Origin: Candidatus Magasanikbacteria bacterium CG10_big_fil_rev_8_21_14_0_10_47_10
Lineage (GTDB): Bacteria > Patescibacteriota > Patescibacteriia > Magasanikbacterales > UBA922
Direction of reading: 5' to 3'
Length of the DNA: 47,347 bases
Assembly (NCBI GenBank): GCA_002773135.1
Contig: PFCB01000030.1
Span: 41,362-88,708 of the forward strand
Shown here: positions 1 through 47,347 of the stretch, piece after piece
Numbering within the stretch: the first letter of the stretch is position 1
Layout: each line of letters starts with the position of its first letter
Position numbers and translations under genes: made by a program
The notes under the pieces: generated by a model
Seen by the model: only the letters and a program-made list of their open reading frames with translations
What the model was told of the DNA's origin: nothing
Databases searched by the model: none

Positions 1-75
1 GTAGTAAAAAACCGCCATACTGACAAACCCAACCACAGCGGCGCGGCGCGGACTCATTTTGGGCTGTTTATACAT
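1..75 (-). CDS. N-terminus of a membrane protein (partial, runs off the left edge)
   Basis: Read on the minus strand, an ATG at 75-73 opens a frame that stays open to the window edge (25 codons). It encodes a short basic stretch (MYKQPKMSPRR) followed by a hydrophobic run, as in a signal anchor or first membrane helix. It lies 21 nt downstream of the stop of the DUF1573-rhodanese lipoprotein gene, so it is probably the next gene of that operon. The A-rich stretch before the ATG could act as a weak ribosome-binding region. Too little is present to name a family. Confidence 0.5.
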   Translation of the reverse strand, partial: MYKQPKMSPRRAAVVGFVSMAVFYY

Positions 76-96
76 CTTTTTTTTTCTGTTCATACA

Positions 97-1257
97 TCAC
101 GATGTTTTCAGGACAAGCGTTGCCTTGCCTACCGGCAGCCCCGCGATGGTAAGCACATCAGGTTCCCTGTCACGGCCGAACGTAAGCACCCCCGCGACAT
201 GATGACTCACGGACGGGTCGGAAATCGACTGCCAGCGCTGAGCGGACATGCCGTCAAGTTCAGCCAACGATTGGTAGTCAAACGTCCTCAAATCCGTACG
301 ATGGTTATTCATGACAAGCAGAATGTTAGTATTCTTGAAATCAAGCGCAATATCATTGAGTTCATCCCCAAAATCGCGAGCCAATTGTTCCATGTTCCCT
401 GCTGTGATTGTCATAGCCTCAAACTGAATATATCCAACCTGTTCGTCTGCCTGCCGCTCTTGAGCCTGTTCCAAGGAGCCCACATATGCATTGTACGCGT
501 TTACCCCACCGGACAGGTCATACACGTTTGTATATCCGTCTTCCACCAACGTGTACGCCGCGGCCCTGCTCATGCCGCCTGATCGGCAATACAGTACAAT
601 CTTCGCGTTCTTATCTTTTGGGAGTGCCGTGCTGTGTTCAATCTCATTATATGGAATAAACGCGTCCGTTTGCGTGATATGCTCCTGCTCGGGAATATGG
701 ACATCAATCAGCGTAAAGTCCTTGTTGCTGAGCATGTCAGTGAATTTTTCCGGAGTTATTGATCTGTACGAAGTGATTCCACCTTCTTCACCTTCGTCGT
801 CCGCGTGATCCGACTGCAATTCATATGCCTCCGGTCCCAGATCAAGATTTATTTCTACCCAAATTTTTACCTCCGGCATTTCATCAACGCTTGGCTCGGT
901 CAAAAGCGTAGCCGTCTTAAAAAATTTGCCCTCCGGCTCTTCGTGCAAATTTGGATTAAACGTGACAGTCAGCACCCCCCTGTCACCGGGATTGAAATTG
1001 GTCTTGTTCACTACCGCACTCGTGCACGCGCAGCTTGTTGGAACCCCGGTAATAACAACCGACTCCGCTCCATTATACACAAATGGAAACTTGTGTGAGA
1101 CCGCCCCACCGGACTGCCGTATGAGGCCAAAATCATATGATGACTCTTCAAATGTAAACGTTGTCACACGGCTTATACCGGCACATCCGGCGCCGATAAA
1201 AATAACAACACCCAGCAAGAGAGATAAAAGAGACGCCCGTCTGGTTATGTTGGTCAT
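97..1257 (-). CDS. Lipoprotein with DUF1573 and rhodanese domains
   Basis: 386 aa. The N-terminus is a lipoprotein signal peptide with lipobox IGAGC (Cys25 would be acylated), so the protein is anchored outside the cytoplasmic membrane. Residues about 35-135 are a DUF1573 Ig-like domain with the usual CAC motif (Cys76, Cys78). Residues about 163-260 are a rhodanese domain with catalytic Cys224 in the loop YCRSGGMSR. The last 120 residues are unassigned. Rhodaneses carry persulfide sulfur on the active cysteine; an extracytoplasmic one fused to DUF1573 suggests sulfur or thiol chemistry at the cell surface (inference). The upstream gene ends 6 nt away, so the two are in one operon. Domain calls are firm; the substrate is unknown. 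Confidence 0.85.
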   Translation of the reverse strand: MTNITRRASLLSLLLGVVIFIGAGCAGISRVTTFTFEESSYDFGLIRQSGGAVSHKFPFVYNGAESVVITGVPTSCACTSAVVNKTNFNPGDRGVLTVTFNPNLHEEPEGKFFKTATLLTEPSVDEMPEVKIWVEINLDLGPEAYELQSDHADDEGEEGGITSYRSITPEKFTDMLSNKDFTLIDVHIPEQEHITQTDAFIPYNEIEHSTALPKDKNAKIVLYCRSGGMSRAAAYTLVEDGYTNVYDLSGGVNAYNAYVGSLEQAQERQADEQVGYIQFEAMTITAGNMEQLARDFGDELNDIALDFKNTNILLVMNNHRTDLRTFDYQSLAELDGMSAQRWQSISDPSVSHHVAGVLTFGRDREPDVLTIAGLPVGKATLVLKTS

Positions 1258-1263
1258 ATATCA

Positions 1264-1788
1264 TTACTCTTTTACTACATTACCCCGAAAGGTAAACCGT
1301 ACATCCGGATGAGTCTTTGAATTTGTTGCAAGGATAACATCACGCGTGATCGGCCCAAGCGCGTTTGGCCCGTGTGCCATTGGATCAAATGTCGCGACCA
1401 CGCTCGCCCGCTCGCCCGATGCCACGACCATATCAAGGACACCGCTTGAACCATGCCCCTGCATCAATATTTTTGGAGACACCGCGCCGTCTGCCGTCGT
1501 AACAACCGCTTCGGTGCACATGCAACTCGTTTTTCCACTGGTAAGCACGATGGGTTCATCACCGGTATTCGTGAAATAAAAAGTGGCATTCACTGTTCCT
1601 CCACCGATAGGAATATCGCCAAGATCAAGATTGTTTTGCTCAATGTTGACGGTGCCGGCCGATTCCGTCAGTGCTGACGAAGAACGGATCGGCGAAGCGG
1701 TTGTTTGCCCCGCCGAAGTTGACGCACCCATTTTTGCCAGGCCAATGACAAGGATGCCAATGCCCAGTATTGTCAATCCAACTTTCAT
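1264..1788 (-). CDS. DUF1573 envelope protein
   Basis: 174 aa. One N-terminal hydrophobic segment (residues 4-20) serves as signal peptide or anchor. A low-complexity Ser/Thr linker follows, then a DUF1573 domain (about 47-172) with the paired-cysteine motif SCMCTEA near residue 89. DUF1573 domains are Ig-like extracytoplasmic domains, often found in copper- or cell-surface-related loci. It is the short paralogue of the next gene and lacks the rhodanese part. It lies 53 nt downstream of the 142-aa membrane protein gene and 6 nt upstream of the lipoprotein gene, hence the same operon. Confidence 0.85.
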   Translation of the reverse strand: MKVGLTILGIGILVIGLAKMGASTSAGQTTASPIRSSSALTESAGTVNIEQNNLDLGDIPIGGGTVNATFYFTNTGDEPIVLTSGKTSCMCTEAVVTTADGAVSPKILMQGHGSSGVLDMVVASGERASVVATFDPMAHGPNALGPITRDVILATNSKTHPDVRFTFRGNVVKE

Positions 1789-1841
1789 ATGCTTTTCAAG
1801 ATATTATGTTAGTGCCTTTCCCATATGTCATCCATTGGGAT

Positions 1842-2270
1842 TTACCAATTCTTACAACATGCCACGATTTTTTTTGCCCATCCGCTCCTGCTATTCACGA
1901 AGGCGACACCAAAGACGATCCATAACACCGCCAGCGTACCAAACACATGCACCGCCTGAGTCAGCAGGCCCAGCAGCGCGTATACCACCACCGTCGTGGT
2001 GAGTAAATATGGCAGGCGAAACACATGCCACGCCTCCGGAACCTTTTTTTCAAGCAGGTAATAGACCCCCACCACGCTTTGACCCATGAGAACACCTATC
2101 AGCGCAGGATGGTCAAACCGCCCAAGCCAATACAACGCAAGCAGGCCAAGCCATGTCAAGCTCACACTGGCGCAGATAGCACAATACCGCCACCCTGTTA
2201 CCTGCTTCACCAGCAAATGCAAAACAAACAGCAAGCTGATAGCTACAATAATGCTGAGAATAGGACTCAT
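1842..2270 (-). CDS. Four-helix membrane protein with YCAIC motif
   Basis: 142 aa, almost wholly hydrophobic, with about four membrane helices. A CxxC pair sits in the motif YCAIC near residue 30, just after the first helix, and a second Cys pair lies near the C-terminus (VACCKN). No function is known to me. The motif position resembles the redox or metal cysteines of membrane thiol proteins, and the neighbours (DUF411, DUF1573, rhodanese) share that theme. Its ATG overlaps the stop of the preceding gene by 4 nt, so translation is probably coupled. Expression as a membrane protein is well supported; the biochemical role is open. Confidence 0.75.
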   Translation of the reverse strand: MSPILSIIVAISLLFVLHLLVKQVTGWRYCAICASVSLTWLGLLALYWLGRFDHPALIGVLMGQSVVGVYYLLEKKVPEAWHVFRLPYLLTTTVVVYALLGLLTQAVHVFGTLAVLWIVFGVAFVNSRSGWAKKIVACCKNW

Positions 2271-2794
2271 AGGCCAAACTGAAAGAATAGCGATATGAGC
2301 AACAGGAGTCCAAATGTAATGGCCATGCCTTGATACGGAAAATTCTTTTTTCGAAGCTTTGTCACATGGCCGCTCACATACGGTGCTGCGTACATGACGC
2401 CCGCACCTATAAACGAGCCGATCAAAAATCTGTTCACCATGTATGTTCTGTTGAAGAAAGATCCGTATTCACCAAACCAATACACATTAAATGAAGTAAA
2501 ATGTTGCAAAAGCGGTAAAAGCGGCACTATAGTGGTCACATAGATAATTGCGGCCAATATATGATCTTGATAACGGATATACTTTTTCTTTACAGTACGC
2601 GGAATCCATAACGCTAAAGCCAGCGCAAATGCGCCTATAAATATTCCCACAACATATGTACTTACACCAATATAGGCAGCACCAATTGCCAATGCGCCGG
2701 CTCCTGCTGTACACAATGGACAGTGCGCTTTTGCTACACCGGGGATAAAGGCCAATACCCCAAACAACGCAAGAATTGTTTTTTTCATACGCAT
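2267..2794 (-). CDS. Polytopic membrane protein with HCPLC motif after a signal peptide
   Basis: 175 aa. A signal-peptide-like N-terminus ends in KAHCPLCTAGAG, placing a CxxC pair (about residues 25-28) at the outer face of the membrane, followed by four or five membrane helices. A Cys-Pro-x-Cys placed like this is typical of thiol-redox or metal-relay proteins, but I do not recognise the family. The start overlaps the stop of the DUF411 gene by one base (TAATG), and its own stop overlaps the next start by 4 nt, a tight operon. An alternative start two codons in (Met3) changes little. Confidence 0.75.
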   Translation of the reverse strand: MRMKKTILALFGVLAFIPGVAKAHCPLCTAGAGALAIGAAYIGVSTYVVGIFIGAFALALALWIPRTVKKKYIRYQDHILAAIIYVTTIVPLLPLLQHFTSFNVYWFGEYGSFFNRTYMVNRFLIGSFIGAGVMYAAPYVSGHVTKLRKKNFPYQGMAITFGLLLLISLFFQFGL

Positions 2795-3279
2795 TATAAT
2801 TGCATAAATTGCGATGCATTGCCTTCACTATCAATACTGTACACCGTAAAGGCTCCCAACTTTGGTCCCGGCATCCCCGGCGAACCGGATGGCATGCCCG
2901 GCATGGCAATCGTATCCACATCCGCATTCCCTTTCATTAATTCTTGTACCCCTTTTGCTGGAATATGCCCTTCAACTACATATTCTCCATCACCAACAAC
3001 CGACGTGTGGCAACTACGCATAAATTCAGGGATACCATATTGATCCTTAATTGCATCCATGTCTTCGGTGTCAATCACCTCAACATCATAACCTTCTTTC
3101 TTCATGTATGCGACATAATTGCCACAACACCCGCATGATGGCGATTTATACACGGTCAATGTTGCCGCGCGAACAGTGTTTGTTTCATTGTTTCCGGAAA
3201 AGTTAAAGAAAAAACCGGCTCCGGCAATGACGAGCACGGCGCCCAGCGCAAATGCTTTTTTCCCGCCTGTATTTTTCAT
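2794..3279 (-). CDS. DUF411 metal-binding protein
   Basis: About 161 aa from Met at 3279. The frame is open 12 codons further upstream, but MKNTGGKK followed by a hydrophobic helix is the natural signal-anchor start. The DUF411 domain begins at TLTVYKSPSCGCCGNY, a Cys cluster (CGCC) expected to bind copper or another soft metal, and continues through the family-typical CHTS and EGHIPA segments. The C-terminal tail is Met/Pro/Gly-rich (MPGMPSGSPGMPG), also compatible with copper binding. DUF411 proteins are commonly found in copper-resistance loci. It is the first gene of the thiol/metal operon. The family call is firm; the metal identity is inference. Confidence 0.88.
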   Translation of the reverse strand: MKNTGGKKAFALGAVLVIAGAGFFFNFSGNNETNTVRAATLTVYKSPSCGCCGNYVAYMKKEGYDVEVIDTEDMDAIKDQYGIPEFMRSCHTSVVGDGEYVVEGHIPAKGVQELMKGNADVDTIAMPGMPSGSPGMPGPKLGAFTVYSIDSEGNASQFMQL

Positions 3280-3314
3280 ATAGATGTAGATAATATATAT
3301 TCCAATCGAATACA

Positions 3315-3363
3315 AAAAACCCTGCTCTTCTTCACAAAATGATATGAAAAAATAGCAGGGTTG
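3315..3363 (-). terminator. Rho-independent terminator of the 142-aa Cys/His protein gene
   Basis: Arms AACCCTGCT (3319-3327) and AGCAGGGTT (3355-3363) pair perfectly across a roughly 27-nt loop. On the minus strand the stem is followed by a T run. It lies 5 nt past the stop of the 3368-3796 gene and just upstream of the DUF411 operon, separating the two transcripts. Confidence 0.75.
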
Positions 3364-3367
3364 TTAT

Positions 3368-3796
3368 CTACCAGGTTTTAGCATGCAAAATACCCGAAGA
3401 AAATAATCGTGTAAAAATATCACAAAAATATCGCCACCGCGCCCACCAATCTCGCACATACGCGCGCGCTGCCATGTCCCCCTGCATGCGAGTGGGCACA
3501 GCCAAAAAGATTAGGATGAAAGTAAAAAACGCGGCAAACGGCCCCGCGGCCTTTTCAGCAAGCGTGAAAACGATGTCTGTGTGATGCGCAATCTTATCAT
3601 TTGCATCCATATCAGTGCTCTCAGCACCGCCCTTGCAACACGCCGAATGTTCACTATTACTCGCAGCCGCCATGCTGGTATGCGCAGGATGGGGAAATAC
3701 CGTTGTCATTGTCATACCCAAACCGGCACCTGCGCAAGAATACAGCAATGCAACAAGGACAAAAAAGGCAATTTGTTGTTTTTTGACCCAGTTCAT
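3368..3796 (-). CDS. Small membrane protein with Cys/His-rich extracytoplasmic segment
   Basis: 142 aa. Residues 8-28 form a hydrophobic signal or anchor segment. The segment after it holds many potential metal ligands (PHPAHTSM, HSACCKGG, MDAND, AHH). A second membrane helix follows (about 82-103), then a basic aromatic tail. No family is recognised. The layout of a short exported loop full of His, Cys, Met and Asp between two helices suggests metal sensing or scavenging. It has its own terminator and sits upstream of the DUF411 operon on the same strand. The gene is likely real; its function is a guess. Confidence 0.65.
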   Translation of the reverse strand: MNWVKKQQIAFFVLVALLYSCAGAGLGMTMTTVFPHPAHTSMAAASNSEHSACCKGGAESTDMDANDKIAHHTDIVFTLAEKAAGPFAAFFTFILIFLAVPTRMQGDMAARAYVRDWWARWRYFCDIFTRLFSSGILHAKTW

Positions 3797-3898
3797 ATAT
3801 ATTGAATGGTAGCATACTCATTGCTCCAACACAAGCCGCCCCCCTTCACAAAAGAGCGCTTTTATGATACGTTCACCCAAGAAAGTAATTCCACACAT

Positions 3899-4108
3899 AT
3901 GCACAGTACTTCACAAGAAACACAAAAGAGATACTCCCGGTATCTGCAATCACGCGAGCCTGTGAGCGATTTTTTTGTGACCGTATGGGAACATATGGAT
4001 AAAAAAGGACTCTTGTCCGGCCTTGACGACAGCGAGACGCTTGAGCACGTCGCGGCAACCGCGGAAAAAATTCTTAGTCAATCCAAAACTTCCCACAGCG
4101 TATCTTGA
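3899..4108 (+). CDS. Small hypothetical protein (69 aa)
   Basis: The frame is open from 3806, but the ATG at 3899 is preferred. It begins MHSTSQETQKRYSRYL and continues as a charged, helical-looking soluble protein without membrane segments or known motifs. It is divergent from the 142-aa membrane protein. Its stop codon overlaps the -35 element of the next transcription unit. Codon use is like the rest of the window, unlike the GC-rich unit directly after it. No homologue is recognised. Confidence 0.45.
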   Translation: MHSTSQETQKRYSRYLQSREPVSDFFVTVWEHMDKKGLLSGLDDSETLEHVAATAEKILSQSKTSHSVS

Positions 4109-4133
4109 CGCATAATAGACCCAGGCGTATACT
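4105..4133 (+). promoter_or_regulatory. Sigma70-type promoter of the GC-rich micro transcription unit
   Basis: TTGACG (4105-4110), a 17-nt spacer, then TATACT (4128-4133), close to consensus. The expected start is near 4140. A 6-bp inverted repeat (CCAGGC 4121-4126, GCCTGG 4137-4142) straddles the -10 and start site and could be an operator. Confidence 0.7.
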
Positions 4134-4220
4134 ATTGCCTGGTTGAACTTCTCGCCTGTTGTCGGGTGCCGGCACCACGCGAGGAGTCTAGCGAGCGCAG
4201 GGGCGCTCAGGGAGAGCATC

Positions 4221-4304
4221 ATGCTACTGAAGGGAACGGTCGTTTTCTTCGGAACCCTCGTGATCTCGGTGGGCTACGGTCTGCTGATCATGTGGGGTTC
4301 GTGA
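4221..4304 (+). CDS. 27-aa single-helix membrane peptide
   Basis: ATG at 4221 follows an AGGGAGAG Shine-Dalgarno at 4209-4216. The peptide begins MLLKGTVVFFGTL and is one hydrophobic helix with a single Lys near the N-terminus, ending at a TGA. Codons are G/C-ending (CTG, ATC, GTG, GGC), unlike surrounding genes. A leader hairpin (GAGCGC 4193-4198, GCGCTC 4203-4208) ends just before the Shine-Dalgarno. Short single-helix peptides of this kind may act as toxins, membrane-complex subunits or leader peptides; none can be chosen from sequence alone. The combined promoter, ribosome site and terminator support expression. Confidence 0.5.
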   Translation: MLLKGTVVFFGTLVISVGYGLLIMWGS

Positions 4305-4317
4305 CCTCAACCACTAT

Positions 4318-4381
4318 CGGACCCACCCGGCGCGGGCGACATCGCATTTCTGCGGAGTTGCTCGCGCCGGTCACGGGTCCG
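4318..4381 (+). ncRNA. Long GC-rich RNA hairpin
   Basis: CGGACCC (4318-4324) pairs with GGGTCCG (4375-4381). Inside it a 14-bp stem pairs 4327-4340 with 4357-4370 and includes two G-U pairs, around a 16-nt loop. Wobble pairs inside an otherwise perfect stem suggest that the RNA structure matters. The hairpin lies between the 27-codon ORF and a terminator in the same unit. It could be a 3' UTR element or the core of a small RNA. It does not match RNase P RNA, tmRNA or SRP RNA as far as I can judge. Confidence 0.5.
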
Positions 4382-4394
4382 CGAAAAGAAACTA

Positions 4395-4428
4395 TTAAAA
4401 AGCCCTCATGGGGCGTTTTTTTATTTTT
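4395..4428 (+). terminator. First terminator of the micro unit
   Basis: The short stem GCCCT/GGGGC (with one G-U pair) at 4402-4414 is flanked by an A run and followed by a T run (4416-4422), a rho-independent terminator on the plus strand. Confidence 0.7.
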
Positions 4429-4438
4429 ATAAATCGTT

Positions 4439-4462
4439 GCAGTATTTTCAAATACTGCTTTT
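4439..4462 (+). terminator. Second, tandem terminator
   Basis: GCAGTATT (4439-4446) pairs with AATACTGC (4451-4458), followed by TTTT. It backs up the terminator about 10 nt upstream and insulates the following oxidoreductase gene. Confidence 0.6.
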
Positions 4463-4499
4463 CACTGTATCTTAGAAGGATAACGCGCTAAAAAAAAGT

Positions 4500-5630
4500 A
4501 TGGGATTTCCAAACATTATCATTGTTGGTGGCGGACTAAACGGCCTCGGCTGCGCCAAACGGCTTACGGAAAAAGGCGTGCCATTTACCCTGATCACAGA
4601 AAATATAGGAGGACGGGTAAAAATGTCGCCGGACGGAGAAACAAACTACGGCGCGTACTATATTACCGCGGACTGCCACACCATCATGCCCTATATAAAA
4701 AAAATGAACCTGGTGCATTTTGCAAAGGCGCACTTTCACCAGGGAAAAAAGCAGTACCGCGTCTATTCTTTCCGGATGATAAAACATATTCCGGCCGCGA
4801 TCCGTTTATTGATTGAGATATTCCGATTTCGTCATCACGTCCAAAAAATCCGCAAGCAGGCATTCCACACGGCCTATCGTGACCTGATAGAAAGTGATCC
4901 CTATCTAAAAAAATATTATCATCAAAAAGCAGGCGTTTTTATCAAACAGCACGGCCTGGAAAATTTTACCAAAGAATATCTGGAGCAATTTTTATGGGCA
5001 GCCTATTTTACTGATCCAAGAGAGGTCTCAACCAGCATTTTTCTTGGCGTACTGCTCACGCTGATTGTGCCAAGTTATTCTTTTGTCTTTCAATTTGACA
5101 AACTAATCGCGCCGTTTAAAAAACGCATCACATGTGACACCGTAACAGAAATCAGCCGCGGCCGCGACAAACGCTTTACGTTAAAAACAGCGTCCGGAAA
5201 AAGCCATCGGTGCGATATCTTGGTTCTTGCTACCCCCATGAACATCACCAATACGCTGGTTACGCCCCAAAAGATAAAAGGCGGCATAAATGTGAATTAT
5301 TATCACATTCGTGGCAAAATCAAAAAAAAATACGATGTAAAATGGTATAGTTTTTTCCCTATCAAAGATGAAGCGGTCATTTCGCGTGAAGCAAACGGCA
5401 CATATCTGTATTTTTACGGGCGCAAGGATCGTATTGTTCACTACTTTGACAGCTGGGAAGTGATTACAAAAGACGCGTGGCGCCCGGCGCTTTTTTTCTT
5501 GGGGGACGAGTATATTGACGAACAGCCGGAACCCAATTTATTTTTGGCAAATGACCACAATGTTCCCAGTACCGAAGACGCGTTTATCAATGGGCACTAC
5601 GTGGCGAATCTCATTCTTAAACAGCTTTAG
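4500..5630 (+). CDS. FAD/NAD(P)-dependent oxidoreductase, amine-oxidase-like
   Basis: 376 aa. The N-terminal dinucleotide-binding motif IIVGGGLNGLGCAKRL (GxGxxG type, residues 6-21) is followed by TENIGGRVK, the second FAD-contact motif of the flavin amine oxidase/protoporphyrinogen oxidase/phytoene desaturase superfamily. The C-terminal FAD segment is recognisable but weak (LFLANDHNVPSTEDAFINGHYVANL). A hydrophobic stretch near 185-200 may contact membrane or a lipophilic substrate. At 376 aa it is shorter than CrtI-type enzymes (about 490). It is convergent with the DUF2914 gene. The substrate cannot be deduced; two further superfamily members occur 6-7 kb away. Confidence 0.75.
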   Translation: MGFPNIIIVGGGLNGLGCAKRLTEKGVPFTLITENIGGRVKMSPDGETNYGAYYITADCHTIMPYIKKMNLVHFAKAHFHQGKKQYRVYSFRMIKHIPAAIRLLIEIFRFRHHVQKIRKQAFHTAYRDLIESDPYLKKYYHQKAGVFIKQHGLENFTKEYLEQFLWAAYFTDPREVSTSIFLGVLLTLIVPSYSFVFQFDKLIAPFKKRITCDTVTEISRGRDKRFTLKTASGKSHRCDILVLATPMNITNTLVTPQKIKGGINVNYYHIRGKIKKKYDVKWYSFFPIKDEAVISREANGTYLYFYGRKDRIVHYFDSWEVITKDAWRPALFFLGDEYIDEQPEPNLFLANDHNVPSTEDAFINGHYVANLILKQL

Positions 5631-5644
5631 ATGCAGTACGCCTG

Positions 5645-6739
5645 CTACTCTTCCCCCTCCACCACAAACACCACCCTACCCAACGACTGCCCCCGCTGTG
5701 TCTCTACACTCACACGCCACTTGCCTGGCGGAACATCTCTTTTGAAAGAATATCCTCTGTACCCCTCATCCCGTCCGCCGAAAATGGCAAAAGACAGTCT
5801 ATCGCGGTCCTGCCACTCGCTTGTTGCCTCATCGTAGCGCTCCCAGTGGTGCACTATGCGGGTTTTGAGCTCTGCAGGGGCAAAGATGGCTGTATAGACA
5901 TAGACAGGCTCTCCTGGAGCAACATGGATGGTCTCTCCAGGGGTCAGGCGCTGCAGCAAGGTCTCATCTTCACCAGTCAAAACATAATCCCCACCGACGC
6001 GCTCCACCTTGTGGTACACCCCGGCTTCACGCAAAGACAGTGGAATCGGCGGAATAATATTCAAAAAATACAGCCCGTTCATAAACGCAAAAATGATCAA
6101 AATATGCACCGCGTACTTTTTGCGCCATGCAGCCATATGCGTATGCGCCCGCGACAGCAGCCACAAAAATCCGGCCATTACTCCCAAACTCAATATGCCG
6201 GCCGCAATGAACACCCACACGCTAATAGAATTGAATACATATGGCAGGATCAACGAACACAAAGAAAATATAATAAAATAATACACACTCACTTGCACGC
6301 CCGGCCGCAAATAGTATTGGCGGAACACATCGTTTGAAACCATCAGCAAAGCCAGCAAGAGCAATATCGGCCAGCTGGCGGACAGCGCGCCGGAAAACCA
6401 ATAAAAAATAAGAGATGCAGATAGAAGCGCACCAAACGCAAACTGAATAACAAAAGGAGAAATCAATCGCACATAACGCAACACTTTGCCCCGCTCAATG
6501 CCATGCGCGTCATAGGCGTTCATGTACGCAATAATGCCGCCCGCAATCACAAGGTACACTCCCAAGAGTATAGATGAGGTAACAATGTTTATTGTGCGAA
6601 AGGTAACCGTATCAAATAAAACACCCGTCACAAGCGTGGCGGGCATTAAGACGCGTTCGTATTTTATGAGGAACGCTTTTATTTCATTGTAGCGAGTAAG
6701 CCGCTTAATTTTCTCTTTCACGTTATTTCTTTTTTTCAC
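5645..6739 (-). CDS. DUF2914 multi-pass membrane protein
   Basis: 364 aa. A basic N-terminus is followed by seven or so membrane helices (residues about 30-235), then a soluble C-terminal DUF2914 domain (about 265-360). That domain shows the family pattern of a Trp-rich beta domain: HHWERYDEATSEWQDRD and then GGRDEGYRGYSF with PPGKWRVSVET. The C-terminal domain probably faces outward. Its 5' end overlaps the stop of the DUF5652 gene by 17 nt, so the two are co-transcribed. DUF2914 has no known function. Confidence 0.8.
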   Translation of the reverse strand: MKKRNNVKEKIKRLTRYNEIKAFLIKYERVLMPATLVTGVLFDTVTFRTINIVTSSILLGVYLVIAGGIIAYMNAYDAHGIERGKVLRYVRLISPFVIQFAFGALLSASLIFYWFSGALSASWPILLLLALLMVSNDVFRQYYLRPGVQVSVYYFIIFSLCSLILPYVFNSISVWVFIAAGILSLGVMAGFLWLLSRAHTHMAAWRKKYAVHILIIFAFMNGLYFLNIIPPIPLSLREAGVYHKVERVGGDYVLTGEDETLLQRLTPGETIHVAPGEPVYVYTAIFAPAELKTRIVHHWERYDEATSEWQDRDRLSFAIFGGRDEGYRGYSFKRDVPPGKWRVSVETQRGQSLGRVVFVVEGEE

Positions 6740-7004
6740 CGCCCTTCACTGTATTGCTGGTATCTTTCAATAAACCCTTTGGCTCTGAAAAGACAAACAA
6801 GTACAACAGCTCCAAAATACCGGCAGTATTTACCACCAAAAAAACCAAAAACCAAACCCAGTCTCCGCGCCTTGCTGTTTTCCAAAGCGCAAACGCCTTC
6901 CAAATAAGACTCCACAGCGTAATAAGAGCGATAATGCTCCATACGCCACCCGCGAACGACCCGGGAGCACCCAGGCTCACCCAATCCATGTCTCGAAAAT
7001 GCAT
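6723..7004 (-). CDS. DUF5652 small membrane protein
   Basis: 93 aa with two membrane helices separated by a short basic loop (WKTARRGDWVWF), and a second helix containing NTAGILELLYLF, the pattern I associate with DUF5652 proteins common in CPR genomes. The C-terminal tail is Lys-rich. It is the first gene of a two-gene operon with the DUF2914 protein (17-nt overlap). Function unknown. Confidence 0.75.
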   Translation of the reverse strand: MHFRDMDWVSLGAPGSFAGGVWSIIALITLWSLIWKAFALWKTARRGDWVWFLVFLVVNTAGILELLYLFVFSEPKGLLKDTSNTVKGGEKKK

Positions 7005-7033
7005 AGAATAAAATTAGAATTAAGAAAATTATG

Positions 7034-7214
7034 TTAATTAAGGAGTAAGGAATAACCGTTGGAGGAGTTGGGGAGTTTTGTGCGTCATTACGAGAAGTCG
7101 TGCGCTCGCGAGCGGCGCGACGACGTGGTAATCCCGTTGATGAATGGGATTGCTTCATCCCAACTGCGTCGGGATTCGCAATGACAGTTCGTCAATTCCT
7201 TATTCCTTGATTAG
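7034..7214. repeat. MITE/REP-like inverted-repeat element
   Basis: Imperfect terminal inverted repeats of about 23 nt (7034-7056 and 7191-7214, both reading AAGGAxTAAGGAAT on opposite strands) enclose a second nested pair, GTCATTACGA (7083) and TCGCAATGAC (7176-7185). The core resembles the widespread bacterial GTCATTGCGA / TCGCAATGAC palindromic repeat. It carries no ORF and fills most of the gap between the DUF5652 gene and the cold-shock gene. Confidence 0.6.
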
Positions 7215-7225
7215 TATACCATACT

Positions 7226-7258
7226 AAAAAACGCCCCGGCTAGGCCGACGCGTTTTTT
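7226..7258. terminator. Bidirectional terminator after the cold-shock gene
   Basis: AAAAAACGC (7226-7234) pairs with GCGTTTTTT (7250-7258), with a further inner CGGC/GCCG pairing. U tracts on both strands. It ends the minus-strand csp transcript 14 nt past its stop. Confidence 0.8.
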
Positions 7259-7271
7259 AATTTGAAAGCTA

Positions 7272-7472
7272 TTACGCTCTTCGAACTTGTGAAGCTGCAG
7301 GGCCTTTTGGACCTTCTGTCACTTCAAAAGTAACTTCATCGCCTTCTTTAAGATCGTTGTATTCAACGTCTATAAGTTCGTTAGCGTGGAAAAAGAGTTC
7401 TTTTTCCTCACCTTCGATAGCAATGAAACCGAATCCACGATCAGTCAATCGTGCAATCTTTCCTTTTTGCAT
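7272..7472 (-). CDS. cspA: Cold-shock domain protein
   Basis: 66 aa, the standard length for a CspA-type single OB-fold RNA chaperone. RNP1 (RGFGFIAI, around residues 12-19) and RNP2 (ELFFHAN, around 25-31) are both present. The C-terminus ends in the usual GPAASQVRRA. These proteins bind single-stranded RNA and melt secondary structure. The gene is monocistronic, with a strong promoter about 100 nt upstream and its own terminator. The roughly 90-nt 5' UTR is typical of cold-regulated csp mRNAs. Confidence 0.93.
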   Translation of the reverse strand: MQKGKIARLTDRGFGFIAIEGEEKELFFHANELIDVEYNDLKEGDEVTFEVTEGPKGPAASQVRRA

Positions 7473-7569
7473 AGTATAGAGAAACTATGTGAATTAATGT
7501 CCCAAATGCAGAACGCTGCAGTATGAGAACTCGACATGTTCCTCTAACAGCTCTGATTCGTTACACAGC

Positions 7570-7598
7570 ACTATAGCATACATGGCACAATTTGTCAA
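7570..7598 (-). promoter_or_regulatory. csp promoter
   Basis: On the minus strand TTGACA (7598-7593), 17 nt, TATAGT (7575-7570), near-consensus sigma70. The predicted start near 7563 gives a leader of about 90 nt before the csp ATG. Confidence 0.75.
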
Positions 7599-7609
7599 GA
7601 GCCAATGAA

Positions 7610-8638
7610 CTACTGCCGCCATATGGCCTTTGCCAATTTCCAACCATATTTGGCTAATATCAGCACAATAAACAGGTATAATCCATACTGAGCAACCAGC
7701 AGCAAAAGAGCCAATAGACCAATAGTAATATCCTGTCCTATTTGGTTAATATCCATGACAAAATCACGCACCGCCATACGCCATGAATCGTTAATATCAT
7801 CAACATCCACATAGGTGCGCTCAATCACATTCACATAAAAATAGGTGTACTCCAATCGATCAAGCTGTTCCGCTTTTGCGCGAGACAGCTGATCGATTTG
7901 CGCGTTCACGGATATACGCTCTTGCGTCAGTCTTTCAATAATGCGCACCTTGCTATCGATAATCGTTGCCAAGGCATCTGCATTGCGAGACTGCCTCGCA
8001 ACCTCGGTAATTTCATTGTATGAAGCAAGCGCGCTATCCAGTGTCTCTTCAATGGATACTTTTTTCTTTTCCAAAATTTCAAGCTGGCTGGTAAAATCTT
8101 CCACCAACCGTTTGATCGTATATGTATTCTCGGACAATTCACGCGGATCAAGTCCTTGAATAATGCTCAAAATTTCCGCCTTTTTTTCATTTTTTACTTT
8201 GAACGTATAATTGCATCCCTTGTCATATACACTCGCGTTTTCAAAAATAACGTCCGCGCGATCTTTGAGTATGGCAATGGTACCGCACGTTTTTTCAAGG
8301 TCTTGCGTTTCAATGCGCGCGCTATATTCCGTTACTTCAAACGCTTCGGCATTGTCCCCCGGGACAGGATTGGGTCTTGGCGGCTCCGGCATGATATTTC
8401 GAACAGAGAGAGCCACGGCATCACTTCCCACGGCATAGGCGATTTCCTTTGCCGCGTAGTCATCTTGCGGCACGCCGGCAGATATACCAGGCGCCAGTGT
8501 TTTTGATCGTGTAAGCGATGTAAGCGACGAACCGAGTATGCGGGTGGCAAACGCCAACACCACAATAACAAGAAGCGATAAACCAACGATTTTCATCACA
8601 ATAGACGGCCTGATATTCACTTGTTTAAGAAAGTCCAT
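7610..8638 (-). CDS. DUF4349 membrane protein
   Basis: 342 aa. One N-terminal membrane helix (about 15-33), a DUF4349 domain starting with the typical EYSARIETQDLEKTC strand, a long coiled-coil region (about 175-270), and a C-terminal membrane helix pair (about 305-335) with a basic end. DUF4349 proteins are anchored in the cytoplasmic membrane with the coiled coil outside; their role is unknown. The gene starts 20 nt after the rhodanese stop, so the two probably form an operon. Confidence 0.85.
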   Translation of the reverse strand: MDFLKQVNIRPSIVMKIVGLSLLVIVVLAFATRILGSSLTSLTRSKTLAPGISAGVPQDDYAAKEIAYAVGSDAVALSVRNIMPEPPRPNPVPGDNAEAFEVTEYSARIETQDLEKTCGTIAILKDRADVIFENASVYDKGCNYTFKVKNEKKAEILSIIQGLDPRELSENTYTIKRLVEDFTSQLEILEKKKVSIEETLDSALASYNEITEVARQSRNADALATIIDSKVRIIERLTQERISVNAQIDQLSRAKAEQLDRLEYTYFYVNVIERTYVDVDDINDSWRMAVRDFVMDINQIGQDITIGLLALLLLVAQYGLYLFIVLILAKYGWKLAKAIWRQ

Positions 8639-8658
8639 ATAAAAAAATTAGTATCACA

Positions 8659-8949
8659 TTAAAGTCGTTCCCACGCCTCAACACCGCCTTCGAGAGACTC
8701 AATATTATAGCCCTTCGCTGTCAGCTCTCTGGCAACAATATCGCATCTGGCCCCGGACTTGCAGAGGACGACGATTTTTTTATCCTTTGGGAATTTACCC
8801 GCACCCGCGTCCAAGAAAATCTGCCCCATAGGGATATTGCGCGACCCGGGTATCTTTGATCCGGCCGTGAACTCGGTGGCCTCCCTCACATCAATCAAGT
8901 CAATATCCTCACCGCTCTCCATGTGTTGCTTGAGTTCGTGTGGCTGCAT
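8659..8949 (-). CDS. Single-domain rhodanese
   Basis: 96 aa, one complete rhodanese fold (PspE/GlpE size). The N-terminal CH2A-like motif IDLIDVREATEF and the catalytic Cys in VVLCKSGARCD (around residue 63) are intact, and the C-terminal GGVEAWERL is typical. No signal peptide, so cytoplasmic sulfur transfer is expected. It may feed ThiI, which lacks its own rhodanese domain in this genome (inference). Likely co-transcribed with the DUF4349 gene. Confidence 0.88.
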   Translation of the reverse strand: MQPHELKQHMESGEDIDLIDVREATEFTAGSKIPGSRNIPMGQIFLDAGAGKFPKDKKIVVLCKSGARCDIVARELTAKGYNIESLEGGVEAWERL

Positions 8950-9027
8950 ACTGCGTGTAGTCTTAAAAATTATTGTTCCTCTGTTCTACGGACTATCATA
9001 CACCGCAACGGCAACAGGGATCAACTA

Positions 9028-9051
9028 AAAAAACGCCCGAAGGCGTTTTTT
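9028..9051 (-). terminator. Terminator of the DEAD-box helicase gene
   Basis: AAAAAACGCC (9028-9037), tetraloop CGAA, GGCGTTTTTT (9042-9051), a perfect stem 7 nt past the helicase stop. It has U tracts on both strands. Confidence 0.85.
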
Positions 9052-9058
9052 AAATCAC

Positions 9059-10357
9059 TTATGCTGTTCTACGGTGACCGCCCCCACTTCGCCCTCCTGG
9101 GGAACGACGTGCTTTAAATGGGGCTGGTCTTCCTCCCTGCCCGCGACTACTACCACGATTTCCGCCACGATAACCACCACCTCTGCGAGCAAATACCGGA
9201 GGCTCTTCGTAGGCAGGCTTTTCGCGCTCCGGCGGCAGTTCAGGCACAGACAAGATCGGCAATGACTTACGAATCAGTCGCTCAATCTTTTTGATATCAG
9301 CCTTCTCGGATGGCGTGACAAAAGAGATGGCTTTTCCAAACCGTCCCGCACGACCGGTGCGTCCAATTCGATGAACATAATCTTCCGAATTATCCGGCAA
9401 ATCAAAATTTAAAACAATTGAAATATCTTTTACATCAATACCGCGTGCCGCAATATCCGTTGCCACCATGGTACGAAATTTTCCACGAGTGAATCCGTCC
9501 AGTGCCGCTTTTCTCTGTGGTTGAGAACGATTTCCATGGATTTCGGTCGCTGTGTGTCCCATGTTGCGAATATCTCGCGCAATGCGTTTTGCCCCATGTT
9601 TGGTTCGTGAAAAAATGAGAATCTTTTCATGTTCATACTTTTGAAGCAACGAATCGAGCAAACGCATTTTATCATTTTTTCGAACGACAAATACTTCCTG
9701 CTCCACGTTTTCTGCGGATGTTCCCTGCGGCGCAATTTCAATCCGTAGCGGCATTTTCATAAACTGGCTGGCCAGTGATGAAATCGACTGCGGCATTGTG
9801 GCGGAAAACAACATAGTCTGTCGCTCTTTTGGTGCCTTTTGCAAAATAAGTTTTATTTGTGGCAAAAATCCCACATCAAGCATTCTATCCGCTTCATCAA
9901 GCGTAATCATGCGAACATGATCAAGAGAAAAAGCTCTCTGCTTCATAAGGTCAGCCAAACGTCCGGGTGTCGCAATCACAATGTGAGGCTTTGCCTTTAA
10001 GGCGCGGACCTGCGGATGTTGAGACGTACCGCCAATAATCACTGCCAAGCGCAGGCCAAGTGCGCCTCCAACTTGCTTCAGTGCCTGCTCAACCTGCAAC
10101 GCAAGTTCTCGCGTGGGGACCAAAATCAGTCCCTGCCCCTTGTGCACGGCCAGGCGCTGAATCATTGGGATACCAAACGCCAAGGTTTTTCCCGTCCCTG
10201 TCTGGGCAATCCCTACGATGTCTTTTCCTTCCAACGCGTCCGGAATAACCTGATGTTGTATGGGCGTGGGCGTATCAAATCCATTCTTCTCCAAAAGAGC
10301 CAAGAAATTGGCCTTTATCCCAAGGTCGCGAAAGCGACCGGTGTGTGACTGTGTCAT
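9059..10357 (-). CDS. DEAD-box ATP-dependent RNA helicase
   Basis: 432 aa from ATG at 10357; the open frame extends further upstream, but the promoter and leader exclude that. All motifs are present: Q motif with TPIQHQ, Walker A AQTGTGKT (51-58), PTREL, TPGR, DEAD (154-157), SAT, and in RecA2 the ARGID and HRIGRTGRAG motifs. The C-terminal tail (about 375-432) is Arg/Gly-rich (RGGGYRGGNRGSSRG), an RNA-binding extension as in RhlE/CsdA-type helicases. Its role is RNA unwinding in ribosome assembly or decay, often at low temperature. The leader contains a terminator-like hairpin directly before the start codon. Confidence 0.93.
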   Translation of the reverse strand: MTQSHTGRFRDLGIKANFLALLEKNGFDTPTPIQHQVIPDALEGKDIVGIAQTGTGKTLAFGIPMIQRLAVHKGQGLILVPTRELALQVEQALKQVGGALGLRLAVIIGGTSQHPQVRALKAKPHIVIATPGRLADLMKQRAFSLDHVRMITLDEADRMLDVGFLPQIKLILQKAPKERQTMLFSATMPQSISSLASQFMKMPLRIEIAPQGTSAENVEQEVFVVRKNDKMRLLDSLLQKYEHEKILIFSRTKHGAKRIARDIRNMGHTATEIHGNRSQPQRKAALDGFTRGKFRTMVATDIAARGIDVKDISIVLNFDLPDNSEDYVHRIGRTGRAGRFGKAISFVTPSEKADIKKIERLIRKSLPILSVPELPPEREKPAYEEPPVFARRGGGYRGGNRGSSRGQGGRPAPFKARRSPGGRSGGGHRRTA

Positions 10358-10362
10358 AAAAA

Positions 10363-10397
10363 AATGTGTGACCCGATGTTCTTGAAGGTCACACATT
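10363..10397 (-). promoter_or_regulatory. Attenuator-like hairpin in the helicase leader
   Basis: A perfect 11-bp inverted repeat (10363-10373 and 10387-10397, arm AATGTGTGACC) with a 13-nt loop. On the minus strand it is followed by seven Ts and then the helicase ATG. This is a rho-independent terminator architecture placed inside the 5' UTR. A second small hairpin (CTCGGC/GCCGAG, 10420-10438) precedes it. Transcription could be attenuated, or the start codon occluded, unless the stem is melted. Confidence 0.6.
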
Positions 10398-10454
10398 GAC
10401 ACAAAAAAGATTCGAGTCTCTCGGCGAATACAGCCGAGGATAAATGAATACGCC

Positions 10455-10483
10455 ACTATAGCAGAAAATGGCGATTTTGTCAA
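10455..10483 (-). promoter_or_regulatory. Promoter of the DEAD-box helicase gene
   Basis: Minus strand TTGACA (10483-10478), 17 nt, TATAGT (10460-10455). The start should lie near 10448, giving a roughly 90-nt leader with two hairpins. Confidence 0.75.
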
Positions 10484-10505
10484 GAGACGATGCAATTTGG
10501 TGCTC

Positions 10506-10534
10506 TTGAAACAACAGACCAACCCATATACAAT
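10506..10534 (+). promoter_or_regulatory. Promoter of the amine-oxidase-like gene
   Basis: TTGAAA (10506-10511), 17 nt, TACAAT (10529-10534), about 50 nt before the ATG at 10586. It shares extra bases (ACCCATATACAATG around the -10) with the promoter of the GreA-like gene at 13626. Confidence 0.65.
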
Positions 10535-10585
10535 GAAGAAGCGACAGTATGGACATGTTACTCGAAACCATGTGATAAAAGTCTT

Positions 10586-11878
10586 ATGGAAAAAAAACGC
10601 ATCGCGGTTATTGGGGCGGGAATCGCTGGCCTTACATGCGCCTATGAACTGCACAAAGCCGGACATAACGTTGTTGTATTTGAAAAAGAATCGTATGTTG
10701 GCGGAAGGATGTCTACCAGAATAAAGGATGAATTTCCAATGGATACAGGCGCAAATCATCTGGCGAATGTGTACCACCACATGAGAGATCTTGTGGACGA
10801 ACTTCATCTTGAATGGGAGCCAATGAAATTTTTAAATTATCGCATTATAAAAGATGGGATGCCTGTCGGTCTTCTTGATACCATGGGGAGACTGGATAAC
10901 ATACGCCTCGCCTTCCAAGCATTCATTGGAAAACGGAGAAAAACGGATTTTTTCAACCTCTCCACTGCCGTCAAGTACGATACAGATAATGTTGAACATT
11001 TCACGCGCAAATACATGGGCAGTCGCGCATTTAAATATCTGATAGATCCTTTTGTCAGTGTGTATCAATTTCATCGCGGAGGCGACCTCAGTCTGGGCAC
11101 CATGTATGCCATGATTGAATCACAATACAACCACACAGAAGATTGGAAGCTTTCTCAAATCAAAGGAGGCATGATTGCGCTACCGCAGGCACTGGCAGAC
11201 ACACTTGATACGCGGCTGAATACGCCGGTAACCAACGTAGCTGTTCACGAACAGAACAGCCTCACCGTCGCGACCAAGGATGGAGTGGAAACAGTGGACA
11301 TTGTGGTGTCTGCCGCCACAGCCGATGTCACAAAAAAAATATACCCGAAAGCATCACCCGGGCAACGGGCAGTGCTTGATGGTACCGAATACGCGTCAAC
11401 ACTTGCCGTCGCACTGAAAGTCCCAAAAGATCTTTTGGGAGACACAACGATTGTATGGGTTCCCTATGTGGAAGGTAGCGCCATTTCCGGCTACACAAAT
11501 GAAGCAATGAAAGGCGATGATCTCATTCATAATGGCAAAACGCTCCTTCTTGTCTGGTTTCACGAAACCTTTGCAAAAACGATGATGGACAAAACAGATG
11601 AAGAAATATATGAGATTGCCCAAAAAGAACTGATCAAGGTCTGCCCGGCCATTACGGACAAATCATTGCTAGAAAATCACGACATCCAGCGATGGCCGCA
11701 GGCCATGCCAAAATTTTCAGCAGGGCACCTTTCACGCGTTGAGGTATTTTTAAAAAAGCATCAGGGAGAAAACAATGTATTTTTTTGTGGCGACTACCTG
11801 AATGCTCCTTGGACAGAAGGCGCGCTTCAACAAGGGCAGCGCGTGGCCAAGGAAATTATCGCGAAAATCGAGGGATAG
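10586..11878 (+). CDS. FAD-dependent amine oxidase / phytoene-desaturase-like protein
   Basis: 430 aa from ATG at 10586, chosen because the Rossmann motif (RIAVIGAGIAGLTCAYEL) starts five residues later and a promoter lies upstream; the open frame extends 32 codons earlier. The second motif FEKESYVGGRMST and the C-terminal FAD motif NNVFFCGDYLNAPWTEGALQQG are complete, so this is a full-length flavoenzyme of the protoporphyrinogen oxidase/CrtI/monoamine oxidase superfamily. No heme or carotenoid pathway is visible nearby, so the substrate is open. Its 3' end overlaps the convergent CrtI-like gene by 23 nt. Confidence 0.85.
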   Translation: MEKKRIAVIGAGIAGLTCAYELHKAGHNVVVFEKESYVGGRMSTRIKDEFPMDTGANHLANVYHHMRDLVDELHLEWEPMKFLNYRIIKDGMPVGLLDTMGRLDNIRLAFQAFIGKRRKTDFFNLSTAVKYDTDNVEHFTRKYMGSRAFKYLIDPFVSVYQFHRGGDLSLGTMYAMIESQYNHTEDWKLSQIKGGMIALPQALADTLDTRLNTPVTNVAVHEQNSLTVATKDGVETVDIVVSAATADVTKKIYPKASPGQRAVLDGTEYASTLAVALKVPKDLLGDTTIVWVPYVEGSAISGYTNEAMKGDDLIHNGKTLLLVWFHETFAKTMMDKTDEEIYEIAQKELIKVCPAITDKSLLENHDIQRWPQAMPKFSAGHLSRVEVFLKKHQGENNVFFCGDYLNAPWTEGALQQGQRVAKEIIAKIEG

Positions 11879-13535
11879 GAGAAGTGGGAAGAGCGGCAAT
11901 CAATTCATCATCTGACGCAAGGTTCTTTGGATCAATAAAAGTATCCCCTGTTATGTCCATGTACAGCTGCGTGCCCGTGTGCAGGGTGCCTGCGATTCCC
12001 GCGTATCCGCTAGATGCATTGCACCACCAAAAATTTGGCCATGGCGTAGGCGCTTTTAAGCGACCAAGACCCATTTGCTTGGGTGTCATAGTAGAACCAT
12101 AGGCATTCCCCATTGGCGCCATACAAAAATCTTCATTCGTTGTCGGGGATCCAATTTGCTTCACCACTATGTGTTTGCGCAGATCCGGGACATATTTTTG
12201 TTCAATAATATCCAATAACCTATTTGCCATTTTTTGTTTCAGCTTCATATACTCCACATAGCTTGTGTCGTACGCATCTTTAAACGGCTGGTATCCCATA
12301 AAGGAAGCAATCTCCAAAATTTGACCGCCCTCGGCCGGGACAGTACCGGGCTCATTTGAATGAAGCGACGGCGTGGACATAAAAAACCAAGGCTTCTCAA
12401 AATTAAGATCTTTTTGCTGACGCCACATCTTGTTCATGTCCCAATCCTCCAAGTGCCATATATTAAATTTACCAAATCCGTACTCTCGGAGGTCAATACT
12501 ATTATCCAGGCCCAAATATATCATGAGACCTGTCATGGAATATTCGTAATCGAGCTTTTTTTGTTCGCGTGCGGGAAATTTATCCCAACCAATCAATTTT
12601 TTTGCCGCGAGCTGGGGATCCATATTGCAGATAAACCCTTTTTTCGCTGTAAATATTTTTCCATCTTTGGTTTCTACACTTGAAACACGATCCCCTTCCA
12701 CATTCACCTTTGTTGCCTCAGTTTCATAGTATATATGACATCCGGGTTTTTCGGTTATACAATTCACCAACCCCTCAATATATCCCTTAAAATGTTTTGT
12801 CGGATAGTACGCGCCCGTATTATATCCTCCAAATAGCCCAACATAGCTAAAGATGGATAATCTGCCCGGTGGTTCCCCCATGTCGCCGGAATTGGCAATC
12901 AGCACTGCCTGCGCTTCTTTTGATAAGCCACACTCGTCAAACACATCTTGCAATGTTTTCGCGCGATATTTCAACATTCCTCTCAATTGTAGGGCATACA
13001 GTGGAAACTGCCACCATGCAATTTTTCCGGTTGGAAACGCGCGCATTTCTTCTCGAAGACGAGCAAGAATACCGGTAAACTGTTCAACGTGCTTTTTTTG
13101 ACCGGGATACGCCGCATCAATATTTTGTGCGAGCTTGTCCCACCCATACGGAATTTTTACGCGTTTGCCATCCGGCATCACCATATGATCATATCCCGCC
13201 GGATCATATAAATTCCACGACAATTCTTTTTCAAGGCCTATTTTTTTCAAAAATTCCCACATGACTGCTCCTTTGCCACAACTCCATGTATAATGAATTT
13301 GCGCGCAAAAATGAAAATCCCCCGCGCGAAACGTATGCGCATACCCGCCGGGGACATCATGATATTCAAGCATACAAATTGTATTGCCGGCATTTGCCAA
13401 AAGTGAGCCAGCCACCAAGGCGGAATGCCCCGATCCGATGATTACGTAATCATATTCATGTCCCTGCGCGTACCGCTCATCTTGCGCGGCGTGCTGTTCT
13501 TTTGTGAGAGCCCCCGTGCTTGTTCGTTTGGCCAT
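11856..13535 (-). CDS. CrtI/CrtISO/RetSat-like FAD oxidoreductase
   Basis: 559 aa. The Rossmann motif VIIGSGHSALVAGSLL (about residues 31-46), the EYHDVPGGYAHTF motif and the C-terminal segment WWCNASSGYAGIAGTLHTG place it with phytoene desaturases, carotenoid isomerases and retinol saturases. Length is close to that family (about 500-560). Such enzymes oxidise, reduce or isomerise long polyene chains at membranes. No phytoene synthase is visible in the window, but a class I isoprenoid synthase-like gene lies at 45 kb. A weak promoter may lie in the divergent region upstream (13536-13600). Family firm, substrate unknown. Confidence 0.85.
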   Translation of the reverse strand: MAKRTSTGALTKEQHAAQDERYAQGHEYDYVIIGSGHSALVAGSLLANAGNTICMLEYHDVPGGYAHTFRAGDFHFCAQIHYTWSCGKGAVMWEFLKKIGLEKELSWNLYDPAGYDHMVMPDGKRVKIPYGWDKLAQNIDAAYPGQKKHVEQFTGILARLREEMRAFPTGKIAWWQFPLYALQLRGMLKYRAKTLQDVFDECGLSKEAQAVLIANSGDMGEPPGRLSIFSYVGLFGGYNTGAYYPTKHFKGYIEGLVNCITEKPGCHIYYETEATKVNVEGDRVSSVETKDGKIFTAKKGFICNMDPQLAAKKLIGWDKFPAREQKKLDYEYSMTGLMIYLGLDNSIDLREYGFGKFNIWHLEDWDMNKMWRQQKDLNFEKPWFFMSTPSLHSNEPGTVPAEGGQILEIASFMGYQPFKDAYDTSYVEYMKLKQKMANRLLDIIEQKYVPDLRKHIVVKQIGSPTTNEDFCMAPMGNAYGSTMTPKQMGLGRLKAPTPWPNFWWCNASSGYAGIAGTLHTGTQLYMDITGDTFIDPKNLASDDELIAALPTSPIPRFSR

Positions 13536-13625
13536 ACTCGTACGATTTTATATTCAGTCTCACAATGGTACCACAATAAAAAATGCTGGCAATGGCATGT
13601 GCTTTTACCCAATTTTTTTTATCGC

Positions 13626-13654
13626 TTGAAACATTGGGGTTACCCATATACAAT
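13626..13654 (+). promoter_or_regulatory. Promoter of the GreA-like gene
   Basis: TTGAAA (13626-13631), 17 nt, TACAAT (13649-13654). The leader to the ATG at 13736 is about 75 nt. Confidence 0.65.
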
Positions 13655-13735
13655 GGATGAAACACTAAGTAACATGGTATGCAGCTGCCAAAGCGAAAAC
13701 CCGGGAAATACAGTCAAATTCCTTCAGATACAACC

Positions 13736-14164
13736 ATGAGCCAGCACAAATATGAAGAGCTCAAGCGAGAACTTCAACAGCTGAAAGCAAAACATCCACA
13801 TGCTGCTTCAGAAGTAAGCCGGCTGGCGGAAATGGGAGACTTCTCCGAAAATGTGGAATACCAACTGGCCAAAGGGCGTTTGCGTGGCATCAATAGCGCA
13901 ATATTAAAAATCGAATACCAAATCAATCATGCGAATGTTATTCAACCCTGTCAAAATGGCATTGTGGAAATTGGAAGTATCGTTACTGTCTCATCTTCCG
14001 GGGGTGAACGCACATATACGATATTGGGCTCGTCAGAGGTAAATCCGAGTCACGGTATCATATCCTATCTCTCACCACTGGGTTCAGCCCTCCTTGGACA
14101 CAAACAAGACGATGACGTGGATGTATTAGGTGTGGGAATTTTCAAAATTATCAGTATCACATAA
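13736..14164 (+). CDS. greA: GreA/GreB-family transcript cleavage factor
   Basis: 142 aa from ATG at 13736 (MSQHKYEELKREL). The N-terminal coiled coil carries the tip motif EMGDFSENVEYQLAKGRLRGIN, where the acidic D and E residues reach into the RNA polymerase channel to stimulate cleavage of backtracked RNA. The C-terminal FKBP-like domain follows (VEIGSIVTV, PLGSALLGHKQDDDV). It is slightly shorter than E. coli GreA (158 aa). Role: rescue of stalled RNA polymerase. The gene is monocistronic with its own promoter and terminator. Whether it is the main GreA or a paralogue cannot be told. Confidence 0.88.
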   Translation: MSQHKYEELKRELQQLKAKHPHAASEVSRLAEMGDFSENVEYQLAKGRLRGINSAILKIEYQINHANVIQPCQNGIVEIGSIVTVSSSGGERTYTILGSSEVNPSHGIISYLSPLGSALLGHKQDDDVDVLGVGIFKIISIT

Positions 14165-14192
14165 AAAACATGGCATCAAAACCATGTTTTTT
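14163..14192. terminator. Terminator of greA (possibly bidirectional)
   Basis: AAAAAACATGG (14163-14173) and CCATGTTTTTT (14182-14192) form a perfect 11-bp stem with an 8-nt loop directly after the greA stop. The U tract on the opposite strand could also end the minus-strand 266-aa gene. Confidence 0.85.
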
Positions 14193-14217
14193 CATTTGCT
14201 GAGACAGAACGGCAACA

Positions 14218-15018
14218 CTACTTCATTAACTTTTTTAATTTCTCTCGTGTACTTGTCACATAGTCATAGTGAAGCAAAAAGGCATACGCAAAACTAAAAT
14301 ATCCGGCTAACCACAGCAGATCAATATACCGATATAGTTTCACATTCCCGTTATAGGCTTCTACAAAAATGCCAAACAAAATATCTGCCAACAAGAAAAA
14401 GGCAAACCCAATGGTAACGGTGATCCAAAAACGAGCAAATTTCCCATCACCGGACTGGAGTAAGGGAAGCAAGACCAAGCTGGATGCGACCACAAGCAAC
14501 AAATCACCAATCCCATAGGCCATTGCTATCCCATTTTCAAGCATCGTCGCTCCCTGATGATACGCCTGGTACACTCCATAATATGAAATGGGAATAACAA
14601 AAAATGACACAATAATGATATACACGGCAATATGAGCAAGACGGATTTGACCAAACATTTTTTTTACTATGGCTCCTTCTTTGAGCAACGCATAGATAAA
14701 AAATATGTAGGCCAGCAAGAAAAAAATATCCGCAACAGATGGAAACGGATCGATATGTAATAAATTCTCAAAAACATACCAAAAAATCTCTCCCAGTGTC
14801 CAAAATAAAATACCCACGGACAAGCAAGTCATCATACCCCCTGTTATGCTTTTTGCATACAATCTCGACAATCGGAAACCTGCGACAACGGCAATGATGG
14901 GAAAAACAAGATAGGCGGTTGATATATACAAACCGGTCGGATCAACCGCAACATAGGACAACACTAAAACCAAAAATAGCAGGCACAACGGAACAAATAT
15001 TTTAAGACTTAATTGCAT
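14218..15018 (-). CDS. Seven- to eight-helix membrane protein
   Basis: 266 aa with about eight hydrophobic helices and a short basic cytoplasmic tail (REKLKKLMK). The segment PFPSVADIFFLLAYIFFIYAL resembles the membrane sensor modules (7TM-type) found N-terminal to PAS, GGDEF or kinase domains, but no output domain is present. It might be a standalone sensor or a transporter-like protein; I cannot assign it. Its start overlaps the stop of the small upstream gene by 10 nt, indicating translational coupling. Confidence 0.7.
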   Translation of the reverse strand: MQLSLKIFVPLCLLFLVLVLSYVAVDPTGLYISTAYLVFPIIAVVAGFRLSRLYAKSITGGMMTCLSVGILFWTLGEIFWYVFENLLHIDPFPSVADIFFLLAYIFFIYALLKEGAIVKKMFGQIRLAHIAVYIIIVSFFVIPISYYGVYQAYHQGATMLENGIAMAYGIGDLLLVVASSLVLLPLLQSGDGKFARFWITVTIGFAFFLLADILFGIFVEAYNGNVKLYRYIDLLWLAGYFSFAYAFLLHYDYVTSTREKLKKLMK

Positions 15019-15221
15019 ATAATCTTATTGAGAGAATATTTTTCAAGCTCCTGCTCGGCACCGCGCTGTCCCAGATACTCTGTCAAAAGCTCTGTTAAGG
15101 AAGTCAAAATAAGTTCGTCTGATTTGCCCACATAAAAATGACGGTACATGCCCGCCATGCTCTCGCCAAAATGTGTTGCTATTATTGTAACAGCCTTCTG
15201 TCTAATATCTTTGGAACTCAT
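15009..15221 (-). CDS. Small soluble protein (70 aa) coupled to the membrane protein
   Basis: The frame is open to 15395, but a TATACT element at 15231-15236 makes the ATG at 15221 (MSSKDIRQKAVTI) the likely start of an almost leaderless transcript; a Met three codons earlier (15230) is possible. The product is a mostly helical protein, ending EQELEKYSLNKIICN. No family is recognised. The next gene begins inside its last codons, so the pair should be made together. Confidence 0.5.
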   Translation of the reverse strand: MSSKDIRQKAVTIIATHFGESMAGMYRHFYVGKSDELILTSLTELLTEYLGQRGAEQELEKYSLNKIICN

Positions 15222-15230
15222 ATGTGACAT

Positions 15231-15236
15231 AGTATA
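15231..15236 (-). promoter_or_regulatory. Candidate -10 element, leaderless start
   Basis: TATACT on the minus strand, 9 nt before the ATG at 15221. Only a poor T-rich -35 is seen. Confidence 0.35.
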
Positions 15237-15300
15237 CACTGTTTTCAAATTGAAAAAAACACCGATCATCCGGCGTTTATGATTGTTCTGCAATGCCGTA

Positions 15301-15486
15301 TTATCGAGACGGCTTATTATTCCTATTCCCAATACTCCGCTGCCTATAGGCACCTGTTGTGCTTGTTTTTTTTGCCTTGAAACCGCTACTTCCATGAAGA
15401 TGAGATTTTTGATTTCTAGACGTCACCTTTGAATCACTTGTATTTTTGGCAGCGCTTTTTAAATTTTTTAAAATTGTACTAAGCAT
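15301..15486 (-). CDS. Possible small basic protein (61 aa)
   Basis: The frame begins MLSTILKNLKSAAKN and is rich in Lys, Ser, Asn and Arg, as in a nucleic-acid-binding or disordered peptide. An A/G-rich stretch precedes the ATG, but there is no clear promoter or homologue. It could be a chance ORF in the spacer between the PNP gene and the 70-aa gene. Confidence 0.25.
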   Translation of the reverse strand: MLSTILKNLKSAAKNTSDSKVTSRNQKSHLHGSSGFKAKKTSTTGAYRQRSIGNRNNKPSR

Positions 15487-15501
15487 ATTTCTTTTTTATT
15501 G

Positions 15502-15527
15502 CTTCCCCTGCGGATACATTCAAAATG
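15502..15527 (+). repeat. Copy of a dispersed CTTCCNCTGCGGAT-type repeat
   Basis: Reads CTTCCCCTGCGGATACATTC. It matches the copy at 16637-16663 closely. Together the two bracket the GC-rich PNP gene in direct orientation. Related sequences lie at 17745 and 20538. Confidence 0.5.
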
Positions 15528-15659
15528 AGTCTATAAACGTTCTATATTATATAGTATGAATACAAAAGAACAAAAACAACCTGATACGACTGCCTTTGCT
15601 CTTTCCTCCTTTTTTCTCCTTCATTCGTTGCTTGAAAGAACGCTTCGGATGCAAAATCC

Positions 15660-16496
15660 TTACAGGTTCTGGCCCACCTCGCGGACGATCGATGTGACCA
15701 ACCGTCCGAACGGCTCCTTCATGCCATCAACGACCTGCACGACCCCCTCGTGGCTGATCGGCAGCAGAGAACCCATGCCCGCCCCCATGTTCGTGACCAA
15801 GGCGAGGTCCAGCACCTTCGCCCCCATCTGGGCCGCAGCGATGACCTCGGGAACGGTGGACATGGTTGCCACGTCAGCGCCCATGCGCGCCATGGCCTCG
15901 ACCTCGGCAACCGTCTCGTAGGTGCGCCCCATCTTGAAGGCCGACACACCCCAATGGAAGGAGACCCCTTCGTCCAGCGCGCACCGCTTGGCGATCCGCA
16001 AGAAGTGCGGGTCGAAGACCTCCTCCATGGGCGAGAACTCCACGCCGAGCTCCGGAATCCCCGGGCCACTCGTGGGGTCGGGGCAGTTGAGCCCCAGCTG
16101 CGAACGAATCCCCACGATGTCGCCGGGCTCCAAGTTCCGCGTCACCGCCCCGGTTGCGTGCGTGATGATGAGTCGCTTCACGCCCAGTGTCACCATGAGC
16201 CGGGTGAGGAAGACCACCTCGTGGACCGTGTATCCCTCGTAGAGGTGGATTCGGCCCCGCAGCATGACCACAGGGACTCCCTCCAAGTAGCCCCAGACCA
16301 ACTGGCCGGCATGGCCGGTCACCCCCGGCACCTTGCAGTGTGGAATCTCATTGTAATCACAGAATACCGACTGCCCCACCAGGTTGGTCAGGTAGCCAAG
16401 CCCAGAGCCTAGCGTGATGGAAAACTTGGGGATGAAGTCCCCCATCATCTCCTTGACCGCCGCAGCAGCCTGATCGAGCTTTTCCTTCTCAGTCAA
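15660..16496 (-). CDS. Purine nucleoside phosphorylase (PNP family)
   Basis: 278 aa from a TTG at 16496, chosen because AAGGAG (16504-16509) sits 7 nt upstream; the frame is open 8 codons further. Family motifs: phosphate-binding GSGLGYL, GRIHLYEGY, the TGAV segment, MSTVPEVIAA, and LVTNMGAGMG (trimeric PNP/MTAP type). The reaction is phosphorolysis of purine nucleosides to base and ribose-1-phosphate, as expected in salvage-dependent CPR cells. Composition is strikingly GC-rich: 38 of 60 bases G/C at 15721-15780 versus 13 of 60 at 16561-16620 next to it. Codons are G/C-ending, suggesting recent transfer. Confidence 0.92.
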   Translation of the reverse strand: MTEKEKLDQAAAAVKEMMGDFIPKFSITLGSGLGYLTNLVGQSVFCDYNEIPHCKVPGVTGHAGQLVWGYLEGVPVVMLRGRIHLYEGYTVHEVVFLTRLMVTLGVKRLIITHATGAVTRNLEPGDIVGIRSQLGLNCPDPTSGPGIPELGVEFSPMEEVFDPHFLRIAKRCALDEGVSFHWGVSAFKMGRTYETVAEVEAMARMGADVATMSTVPEVIAAAQMGAKVLDLALVTNMGAGMGSLLPISHEGVVQVVDGMKEPFGRLVTSIVREVGQNL

Positions 16497-16550
16497 TGTA
16501 CTCTCCTTGGGGCTGAGCAAACCCCGTCATTACGCTCAGTTGCTTATGCC

Positions 16551-16579
16551 AAGCTAGCATTATTTTGGGTAAATGTCAA
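16551..16579 (-). promoter_or_regulatory. Promoter of the PNP gene
   Basis: Minus strand TTGACA (16579-16574), 17 nt, TAGCTT (16556-16551). The 50-nt leader can form either CTGAGC/GCTCAG or GGGG/CCCC pairing just before the AAGGAG ribosome site. Confidence 0.55.
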
Positions 16580-16600
16580 TATATAAAGGAAAAAAAGTAT

Positions 16601-16625
16601 AAAAAAATCTGCTCATATGAGCAGA
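16601..16625 (-). terminator. Terminator of the YdeI-like operon
   Basis: An 18-nt perfect palindrome (TCTGCTCATATGAGCAGA, 16608-16625) followed by seven Ts on the minus strand. It ends the transcript of the 680-aa, sugar transferase and YdeI-like genes and precedes the PNP promoter. Confidence 0.75.
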
Positions 16626-16636
16626 AAATAAATTTA

Positions 16637-16663
16637 CTTCCACTGCGGATGCATTTAGAATGG
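16637..16663 (+). repeat. Second copy of the CTTCCNCTGCGGAT-type repeat
   Basis: Reads CTTCCACTGCGGATGCATTT. See the copy at 15502. It lies between the YdeI-like stop and its terminator. Confidence 0.5.
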
Positions 16664-16763
16664 ATAAGTGAAAAAATATTGTTAACCAACGTGATATGTT
16701 TTGACTCTCCAGCCGACACATTACACTATATCCCTTCTGCTCGAATAACTATCACAATAGTCT

Positions 16764-17015
16764 TCAACGATGTTTACAACCGGGCCAGCAGCATGGCCGA
16801 CGCTTCCCTGATAATAGATCCGTGCGAGTCCTCTCTATTCGATGAGCACGTGTCTCCGGTTTCTTTGCTGATTCAACCCAACAAATCCATTCATTGCGCG
16901 CAAGCGGCGTAATATCTTCCCAAGCGGCTACTGCTTTTGGCACCGAGGTAAGAATCTTTTGTAAATCTGCCGGAATAGTATGAACCACTCCTGAAGATAT
17001 TTTTTTACTAGTCAT
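16764..17015 (-). CDS. YdeI/OmdA-like small protein
   Basis: 83 aa. The pattern DLQKILTSVPKAVAAWEDITPLARNEW...ESAKKPETRAHRIERT matches the YdeI/OmpD-associated (OmdA) C-terminal domain, including Trp and the KxxTRxxRI motif; it ends in CCWPGC, frequent in this family. The molecular function is unclear (some members are linked to stress or bacteriocin protection). AAGGAT directly precedes the ATG. The gene starts 25 nt after the sugar transferase stop and is last in the operon before a terminator. Confidence 0.75.
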   Translation of the reverse strand: MTSKKISSGVVHTIPADLQKILTSVPKAVAAWEDITPLARNEWICWVESAKKPETRAHRIERTRTDLLSGKRRPCCWPGCKHR

Positions 17016-17040
17016 ATCCTTAGTATGTCCATCCTTTCAA

Positions 17041-17691
17041 TTATATCCCCTCTGCCTTAAGGACCGTAATGATTGTTTGAAGAACTATCCTGATGTCTTT
17101 CAAAACAACAGCAGGCCCTGAATGCGATTCAATAAAAGAAATATATTCCTCATCCACATTCTGTTGAATGAGGAGACCACCTTTTTGTGCTTGGAATGGC
17201 CCGGTAATGCCACAACGAATTCTTTCACGCGTGTAATTGCCGCTTTTCTTTAATTTCTCAGAATTCTCAATGTTTGTCGGGCGCGGGCCGACCAATGTCA
17301 TATCTCCTATAAATATATTCCATAATTGCGGAAACTCATCCATATATATTTGTTTCAAAAAGCGACCGTAATAGGTAAGATTTTTTTTGTCTTTCTCAAG
17401 TGGCTTGGTATGAACGACCTTTCGCCGTCTTTGTTCTGACTCAATGACCCCTTTACTAAAAATACGAAACTTGCAAAAATTAAATCTCTTTCCTTCTGAT
17501 ACACGTGTTTCACAATAAAATAGTGGGGTTCTGGCCTTTGAAGAAATACTTTTTTCAATAAGCATCCATGCAGCAAAAAAAACAAGGAATGGAATTGAGA
17601 TAACGAACAACGAAATAACAGAAAAAATATCAAATAAACGCTTTGATACAGGAAATGGTACGGTCGTTATGCTGCGACGTTTTTCTGCCAT
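17041..17691 (-). CDS. Bacterial sugar transferase (polyprenyl-phosphate phosphoglycosyl transferase)
   Basis: 216 aa from ATG at 17691 (MAEKRRSITT); the open frame extends upstream through a repeat and is not favoured. One N-terminal hydrophobic helix follows the KRLFDIFS motif, as in WcaJ/PglC-type enzymes. The catalytic Asp-Glu dyad is in YMDEFPQLWNIFIGDMTLVG, followed by GPRP, and the C-terminal segment (RERIRCGITGPFQAQ) is typical. It transfers a sugar-phosphate from a nucleotide sugar to undecaprenyl phosphate at the inner membrane face, the first step of surface glycan assembly. The family's KFR motif is present (FCKFRIF). Downstream of the 680-aa secreted protein gene. Confidence 0.88.
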   Translation of the reverse strand: MAEKRRSITTVPFPVSKRLFDIFSVISLFVISIPFLVFFAAWMLIEKSISSKARTPLFYCETRVSEGKRFNFCKFRIFSKGVIESEQRRRKVVHTKPLEKDKKNLTYYGRFLKQIYMDEFPQLWNIFIGDMTLVGPRPTNIENSEKLKKSGNYTRERIRCGITGPFQAQKGGLLIQQNVDEEYISFIESHSGPAVVLKDIRIVLQTIITVLKAEGI

Positions 17692-17708
17692 ATGATAACT
17701 ATTAGCTT

Positions 17709-17768
17709 GCTCGGTGTAGCCAAGCAAAGCGAGGTGGAGACGGGCTCCCCTGCCGGATGCGTTCATCC
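17709..17768 (+). repeat. Dispersed repeat, copy related to 20073-20121
   Basis: It shares with 20073-20121 the ordered blocks GCTCGG, AGC(G/A)AAGCG, TGGAG(A/T)CGGGCTCCC and (C/T)GGA over about 50 nt, with few gaps. Its right end (17745-17768) joins the CTCCCC...CGGATGC motif seen at 15502, 16637 and 20538. It lies in the 181-nt spacer between the 680-aa gene and the sugar transferase gene. Confidence 0.5.
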
Positions 17769-17872
17769 GACATCTCTACTATCTTTGAGCACCCTATCTT
17801 TTGGGCACCGCGGTCATCTGGTCAGGCGATTACCCTTTTCTACAGTGAACTCTCTATTTTGGTGTACGGCTC

Positions 17873-19915
17873 TCATAACTCTGGCCCGTCATCGTACACT
17901 TCAGTATCTGGCAGAACCACAATTCTATCCCACCGAAATCCCAAAGATTGAAATGTTTCCTCATCTGGAATTTTCCTTTTTACTATTTCGCCATTATGCT
18001 GCACGAGCTGATACACAGTTGGATTCAATGAATATTTGACCAGTATCCCATTTGGACGACTATTGGAATCAAGTGCAACATTATCAATTTTGTACATGGT
18101 CAGAAGCTGTGCATCAACATCCTCTATCCAGCTGGACCACTCCGGACCAAAATTAAATGCAGCAGCATTCTCATCTTCAATATGATACAAAACGTTCTGG
18201 AGTAACAAATACACTTTCGAATCAGATGGTGTTTTTACCAGCGCCCCCGAAGCAGGACTATACTTCGGACCCCAAGGAACAAATCCTAGAGGATCATCAC
18301 TCATCATATCTAGAACCGTCTTCTCTACAGCGGAAACATTGTCCCAACTATCATAGTATGTAAAAAAGACTGATCGATGCAAAATGGGTCTTTTTTTGCA
18401 ATCATCCGTAATAATATATATGGCAGATGAGCCTTCAGATTTATATGGCTTCCCCGGATCTAAAGGGCACCGGTCACGTCCGTATATCTTTATGGGAGTC
18501 TCTTCCATGAGAAGCGTCAAATAGGACATGGAGAACCAGGCAGCAGCCTTGCTCTCCTTTGGCACAAACGACAATCCATCTTCTGGCTGGTATAGTTGAC
18601 CAGATGGAGACCGTCCAATCATTGAAAAAAAATGATCTGCTCGAAGGTTTGCCCACGTTTCGGCAGGAATTCCACCATCATCGAGCCCGTAGACAGATGC
18701 CTGCACGTCAAACATAAAAAAATTATCAAACGACTGAATACTCCAGTCGATCCCCTGCGGATAGTACAATGTTGCCTGTGAGGGGCGATATATTGTGCCG
18801 CCCGGTGCATCGTACGGTGGAGATTGCCACTGATGATGACGAAGGTTGTCGTAAACCAGTTCCATATTCCAAAAGGAAGCAGCCGGGATATCTTGACCTC
18901 CCAGTAAAAAAATGATTGGATTCCACAAATTCATGTGGGCCGCAGCCATATAGTCAGGATGAACTCGGCCATGATTGTAGAGATATCCTTCTTCTTGAAT
19001 ATTCCATCCTCCAAGCCATGTTGATAGTGTTTTACCATCAATAATTTGTTCGCTATGCGTGTCCGACTCTTTTGCGAACGCAGAGAGCATCCACTGAATA
19101 CTGCGCGCTCTCCACACTTCTACATGTGGATGATTTGGCATCATGTTTACGGCCAGCGCAAAAATATTTGCATTCCAGGCATTTTCTTCGGCCTTACTGT
19201 CATCCGTACAATCATTGCAGTATGGCGGCAAGGAAACAAAACGATCTGCTTCGAACGCAACCATATTTGTGACATGCTCCTGTGTTTCGACCGGCAATGT
19301 ATCCCATACAAACCAGCTTCCAAAACCAACAAAAAATGACCAATGTGCGCACTGCCAACAATCTCCCCATATGCCACCATTTGCCATATGTGCTTCACTC
19401 AAAGAATCAATGAGTTCCCCCTCTATCGCAAAAAGTTCTGCCGTATTTGAGCCAAGGATTTCGTTATCTACAACGTCCAAACCCAAAAGAATACCAAGTG
19501 CCATGACTGTTTGGGCCGGTGGGCGAACATGGTTCTCTGTATATCCTTGAAGTTCGTATTGGCCATTGTTCACGGTCATATTTGCGCCAATCTCATGCTC
19601 AAGAACATACGAAAGAACTCTATTGGAAAGATAGAGTGTCTTCCCCGAAAGATCCTTTGACGCAAATGGTCGGAATGTATCTTCCTTCGCCAATCTATCT
19701 TGCCGCTCCTGTAACACAGAAAGCATATCTGGACGATGTGTCTTTTCAGAATCATACGGCATATTTTCATTCACCGCGAAGGTAAACGACGGAACCAGCA
19801 GGCAGAATAAAATAAGCCAAAAAAAACAAAGCGTTCTGCCCGTTATACGATGTACTGGTACGAAAAATATTGAAACACCAGTCTTGGACGATATCTGAAT
19901 ATTTAATGTGAACAT
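17873..19915 (-). CDS. Secreted 680-aa protein, alpha-barrel glycosidase-like with C-terminal repeat domain
   Basis: 680 aa. A long basic N-terminus leads to a signal helix (about 28-47, CFFWLILFCLLVPSFTFA). The large middle part (about 55-540) is Trp- and Asp-rich with repeated helical segments (GGIWGDCWQCAHWSFF, NGRVHPDY-like stretches), reminiscent of alpha/alpha-barrel carbohydrate enzymes, but catalytic residues cannot be assigned. The C-terminus (about 560-670) holds two beta repeats of the type GxLVKxxxxxxVYxLxxxxxxxI, common in CPR surface proteins. The next gene makes a glycan-initiating transferase, so a role in surface polysaccharide processing is plausible. A G/A-rich ribosome site precedes the ATG. 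Confidence 0.65.
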   Translation of the reverse strand: MFTLNIQISSKTGVSIFFVPVHRITGRTLCFFWLILFCLLVPSFTFAVNENMPYDSEKTHRPDMLSVLQERQDRLAKEDTFRPFASKDLSGKTLYLSNRVLSYVLEHEIGANMTVNNGQYELQGYTENHVRPPAQTVMALGILLGLDVVDNEILGSNTAELFAIEGELIDSLSEAHMANGGIWGDCWQCAHWSFFVGFGSWFVWDTLPVETQEHVTNMVAFEADRFVSLPPYCNDCTDDSKAEENAWNANIFALAVNMMPNHPHVEVWRARSIQWMLSAFAKESDTHSEQIIDGKTLSTWLGGWNIQEEGYLYNHGRVHPDYMAAAHMNLWNPIIFLLGGQDIPAASFWNMELVYDNLRHHQWQSPPYDAPGGTIYRPSQATLYYPQGIDWSIQSFDNFFMFDVQASVYGLDDGGIPAETWANLRADHFFSMIGRSPSGQLYQPEDGLSFVPKESKAAAWFSMSYLTLLMEETPIKIYGRDRCPLDPGKPYKSEGSSAIYIITDDCKKRPILHRSVFFTYYDSWDNVSAVEKTVLDMMSDDPLGFVPWGPKYSPASGALVKTPSDSKVYLLLQNVLYHIEDENAAAFNFGPEWSSWIEDVDAQLLTMYKIDNVALDSNSRPNGILVKYSLNPTVYQLVQHNGEIVKRKIPDEETFQSLGFRWDRIVVLPDTEVYDDGPEL

Positions 19916-20026
19916 ATTTTCTTCTCTTCCATCTTTGAATTCGTATTATGACAGAAAAAAAAGGAAAAAAGAAGTAAAATACATATCATCACTATCTGAT
20001 GTTAAAAACATTTTCACATTAAATAT
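19899..20026. repeat. 14-bp inverted repeat bracketing the leader of the 680-aa gene
   Basis: ATATTTAATGTGAA (19899-19912) and TTCACATTAAATAT (20013-20026) are exact reverse complements 100 nt apart. One arm begins at the codon after the ATG of the 680-aa gene; the other abuts its TATACT -10 element. It may be a protein-binding pair or a long-range RNA stem near the start codon. Confidence 0.6.
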
Positions 20027-20032
20027 AGTATA
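20027..20032 (-). promoter_or_regulatory. -10 element of the 680-aa gene
   Basis: TATACT on the minus strand. The -35 region is poor. The leader would be about 105 nt. Confidence 0.4.
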
Positions 20033-20072
20033 ACAAAAAACTCGAACGAGTGCAGTTCAAGTCAACCTGGAT

Positions 20073-20121
20073 GCTCGGCGGAGACGAGCGAAGCGCGATG
20101 GAGTCGGGCTCCCTATCTGGA
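20073..20121 (+). repeat. Dispersed repeat, partner of 17709-17768
   Basis: A GC-richer block starting GCTCGGCGGAGACGAGCGAA, inside an 80-nt segment whose ends (AGTTCAAG near 20054 and CGAACT near 20129) form an imperfect inverted repeat resembling tRNA T-arm sequence. Confidence 0.5.
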
Positions 20122-20147
20122 CGAGTTTCGAACTGTTTTTGCTAAAT

Positions 20148-20342
20148 CTAAACACCAATTTTCCAAGTATTCTTTTCCCGGAACGCTGAAATAGACTGTC
20201 GTTTTGCTGCATTAAAAACAGCAGATGGGGTTGTGTCTTGTTCTTTTGCATAATCAGAAAGTGGAATAATAGTCAGGCTCTGCAAATATGCAAGACGTTT
20301 GTGCAATGACTCAAGCACATTCAAAGAAAGAATTTTCTCCAT
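20148..20342 (-). CDS. Small helix-turn-helix protein (antitoxin/excisionase-like)
   Basis: 64 aa from ATG at 20342 (MEKILSLNVL); a GTG 10 codons earlier is also possible. The C-terminal half (IIPLSDYAKEQDTTPSA, then VFNAAKRQSISAF and a Trp-Lys-Ile end) has the layout of a winged or MerR-like helix-turn-helix as in excisionases and some antitoxins: helix, turn, recognition helix, beta wing. No toxin partner is visible. It lies between two clusters of tRNA-like repeats and may belong to a mobile or decayed island. Confidence 0.5.
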   Translation of the reverse strand: MEKILSLNVLESLHKRLAYLQSLTIIPLSDYAKEQDTTPSAVFNAAKRQSISAFREKNTWKIGV

Positions 20343-20503
20343 TTGTTTTGTGTTCTTTCCGCTGTCATACACTTGAAATGCCTCATAGTAGGATTGCTTC
20401 TCTTTTTATAGAGATCAACCTTGAACATCTACACATCCTCAAAGTTCGAATCCAGTCTTGGGTAAGTCCTTTTTGTAGTATTTTTGAACCAATAGTTTAT
20501 CTA

Positions 20504-20531
20504 AAAACAAAGCATTATTATGCTTTGTTTT
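20504..20531 (-). terminator. Terminator downstream of the frameshifted large gene
   Basis: AAAACAAAGCAT (20504-20515) pairs with ATGCTTTGTTTT (20520-20531), a 12-bp stem with a 4-nt loop and U tracts on both strands. It lies about 55 nt past the true stop of the minus-strand gene. Confidence 0.7.
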
Positions 20532-20537
20532 ATTGAG

Positions 20538-20565
20538 CTCCCAGACCTGGATGCATTCAGAACTG
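20538..20565 (-). repeat. Partial tRNA-Asn 3'-end duplicate
   Basis: Positions 20537-20552 are identical over 16 bp to 23683-23698, the acceptor/T-arm end of the tRNA-Asn gene, in the same orientation 3.1 kb away. Inward of that the T-loop sequence is altered (GCATTCAG in place of TCGAACC). It resembles a decayed attachment-site copy or a tRNA-derived repeat. Confidence 0.55.
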
Positions 20566-20584
20566 TGGATTGGGACAACTTGAC

Positions 20585-20688
20585 CTACAATTCTACTCTA
20601 AATGCACGTTCCCATGAATATGGAAACGGGTGATACGAAAATTGATGGGTACGAGATAGTTCATACAATGGGAGCCCTTTTGATTCAA
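20585..20688 (-). pseudogene. Displaced C-terminal frame of the large orphan
   Basis: After about 20760 the convincing coding sequence moves to another minus frame. It reads SKAVLIPVDKHIHSNRGE and ends at 20585 in PFPYSWERAFRVEL. The main frame instead runs 21 unconvincing residues to a stop at 20689. A one-base insertion or deletion near 20748-20765 would join the two. This entry marks the part beyond the main-frame stop. Confidence 0.6.
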
Positions 20689-23577
20689 TCACTGTTTGCA
20701 TTTCTCCACGATTTGAATGGATATGTTTATCAACAGGAATAAGAACTGCCTTGCTCCAATCTCTCGTGCGCATTGTTTTGAAAAATCAATCATGGCGTCA
20801 TAGACTTTCTCGGCATTGACCTCCCGCAAAATAGTAAGATTCGGGTTAATACCAGGCAATGACAAGTATCTTTCTCCATTATCGGACACTATTTCAAAAT
20901 GCATTCCGCCCCTAGCAATGCCATCTTCTCCAAACATCACCACGTTTGAAAAGTCTTCTTTATTCCACAGTTGTTGATCAACTGCGACACAAACTCCCAT
21001 GTTCAGTCCGACGACAGAATGCACACGTTCCTTTGTAATCCGAAATTTCACCACCAGTTCTTCTCCACCTTCTGCTTCTTCGACGAATTTCCACTTCTCC
21101 AACTCACGCTGCATGGCAGGACCGTCTGCCCCCATAATCTTTTGTGAGATGACTGAGGACAATTTACCGGCATGTGTCCGCTGCGCGTTTGCTGCGTCAA
21201 GCTTGGCATTCACAATATCTGCGATCTTTTCCACCAATTCCGCCCCATTTTCAATATCCTCGGTGTATTCCCACATCTTAAATACTGTATCCGTATCGCA
21301 CACAACCCCGAATCGTTGAAATATATCCTTCACTCGCTGTGTCTTTTCTTCCTGGCCCATGTTACTTTTCATGACCCCAATAATCGAACGAACCGCCGTT
21401 TTTTTGGCTTTTGGACTTATGTCTGTCTTCAAGGCATCTTGAATTTGTTTATTGAAACCGTCTGGATCAATTGTACTATAGGCAGTCAAAGCTGCGTCTG
21501 CAATGTCCCGCAACCCGTCTTTTGACCACTCAAAAAGGGCAACCGCTTCCTCTCTTTCTGAGGCGGCTGGGATAAGCTTCATCCCCCCTCGCGCCAAGTG
21601 AAGCGCATAGCCAAAACGAAGGGCCTCATCTTGAAGTGCTGCATCTTTTTTTACCAATATTTCAAGCAGTTTTCTTCCAAACTCAACCACTTGGGCTGAA
21701 CCGACATCAATGACATTCTGGTTTGCATTTCCCTCTCCATCACCATCACCAACGATTTTCTTTTGATTGACCTCGCGCACGACATCTGCCATCAGTTCCC
21801 ATGGCTTATCAGAAAATTTCTCTCCTTCGTTAATGTCCCATTTCCCCAAGGCAAACCGTGCTTCCTTCCCCTGGAACGATTCCCATTCAAGTGGCACATC
21901 ATCCTGTCTTCCTTCTCTTGTCTGAATCAGCCCGCGATATTCATGGCGAGAGACCCCAACCGCAGGAGGAAAGACATGCGTGACAAACCCAATACCTTCT
22001 TCCGTAAGAAATTCATTATCCCACTCGCCTCCTTCAATGGTGTGGATTTTTTCGCCCACAGCGGCAATCATTTCTTGTGCAACGGCTTCTGGCGAATCAC
22101 CGGCCTCGACGCGATGTGAAAACGTTTGGAGCAGACTTAGGACCCATGGAATCTTGTTGCGTACAAAATCGATTATGTATGGCCGTTCGCTAAGGGGTAG
22201 TGTTGACCCCTTGAGTTCTCCCCCCTCCCTTCCAAAACTCGCATCCAGATAAAACGCAAAAAAATCGTTAAACTTTGCGCCGGTTTCAACCATCAGCTGG
22301 CGAAAAATCTTCGCTGATGCCTCGTCAGGACAAATAATGTTCATAAGTTCATTTTCGCCCTGATCAAACTGATCAACACGATCCAGAAGTTGATCCATTA
22401 CTAGTTTTGCAATGGCAGGCTGCGTCTCCAAGATTCCTTTGCACAAAATGTTTACGCGGGCATCGCACGACAATTCGAAATTCCTAATGGAAAACCCATC
22501 TACCCGATCACAAAAGATCTTCAATATAGACAGCGTACTTTCTACTTCTTTTGCTGGAAGCCTTTGCAAAAGGTCGGGCAGCTTGCTGGCAATAAAATCT
22601 TGCGCATCAGGATGATACAATATTGCTCTGTGTTTCAATGTTGAAAGCAACCACTCTCTGTCTTCTGATTCAATCTCCTCATACCCACTAAAACCATCTG
22701 TAAGATTGCTTGCGGTTGCTTCAAAATGTGCTTTATAGTCTTCAACGTCTAGTTCGCCAAACTCAAATGCCCTCAATTGGGGAATACTCAACCTATACAT
22801 AAGCCGATCTTTACCATATTCATTCCCTCGAGAAATTTTTTGCCTAATTTCATCAGTTGAAAAATACTGTAGGACATTTTTATATTCGCCACCCATTACC
22901 TCATATGAAAAAAAATCTGGATTTCCATCATATACATCTCTGATGAGTTCATTCCACTCAGCGTCTGTGAATACCCCCTCAAAGGCTTCTCTTTTCCCCG
23001 TCAAAGACGTAACCAACAAGCTCATCTCACTGCCATAAATATTCATCATAGCAACATTGCCTGGGGGGGGAATCTCTTTACTGCTTAGCTGGTCAATAAG
23101 GATCTTCTTTTTTTCTTTCGAGTCATACAAAGACCATGGAAAATTTTCAAAATGCGCATGCCTGCCAGGAGCAAACCAGTATTCCAATACCAACCCCTTA
23201 TCGCATCGTTCCAGCACAGATTTGGGGACACGCAGAATATCGAAGTCACGCATTAAAAAAAATGCTTTTTGGACCCCTACATCTGCCTGAATCCCTAGCG
23301 GCAAAAGGCCAAAAAGTTGCGACATCCCCCGTTCATGTTGAAACTTGTCTACAACTTGTTCAATAAATTTTGGATCTGCCCAGTATTGCGAATCAATAGA
23401 AGATACAATCTGCTCCCAATTTGGATATCCTCCGGCATCTCTCAACTGCGCAAAAAGACTTTCCAGTTGCTTTAGCGCAGCAGCGGTATCACGTTCTTCT
23501 TCTTGCATTTCTTGCAGCCCCTCAGAAATCATCGCTCCCTCAGATAGAGAGGATTGCTTCATGCCTTTTCTTTCCAT
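20689..23577 (-). CDS. Large uncharacterised soluble protein (962 aa, frameshifted near its C-terminus)
   Basis: No signal peptide or membrane helix; mostly helical and charged throughout, with a compact mixed region near the end (GLNMGVCVAVDQQLWN, GGMHFEIVSDNGERYLSLPGI). I recognise the C-terminal style from large CPR orphans but know no function. Coding quality stays high until about 20765, then switches frame, and the intact product would end at 20585. M1 (23577) lies almost on a candidate -10 element (TATAAC, 23579-23584), so the start may be the second Met at 23562. A terminator lies at 20504-20531. It sits alone between tRNA-Asn and the tRNA-like duplicate. Confidence 0.75.
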   Translation of the reverse strand: MERKGMKQSSLSEGAMISEGLQEMQEEERDTAAALKQLESLFAQLRDAGGYPNWEQIVSSIDSQYWADPKFIEQVVDKFQHERGMSQLFGLLPLGIQADVGVQKAFFLMRDFDILRVPKSVLERCDKGLVLEYWFAPGRHAHFENFPWSLYDSKEKKKILIDQLSSKEIPPPGNVAMMNIYGSEMSLLVTSLTGKREAFEGVFTDAEWNELIRDVYDGNPDFFSYEVMGGEYKNVLQYFSTDEIRQKISRGNEYGKDRLMYRLSIPQLRAFEFGELDVEDYKAHFEATASNLTDGFSGYEEIESEDREWLLSTLKHRAILYHPDAQDFIASKLPDLLQRLPAKEVESTLSILKIFCDRVDGFSIRNFELSCDARVNILCKGILETQPAIAKLVMDQLLDRVDQFDQGENELMNIICPDEASAKIFRQLMVETGAKFNDFFAFYLDASFGREGGELKGSTLPLSERPYIIDFVRNKIPWVLSLLQTFSHRVEAGDSPEAVAQEMIAAVGEKIHTIEGGEWDNEFLTEEGIGFVTHVFPPAVGVSRHEYRGLIQTREGRQDDVPLEWESFQGKEARFALGKWDINEGEKFSDKPWELMADVVREVNQKKIVGDGDGEGNANQNVIDVGSAQVVEFGRKLLEILVKKDAALQDEALRFGYALHLARGGMKLIPAASEREEAVALFEWSKDGLRDIADAALTAYSTIDPDGFNKQIQDALKTDISPKAKKTAVRSIIGVMKSNMGQEEKTQRVKDIFQRFGVVCDTDTVFKMWEYTEDIENGAELVEKIADIVNAKLDAANAQRTHAGKLSSVISQKIMGADGPAMQRELEKWKFVEEAEGGEELVVKFRITKERVHSVVGLNMGVCVAVDQQLWNKEDFSNVVMFGEDGIARGGMHFEIVSDNGERYLSLPGINPNLTILREVNAEKVYDAMIDFSKQCAREIGARQFLFLLINISIQIVEKCKQ

Positions 23578-23644
23578 AGTTATACAATAATGAATTACAA
23601 TATTACAATCAGGATATCAATATTCAAATCCAAAATCAACCAAT

Positions 23645-23675
23645 AAAAAAAGACTCGAACAGAGAAGTTCGAGTC
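23645..23675 (-). terminator. Terminator of the tRNA-Asn transcript
   Basis: GACTCGAAC (23652-23660), 6-nt loop, GTTCGAGTC (23667-23675), then a T run on the minus strand. Confidence 0.8.
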
Positions 23676-23680
23676 CTTCT

Positions 23681-23755
23681 TGGCTCCCAGACCTGGATTC
23701 GAACCAGGGACAACCACGTTAACAGCGTGGTGTTCTACCACTGAACTATCTGGGA
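23681..23755 (-). tRNA. tRNA-Asn (GTT)
   Basis: A 75-nt cloverleaf on the minus strand including an encoded CCA end. The acceptor stem is TCCCAGA/TCTGGGA with discriminator G. The D-arm AGTTCAGTGGTAGA, the anticodon stem CCACG/CGTGG with loop CTGTTAA (anticodon GTT), and the T-arm GGTTCGAATCC are all canonical. It has its own promoter and terminator. Its last 16 bases before CCA recur at 20537-20552. Confidence 0.96.
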
Positions 23756-23766
23756 ATTGATAAAAA

Positions 23767-23795
23767 ACTATACTATATATAGTATCACAAGTCAA
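23767..23795 (-). promoter_or_regulatory. tRNA-Asn promoter
   Basis: Minus strand TTGACT (23795-23790), 17 nt, TATAGT (23772-23767), 11 nt before the tRNA 5' end. Confidence 0.75.
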
Positions 23796-23815
23796 TCAAA
23801 TGACACCTATTCGCC

Positions 23816-23844
23816 TTGACAATTGCCACATTTCCTCCCATACT
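23816..23844 (+). promoter_or_regulatory. thiI promoter (leaderless start)
   Basis: TTGACA (23816-23821), 17 nt, CATACT (23839-23844). The expected start is within 2-3 nt of the ATG at 23854. This argues against the upstream in-frame ATG at 23800, which would lie outside the transcript. Confidence 0.6.
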
Positions 23845-23853
23845 AGCCCGACT

Positions 23854-25017
23854 ATGACGCAGGCAATACCCATCACCATCATCCACTACGACGAAATAGC
23901 GCTCAAAGGTGATAACCGCCGCCGTTTTGAAGAATGTTTGGCTGAGAATATCCGCGCAAAGCTAAAACGCGCAGGGCTTTTGGACTGCAAAATCAGACGG
24001 CTGTACGGCAGAATCACAGCCGCTCATGGAACATGGGATGCTCTGCAAACACAAACATTCCACGAATCATTGCAGACAACATTTGGCGTTGCTTTTTTTG
24101 CGGACGCGCTCCTTGTTGCAAATGATTTGGATGATATTGAATACGCGGCCCTGTCCATTGCCGGCAGACAGCCATTTCAAACCTTTGGCATTGTGACCAG
24201 ACGCGCGGTAAAAAATACACCGTTTAATTCAAAAGAAACCAATATTCAAATAGGATCGGCCGTGCAGCACGCAAGTGGCGCAGGTGTTGATCTTACCAAC
24301 CCGGAGCTCACCATTCACATTGATATTACACAAGATGGTTCCTTTGTGTACGCAAATAAAATTGCAGGGCCGGGCGGTCTTCCAACAGGTATCCAAAGCA
24401 AGGCACTCGTGCTTATTTCCGGTGGAATCGACTCACCGGTTGCCAGTTTTATGATGCAAAAACGCGGCATTACACCCGTCTATCTTCATTTTCACTCATA
24501 CCCATTTACATCTGACGCGTCCATAGACAAAGTAAAGCGGCTTGTACAACAACTTGATACATTCAGCGGACCAAGTCCTTTATACATGCAGCCATTTAGT
24601 GACATACAAAAAGCCATTTTGCGCGATGTGCCGGATAAATATAGAATTATCATGTACCGTCGCTTGATGATGCGCATAGCCGAACGACTGGCACAAAACA
24701 TAGGAGCAAAAGCGCTTATAACCGGCGAAGCCCTCGGCCAAGTGGCGTCACAGACCATGCAAAATATGGCTGTTATTGAAAATGCGGTCAGCATGCCCAT
24801 TTTGCGGCCACTTATTGGTTTTGATAAAAAAGATATCATCCAAAAAGCGCAGGCAATTGGTACATACGACATTTCAACAGAACCGCACGATGATTGTTGC
24901 ACCGTTTTTATGCCAAAAAAACCGGCCACCCGAGCAACATTGAGTGATATTGAAGAGGTGGAAAAAAGGCTGCTAATCAGCAGCCTTGTAGAGCAAGCAC
25001 TCAATACAATTGTGTAG
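23854..25017 (+). CDS. thiI: tRNA 4-thiouridine synthetase ThiI
   Basis: 387 aa from ATG at 23854. An N-terminal ferredoxin-like/THUMP region (ITIIHYDEIALKGDNRRRFEE, the family start) binds tRNA. The PP-loop LISGGIDSPVASFMM adenylates U8, and the C-terminal part of the AANH domain carries TGEALGQVASQT and DDCCTVFMP. There is no C-terminal rhodanese domain as in E. coli, so sulfur must come from elsewhere; a standalone rhodanese is encoded at 8659-8949. Product: s4U8 in tRNA. Near its 3' end the coding sequence also encodes the terminator of the convergent dsbB transcript. Confidence 0.93.
   Translation: MTQAIPITIIHYDEIALKGDNRRRFEECLAENIRAKLKRAGLLDCKIRRLYGRITAAHGTWDALQTQTFHESLQTTFGVAFFADALLVANDLDDIEYAALSIAGRQPFQTFGIVTRRAVKNTPFNSKETNIQIGSAVQHASGAGVDLTNPELTIHIDITQDGSFVYANKIAGPGGLPTGIQSKALVLISGGIDSPVASFMMQKRGITPVYLHFHSYPFTSDASIDKVKRLVQQLDTFSGPSPLYMQPFSDIQKAILRDVPDKYRIIMYRRLMMRIAERLAQNIGAKALITGEALGQVASQTMQNMAVIENAVSMPILRPLIGFDKKDIIQKAQAIGTYDISTEPHDDCCTVFMPKKPATRATLSDIEEVEKRLLISSLVEQALNTIV
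24962..24985 (-). terminator. Terminator of the msrA-dsbB operon inside thiI
   Basis: GGCTGCT (24968-24974) and AGCAGCC (24979-24985) with a 4-nt loop. On the minus strand it is followed by six Ts (24967-24962). It lies 44 nt past the dsbB stop, within the last codons of thiI. Confidence 0.75.
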
Positions 25018-25028
25018 CATCTTTTTCG

Positions 25029-25580
25029 TTAGCCTTTTTTCTTGACGGAAAGCATGGCAAGAATAATCAGACCAAACGCGGTCATCGCCATCATGGGAAT
25101 AGTGATATACCCAAAATTCAAGAAAAACCGATCAGTGCAGGAGGCCGCGTACCCTAGGTCGGAGCAGGGAAGAAGTGGATTATACGTGACTTGTTCAATG
25201 TAGTGAAAGCCCGCGATCACCAACCCCACGGTTGATAATACAAGACCATACGCGGCAATACCGGCGTCTTTTTTCGCCTGAGCCATCCCGAGCAACAGAA
25301 CCTGAGGATACATCATAATGCGCTGATACCAACACAGCATGCACGGCGCGTAGCCGGCGATTTCTGAATAAAACAAACTGCCCGTTGTCGCAATCAGCGC
25401 GACGACAAAACCGAGCATAAGCGCCCGGGGCTTCAGCCAATGCAGCAGGCTCATCCACCAATCACCGCATTTTTTATTCCCCAGCTTGGCACCAATCCAT
25501 GAGACAAGAGCACCGGCCAATATAACGTCACCAACAATGGTGAGGATTGCCAATATTTTTGTGACATTCTCTACAAGCAT
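25029..25580 (-). CDS. dsbB: Disulfide bond formation protein DsbB
   Basis: 183 aa, with a first helix plus the four-helix DsbB core. The quinone-proximal CxxC is in APCMLCWYQR (Cys80, Cys83), with the family-typical WYQR following. The second periplasmic pair is Cys139 and Cys148. It reoxidises a DsbA-like partner using quinone, or acts in a BdbC-like way. No DsbA is seen in the window. Last gene of the sensor-msrA operon, 24 nt after the msrA stop. Confidence 0.92.
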   Translation of the reverse strand: MLVENVTKILAILTIVGDVILAGALVSWIGAKLGNKKCGDWWMSLLHWLKPRALMLGFVVALIATTGSLFYSEIAGYAPCMLCWYQRIMMYPQVLLLGMAQAKKDAGIAAYGLVLSTVGLVIAGFHYIEQVTYNPLLPCSDLGYAASCTDRFFLNFGYITIPMMAMTAFGLIILAMLSVKKKG

Positions 25581-25604
25581 ACAATGAATACTTACTAAAT
25601 TATA

Positions 25605-26084
25605 TTAGACGTGACAGGTACTCATGCCCCGCTTTTCCAGGTACTGCTGATGATATTCTTCTGCCTTATAGTAGGGACCGGCCGGCTCAATTACCGTTGC
25701 GATAGATTTTTTGTAACGACCGGATTCTTCTCTGTTCTTTTTTGATGCCTCGGCAACACTTTTTTGCTCGGGTGAATGATAAAAAATAACAGAACGATAC
25801 TGTTCACCAACATCGGGCCCCTGACGGTTGACGGCCGTCGGATCGTGATTTTCCCAAAATATAGTCAAAAGGGCGTCATACGAAACCTTCTCAGGGTCAT
25901 ACTCAACATGAACCACCTCAGCGTGTCCGGTATCATGCGTACATACCGCTTCGTAGGATGGATCTTCCACGTCGCCCCCCATAAAACCCACGCTCGTTCC
26001 CACGACCCCGTCAACATGGCGAAATACTTCTTCAACCCCCCAAAAACAACCGGCACCGAATGTCGCTACATGAATGGTTTTCAT
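25605..26084 (-). CDS. msrA: Peptide-methionine (S)-S-oxide reductase
   Basis: 159 aa, standard MsrA length. The catalytic motif GCFWGVEE (Cys13) is near the N-terminus. The substrate-pocket segments (TGHAEVVHVEYDP, HDPTAVNRQGPDVGEQYRS) are intact. A likely recycling Cys is near the C-terminus (MSTCHV). It reduces methionine-S-sulfoxide in damaged proteins. No signal peptide, so it acts in the cytoplasm. It begins 2 nt after the stop of a response regulator gene, so it is co-expressed with a sensor system. Confidence 0.93.
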   Translation of the reverse strand: MKTIHVATFGAGCFWGVEEVFRHVDGVVGTSVGFMGGDVEDPSYEAVCTHDTGHAEVVHVEYDPEKVSYDALLTIFWENHDPTAVNRQGPDVGEQYRSVIFYHSPEQKSVAEASKKNREESGRYKKSIATVIEPAGPYYKAEEYHQQYLEKRGMSTCHV

Positions 26085-26086
26085 AC

Positions 26087-26479
26087 TTATCCTTTTGAAA
26101 GACGCTCTCGTACCTTTGCCACCACATCCTCAAGCGTCCAGTTGCTCTTAACTAAATAATCATATACTTCTTGCTTGTCAGCCTCCTCTACATCTTTCCC
26201 TTCACTCAAGTTGCTCAATACTATCACAGGCACTGAACGGCCCCAATGATTGATCCGTAATTTTTTTAACATCGTTACGCCGTCCATAACAGGCATAATC
26301 AAATCAAGCAAAATAAGATCCGGTCGTTCTTCTTCGGCTTTGGACAACCCTTCTGCTCCATCCCGGGCTATCACAACATCAAAACCCTCGATGGTAAATT
26401 TGTGCTCGAGCGCCTTTACCAAATGGGTATCATCCTCCACAATCAAAATGGTTGATCGCGCACTGGTTTCTTTCGTCAT
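26087..26479 (-). CDS. Single-domain response regulator
   Basis: 130 aa from ATG at 26479 (MTKETSARSTILIVEDD). A complete receiver domain: acidic pair Asp16/Asp17, phospho-acceptor Asp59 in LILLDLIMP, and conserved Lys in YLVKSN. No DNA-binding domain, so it signals by protein contact. The end (TLEDVVAKVRERLSKG) is the usual receiver helix. It follows another receiver gene and precedes msrA by 2 nt. Confidence 0.88.
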   Translation of the reverse strand: MTKETSARSTILIVEDDTHLVKALEHKFTIEGFDVVIARDGAEGLSKAEEERPDLILLDLIMPVMDGVTMLKKLRINHWGRSVPVIVLSNLSEGKDVEEADKQEVYDYLVKSNWTLEDVVAKVRERLSKG

Positions 26480-26489
26480 ACAAAGTGTG

Positions 26490-26939
26490 TTAATTATTGT
26501 CCTGAGCAACAGGACAATGCTCAGGGTCATCAATACATTTTTTTAAATCACCGACAATCTCATCCAGCGTATGCTGCGCTTTTATATAAAATTTGTTTAC
26601 ACCCATGCTCAAATACGCAGAAATTTTATCATCGCTCACAGTATTTGATACCACCAGCACGGGAACATCAGCCCATTTACCGTTTTTCTTTTTGACCTGC
26701 TTGACAAAGTCCAACGCGTCTTCGTTCCCAAGCAAATAATGATCCACCCACATGGCATGAATATGTGGCAAACTCTTAACATAATCCAGCGCCTGTTCCA
26801 CCGATCGCGCTGTAATAACTTCATACCCACTTTTTTCAAGCTTGATACGGATGACATCTAACAATGGTTGTTCATCCTCTAACACGAGTATTACGGTGTC
26901 TTCAGAGGCTTTCTCTATCATTTTTTTCTTCGATATCAT
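26490..26939 (-). CDS. Single-domain response regulator, divergent
   Basis: 149 aa. Acidic cluster EDE (21-23), phospho-acceptor Asp66 in AMWVDHYLLG, and Lys in FYIKAQHT. The usual DxxMP after the acceptor is replaced by DHYLLG, and the C-terminal tail ends DPEHCPVAQDNN. It begins 3 nt after the histidine kinase stop. Two consecutive receivers after one kinase suggest a branched relay or a phosphate sink. Confidence 0.85.
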   Translation of the reverse strand: MISKKKMIEKASEDTVILVLEDEQPLLDVIRIKLEKSGYEVITARSVEQALDYVKSLPHIHAMWVDHYLLGNEDALDFVKQVKKKNGKWADVPVLVVSNTVSDDKISAYLSMGVNKFYIKAQHTLDEIVGDLKKCIDDPEHCPVAQDNN

Positions 26940-26942
26940 ATG

Positions 26943-28985
26943 TTATGTAAGTGATTTAGTTCCCTTTTTTTCTTTCATACCCGAAAGTGGTAACTCCACA
27001 AAAAATGTTGTCCCCTCATTTTCTACGGATTCAAACCATACTGTCCCACCGACATGATCGACAATTGATTTGACTATGTAGAGGCCAAGGCCCGTTCCTT
27101 CGGTATCCATTTTCACTACATTATCAGCCCGAAACAGCTTTGTAAAGATTTGATGCTGCTGACTTTCCGGAATGCCGTATCCGGAATCAGCTACCGTGAT
27201 CCTCACAACGCCCCCTTGTTCTTTTTTTCCTCGCTGGACAACTCCTATTTCTATACTTCCACCCTGGGACGAATATTTGATGGCATTGCTCAACAAATTT
27301 TCAACCACGATTCTAAGCAACTTTCCATCAAGCATCATGGGTATACCCTTTTCATTACCATTCACGGTAAGTTGTATATCTTTTTTCTTAGCCAAGACTA
27401 AGACATCGGAGACAACATCATTGACGAACTTTGAGATATCCTGAAGCTGCGGTGACACCATAAATGTTCCCATTTCTATGCGTGACACGTTCAAAAGCGC
27501 ATTTACCAGATCCACCATCCTATGATTCCCCGCGTATATTTCATTGAGATACTTGCGCTGAGGCTCGCTGATCTGGCCGGCATCGCCGGACAAAAGCATT
27601 TCCGTATACCAGTTAATGGTTGAAAGTGGTGTCCTAAGTTGATGTGATGCCAGAGACACAAACTCTGTTTTTGATTTATCGACTTCATACTCTTTGGCTA
27701 TGTCACGGAAAACGACAACACCGCCAACCGCCCTATCCCCTATTTTCATGACTGAGGCGGTCACACTGACCGGAATGATCTGCCCTCCCTTGTGGGTATA
27801 AAAATACCGTGTCTGCAGCGTTTCATTATCTTTAAAAACCTTCAATGTCAAAAATTGTTCTTCAGCAATGGGAATACCGTTTTCATCCGTCGGCTTCATT
27901 ATATTTGGCCATAGCTGGCCTGTGACTTCATCCGGACGATATCCGGTGATAGTACACGCCGAATTGTTTACAAGGCGGACCCTTCTTTGCATGTCTGTCA
28001 CCACCAGCCCTTCACCCAGAGATGAAAGAATTGCTTCATCTTTCGCTTTCTCTCCTTCGATTACATTTTTTTCTTCATTAAGATCCTCCAATAAATTCAG
28101 CATGGCCAGCTTCGTATCTTGCAATTTTTGATTCTTATCCTTCAGCCTCGCCAACGCTTCTGTTGTTTGCTTTGTTTTGTAAGCGACCTCTTTGGTTAAC
28201 GATGCGTACGATTCTCGCAGTTTATTTCGCATCACATCAAATGTTTGAGAGAGCAGACCTATTTCATCCTTTGCATAGACAGGAATGACAATATCAAACT
28301 CACCATGCGACAGCTTATCCGCGACGTCTGTTAACTCATGAAGAGGGCGCATGATACTTCGGCGCAGGGCGATCATGACAAATGAAAGAAGAACTAAGAC
28401 AACAGCAACAATTCCGGCCAAAAATTCAAGACTGCTTGAAAAAATAAAATCAATGTCCCGCTGTCTTTTTTCAATATCAACATACGTTATTTCCAATATT
28501 CTGTTTACCGCGGGAACAATTTGGTCGTCAATCATCCGAATACGCGCAACCAAATCCGCCGCTTGTCCATCACTATCACCGCCCTCCACAGCGACAATAA
28601 TTTGACGGGACAAGCCACTTCTATCGGATAGTAGCCCCACATATGTTTCAATTTGTTGAACAATAAGATCATTCCCCATCATCGATACAAGAACATTTGT
28701 GTTCGCGCTCACGCGTAAATCAGTCTGAGTGGCCAAACGCGAGTATTGGGGATCACCGGTAAGAACAAACCGGTCAATCGCAGATAGTGATTCATGCACA
28801 TCACGCGAAATCTCCGCGGCTGTTGCTTGTTCAGTTACATGCATTTCAATCTCGGCATTGATTTTTTGGATATCTTTGATTGAAAAATACGCGTAGAGTC
28901 CGAACAAAAGGATAATAACACTGACCAAACCAAAACCAAAAATAAGCTGCGATCGAACCGATATATTGTGTAATCGCGTCATCAT
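26943..28985 (-). CDS. Membrane histidine kinase (HAMP-PAS-HisKA-HATPase)
   Basis: 680 aa (M1 or M2). TM1 at about 15-35, an extracytoplasmic four-helix-bundle-like region (36-180), TM2 at 183-207, HAMP to about 260, coiled coil, PAS (about 318-430), HisKA with His448 in SLASHQLRTPLS, HATPase_c (about 548-665) with NLLSNAIKYS, ADSGYGIPES and GTGLGLYIVKSI. All catalytic boxes are intact. The start overlaps the stop of the sensor fusion gene, so both are made together. The fusion protein may present its ligand to this kinase. Confidence 0.93.
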   Translation of the reverse strand: MMTRLHNISVRSQLIFGFGLVSVIILLFGLYAYFSIKDIQKINAEIEMHVTEQATAAEISRDVHESLSAIDRFVLTGDPQYSRLATQTDLRVSANTNVLVSMMGNDLIVQQIETYVGLLSDRSGLSRQIIVAVEGGDSDGQAADLVARIRMIDDQIVPAVNRILEITYVDIEKRQRDIDFIFSSSLEFLAGIVAVVLVLLSFVMIALRRSIMRPLHELTDVADKLSHGEFDIVIPVYAKDEIGLLSQTFDVMRNKLRESYASLTKEVAYKTKQTTEALARLKDKNQKLQDTKLAMLNLLEDLNEEKNVIEGEKAKDEAILSSLGEGLVVTDMQRRVRLVNNSACTITGYRPDEVTGQLWPNIMKPTDENGIPIAEEQFLTLKVFKDNETLQTRYFYTHKGGQIIPVSVTASVMKIGDRAVGGVVVFRDIAKEYEVDKSKTEFVSLASHQLRTPLSTINWYTEMLLSGDAGQISEPQRKYLNEIYAGNHRMVDLVNALLNVSRIEMGTFMVSPQLQDISKFVNDVVSDVLVLAKKKDIQLTVNGNEKGIPMMLDGKLLRIVVENLLSNAIKYSSQGGSIEIGVVQRGKKEQGGVVRITVADSGYGIPESQQHQIFTKLFRADNVVKMDTEGTGLGLYIVKSIVDHVGGTVWFESVENEGTTFFVELPLSGMKEKKGTKSLT

Positions 28986-30880
28986 ATGTCAGACGATATG
29001 CCAAGCACATGGGCGGTATCCCAATTAAACACTTTTTTCACGCGCGCCGCGGTTTCTGTTTTTAACCAAGAAGGATGGCTCCCTCTTAAAATAAGAGCGG
29101 CCTTGTCACCGGCCAACGTGCCAACGTCAAAGGGATCATACCCCAACCCAACCAGTGCCCCGGCATCAACATCGTCCGGATTGCAGGCGATGGTCGGAAT
29201 CATTTCTTGTCGAGCCCATTCGATAATAAAATTTTTACCTTCTCTGCCAAACGATGTATCGCAGGAAAGGTAAAATACGTCCACGCCAGATCCATCTACC
29301 GTAATGTTTTCAATAAGCTGCGCGGTTTGAATTGCTGAAATATCCACCACGTCAAAACCTTTTTCTTTACTCAACTCAACCAGCTCCTTCAGCTGGAGAG
29401 ACACACCGGGGTCATTCTTTCCATGTATGTACCCTACGGTATGAAACCTTTTGCCCGTAGAAGATGAATTTTTAAACAGTGTCTCCAGCAAATAAAATTG
29501 ATCTTCCAACGGAACATAATCTCGGACACCCACCAGATTATTTTGAGAATGATCCAAAGAAGAAATCAAACCCAATTCAACGGGATACGTAACAGATGAA
29601 AAGACAACCGGAATATTGTCCGTGAGACCATGCGCCATGAGTGTCCCCTGTGTTGTAAGTGAATAAATAATATCCACTCGTTGATCTATGAATGCTTGAA
29701 TTGACCTCTCCTGCTCGGCAGGGTCTCCCATGGCATTGCGAAACACATAGTGAATCGTATCACCGTCTTTGTAGCCCGCGCGCGTCAGCGTATCCATAAA
29801 GCCCCGGATACTCTCTTCGTCATTTTTATTTTCATCCCAAAAAGATATGCCAACAACAACATCCGTTCCGTTTGGGCGCTTATATGAATATATCCGAACC
29901 AAAATAAATACAACAAACCCAAGAATGATCAACAAAGCGACCACTCCAAACACATTCCCATGCCGCGTGCGGCCTGATTGACTGCTTTCTACATGCGATG
30001 GTGCTACAGATGCGTCAGCGCTCTCCGGAGACTGCTTGTACAAGAAATAAATCCCGATCAACAGAAAGACAAACCCCAAAATAGCCATTGAGAGCGGAGC
30101 AACCGTGTGAACCAAAATGACCAATGCTTTTCTTTTTTTCGCATTCGTTACCTGTTTTTCAACACTCGCGTCCGTGTATGAATTACTGAATGAATTCCAA
30201 GGGGAAACCCGATCTCCGCTCGCACGATCATAGTAATATGCCGTGCTATGGTCAGCGAATTTCACCAGGTACCCGGTTATTGGTTCGACCCAAACCTCCA
30301 CATGCGGGTCCACTTCCACCCCGCGCTGTTCCGGAACACCGGGAAGATATTGCAACTCATTGCTCTGATCGATTCGGACATTCCTATAATCACTTTCGTA
30401 ACGAAAAACGCGCAAGCCAAACAACGATTCTTCTTTAAGAAAAATCATCCGTGCCGGCCCGTCATAATTCGTATGCCAATATGTGAATGTTTCTCCCTTT
30501 GATAACCCCCGAGGAGCAAATAAATACCCCTGCCGGTCTTTGTCTCCATACCCCGCCGTATGCGCTCCCGTCTTGGCGTTGACGCCGTATTCTCTTTCAA
30601 CGGAAAAAATAAAATCGTCCGTCAAATTTGTTACTGAAAAAGAATTATTGAGTGTATACGTATCACCGTCAATCGCTGTGACAGCATATCCATATTCTGA
30701 CTTCGATATTTGTGCCCCTACAAAATCTTGCGCGTCTTCATCATAAAAATTATCTAAAGAAAAAAGATCGGCTGAATATGAAAAATCGGCAGGCAATTTC
30801 GTTATTTCCGGTGCGATCAAAAATATCCATATGGGAATGAAACAAAAAAAGCTTGCTGCTAAAAAAAGATATTTCTTCAT
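28982..30880 (-). CDS. DUF3068 (PorA-like) domain fused to an ABC substrate-binding domain
   Basis: 632 aa. TM1 (1-25), an extracytoplasmic DUF3068/PorA-family region to about 248, TM2 (252-281), a short cytoplasmic Ser-rich linker, TM3 (310-332), then a type 1 periplasmic-binding domain of the ABC_sub_bind family (about 339-625, GISFWDENKNDEESIRGF, NIPVVFSSVTYP, IPTIACNPDDVDAGALVGLGYD). No ABC permease or ATPase gene is nearby, so the binding domain is probably a sensor. Between a PAS protein and a kinase, overlapping both by 4 nt. Domain calls are good; the ligand is unknown (relatives bind amino acids). Confidence 0.82.
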   Translation of the reverse strand: MKKYLFLAASFFCFIPIWIFLIAPEITKLPADFSYSADLFSLDNFYDEDAQDFVGAQISKSEYGYAVTAIDGDTYTLNNSFSVTNLTDDFIFSVEREYGVNAKTGAHTAGYGDKDRQGYLFAPRGLSKGETFTYWHTNYDGPARMIFLKEESLFGLRVFRYESDYRNVRIDQSNELQYLPGVPEQRGVEVDPHVEVWVEPITGYLVKFADHSTAYYYDRASGDRVSPWNSFSNSYTDASVEKQVTNAKKRKALVILVHTVAPLSMAILGFVFLLIGIYFLYKQSPESADASVAPSHVESSQSGRTRHGNVFGVVALLIILGFVVFILVRIYSYKRPNGTDVVVGISFWDENKNDEESIRGFMDTLTRAGYKDGDTIHYVFRNAMGDPAEQERSIQAFIDQRVDIIYSLTTQGTLMAHGLTDNIPVVFSSVTYPVELGLISSLDHSQNNLVGVRDYVPLEDQFYLLETLFKNSSSTGKRFHTVGYIHGKNDPGVSLQLKELVELSKEKGFDVVDISAIQTAQLIENITVDGSGVDVFYLSCDTSFGREGKNFIIEWARQEMIPTIACNPDDVDAGALVGLGYDPFDVGTLAGDKAALILRGSHPSWLKTETAARVKKVFNWDTAHVLGISSDI

Positions 30881-31842
30881 ACGACGGACAGTTCATCGAC
30901 AGGGCGAGTACTCGGTGTAACCGCCTCCAACTGTCGAATTTTTTCCTTTAACGCGCGCATTTTCAGCTCTCGACCAATCATTAGGCTATTCATTTTTTCC
31001 AACTCTTCCGTCTGGCGGCGCAGTGTTTCTTCAGTGAATTGAGCATCCGTCACATCATGCACAATACCGTATAGTCGGATGGGTTTACCATTCTCATCCG
31101 CCTCCACCTGCGTGATGCAATGAATAATACAATTCCGTCTCTGAGCCGTCACCATTCTTTCAAAAGAATTAAAGCCTTCTTTTGTTTGTAACGAATGCTC
31201 TACAAGCTCAAACATTTTTTGTCGAGTATCCGGATGAAAATAATGAATCCACGCCTCCATGGATACATCTATCGAGTCCGGCTCCAATTCGTAAATTTGG
31301 TACATTTCATCCGACCAATGAACAACATTCCGCTCAATATCCCATCCCCATGAACCGATACGAGCAACCTTCTGTGCTTCATCGAAGGCTCTCGTCTTAC
31401 TGATTAATTCTTGCTCCATTTCTTTTCTGTCCGTAATATCATGTCCTGTCACAATATACCCGTCAGGCACGCCCTGCGTATTGTGCGCGATGGTAGCCCG
31501 ACCCCAAATAAAAAGGTGCCCCCCATCCTTTCGAACAAACACCATCTCGCCGACATATCCTTGTTCAAAATCTTTTTCCAGTCGATCAAAAAGAAACGAT
31601 CGCGACTTTTCAAATTGCGATTTTGTCATCAGTGTTGGAACAATGGGTCTGCCAATAATCTGATCCACTTTCAGACCATGCATGTTCGCCCAAGCCAGGT
31701 TTACAAATCGTACTGTAAAATCTATGTTCAAAATCAAAATACAGGCAATAGTCGCTTGCAATGCCCGCTCCAAATGGTTTATTCTATCTTCAATCTCCGC
31801 GCAATTATGTGGCGGATTTTGTTTTTCACTCTCTGTCTGCAT
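30877..31842 (-). CDS. Dual-PAS protein without output domain
   Basis: 321 aa from ATG at 31842, which a -10 element makes nearly leaderless. A short coiled coil, PAS 1 (about 22-140, including GRPIVPTLM and PDGYIVTGHDITDRK), PAS 2 (about 150-272, IGSWGWDIERNVVHWSDEMYQ) of PAS_3 type, then a coiled coil (about 272-312) ending PVDELSVV. This is the arrangement that normally continues into a histidine kinase, but the gene stops. It may relay by binding the kinase two genes downstream, or be a split sensor. Confidence 0.85.
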   Translation of the reverse strand: MQTESEKQNPPHNCAEIEDRINHLERALQATIACILILNIDFTVRFVNLAWANMHGLKVDQIIGRPIVPTLMTKSQFEKSRSFLFDRLEKDFEQGYVGEMVFVRKDGGHLFIWGRATIAHNTQGVPDGYIVTGHDITDRKEMEQELISKTRAFDEAQKVARIGSWGWDIERNVVHWSDEMYQIYELEPDSIDVSMEAWIHYFHPDTRQKMFELVEHSLQTKEGFNSFERMVTAQRRNCIIHCITQVEADENGKPIRLYGIVHDVTDAQFTEETLRRQTEELEKMNSLMIGRELKMRALKEKIRQLEAVTPSTRPVDELSVV

Positions 31843-31849
31843 GCTGTAA

Positions 31850-31855
31850 AGTATA
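31850..31855 (-). promoter_or_regulatory. -10 element of the sensor operon
   Basis: TATACT on the minus strand, 7 nt before the ATG at 31842, directly after the pilus operon terminator. The -35 is only a T-rich stretch overlapping that terminator's U tract. Confidence 0.5.
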
Positions 31856-31872
31856 GCATGTTCAAGTAAAAC

Positions 31873-31900
31873 AAAAAACTGCACCGTGTGCAGTTTTTTT
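31873..31900 (-). terminator. Terminator of the pilus operon
   Basis: ACTGCAC (31878-31884), loop of 3, GTGCAGT (31888-31894), flanked by A and T runs, 22 nt past the pilin stop. Confidence 0.85.
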
Positions 31901-31922
31901 GAGTACTATACAGTAACTCGCT

Positions 31923-32429
31923 CTACCGCGTAACTCTCACCTGTGCGGCGTTCTCAGACTCGCAGGCTTGAATCACAATCGCTCCTGTTGAACTTGATAT
32001 GAGTGTATACCCTGTCGTTCCCGCAGACCATGTTACGGCGCCGGTAGGACTGACCGGTACTTCGGCCAAGTACCCTTCGGCAACAAGTCCTTGCAGATTC
32101 ACACAATTTCCATCCGCGGTAACCTGTGCGTCACACGACGCGTTGTCGTCATCGCACCCCGCGACATCACTTCCAATCATGTATATTTCTCCCGCAGTCA
32201 AAGCGGTAATAGCTGACAAATATGTCCCGCCATTATCAATCTGATCCACTTTCACGGCACTCAAAACAGCGGTGACATCCGTCCACCGCGCCGCGTCTCG
32301 CGCATCGCGAAAACGAGTAAGGGGGTCAAGGGCGACAAAAGCGACTGCCGCCAAAATCGCGATAATGGCAATGACGATAAGCAACTCAATAAGCGTAAAT
32401 CCTCCTCGTTTATGTTTTGTATCAAACAT
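31923..32429 (-). CDS. pilA: Type IV pilin (major pilin candidate)
   Basis: 168 aa. A short basic leader ends in KRGG, followed by the type III signal FTLIELLIVIAIIAILAAVAF: prepilin peptidase cuts after Gly and the mature protein starts with methylated Phe and has Glu5. The globular part has four cysteines (CDDDNASCDAQVTADGNC and one near the end), enough for two disulfides, which DsbB could help form. The last gene of the operon and the most canonical prepilin, so it may be the main subunit. Confidence 0.9.
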   Translation of the reverse strand: MFDTKHKRGGFTLIELLIVIAIIAILAAVAFVALDPLTRFRDARDAARWTDVTAVLSAVKVDQIDNGGTYLSAITALTAGEIYMIGSDVAGCDDDNASCDAQVTADGNCVNLQGLVAEGYLAEVPVSPTGAVTWSAGTTGYTLISSSTGAIVIQACESENAAQVRVTR

Positions 32430-32503
32430 ACATAATCTTTTTTAAATAATTCTAGCTATAGAATACCATCGGCGTCCTTTTTTTTCAAGAAATTCCAGTA
32501 ACA

Positions 32504-33976
32504 TTATTGGAGACGATCAACAACAACGACCTGCAATGATGTTTGTTCAGCATTATATGATGTCTGATCTTCGGTTGTAGTTGGCAGCTCTTCACCGGGA
32601 ATATCAAGTACCGGCGGCAAAATAGGGCTTATCGGAGTCACCGGTGGCTGCTCAATATTTGGAATCCTCTCCAAAAGCTGTTGAATCTGCGCGGCCTGTT
32701 CATCGCGGCCCTGCTGGCGCTGCGCATCCCTGTATGTGTATACGGAATCCATAAAAAAGGCTCCCAAAATAAATACAAGGAGAAGCGCAACCAACTCAAT
32801 ACCAAACTTGCTTTTATTCTTTCCATACGACGTATGCTTCATAAGCGCGCTTTGCAGCTTTCCCTGTTTGCGCGGCGCCGATGCTGGCTGAGACGTTTTT
32901 AACGGCTGATACTGACCGCGTTGAATGGTACTGGTTTTTTTTGGTGCTTTGGGATCAAACGGGACGAGTCCATTCGCGTCGAGAAATTCTATATGAGGAT
33001 CACTGCCATTTGGCAAGGCCAAACCGACTGCCTCAATAAACACACTACCCACATCAGCGCCCGGCACGAGAGGCGACGCCCCTAATCGTACAGGGACTCC
33101 CACTGTTTGGGACAATACGTCCAAAAGGCCTTGCTGCGCGCTGCCTCCTCCAACCAACATCATATCGGCCACGGCAATATTTTGCCGCGCTGTGGTCTCT
33201 TTTAATATCCGTACCAATCGGTCACCTAAGGCGGCCGCGACTTGCGTCATAGTGGGACTGCCGGAAATTTGCATCTGCGCCTTTTGCTGCTCTGCCGCGG
33301 CCATGTCTATGCCCTGCTCCGCGGCAATGGCTCCGGTAAACGTCGAGCCGGCGATATGTATGGTCTGAGAGCGAACAATACCGGTTTTATCAAAAACACC
33401 AACATGGGTTGTCCGGCTTCCAATGTCAACCACTGCCACAGGATTTTTGGGCATCCCGGAAAAAAGTGCCCGGGCCGTTGCTATCTGTTCGCTATCAAAT
33501 CGGTTCACTTTTATCCCCTGCTCGCGAAAAAAAAGCTGCCACGCGGCAATATACTTTTTGCTTGTTGCCAATACCCGAACCCTGACCGAGCCGTTTGCGC
33601 CGGGATATGTCTGAAATGAAAAATGAATGTCCTTTTGAGGGAGAGGTAATATTTTGGGTAATTGTTTTCGCAAAATATCATTCAGCTGTTTTTTTTGCTC
33701 CTCCGGAATGGAAAAAATATGAATATACACGTGTGACTCGGGAATGCCAAACGCAATCCCCTGCGAACGAAGCGGTATGCCCGCCTGCTGGTAAACCGCG
33801 CTAAGAGCCTGCGCCAATTTTGCGGCATCGACAATTTCTCCACGCTCCACAATGCCGGGAGCAATGCCAACACGCCCTTTTGCTTTTACCGTAAAACCGC
33901 GCCCTTTTTTATCCAAAGAAACTAGCTCTATGGTGCTATCGGAAATATCGAGCCCTATGTTGGTGTGTTCCATCAT
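32504..33976 (-). CDS. pilM: PilM with an extra C-terminal membrane segment
   Basis: 490 aa. Residues 1 to about 330 are an actin-like ATPase of the PilM family (NIGLDISDSTIELVSL, VAVVDIGSRTTHVGVFD, MMLVGGGSAQQG). A linker (KKTSTIQRGQYQPLKTS) leads to a membrane helix near 392-412 (GIELVALLLVFILGAFF) and a Pro-rich extracytoplasmic tail. Normal PilM is about 350 aa and soluble, recruited by PilN. No pilN or pilO gene is present in this operon, so the tail may replace PilN as the link across the membrane (inference). Confidence 0.88.
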   Translation of the reverse strand: MMEHTNIGLDISDSTIELVSLDKKGRGFTVKAKGRVGIAPGIVERGEIVDAAKLAQALSAVYQQAGIPLRSQGIAFGIPESHVYIHIFSIPEEQKKQLNDILRKQLPKILPLPQKDIHFSFQTYPGANGSVRVRVLATSKKYIAAWQLFFREQGIKVNRFDSEQIATARALFSGMPKNPVAVVDIGSRTTHVGVFDKTGIVRSQTIHIAGSTFTGAIAAEQGIDMAAAEQQKAQMQISGSPTMTQVAAALGDRLVRILKETTARQNIAVADMMLVGGGSAQQGLLDVLSQTVGVPVRLGASPLVPGADVGSVFIEAVGLALPNGSDPHIEFLDANGLVPFDPKAPKKTSTIQRGQYQPLKTSQPASAPRKQGKLQSALMKHTSYGKNKSKFGIELVALLLVFILGAFFMDSVYTYRDAQRQQGRDEQAAQIQQLLERIPNIEQPPVTPISPILPPVLDIPGEELPTTTEDQTSYNAEQTSLQVVVVDRLQ

Positions 33977-33979
33977 ACC

Positions 33980-34360
33980 TTATAAGTATTCCCAATCGGA
34001 AGCCGTCACGGTCGTACCACTTATCGACGCATCCACCCGAAGCACCTGCCTGACATTGCTGAGCGTGCTTGTCACGTACAATGTTCTCAACGCGCCGTTT
34101 GACGCTATGGACAGTATACAGGATCCGTCCCCCAGACTCAAAGTATCACCCGTGTATGCGCCCTCAAAACGCAAACGACGCAATCCTTCATCAGCGCACC
34201 CATCGGCTATGGCACGCGCCTCATACTGCAAATCCTGTGTAAATCCAATATCCAAATCGCCAATGCTTAAAAACGCGGCGCTCATTGCCAGTATAAGTGT
34301 GGCCGTCCCCACGACAATAACCACGAGTAAAAGTGATAATCCCTGTTTGTTCATATTCAT
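33980..34360 (-). CDS. PilX-like minor prepilin
   Basis: 126 aa. Leader MNMNKQG, then LSLLLVVIVVGTATLILA: Glu5 is absent, as in PilX/GspK-type minor pilins that cap or prime the fibre. The segment GDLDIGFTQDLQYEARAIADGCADEGL resembles PilX-family proteins (exported N-terminal helix with Glu/Ala-rich heptads). It overlaps the next upstream prepilin gene by 4 nt. Confidence 0.78.
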   Translation of the reverse strand: MNMNKQGLSLLLVVIVVGTATLILAMSAAFLSIGDLDIGFTQDLQYEARAIADGCADEGLRRLRFEGAYTGDTLSLGDGSCILSIASNGALRTLYVTSTLSNVRQVLRVDASISGTTVTASDWEYL

Positions 34361-34866
34361 AGGCGTGTGCTGGCGGTGGACGTTACCGATGTTTGATAAA
34401 AAAATTCAATACCGGTTGAGCTGGCGTACATAACATCCGCAACCATCCGAATGCTATCGGCGCCCGATACAGGACTCAAATTTGTAAAAATAAATTTGGT
34501 GATTGACAAGTCACTGTCGGTCACCGGCACAGCGGGATTTCCGCCCTCACTCACCTGCAACCGACCGTTATCTCCGGTCAATGAAAAGATAGTTGGATCT
34601 TTTGATGCGTCAAGCATTTGAAGCGAAAGCACGCCGGGATCCGTATCAAACGTTGACGCGCCGGTATTAACTGCAGTCGCCTGCTTTACCGCGTCCGTGA
34701 TCGTCAACACCGCCAATCGCATTTGAGCATTTACACTCTGTATGGCATAACTCTTATTCCTGGCGGTTGAAATATGCAAGGTAAACGTGACAAGGGCCGT
34801 GGCCACAATACTAAAAATAGCAATGTAAATGATACTTTCAAAAAGTGTAAAACCGCTTTTGTTCAT
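34357..34866 (-). CDS. PilW/GspJ-like minor prepilin
   Basis: 169 aa. Leader MNKSG, then FTLFESIIYIAIFSIVATAL with Glu5 retained. The C-terminal part is a beta-rich globular domain. Three nt after the giant prepilin stop and overlapping the PilX-like start. Probably part of the minor-pilin tip complex. Confidence 0.8.
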   Translation of the reverse strand: MNKSGFTLFESIIYIAIFSIVATALVTFTLHISTARNKSYAIQSVNAQMRLAVLTITDAVKQATAVNTGASTFDTDPGVLSLQMLDASKDPTIFSLTGDNGRLQVSEGGNPAVPVTDSDLSITKFIFTNLSPVSGADSIRMVADVMYASSTGIEFFYQTSVTSTASTRL

Positions 34867-34869
34867 ATG

Positions 34870-37800
34870 CTATCGGTAGTTAACCCGAATCTCAGAAAAT
34901 GTCGGCGTATTTGTCCCGTCGCCAATCAACTCCAATCTATATTGAGCCCACCGGTTGCCATTGAGCGAAGTGGACACAAGCGATCCGGTATTGTCGGTAA
35001 AATAGGTTGCCGCGCCACTCTCTCCATACCACGCCGTCCATGCACCCGGGCTTCCGCCACTATCAGGGGCTGTCCGCAACTGAATTTTTGCCTCACATGT
35101 TGGTGTACACGCGGGGATACTTTGATCCCATTCAACCAACTGTACAGGCGACGCGTCTGACATATCAAACGCAGAACCGATGACCCAACCGCTCAGTGCG
35201 TACCCTCCGCCTCCACCCGATTCCCCATAATCAACACGGACATTATCAAGTCGCACAAACTGCGTCCCATCGCTCTGCAAAAACGATTTCAATACTATTT
35301 TTCCACTGCTGGTGGAAAAATCCCCGATATTAGTATCGACAATTGCTGCTGTGTTGTAGTTACTCGCTCCGGCAGCAGCCCACGAACTTCCGTTCCAATA
35401 TTGCCACGTCGCCCCCTCATCATCGGAAAGTTGGTAATACACTTCCCCGCCATTTTTAATGGCTGTTTCAGTAAAACCTGTCCACTGTTCAGGACTTGCA
35501 AGCGACAGTGATGTAGAGGCTGTCACCGGTGGCACGTCGGTTGGATAGCTGCTTGACGATTCAAGCTCAATAGTGGTCACAAAACCGTCTGATCCGGTAC
35601 TTTGATACGCGATGGCATATGTATCCGCGGCAGCAAGCTCCACAATGCTGGGATAATAGGCATCTGCCGTATCAAACTCCAGTGTATCAAGTACCGCGGC
35701 GCCAATTTGCCCATTGGTGGCGATATCTATCATAGTGATGAATCCATCACCGGCAACACCGGAATACGCAATAAAATAATAATCTCCGGTCGCGTACAAC
35801 AAATCAGGATAACTGGCGTCATTGGTATCAAATTCAAACGTGTCCACGGTGCTACCACCGATATTACCGCTTGAGTCAATGGTCATTGTCGCGAGCCAGC
35901 CATCACCGTTCGCACCCTGATACGCGACAGCATAATAGTCCCCGGACACATGTTCCAGATCCGGCCGAAAGCCGTCACTTGGATCAAATTCAAAACTGTC
36001 GACAGTGCCGGCGCCAATATTCCCGCTTGAATCAATCGTCACTGTCGCCACCCAACCATCATTCCCAGGCCCTCTGTACGCGATCGCATAGTAATCACCG
36101 GACACATGAACCATGCTTGGTTCCCTACCATTATTGTTATCCCACTCGAGTGTATCCACCGTACCCGCACCAATATTGCCGCTTGAATCAATCGTCACTG
36201 TTGCAAGCCAGCCATCAGTCCCAGGACCCTGATATGCGATTGCATAGACATCACCACTGACGTGGACGACGCTGGGCACGTCACCGTTTCCAGTATCATA
36301 CTCCAAAGAGTCAACAACAGAATTCCCAATATTGCCGGATGAATCAATCGTCATAGTTGCAAGCCAGCCATCAGTCCCAGGACCGGCATACGCTATGCCA
36401 TAGACGTCCCCACTCACATGAAAAATATATGGTTCCCCACCTTGACTTGTGTCAAATTCAAGTGTATCGATGACACTGGCAACAATGGTACCGGCTATGT
36501 CAATATCAACGGTTGCAAGCCAGCCATCGCTTCCAGGTCCTTGGTACGCAATAGCGTAAATATCACCACTCACATGAATCATGTGCGTTTCCGCTCCGTT
36601 GCTCGTATCAAATTCAAATGAATCAATTACTGCGTCGGCAATGCCGGACAGTGAAGCAGCGCCCGCCTTAAGTTGCGCGTAGCCGCCCGTGACTTCAATT
36701 TTAGCTGAATCAAACTGATAGTCTCCGGAATTGGAAAACGTCCAATCGTATGACTGTTCACAACTAATGGTCACATTGTCCAGCTGTACAAACTGCGCAC
36801 TGTCGCTTTCCAAAAATGCTTTGAACATGATAGCCCCCGTACTTGTTGAAAATGTTTGAATATTAGTATTAATCACGCTACTGATATTGTAATCTGTGGC
36901 ACCCACCGCGCTGGCCCACGCGGCTCCGGTCCAATACTGCCATGTGGAGCCAGCGTCTTCTGACAGTTGGTAGTATATTTCCCCTCCATCTTTTGACGCG
37001 GTCTCGGCAAACGCGGACCATGTATCAATTGCCGGCACGCTAAAGGACGCGGTTGGATTGATTGAAGGAGTATCCGAAGGGTATGTTGATGCTGTTTCCA
37101 GATCAATAGTTATCACAAATCCATCCCCCGCAACCCCTTCATACGAAATGGCATAGATGTCACCGGCGACTATTTCTACCATGGTTGGATTCGTACCATC
37201 GGATGTATCGAACTCCAAGATATCAATGGCCGATGCCGCTATATTCCCGTCTGTTTGAATGTCAATCAGCTGGACAAATCCGTCACTCCCCGGCCCGTTG
37301 TACGCGACCAGATAGGCTGTCCCGGTAGCGTACAAGATACTCGGAGTAATTCCGCTACTGGTATCAAATTCCAAGCTATCTATGAGGCTATTTGTTATGT
37401 TGCCGGACGTATCAATCGTAACTGTCACCAGCCACCCATCCGCGCCCGGCCCGTCATAGGCTATGGCATACACGTCACCGCTCACGTGCTGCAACTCCGG
37501 CCGGTTCGCATCATTCGTATCAAATTCAAAGGTATCAATGGTTGACGCTGTGATAGCCCCCGATGCATTAATGGACACTGTTGCCAACCACCCGTCTCCC
37601 CCGGAGCCGTTGTAGGCAATGGCATATACATCACCGGATATATGAACAATATCCGGTCCCTGCCCGCTGTCTGTATCGTATTCAAAACTGTCAACGACGC
37701 TATTTGCGATATTACCGGCTGAATCAATATCCACGGTCGCCAGCCAGCCGTCTCCTGCCGGGCCCTGGTATACGATTGCATAAATATCGCCGGCAATGGC

Positions 37801-38907
37801 AATGACGTTCGGTGTTTCTCCATTGGATGTATCATACTCAAGGCTGTCAATAACAGAAGCTCCAATATTGCCTGACGAGTCAATGGTCATCGTCACCAGC
37901 CACCCGTCAACACCCGGACCGTTATACGCGATACCATACACGTCCCCGCTCACATGAAAAATATCAGGCGTATCTGCGTCGGTCGCGTCAAATTCAAGTG
38001 TATCAATCACACTGGCTGTAATCGTCCCCGCTGAATCGATATCAACCGTCGCAAGCCACCCATCTCCATTGTCACCTCTGTACGCTATAGCATAGATATC
38101 GCCGGACACATGAATAATATCAGGTTCGTGACCGTCAACCGTGTCAAATTCAAAACTGCTCAAGACAGCATCAGCAATACCGGACAGCGCTGGTGCACTT
38201 CCCTTCAGCTGCGCATTCCCCCCTGTCACTTCAATTTTCCCGCTGTCATACGAATACTGACCCGGTGTTGTAAATTCCCAAATATTTGTACCACACCCGC
38301 CCCCTGCAGAAGCCAGCGTTACCTCTCCGGCAACTGACACATTCACATTGCTATCATCACTATCATACTTTGTCGCGTCCGACCACAATGACTGACCAGC
38401 CCCTCCCACCCAATCAGTCTGCGTCCAATCGGAACTGTCCCAGTTACTGACATACGCCACTCGCTCCACTGTTGAAGTGACACCAGGTCTTGGCTGCCAC
38501 TCCACCAGAACGCTGGCAAGTTTCAAATGCTCATCTGTGTACGTTCCCGGACAGGTAACAATATCACTGCTTCCGTCTCTGCACACATCCTCAAAGGTAA
38601 TTGTCCGCACATAGTCACCAATAGTCTCTGTTGTATTTTCTCCATCAAAAATCCATTGTGCCCCACTCACTGACACGGAACTGGTTGAATATGTGAATTC
38701 GTTATATGCTCTGTCTCTGATGGATCGCACGGCTTCCAGTCCTTCCTCTGCCAGCGAGGTTGCCTGTACGTAGTGGGTGCTCTGAACATCCGCCCTTCCA
38801 TTTCCTGCAGACAAGCTTAAAATACTTGCCGCCAAAATAGCAAAAACGGCAATGCCCAACATTGCCTCCAAAAGTGATAGCCCTCTTTTATCTGTCGTAA
38901 TTCGCAT
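34870..38907 (-). CDS. Giant prepilin with two seven-repeat beta-propeller-like blocks
   Basis: 1345 aa. A type III signal (RITTDKRG, then LSLLEAMLGIAVFAILAASI with Glu5) marks it as a pilin-like protein. Residues 246-608 contain seven repeats of about 52 aa and residues 758-1120 seven more. Each repeat has the pattern (I/V)DxxE(F/Y)D, HVSGD(V/I)YAIAY, DGWLATVTID, GNI. Each block is followed by a 110-aa beta domain (WQYW-containing), and the protein ends with a third beta domain. Seven four-stranded repeats per block fit a seven-bladed propeller. It probably sits at the pilus tip as an adhesin or binding protein. Typical minor pilins have 150-300 residues. Confidence 0.85.
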   Translation of the reverse strand: MRITTDKRGLSLLEAMLGIAVFAILAASILSLSAGNGRADVQSTHYVQATSLAEEGLEAVRSIRDRAYNEFTYSTSSVSVSGAQWIFDGENTTETIGDYVRTITFEDVCRDGSSDIVTCPGTYTDEHLKLASVLVEWQPRPGVTSTVERVAYVSNWDSSDWTQTDWVGGAGQSLWSDATKYDSDDSNVNVSVAGEVTLASAGGGCGTNIWEFTTPGQYSYDSGKIEVTGGNAQLKGSAPALSGIADAVLSSFEFDTVDGHEPDIIHVSGDIYAIAYRGDNGDGWLATVDIDSAGTITASVIDTLEFDATDADTPDIFHVSGDVYGIAYNGPGVDGWLVTMTIDSSGNIGASVIDSLEYDTSNGETPNVIAIAGDIYAIVYQGPAGDGWLATVDIDSAGNIANSVVDSFEYDTDSGQGPDIVHISGDVYAIAYNGSGGDGWLATVSINASGAITASTIDTFEFDTNDANRPELQHVSGDVYAIAYDGPGADGWLVTVTIDTSGNITNSLIDSLEFDTSSGITPSILYATGTAYLVAYNGPGSDGFVQLIDIQTDGNIAASAIDILEFDTSDGTNPTMVEIVAGDIYAISYEGVAGDGFVITIDLETASTYPSDTPSINPTASFSVPAIDTWSAFAETASKDGGEIYYQLSEDAGSTWQYWTGAAWASAVGATDYNISSVINTNIQTFSTSTGAIMFKAFLESDSAQFVQLDNVTISCEQSYDWTFSNSGDYQFDSAKIEVTGGYAQLKAGAASLSGIADAVIDSFEFDTSNGAETHMIHVSGDIYAIAYQGPGSDGWLATVDIDIAGTIVASVIDTLEFDTSQGGEPYIFHVSGDVYGIAYAGPGTDGWLATMTIDSSGNIGNSVVDSLEYDTGNGDVPSVVHVSGDVYAIAYQGPGTDGWLATVTIDSSGNIGAGTVDTLEWDNNNGREPSMVHVSGDYYAIAYRGPGNDGWVATVTIDSSGNIGAGTVDSFEFDPSDGFRPDLEHVSGDYYAVAYQGANGDGWLATMTIDSSGNIGGSTVDTFEFDTNDASYPDLLYATGDYYFIAYSGVAGDGFITMIDIATNGQIGAAVLDTLEFDTADAYYPSIVELAAADTYAIAYQSTGSDGFVTTIELESSSSYPTDVPPVTASTSLSLASPEQWTGFTETAIKNGGEVYYQLSDDEGATWQYWNGSSWAAAGASNYNTAAIVDTNIGDFSTSSGKIVLKSFLQSDGTQFVRLDNVRVDYGESGGGGGYALSGWVIGSAFDMSDASPVQLVEWDQSIPACTPTCEAKIQLRTAPDSGGSPGAWTAWYGESGAATYFTDNTGSLVSTSLNGNRWAQYRLELIGDGTNTPTFSEIRVNYR
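35548..36636 (-). repeat. Coding repeat block 2 (seven units)
   Basis: DNA encoding residues 758-1120 of the giant prepilin. Units of about 156 nt share strongly conserved third positions, so duplication is recent or gene conversion is active. Confidence 0.8.
37084..38172 (-). repeat. Coding repeat block 1 (seven units)
   Basis: DNA encoding residues 246-608 of the giant prepilin. The same 156-nt unit as block 2, including matching order (unit 1 of both blocks begins with DxFEFDT and unit 7 ends before a Ser/Thr-Pro linker), so the whole block was probably duplicated once. Confidence 0.8.
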
Positions 38908-38910
38908 TGT

Positions 38911-39393
38911 TTACTGCAATAATATTTTCCCGCTTGCGAGAACGTGAATGGTTGACTGAATATTGAGTGTTGGATGTGTAATGACGATATCGCTTGTGAC
39001 GCTTGGCAACCCGGACCCTTCGCTAAAATGATAGTCTGTGGCATCCGGACTCAACTGGACCGCCTGGTACGTGACTACTCTGTCATATTGCGTTTCTCGC
39101 GCCGCATACGACCCGCCTTCATACAGCGTCACGCTATCGCTCTGCACATACACACCATGCGCGTCCAAGTTATACCGCGCGCTGGATCGTGTTTGCGCTG
39201 TCCGGAGTGCTTGCGCCACTTCTGCCGTCGCGTCACCAAGCTGTGCACGCGGCTGCAGCCGCGCAAAAATTGCCGCTCCGGCAGCGCTCATTATTGCGAT
39301 CATGGCAATAACAATAAGCAATTCAATTGTCGTGAGCCCGGATCGAGACGCATGCGTGCTATCTGTTTGCGCTAACGCTACCCGTAATTTCAT
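38911..39393 (-). CDS. FimT/GspH-like minor prepilin
   Basis: 160 aa from ATG at 39393 (MKLRVALAQTDS), overlapping pilC by 35 nt; a non-ATG start closer to the signal is possible. Processing site SRSG, then LTTIELLIVIAMIAIMSAAG with Glu5. The globular part follows the FimT/GspH pattern (RLQPRAQLGDATAEVAQALRTAQTRS). FimT-type pilins are minor tip subunits, in some species DNA-binding. Confidence 0.82.
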   Translation of the reverse strand: MKLRVALAQTDSTHASRSGLTTIELLIVIAMIAIMSAAGAAIFARLQPRAQLGDATAEVAQALRTAQTRSSARYNLDAHGVYVQSDSVTLYEGGSYAARETQYDRVVTYQAVQLSPDATDYHFSEGSGLPSVTSDIVITHPTLNIQSTIHVLASGKILLQ

Positions 39394-40462
39394 AAATTGG
39401 TGTAATAATGGCCAAACCAAGGGTGGTCACCACAACCCCTATCAAAAGGAGCAAAATAGGCTCAAGAGCCGTTGTCAGTGCGGTCGTTGAGGTATCAACT
39501 TCCTGTTCGTAAAAATCGGCCAAATACAGCAATGTTTCACTCAAATTGCCGGACTGCTCACCCACATTCACCATGTTAATAACGAGTTTGGGAAACAAAT
39601 GTTCAAATTGCTGCAAATTTTCAGCCATGCTTTTGCCACTTTGTATCTCAGACGCCACCTTTGCCAATGCGAGTCGATAATATCGGTTGGTAACGGTACC
39701 GCTGGTGATTTGTACCGCGTTATCAATATTCACACCACTGCCAAGCAGCGTCCCAAAGGTTAAACAAAAGCGAGCAAGATTTGAACTTTTTGAAATATGT
39801 TTCAACAGTGGAAACTTGAGCAATATTTTATGCGTGACCGGCTGTGAAAAAGTGGCTCTTGCCAACGCGACAACGCCCACCAAGATAGCCAACGAACCTG
39901 TTACAACAGCCAACCCATGCGCGCGCATCAAATCCGAAAACCACAGCACCATGCGAGTACTCAAAGGAAGCTCAATTCCTTTTAAACCCTTAAACAGCGG
40001 CGTAATTTGCGGTAAAATGTAATACGCCATGCCAAGCGCCAAAAAAAATGCGGCAATCAGCACAATGGCCGGATACGTCATGGCGCTCTTCACGCGTCGC
40101 ACCAATTGTTCTTCACGTTTGAGCTGATCCGCAATGTTTGTCAAATTCCCGGCGAGTGTTCCGGACGCTTCACCCGCTCGAACCACATCAGTAAATAAGC
40201 CGGGAAACACTTTGGGATATTTTGCCATTGCGTCCGCCAGCGATGATCCTTCTTCAATAGACCCGACAAGCTTTCCAATGACTTTTTTTAACTTCCCCTT
40301 TGCCGAGTCGGCCGCTATTTCAAGCGATTCGTGCACTGTCAGGCCGGCCTCGATCATAACGGACAAATGCTTGGCAAATACAGCCATGTCAACCACGGAC
40401 ACGCGGCCAAAACTGATTTCTTTTTTCCAAAACGGCAATTTTTTTGTTGTTTTTTCAGGCAT
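39359..40462 (-). CDS. pilC: Type IV pilus platform protein PilC
   Basis: 367 aa from ATG at 40462 (MPEKTTKKLPFW), 7 nt after the pilB stop; the frame extends 12 codons upstream into pilB, which is not favoured. Two GspF domains, each with FAKHLSVMIEAGL/ FCLTFGTLLGSGV type starts, and three membrane helices. It forms the inner-membrane platform turned by PilB. Confidence 0.92.
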   Translation of the reverse strand: MPEKTTKKLPFWKKEISFGRVSVVDMAVFAKHLSVMIEAGLTVHESLEIAADSAKGKLKKVIGKLVGSIEEGSSLADAMAKYPKVFPGLFTDVVRAGEASGTLAGNLTNIADQLKREEQLVRRVKSAMTYPAIVLIAAFFLALGMAYYILPQITPLFKGLKGIELPLSTRMVLWFSDLMRAHGLAVVTGSLAILVGVVALARATFSQPVTHKILLKFPLLKHISKSSNLARFCLTFGTLLGSGVNIDNAVQITSGTVTNRYYRLALAKVASEIQSGKSMAENLQQFEHLFPKLVINMVNVGEQSGNLSETLLYLADFYEQEVDTSTTALTTALEPILLLLIGVVVTTLGLAIITPIYEITGSVSANR

Positions 40463-40469
40463 ATTTTTA

Positions 40470-42167
40470 TTACATGGCAACGCGCAGTACTTCTTCAAGG
40501 GTCGTCACCCCATCGAGTACTTTGCGAATGCCATCTTCAAGCATGGTTGTCATACCTTTTTGTCTTGCCGCTGCTTTAATTGAGTCGGAGTCTGAATGAT
40601 TGACCACCAGCTGTCGCATTTGTTCATCCATGATCATGACTTCAAAAATACCGATCCGTCCGGCGTATCCCGTATCGCCACATACTTTGCAGCCATTCCC
40701 CTTATATAGCCGAAGATTATCAAGGGAAACCCCAATACGACTCAAAAACGCTTCACGCTCGCCATTATCCTGCAATATTTTCTTTTCCTGGTCAGTAATG
40801 ACATGACTTGCTTTGCACGACGCGCAAATCACCCGAACCAAGCGCTGCGCAATAATAATATTAACGGTTGACGCGACTAAAAATGGCTCAACCTGCATGT
40901 CGAGAAGCCGAGGCAGCGATGTTGGCGCGTCGTTTGTGTGCAATGTTGACAACACCAAGTGTCCGGTCAATGCCGAGTTAACACCAATTCCCGCTGTTTC
41001 TTCATCTCTGATTTCTCCCACCATGATGATATCCGGATCCTGCCGGACTATCGAGCGAAGCCCCTGCGCAAAAGTAAGGTTTGTTTTTGTATTCACCTGA
41101 ATCTGCGTCACCCCCGATATATCGTATTCAATAGGGTCTTCAATAGTGGCAATATTCACATCACGCTTGTTGAGCAACTTCATCACCGCATATAAGGTCG
41201 TTGTTTTCCCGCTTCCGGTCGGACCGGTCACCAATATCATGCCGTGAGGGTTCTTTATATTTTCTTTTACTTTTTCCAAATCATGGCCAACAAGACCCAA
41301 ATTCGTAAGAGTAAATTGACGGCCATGCGACGACAACAAACGCATCACGACATTTTCGCCATACTTGGTCGGAACCACAGAGACACGAACATCGATCGCT
41401 TCGCCCGCGTCACTGACAAAACGAAATTTTCCATCCTGCGCGGCACGGTGCTCATCCGTACGCATACGGGACAATACTTTAATGCGTGTCATAACACGCG
41501 AATGCATGTCCAAATCCATTTCTAGTCGATCACTCAATACGCCGTCAACACGAAACCGCACCAATGATTTTCGTTCATACGGTTCGATGTGAATATCAGA
41601 CGTTCCATTTCTTTCCGCGTTGTTCAAAATAAGGTTTGCCACATGCGCGGTCAAACCTTCCACCGCATCGTCTGCCTCAATATCCTCAGTCGTATCGTCG
41701 GAGATAGTGTCAAGCAAACTTTCGTACGCAGCTTTTATATCTTTTTTGTACCGTTTCAACGCGTACGCAATGTCCTGAACAAGCGTGATAAAGACCTGAA
41801 TAGATGTATCAAAACGTTTCTCCAGTACATCAATAATCTCGGTCTTTGTTGGGTCAACAATGGCTACCTGCACTGTCCCGTTCGCCTTGCCAAATGCCAC
41901 AATCTGTTGACTCACGGCCATGCTTTCAGGTATTTGAAAAAAAATATCATCATCTACTTTTTGTTTTTGCAGGTCAACATATTGATAACCAAAATACTCA
42001 CCTACAGCCTGACCCAAAAGCGCTTTTGTTAAAACATTATTATTAATAAGGGATTGCTGCAATGGAACATCATCTTGGGTTGCCAACTGCGCGGACTGAA
42101 GCATATCTTCTTGGGAAAGATACGCCTTTTCAATAAGTATCTTTTGTAACAACGCGTCATCAAGCAT
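40470..42167 (-). CDS. pilB: Pilus assembly ATPase PilB
   Basis: 565 aa. N-terminal MshEN-type domains (1-160), then the motor: Walker A TGPTGSGKTTTLYA, Asp box (MVGEIRDEETA), His box (GHLVLSTLHTND), and a zinc site with CASC and CKVC. All catalytic residues are present, so it is an active extension ATPase. No PilT retraction ATPase is seen in the window. 5 nt after the CheY-like gene. Confidence 0.94.
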   Translation of the reverse strand: MLDDALLQKILIEKAYLSQEDMLQSAQLATQDDVPLQQSLINNNVLTKALLGQAVGEYFGYQYVDLQKQKVDDDIFFQIPESMAVSQQIVAFGKANGTVQVAIVDPTKTEIIDVLEKRFDTSIQVFITLVQDIAYALKRYKKDIKAAYESLLDTISDDTTEDIEADDAVEGLTAHVANLILNNAERNGTSDIHIEPYERKSLVRFRVDGVLSDRLEMDLDMHSRVMTRIKVLSRMRTDEHRAAQDGKFRFVSDAGEAIDVRVSVVPTKYGENVVMRLLSSHGRQFTLTNLGLVGHDLEKVKENIKNPHGMILVTGPTGSGKTTTLYAVMKLLNKRDVNIATIEDPIEYDISGVTQIQVNTKTNLTFAQGLRSIVRQDPDIIMVGEIRDEETAGIGVNSALTGHLVLSTLHTNDAPTSLPRLLDMQVEPFLVASTVNIIIAQRLVRVICASCKASHVITDQEKKILQDNGEREAFLSRIGVSLDNLRLYKGNGCKVCGDTGYAGRIGIFEVMIMDEQMRQLVVNHSDSDSIKAAARQKGMTTMLEDGIRKVLDGVTTLEEVLRVAM

Positions 42168-42172
42168 ACATA

Positions 42173-42556
42173 TTACTGAGATTGAGCGAGTGTTTGCTTT
42201 ACATGATCAATCACCGCGTTGAGTGGTGTGTCCGACTTTACAAAATAATCTCTGGCACCCATTTCTTTTGCTTTTTGTATGTCCTGTTCCTGGCTCAAGT
42301 TAGTAGAGACAATAACCGGGGTCGTGTCCCCCCGTTGCTTCATACCTTCCAAAACCGCGAACCCGTCCACTTTTGGCATCATCAAATCCAAAAGAAGTAA
42401 TGCATATCCTCCTTGTTGCAACGCCGCGAGCGCTTCCTCTCCATCATTGGCCACCTGAGCATCAAAACCAGAACCGTTCAGCTTTAGCTGCAGAGCGCGT
42501 GCCATTGGTTTTTCGTCTTCGGCAATCAAAATCTTTTGCCGTACTGAGTCGGGCAT
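42173..42556 (-). CDS. CheY-like response regulator at the head of the pilus operon
   Basis: 127 aa, receiver only: Asp14 with nearby acidic residues, phospho-acceptor Asp57 in LLLLDLMMPKVDGF, Lys in YFVKSD. Position resembles PilG/PilH-like control of pilus extension, but here the gene leads the pilB operon itself. No partner kinase is adjacent on this strand. Confidence 0.88.
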   Translation of the reverse strand: MPDSVRQKILIAEDEKPMARALQLKLNGSGFDAQVANDGEEALAALQQGGYALLLLDLMMPKVDGFAVLEGMKQRGDTTPVIVSTNLSQEQDIQKAKEMGARDYFVKSDTPLNAVIDHVKQTLAQSQ

Positions 42557-42586
42557 AGTTCCTATAATTAGAATCCGAACAAGGTA

Positions 42587-42595
42587 AGTATACCA
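42587..42595 (-). promoter_or_regulatory. Extended -10 promoter of the pilus operon
   Basis: Minus strand TGG then TATACT (42595-42587), an extended -10 without a clear -35. Start near 42580, about 25 nt before the ATG. Confidence 0.45.
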
Positions 42596-42740
42596 GAAAG
42601 AATTTTTTGTGCACAGCTTTTCTTCACCTTTCGGTTCAACAAATTCAAAATAAATGATACTGTATCTTTAGTAACAGAGAAGTTCTTCAGAAACTCATGC
42701 GCGTGGGTTTTTATTTTGCCTGTTTCTCAGATTTCATCTT

Positions 42741-43406
42741 ATGAAATTGCTCATTATTGAGGACGACCCCAACATAGTGGCCATCCTAAAAAACAATTTC
42801 GATTCAGAGGGATTTGTCACCGATATTGCTGACGATGGCGACGCAGGTTCCGCTATGGCTCGAGTAAACCAATATGACCTGATCATACTGGACATGAATC
42901 TGCCGCATAAGTCAGGAGATGCCATCTGCAAAGAAATAAGGGGCGCGGGAAAAAACACTCCCATTCTCGTCCTTACAATCGATGAACATACTGACAATAA
43001 AGTCGCACTGCTCAACGCGGGTGCCGATGACTACATAACCAAACCGTTTTCGTTTCATGAGCTGCTTGCCAGGGTTCGAGCCATTCTTCGTCGACCGACG
43101 CAGATTGCCGATGACACAATGCGCGCGCACGACGTGACCATGAACATTTCCAGCCAAACCGTCCGCGTTGGAAGCAAAGAGGTGTACTTAACCAGGAAAG
43201 AATTTTCGCTTCTGGAATGCTTAATGAGAAACAAAGGAAAAATGGTGTCGCGCGGCATGATTATAGACAACGCCTGGGATAACGACGCGGATTTTTTCTC
43301 AAACGCAATTGAAACGCATATCCTGAATATAAGAAAAAAAATTGATAGCAAAGACAGGTATCGCCTGATCAAGACAGTCCCCGGCCGGGGATACAAAATT
43401 GAGTAA
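42741..43406 (+). CDS. OmpR-family response regulator
   Basis: 221 aa. Receiver domain with Asp51 (IILDMNLPHKSGD) and Lys in DDYITKPFSF, then an OmpR/PhoB winged helix (about 130-220; VYLTRKEFSLLECLMRNKGKMVSR, HILNIRKKID, RLIKTVPGRGYKIE). A full-length DNA-binding regulator, divergent from the pilus operon and upstream of a histidine kinase 276 nt away. It may regulate the divergent promoters and the kinase-synthase genes. Confidence 0.92.
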   Translation: MKLLIIEDDPNIVAILKNNFDSEGFVTDIADDGDAGSAMARVNQYDLIILDMNLPHKSGDAICKEIRGAGKNTPILVLTIDEHTDNKVALLNAGADDYITKPFSFHELLARVRAILRRPTQIADDTMRAHDVTMNISSQTVRVGSKEVYLTRKEFSLLECLMRNKGKMVSRGMIIDNAWDNDADFFSNAIETHILNIRKKIDSKDRYRLIKTVPGRGYKIE

Positions 43407-43494
43407 ATTATTTTATATAAAGGTCGAAAAATAATGTATTATTTACAAAAGAAAGAACCCTGTCGATTTTTTAAAAAAACAAGGGAATCCATAT

Positions 43495-43608
43495 ATGAAT
43501 GATGTAATCAAAAAAGTGCTCACAAGCAAATCTGCTCGAAACAGCGCGTCCCTCACGGCAATGGTTGCCGTTGTCATGACCGCCGGCGTGCCGTGGCTCA
43601 ACGCGTAG
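43495..43608 (+). CDS. 37-aa small peptide between regulator and kinase
   Basis: ATG at 43495 with AAGGGA upstream (43481-43486). The peptide starts basic (MNDVIKKVLTSKSARN) and ends in a hydrophobic half (SLTAMVAVVMTAGVPWLNA). It is followed 20 nt later by a strong terminator that ends just before the kinase ATG. It could be a leader peptide in an attenuation system or a free small membrane peptide. No homologue is known to me. Confidence 0.45.
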   Translation: MNDVIKKVLTSKSARNSASLTAMVAVVMTAGVPWLNA

Positions 43609-43628
43609 CCTAAACGCTATCAACGATA

Positions 43629-43676
43629 AACTGGATACCAAAAATGCCGTGTGCGTACCTTGGTATTCAGTTTTTT
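43629..43676 (+). terminator. Strong terminator/attenuator directly before the kinase start
   Basis: A 13-bp stem (43629-43641 with 43660-43672, one G-U pair), 18-nt loop, then six Ts (43671-43676). The kinase ATG is at 43682. It ends the small-peptide transcript, or acts as an attenuator of the kinase-synthase operon. Confidence 0.75.
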
Positions 43677-43681
43677 CAAAT

Positions 43682-45076
43682 ATGAACGATAGACTCATAC
43701 AATACATTTCCCCGACATCCAACCATGAAGACACGCACCGCAGACAATTTATTTTGCATGTTCTTCTTTGTGCCACAATTATTTTACTGTCCATCGCGAG
43801 TTTTCTTATTTTGATCCAATCAATTCAGCTTGGCAGTACTTTTCGCGGGCTTCCTCTGTGGATTAATCTCGTACTGCTAACATTTTTCATAGGAATATTC
43901 CTCCTGTCAAAAAAAGGGTTCCCCCATATTTCATCGCAACTTTTTATCTGGACATATTTTTTATTTTCGATAGCGCTTGCCATACATTGGGGGGTAGAAT
44001 TAATTGCCTCACTCATGTTTTTCGCACTCATCATTGTAATGTCTGGCATCCTGGTTAATTCTCTTTTTGCTTTTTTTATAACGATGGCAATTTCCTTTAC
44101 TCTCTTTGTTCTGCATCATCTCCAGACGACTGGAGTAACTCATCCCAAATTGTATTGGAAACTTGAGCAATGGGGACGGGGAGAAATTATCACAGTGGGA
44201 ATTCTTTTTTTCATCATCGCCACCGTCTCATGGCTTTCGAATAGGGAGATAGAAAAATCTCTGAAGCGAGCAAGAAACTCTGAAACGGCGCTCAAAGAAG
44301 AAAGAGATATGCTTGAAATCCGGGTAGATGAAAGGACCCGTGAACTGCAAAAAACGCAGATGGAAAAAATAGCGCAACTTTCCCGATTCGCCGAATTTGG
44401 CCGACTTTCCAGCGGACTCTTTCATGACTTGGTAAACCCCCTCACCGCCGTATCACTCAATATAGAAAAAATGAAATCACATACGACCGGGCAGGGTGAA
44501 ATGACAGAGATTGAAGAAGATCTTATACGAGCAAAAAAAGCGACCGCACACATGCAAGCGCTTATCCAAGCAGTTCGCAAGCAAATGAGCCAGCAAACCG
44601 TTCAGGAACTTTTTTCCATCAATGAAGAAATAAAGGAAGCGATTCAAGTGCTGCACTACCGCGCCAGAAAAAACAATGTCAGTATTGAGTTTCAGTCCCA
44701 GCATGACATTCAAACGTTTGGCGACTCCATAAAATTCAGTCAGGTCGCGAGTAATTTACTATCGAATGCGATTGATGCGTACGTGGAGAGTCAAACCCCA
44801 AGCCCCGGCAGAAAAGTCCGCATTACCCTGAAACAAAAAAACAGCGACGTCATACTGGAAGTGAATGACCGTGCGCATGGCATACCGGCCGACATCATCG
44901 ATACCATATTTGAACCTTTTTTTACAACCAAGCAATTTCATAATGGAATAGGACTCGGTCTTTCCATTACAAAAAATATCATTGAAAAAGACTTCGGCGG
45001 GACGATAACGGTTCAAAGCAACGAGCAAACAGGAACCAATTTTACCGTCACCTTTCATAAAAGAGACACCCTATGA
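43682..45076 (+). CDS. Membrane histidine kinase
   Basis: 464 aa from ATG at 43682. Six membrane helices (about 24-185) without a large external domain, a coiled coil (190-235), HisKA-like region with His248 in LFHDLVNPLTAVS, HATPase_c with NLLSNAIDAY, a G1 box VNDRAHGIP (Asp and Gly kept, but Arg in place of the usual Asn-Gly) and FTTKQFHNGIGLGLSI. A PRT-like or quinone/lipid-sensing membrane module is possible. Its stop overlaps the next ATG by 4 nt, so it is translated together with the isoprenoid synthase-like protein. Confidence 0.88.
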   Translation: MNDRLIQYISPTSNHEDTHRRQFILHVLLCATIILLSIASFLILIQSIQLGSTFRGLPLWINLVLLTFFIGIFLLSKKGFPHISSQLFIWTYFLFSIALAIHWGVELIASLMFFALIIVMSGILVNSLFAFFITMAISFTLFVLHHLQTTGVTHPKLYWKLEQWGRGEIITVGILFFIIATVSWLSNREIEKSLKRARNSETALKEERDMLEIRVDERTRELQKTQMEKIAQLSRFAEFGRLSSGLFHDLVNPLTAVSLNIEKMKSHTTGQGEMTEIEEDLIRAKKATAHMQALIQAVRKQMSQQTVQELFSINEEIKEAIQVLHYRARKNNVSIEFQSQHDIQTFGDSIKFSQVASNLLSNAIDAYVESQTPSPGRKVRITLKQKNSDVILEVNDRAHGIPADIIDTIFEPFFTTKQFHNGIGLGLSITKNIIEKDFGGTITVQSNEQTGTNFTVTFHKRDTL

Positions 45077-46641
45077 CACATATGTCTTTGACCAATATAC
45101 TTAACCGCCAGTCCGTCGATGGATCGTTCGCGGATGAGGATACGCTCCCATCTGTCTTTGAAACAGCGTGGGCACTTCACATGTTGCATGATAATCCTGA
45201 TGTAAAACAAAGTGCTGATGCAGGCAAAGCTGCAACATGGCTTCTTCAACAAAAGAATGAACAGTGGATATTTAGCGATTCTGTTGGCATACAATTTTTT
45301 GTTTTGTCTGCCATCACCCGGCATAACCCAGGCAGTATACACGGCGCTCCCCTCGCCCATATTCTCACGCAATTAACTTCCCTTGAATTGAGTGAAGGAG
45401 GACCCTATGGATCAATACCTGATTCAACTACTGTAGATGTGGGAGTCAATCTTATGATTGCCTATTTCCTATCATTGCTTGATGTTGAACTCCCTGCACT
45501 TACTCAACTGATTGGAGGAATTGATGGAGACTCACCCATTGTATCATCCGCCTTTCCGGATGAATCACCAATCCGTTATGTCCTGCAAAAAATGCACAAA
45601 ATAAACACGTCAACAACTTCCAACGTAACCGTACGGAAGACAAATGATAGTGAACAACGCATCATGGATATGATAACTGATTTTGCCCGGCAACAAATGC
45701 ACCACACATCTTTGGATATGGGAAACAAAGCGCTGGAACAAATACAAAAAACGATGCGTGGAAATCAAGACAAACAAATGCCCTTGATGGCCTACTACAC
45801 ACGTGAAGCACTGGGATCAAACGGTTCTCAATTTTCAAACAAAATTATTGCAAAATTGGGCTTGACAAATATTTTTTTCTGGACAGCATTTATTATTTAC
45901 GATGATTTTTGGGATAACGATGAAGCTGCCAATCCGCAGATACTGCCAACCGCCAATCTCTTTGCCCGTTACTATACGCACTTTTTTACCAATATTTTCC
46001 CGGCCAAACCGGCATTCACAACTTTTTTTCATGCCCTCATGGATCAACTGGATGCAGCCAACACATGGGAAACCATATACTGCCGCACCACTGTAGAAAA
46101 TAATATTTTTTCCGTTCCTGATGTGTTACCTGACTATGGCGATTACAGCGCAAAATACGCACCGGCTTCTGGCCATGTACTCGGTCCGCTTGCTCTGTTT
46201 ACCGTACTCGGGCAAAATGTTTCATCCCAAGACAGCGGCAATCTACTCCGATATTTCAAACACTATCTGATTGGCATGCAAATTAATGATGACGCGCACG
46301 ATTGGGAAGAAGATATGCAAAGGGGGCACTTAAGTACTGTTGTGGTAATGCTGCTCAGTTATTGGAAAACCATGTATCCACACAAAACAACTATTCATAT
46401 GGTTAATGATCTTCCGGAATTACAAAAAATATTTTGGTTTAAAACCATTCAGCAAGCCTGTACGGCAGCCATGTACCATACCGACCTATCACGACAGGCA
46501 CTCCATGCCATCTCTGTTATTGAAAACATGGCGCCTCTTGAATACTATATCAATAGTACGGAAAAAACAGCCCGCGATGCCATGCAAGAGCAACAGCACA
46601 GCACAGACTTTATTAGCGCATACAAAAAAATTAATCACTAA
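45073..46641 (+). CDS. Cyclase-like repeat domain fused to class I isoprenoid synthase domain
   Basis: 522 aa. Residues 1 to about 150 are helical-hairpin repeats like those of squalene/hopene cyclase barrels (RQSVDGSF, SVFETAWALHML, QKNEQWIF, QFFVLSAI). No DxDD motif is seen there, so the barrel is probably inactive. Residues about 190-500 form a class I isoprenoid synthase fold with two Asp-rich motifs: DDFWDND at 277-283 and NDDAHDWEED at 405-414, spaced 129 residues apart as in trans-prenyl diphosphate synthases. It could make or use prenyl diphosphates. Overlaps the kinase stop by 4 nt; Met4 at 45082 is an alternative start. A CrtI-like enzyme occurs elsewhere in the window. Confidence 0.78.
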   Translation: MTHMSLTNILNRQSVDGSFADEDTLPSVFETAWALHMLHDNPDVKQSADAGKAATWLLQQKNEQWIFSDSVGIQFFVLSAITRHNPGSIHGAPLAHILTQLTSLELSEGGPYGSIPDSTTVDVGVNLMIAYFLSLLDVELPALTQLIGGIDGDSPIVSSAFPDESPIRYVLQKMHKINTSTTSNVTVRKTNDSEQRIMDMITDFARQQMHHTSLDMGNKALEQIQKTMRGNQDKQMPLMAYYTREALGSNGSQFSNKIIAKLGLTNIFFWTAFIIYDDFWDNDEAANPQILPTANLFARYYTHFFTNIFPAKPAFTTFFHALMDQLDAANTWETIYCRTTVENNIFSVPDVLPDYGDYSAKYAPASGHVLGPLALFTVLGQNVSSQDSGNLLRYFKHYLIGMQINDDAHDWEEDMQRGHLSTVVVMLLSYWKTMYPHKTTIHMVNDLPELQKIFWFKTIQQACTAAMYHTDLSRQALHAISVIENMAPLEYYINSTEKTARDAMQEQQHSTDFISAYKKINH

Positions 46642-46726
46642 CCCATAATCTTCATACTTTCTTTATATATTATTTATCAGACATTGAACCACGGCTTTGT
46701 AGACTACCAATACTACTACAGTGTCT

Positions 46727-46876
46727 ATGACGCCAACTATTCTCAAAGAATTCAGATGCAAGAATTGCAATAAACTTTTTTTTAAAGGTCACATTTTGGA
46801 GGCGATTATAGAAATCAAATGTAAAAATTGTAAGTCGGTTGAAACAATAGATCAGATGCAGTCAGTGACACCGTAG
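46727..46876 (+). CDS. Com-like zinc-ribbon protein (49 aa)
   Basis: Begins MTPTILKEFRCKNCNKLFFKG and has a second CKNC 22 residues after the first CKNC. Two CxxC pairs form a zinc ribbon as in the Mu phage Com translational regulator family. It is short, and followed by a palindromic terminator. It may be a domesticated phage-like regulator. Confidence 0.65.
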   Translation: MTPTILKEFRCKNCNKLFFKGHILEAIIEIKCKNCKSVETIDQMQSVTP

Positions 46877-46930
46877 CGCTGCCGCTATATTCGAATATGG
46901 CATAATACAGTCCAGACACTATACGGTTTT

Positions 46931-46958
46931 AAAAAATTGCTACTAGTAGCAATTTTTT
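46931..46958. terminator. Bidirectional palindromic terminator
   Basis: A perfect 28-nt palindrome of A6-TTGCTAC and its complement. It ends the zinc-ribbon transcript on plus and the GIY-YIG transcript on minus. The GIY-YIG stop codon (46945-46943) lies inside the stem. Confidence 0.8.
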
Positions 46959-47209
46959 AATGATTCAATAATTCTTCTCCGTAGTGGGACCCACGTAGAG
47001 CCACCTTTCTTTAAGGTCGATTCTCGTTTTCGTACCACGCTCTCTGATACATATGCTTCATAATACACGAGACGAAATGGTCGGTACGGTGCGCTAGATT
47101 TGCATTCTCCAATGTTGTGTTGTGTCACTCTCCTTTTCAAATTGTTTGTCGACCCTTTATAAAACCAATCTTGTTTTTTCAAAGATTGAAGCACATATAC
47201 ATAGTACAT
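46943..47209 (-). CDS. GIY-YIG nuclease-like protein
   Basis: 88 aa, a complete single GIY-YIG domain: YYVYVLQS, FYKGSTNNLKRRVTQHN, the Arg and the Glu near the end of the fold (ESTLKKGGST). Stand-alone proteins of this type are common in CPR genomes and may be DNA-processing or homing-like nucleases. AAGGAGG stands before the ATG (47214-47220). Confidence 0.9.
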   Translation of the reverse strand: MYYVYVLQSLKKQDWFYKGSTNNLKRRVTQHNIGECKSSAPYRPFRLVYYEAYVSESVVRKRESTLKKGGSTWVPLRRRIIESLKNCY

Positions 47210-47232
47210 ATTCCCTCCTTAAATGTATTGAA

Positions 47233-47347
47233 TTGCTCAAGCGAGTACCAGAGCCAACCTCATCACTTCCGGACGGGGCAGGCACTGGCGCTCGCGGATG
47301 CGTCAGTAAAATATAATTTGGCTGTTTGGTATGTGTTGCTCAAGCGA
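47233..47347. repeat. Start of a 103-nt direct repeat at the right edge
   Basis: TTGCTCAAGCGA occurs at 47233-47244 and again at 47336-47347, where the window ends, a period of 103 nt. The spacer is GC-richer than its surroundings (ACGGGGCAGGCACTGGCGCT). Whether the repeat continues cannot be seen. Confidence 0.4.

Follow-up and report, generated by a model that had tools for sequence, protein, structure and literature searches.

This locus raises the question of what a protein of 1345 residues, with a pilin-type N-terminus and two long arrays of repeats, does among the genes of a type IV pilus. The gene lies in a window of 47,347 nucleotides, the whole stretch of DNA analyzed here, from a Candidatus Magasanikbacteria genome of 1.04 Mb in 36 contigs. 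Its ORF (34870-38907, minus strand, as are all features below) starts with ATG, is uninterrupted, occurs once in the genome, and is separated from the neighboring pilin genes by gaps of 3 bases. We describe it as a putative modular minor pilin.

Pilin signal and pilus operon

The protein begins with a class III prepilin signal, MRITTDKRG/LSLLE, in which a 9-residue leader with a terminal glycine (38881-38907; predicted cut after Gly9) is followed by LSLLEAMLGIAVFAILAASIL, with glutamate at +5. The Gly-ended leader, the hydrophobic stretch and Glu5 that mark type IV pilins are hence all present. The Pfam N_methyl profile matched residues 7-29 (E=0.0016) with 18.4 bits, slightly below its cut-off of 21.2 bits, and a prepilin peptidase gene is found elsewhere in the same genome. 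To obtain structural models, we ran AlphaFold2 without templates on residues 1-760 and 716-1345, using alignments from the window and fetched related loci. The N-terminal module (38440-38880) was predicted to consist of a long helix (residues 12-72) and an antiparallel sheet (78-154), the arrangement of the type IV pilin fold.

The surrounding genes form a pilus operon. In order on the minus strand, a response regulator is followed by the PilB assembly ATPase (T2SSE and MshEN domains; 40470-42167; Pfam E=3.7e-126), the PilC platform protein (T2SSF; 39359-40498; Pfam E=1.3e-60), a GspH-like minor pilin directly upstream of the modular pilin (38911-39420), the 1345-aa gene itself, a pilin with Glu5 and a weak GspI/ComGF-like match (34357-34866), a small pilin-like protein that lacks Glu5 (QG/LSLLL), as GspK-type subunits do (33980-34360), PilM (32504-33976; Pfam E=3.7e-24) and a further pilin, the candidate major pilin (31923-32429; N_methyl E=5.9e-10; 37-69% identity in relatives). 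The order from PilB to this last pilin, including the syntenic minor pilins on either side of the modular one, is kept in most of the same-family loci examined, and a response regulator often leads it. The four minor-pilin genes in a row suggest an H-I-J-K minor-pilin set. In type II secretion, the I, J and K members of such a set form a tip-like trimer (PMC4471445), and gene order suggests that the 1345-aa protein may belong to a minor-pilin complex. An earlier note, made from the letters of the DNA, had read a type III prepilin signal with Glu5 here and had placed the gene between minor-pilin genes; both readings hold, and the placement is conserved in relatives. Its estimate of roughly five times the usual length was wrong, the protein being about eight times as long as its 169-aa neighbors.

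Two repeat arrays predicted to form seven-bladed propellers

The middle of the protein holds two blocks of seven repeats each. Units of the first block start at residues 253, 305, 357, 409, 461, 513 and 565, and those of the second at residues 765, 817, 869, 921, 973, 1025 and 1077, a spacing of exactly 52 throughout, with one additional residue in the final unit of each block. Unit positions E1, D3, Y20, Y24, D30 and G31 are invariant in all 14 units. Such regularity is far beyond chance, and it bears out the earlier count of 7 + 7 repeats of about 52 residues. The motifs HVSGDxYAIAY and DGWLATVTID, which had been ascribed to every unit, proved not to be universal: the last units of both blocks and the third unit of block 1 deviate most.

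Each block was predicted, in two separate AlphaFold2 models, to contain 28 strands (7 x 4) at a pLDDT of about 97, corresponding to seven four-stranded blades. The predicted propellers span residues 245-606 (37090-38175) and 757-1119 (35551-36639). Strands of block 1 run from residue 250 to 604, with a lone first strand (250-255) and a three-stranded last blade (572-604), a predicted order that matches the pattern of an N-terminal strand completing the last blade. Together with full-length fold matches to closed rings, this order makes ring closure probable. Prediction of residues 240-610 and 750-1120 had been set beforehand as a test by the earlier note, whose proposal of one blade per unit and two seven-bladed propellers was upheld in the models.

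The beta domain that had been described after each block is also there, but it is one half of a sandwich, the other being supplied by a stretch in front of the block. That stretch (WxFxxxxxYxYDSxKIEVTGGxAQLK) and the ~105 residues on the far side of each block make up two halves of one domain. AlphaFold2 and slot mapping in relatives delimit beta-sandwich 1 at residues 206-238 (38194-38292) and 609-717 (36757-37083), and the second half of beta-sandwich 2 at residues 1121-1227 (35227-35547); the first half of the latter (residues 718-750; 36658-36756) was placed by slot mapping. Both propellers would accordingly sit in a loop of a split beta-sandwich, as sequence and models suggest. A linker between pilin module and first sandwich (residues 157-205; 38293-38439) is mostly predicted to be disordered (pLDDT < 50), and the protein ends in a further beta domain (residues 1231-1345; 34873-35217; pLDDT mostly 72-91).

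Blades within each block share a mean identity of 49-51%. Between the blocks, blades are 62% identical in register as against 49% out of register, which indicates that the whole propeller was duplicated with its sandwich and then diverged. A recent repeat expansion or an assembly artefact was rejected because the units differ, with a mean DNA identity between blades of about 59% and a maximum of 72%.

In Foldseek searches of the PDB, the top match of both models was Photorhabdus PLL2, and PLL/PHL lectins recurred all through the leading ranks. For 6rgg_B, models 1 and 2 gave E=3.3e-12 and 9.1e-13, TM-scores by target of 0.74 and 0.72, and identities of 12 and 16%, respectively. The likeness of the PLL/PHL lectins to both propellers lies in fold only (9-17% identity). 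Searches of the PDB by sequence returned no match or chance-level matches only, so that homology to PLL/PHL was not found at this level. PLL hydrophobic sites have two conserved tryptophans that find no counterpart here, each unit having one F/Y/W position. The structural matches support the predicted propeller fold and point to lectin activity as a possible function. Membership in the WD40 or RCC1 families was dropped, there being no Pfam match, and matches to DUF3471, NdhO and YhaM were dismissed as sub-threshold noise on repeats.

A variable slot in a conserved carrier

Comparison with relatives separates a constant carrier from a variable middle. The pilin module is 32-55% identical and the C-terminal domain 35-67% identical, and the ORFs range from about 670 to 2000 aa with strongly divergent middles. 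The slot between the sandwich halves holds 7 residues in the first copy of L021/L051, 31 residues in the first copy of L028, and about 180-240 residues of other sequence in L024, L025, L030 and L036-L040. A propeller fills it in both copies of the window, in the second copy of L021/L051 and in L022. The same propeller family splits another domain, LamG, in L063, L052 and, by sequence, L056; once the two LamG halves were joined, the Pfam score of L063 rose from 47.5 to 69.7 bits and that of L052 from 31.5 to 51.5 bits. Inserts in the slots of relatives are recognizable folded modules, namely propeller, LamG and pentraxin-like domains. A cysteine-rich loop is also seen among the slot contents. 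Among these loci, L051 comes from Candidatus Magasanikbacteria SI053_bin23 and L063 from a Patescibacteria group bacterium. With the propeller detected at E <= 1e-10 in only 8 of the 381 genomes sampled from the class, the payload is patchy. Overall, these sequence comparisons indicate a conserved carrier whose payload, here the propeller, can be exchanged.

The propeller family across phyla

To see where else the propeller occurs, we scanned one genome per species from 84,980 species with the propeller alone, leaving out the pilin sequence. The scan recovered 44 loci from Patescibacteria, Desulfobacterales, Chloroflexi (Dehalococcoidia), Thermoplasmatota and a few others. Archaeal proteins outnumber their genomes, reflecting tandem paralogues (L075, L076, L079, L080, L082). 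Blades were counted with an iterated blade profile on 46 non-truncated arrays, the window's two included, and 39 of them have 7, 14 or 21 blades (23, 15 and 1 arrays, respectively). The exceptions are single arrays of 4 (a broken ORF), 5 (L064) and 12 blades and four arrays of 6, which seem to represent a single archaeal orthologue. Although the sequences are related and hence not independent, counts in multiples of seven in several phyla are those that closed seven-bladed rings would demand.

Among the intact N-termini, archaeal Pilin_N was matched in 24/46 and N_methyl in 9/46, and 10 bacterial class III N-termini were recognized by eye, so that pilin-type N-termini (Pilin_N plus those found by eye) number 34 of 46. 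Three Chloroflexi proteins (L043, L046, L048) start with G/QAL, without Glu5, directly after two minor-pilin genes, which fits a GspK-like position; their inclusion would bring the count to 37 of 46. The association between propeller and pilin is therefore recurrent and involves different pilin classes. About nine propeller proteins have no recognizable pilin N-terminus (for example, L041, L044, L058, L061 and L073), and the propeller is hence also found on non-pilin proteins, while in the window a pilin module is fused to propellers and sandwiches, as in modular pilins. No relative was found in viral contigs scanned with the whole protein, nor any match in phage and plasmid collections scanned with the first propeller, and searches by sequence found neither a Pfam family nor a solved relative for the propeller. 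As a tentative proposal, this unnamed seven-bladed family may be a specialized, mobile type IV pilin payload of Bacteria and Archaea. It would sit in one and the same loop of two or more unrelated host sandwiches (the present one and LamG), be carried by different pilin classes, and give epibiotic Patescibacteria and free-living microbes alike a common, exchangeable head for recognizing other cells or surfaces.

Proposed function and alternatives

From the signal, the operon, the predicted pilin fold, the 7 + 7 blades, the sandwich insertion and the payload variation, we infer a minor pilin of modular build that presents two lectin-like, multivalent heads for adhesion, a reading that we consider likely. 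Prepilin peptidase would cut the N-terminal helix, which would then be built into the filament, probably in a minor-pilin tip complex. The two beta-sandwiches, each with a closed seven-bladed propeller in one loop, would hold two heads off the filament, and, as in multivalent propeller lectins, each head would offer seven near-identical copies of one surface motif. The propellers would most likely bind a repeated ligand, probably a glycan, on a partner cell or surface, where many weak contacts could add up to firm attachment. The tip is the probable location, with some uncertainty because in P. aeruginosa a position along the shaft, not at the tip, has been reported for minor pilins (PMC4471445).

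The propellers could instead be enzymes, for example glycan lyases or sialidase-like proteins, in which case the pilus would bear a polymer-cutting device in place of a grip. Sialidases, BT3686-type hydrolases and a PL25 lyase are indeed among the fold matches, and modular pilins with peptidase modules are known (PMC8179133). However, lectins rank above enzymes in both fold searches, and an active site needs asymmetry, whereas the seven blades of each block share one motif set at the mean identity given above. Such uniform blades favor multivalent binding over catalysis, and we regard an enzymatic role as unlikely. Much the same doubt attaches to the idea that the long central region has no specific ligand and serves passively, as a spacer or as matrix-like material giving the pilus stiffness or a sheath. 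The great variation in the middles of relatives is what a spacer might show, but the inserts are folded modules of types that typically bind ligands, and the seven-blade counts are kept although a spacer would have no need of them. Finally, the helix might remain uncut, leaving a membrane-held surface adhesin that is not a pilus subunit. The weak N_methyl match is in line with this; the canonical Gly/Glu5 pattern, the predicted pilin fold, the constant position of the gene beside other pilin genes and those for PilB, PilC and PilM, and the prepilin peptidase in the genome speak against it and make it quite improbable.

A gene with a swapped middle in a conserved pilus operon is a direct candidate for the part that sets specificity when Patescibacteria find and hold their hosts. 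Because its payloads are separate domains, they lend themselves to expression and to glycan-array assays. That pilins of both Bacteria and Archaea so widely bear this propeller suggests an adhesin module of general use.

Comparison with known systems

Precedents exist for each ingredient, that is, a modular pilin, a propeller pilin and a propeller lectin. The PLL/PHL proteins of Photorhabdus are multivalent seven-bladed lectins (PMC12203525); they give the best fold match of both propellers and share multivalency through blade repetition. PLLs are free lectins, whereas the propellers described here are carried on a pilin and lack the binding tryptophans. A mark of the PLL/PHL group is the binding of fucosylated or O-methylated sugars. 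The tip adhesin PilC/PilY1 (PF05567 propeller) likewise shows a propeller together with minor pilins, but PilY1 is not a pilin. PF05567 is absent from the Pfam matches of the 1345-aa protein, and a PilY1 search of the genome gave no match, a result that carries no weight because the control genomes gave none either.

The earlier note had seen in the protein an unusual pilus-tip device, which needs tempering: TM7x PilX2 of Saccharibacteria is a propeller pilin (PMC12206443), pilins of modular build are widespread (PMC8179133), and the present propeller family recurs on pilins of several phyla. Our literature search, which was incomplete, returned nothing on propeller pilins in archaea or on the 52-aa repeat; a mention of a "propeller" in a Thermoplasmatales paper refers to the archaellum and not to a propeller pilin. 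Within that search, three features were without description and appear to be new, namely a double, sandwich-inserted propeller in a canonical prepilin, a swappable slot in a conserved operon, and an unnamed propeller family common to bacterial and archaeal pilins.

Two further parallels are pilins. In S. sanguinis PilB and PilC, a small pilin module displays a larger functional module on the filament, and CPR examples of this design have been listed (PMC8179133). Their payload is a vWA or ConA-like lectin module, in contrast to the two propellers in split sandwiches here, and the most extreme multi-domain modular pilin cited there has 860 aa, compared with 1345 aa in the window. The vWA module of PilB is an adhesin that binds host proteins (PMC8179133). 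In Nanosynbacter lyticus TM7x, the minor pilin PilX2 carries a seven-bladed RCC1 propeller and is required for normal host binding, which fell from about 10.6% to 4.6% of host cells upon its deletion (PMC12206443). Like the protein studied here, PilX2 is a patescibacterial pilin from a pilus locus with minor pilins, and its seven-bladed propeller is C-terminal; it differs in having RCC1 repeats, a family absent from the Pfam matches of the 1345-aa protein, in having one propeller, and in lacking a predicted PilD signal (PMC12206443), while the protein of the window has two propellers, each in a beta-sandwich, and a canonical prepilin signal. TM7x PilX2 and S. sanguinis PilB provide the strongest outside support for the proposed adhesin mechanism.

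Occupants and carriers of the split beta-sandwich

The site in the split beta-sandwich that holds a propeller in the window's modular minor pilin has other occupants among its relatives. In two of the relatives' loci (L028:8786-10789 and L025:9646-11745), a short, recurrent cysteine motif, CSGTxTxCxT...C...GCSW, lies at the position of the window's propellers. A Dojkabacteria relative (L064:7269-10628) carries just five blades in this slot, representing either a five-bladed ring or a repeat that collapsed in the sequence assembly. The same split beta-sandwich was also observed inside very large proteins of 1238-2902 aa in four loci (L036, L037, L039, and L040); these proteins showed no match to the window's pilin module, and in the first three a response-regulator match lies immediately upstream.

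Genes adjoining the pilus operon

Directly downstream of the window's pilus operon, the region 26490-31884 (minus strand) encodes a PAS protein and a fusion of a PorA/PgfA-like domain with an ABC substrate-binding domain (28982-30880, minus strand). It also holds genes for a histidine kinase resembling WalK and for a response regulator, and the whole may be a surface-signalling cluster. Two large minus-strand ORFs, 20689-23577 (962 aa) and 17873-19915 (680 aa), had zero Pfam matches at E <= 1e-5.

Propeller proteins in Archaea and Chloroflexi

Pilin-type proteins of the propeller family are encoded by tandem genes in five archaeal loci, three genes each in L075, L076, and L080; per protein, these and the remaining two (L079 and L082) have 6 or ~14 blades. 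In three Chloroflexi loci (L043, L046, and L048), the propeller protein lacks Glu5 and its gene immediately follows two minor-pilin genes, as would be expected of a GspK-type tip subunit.
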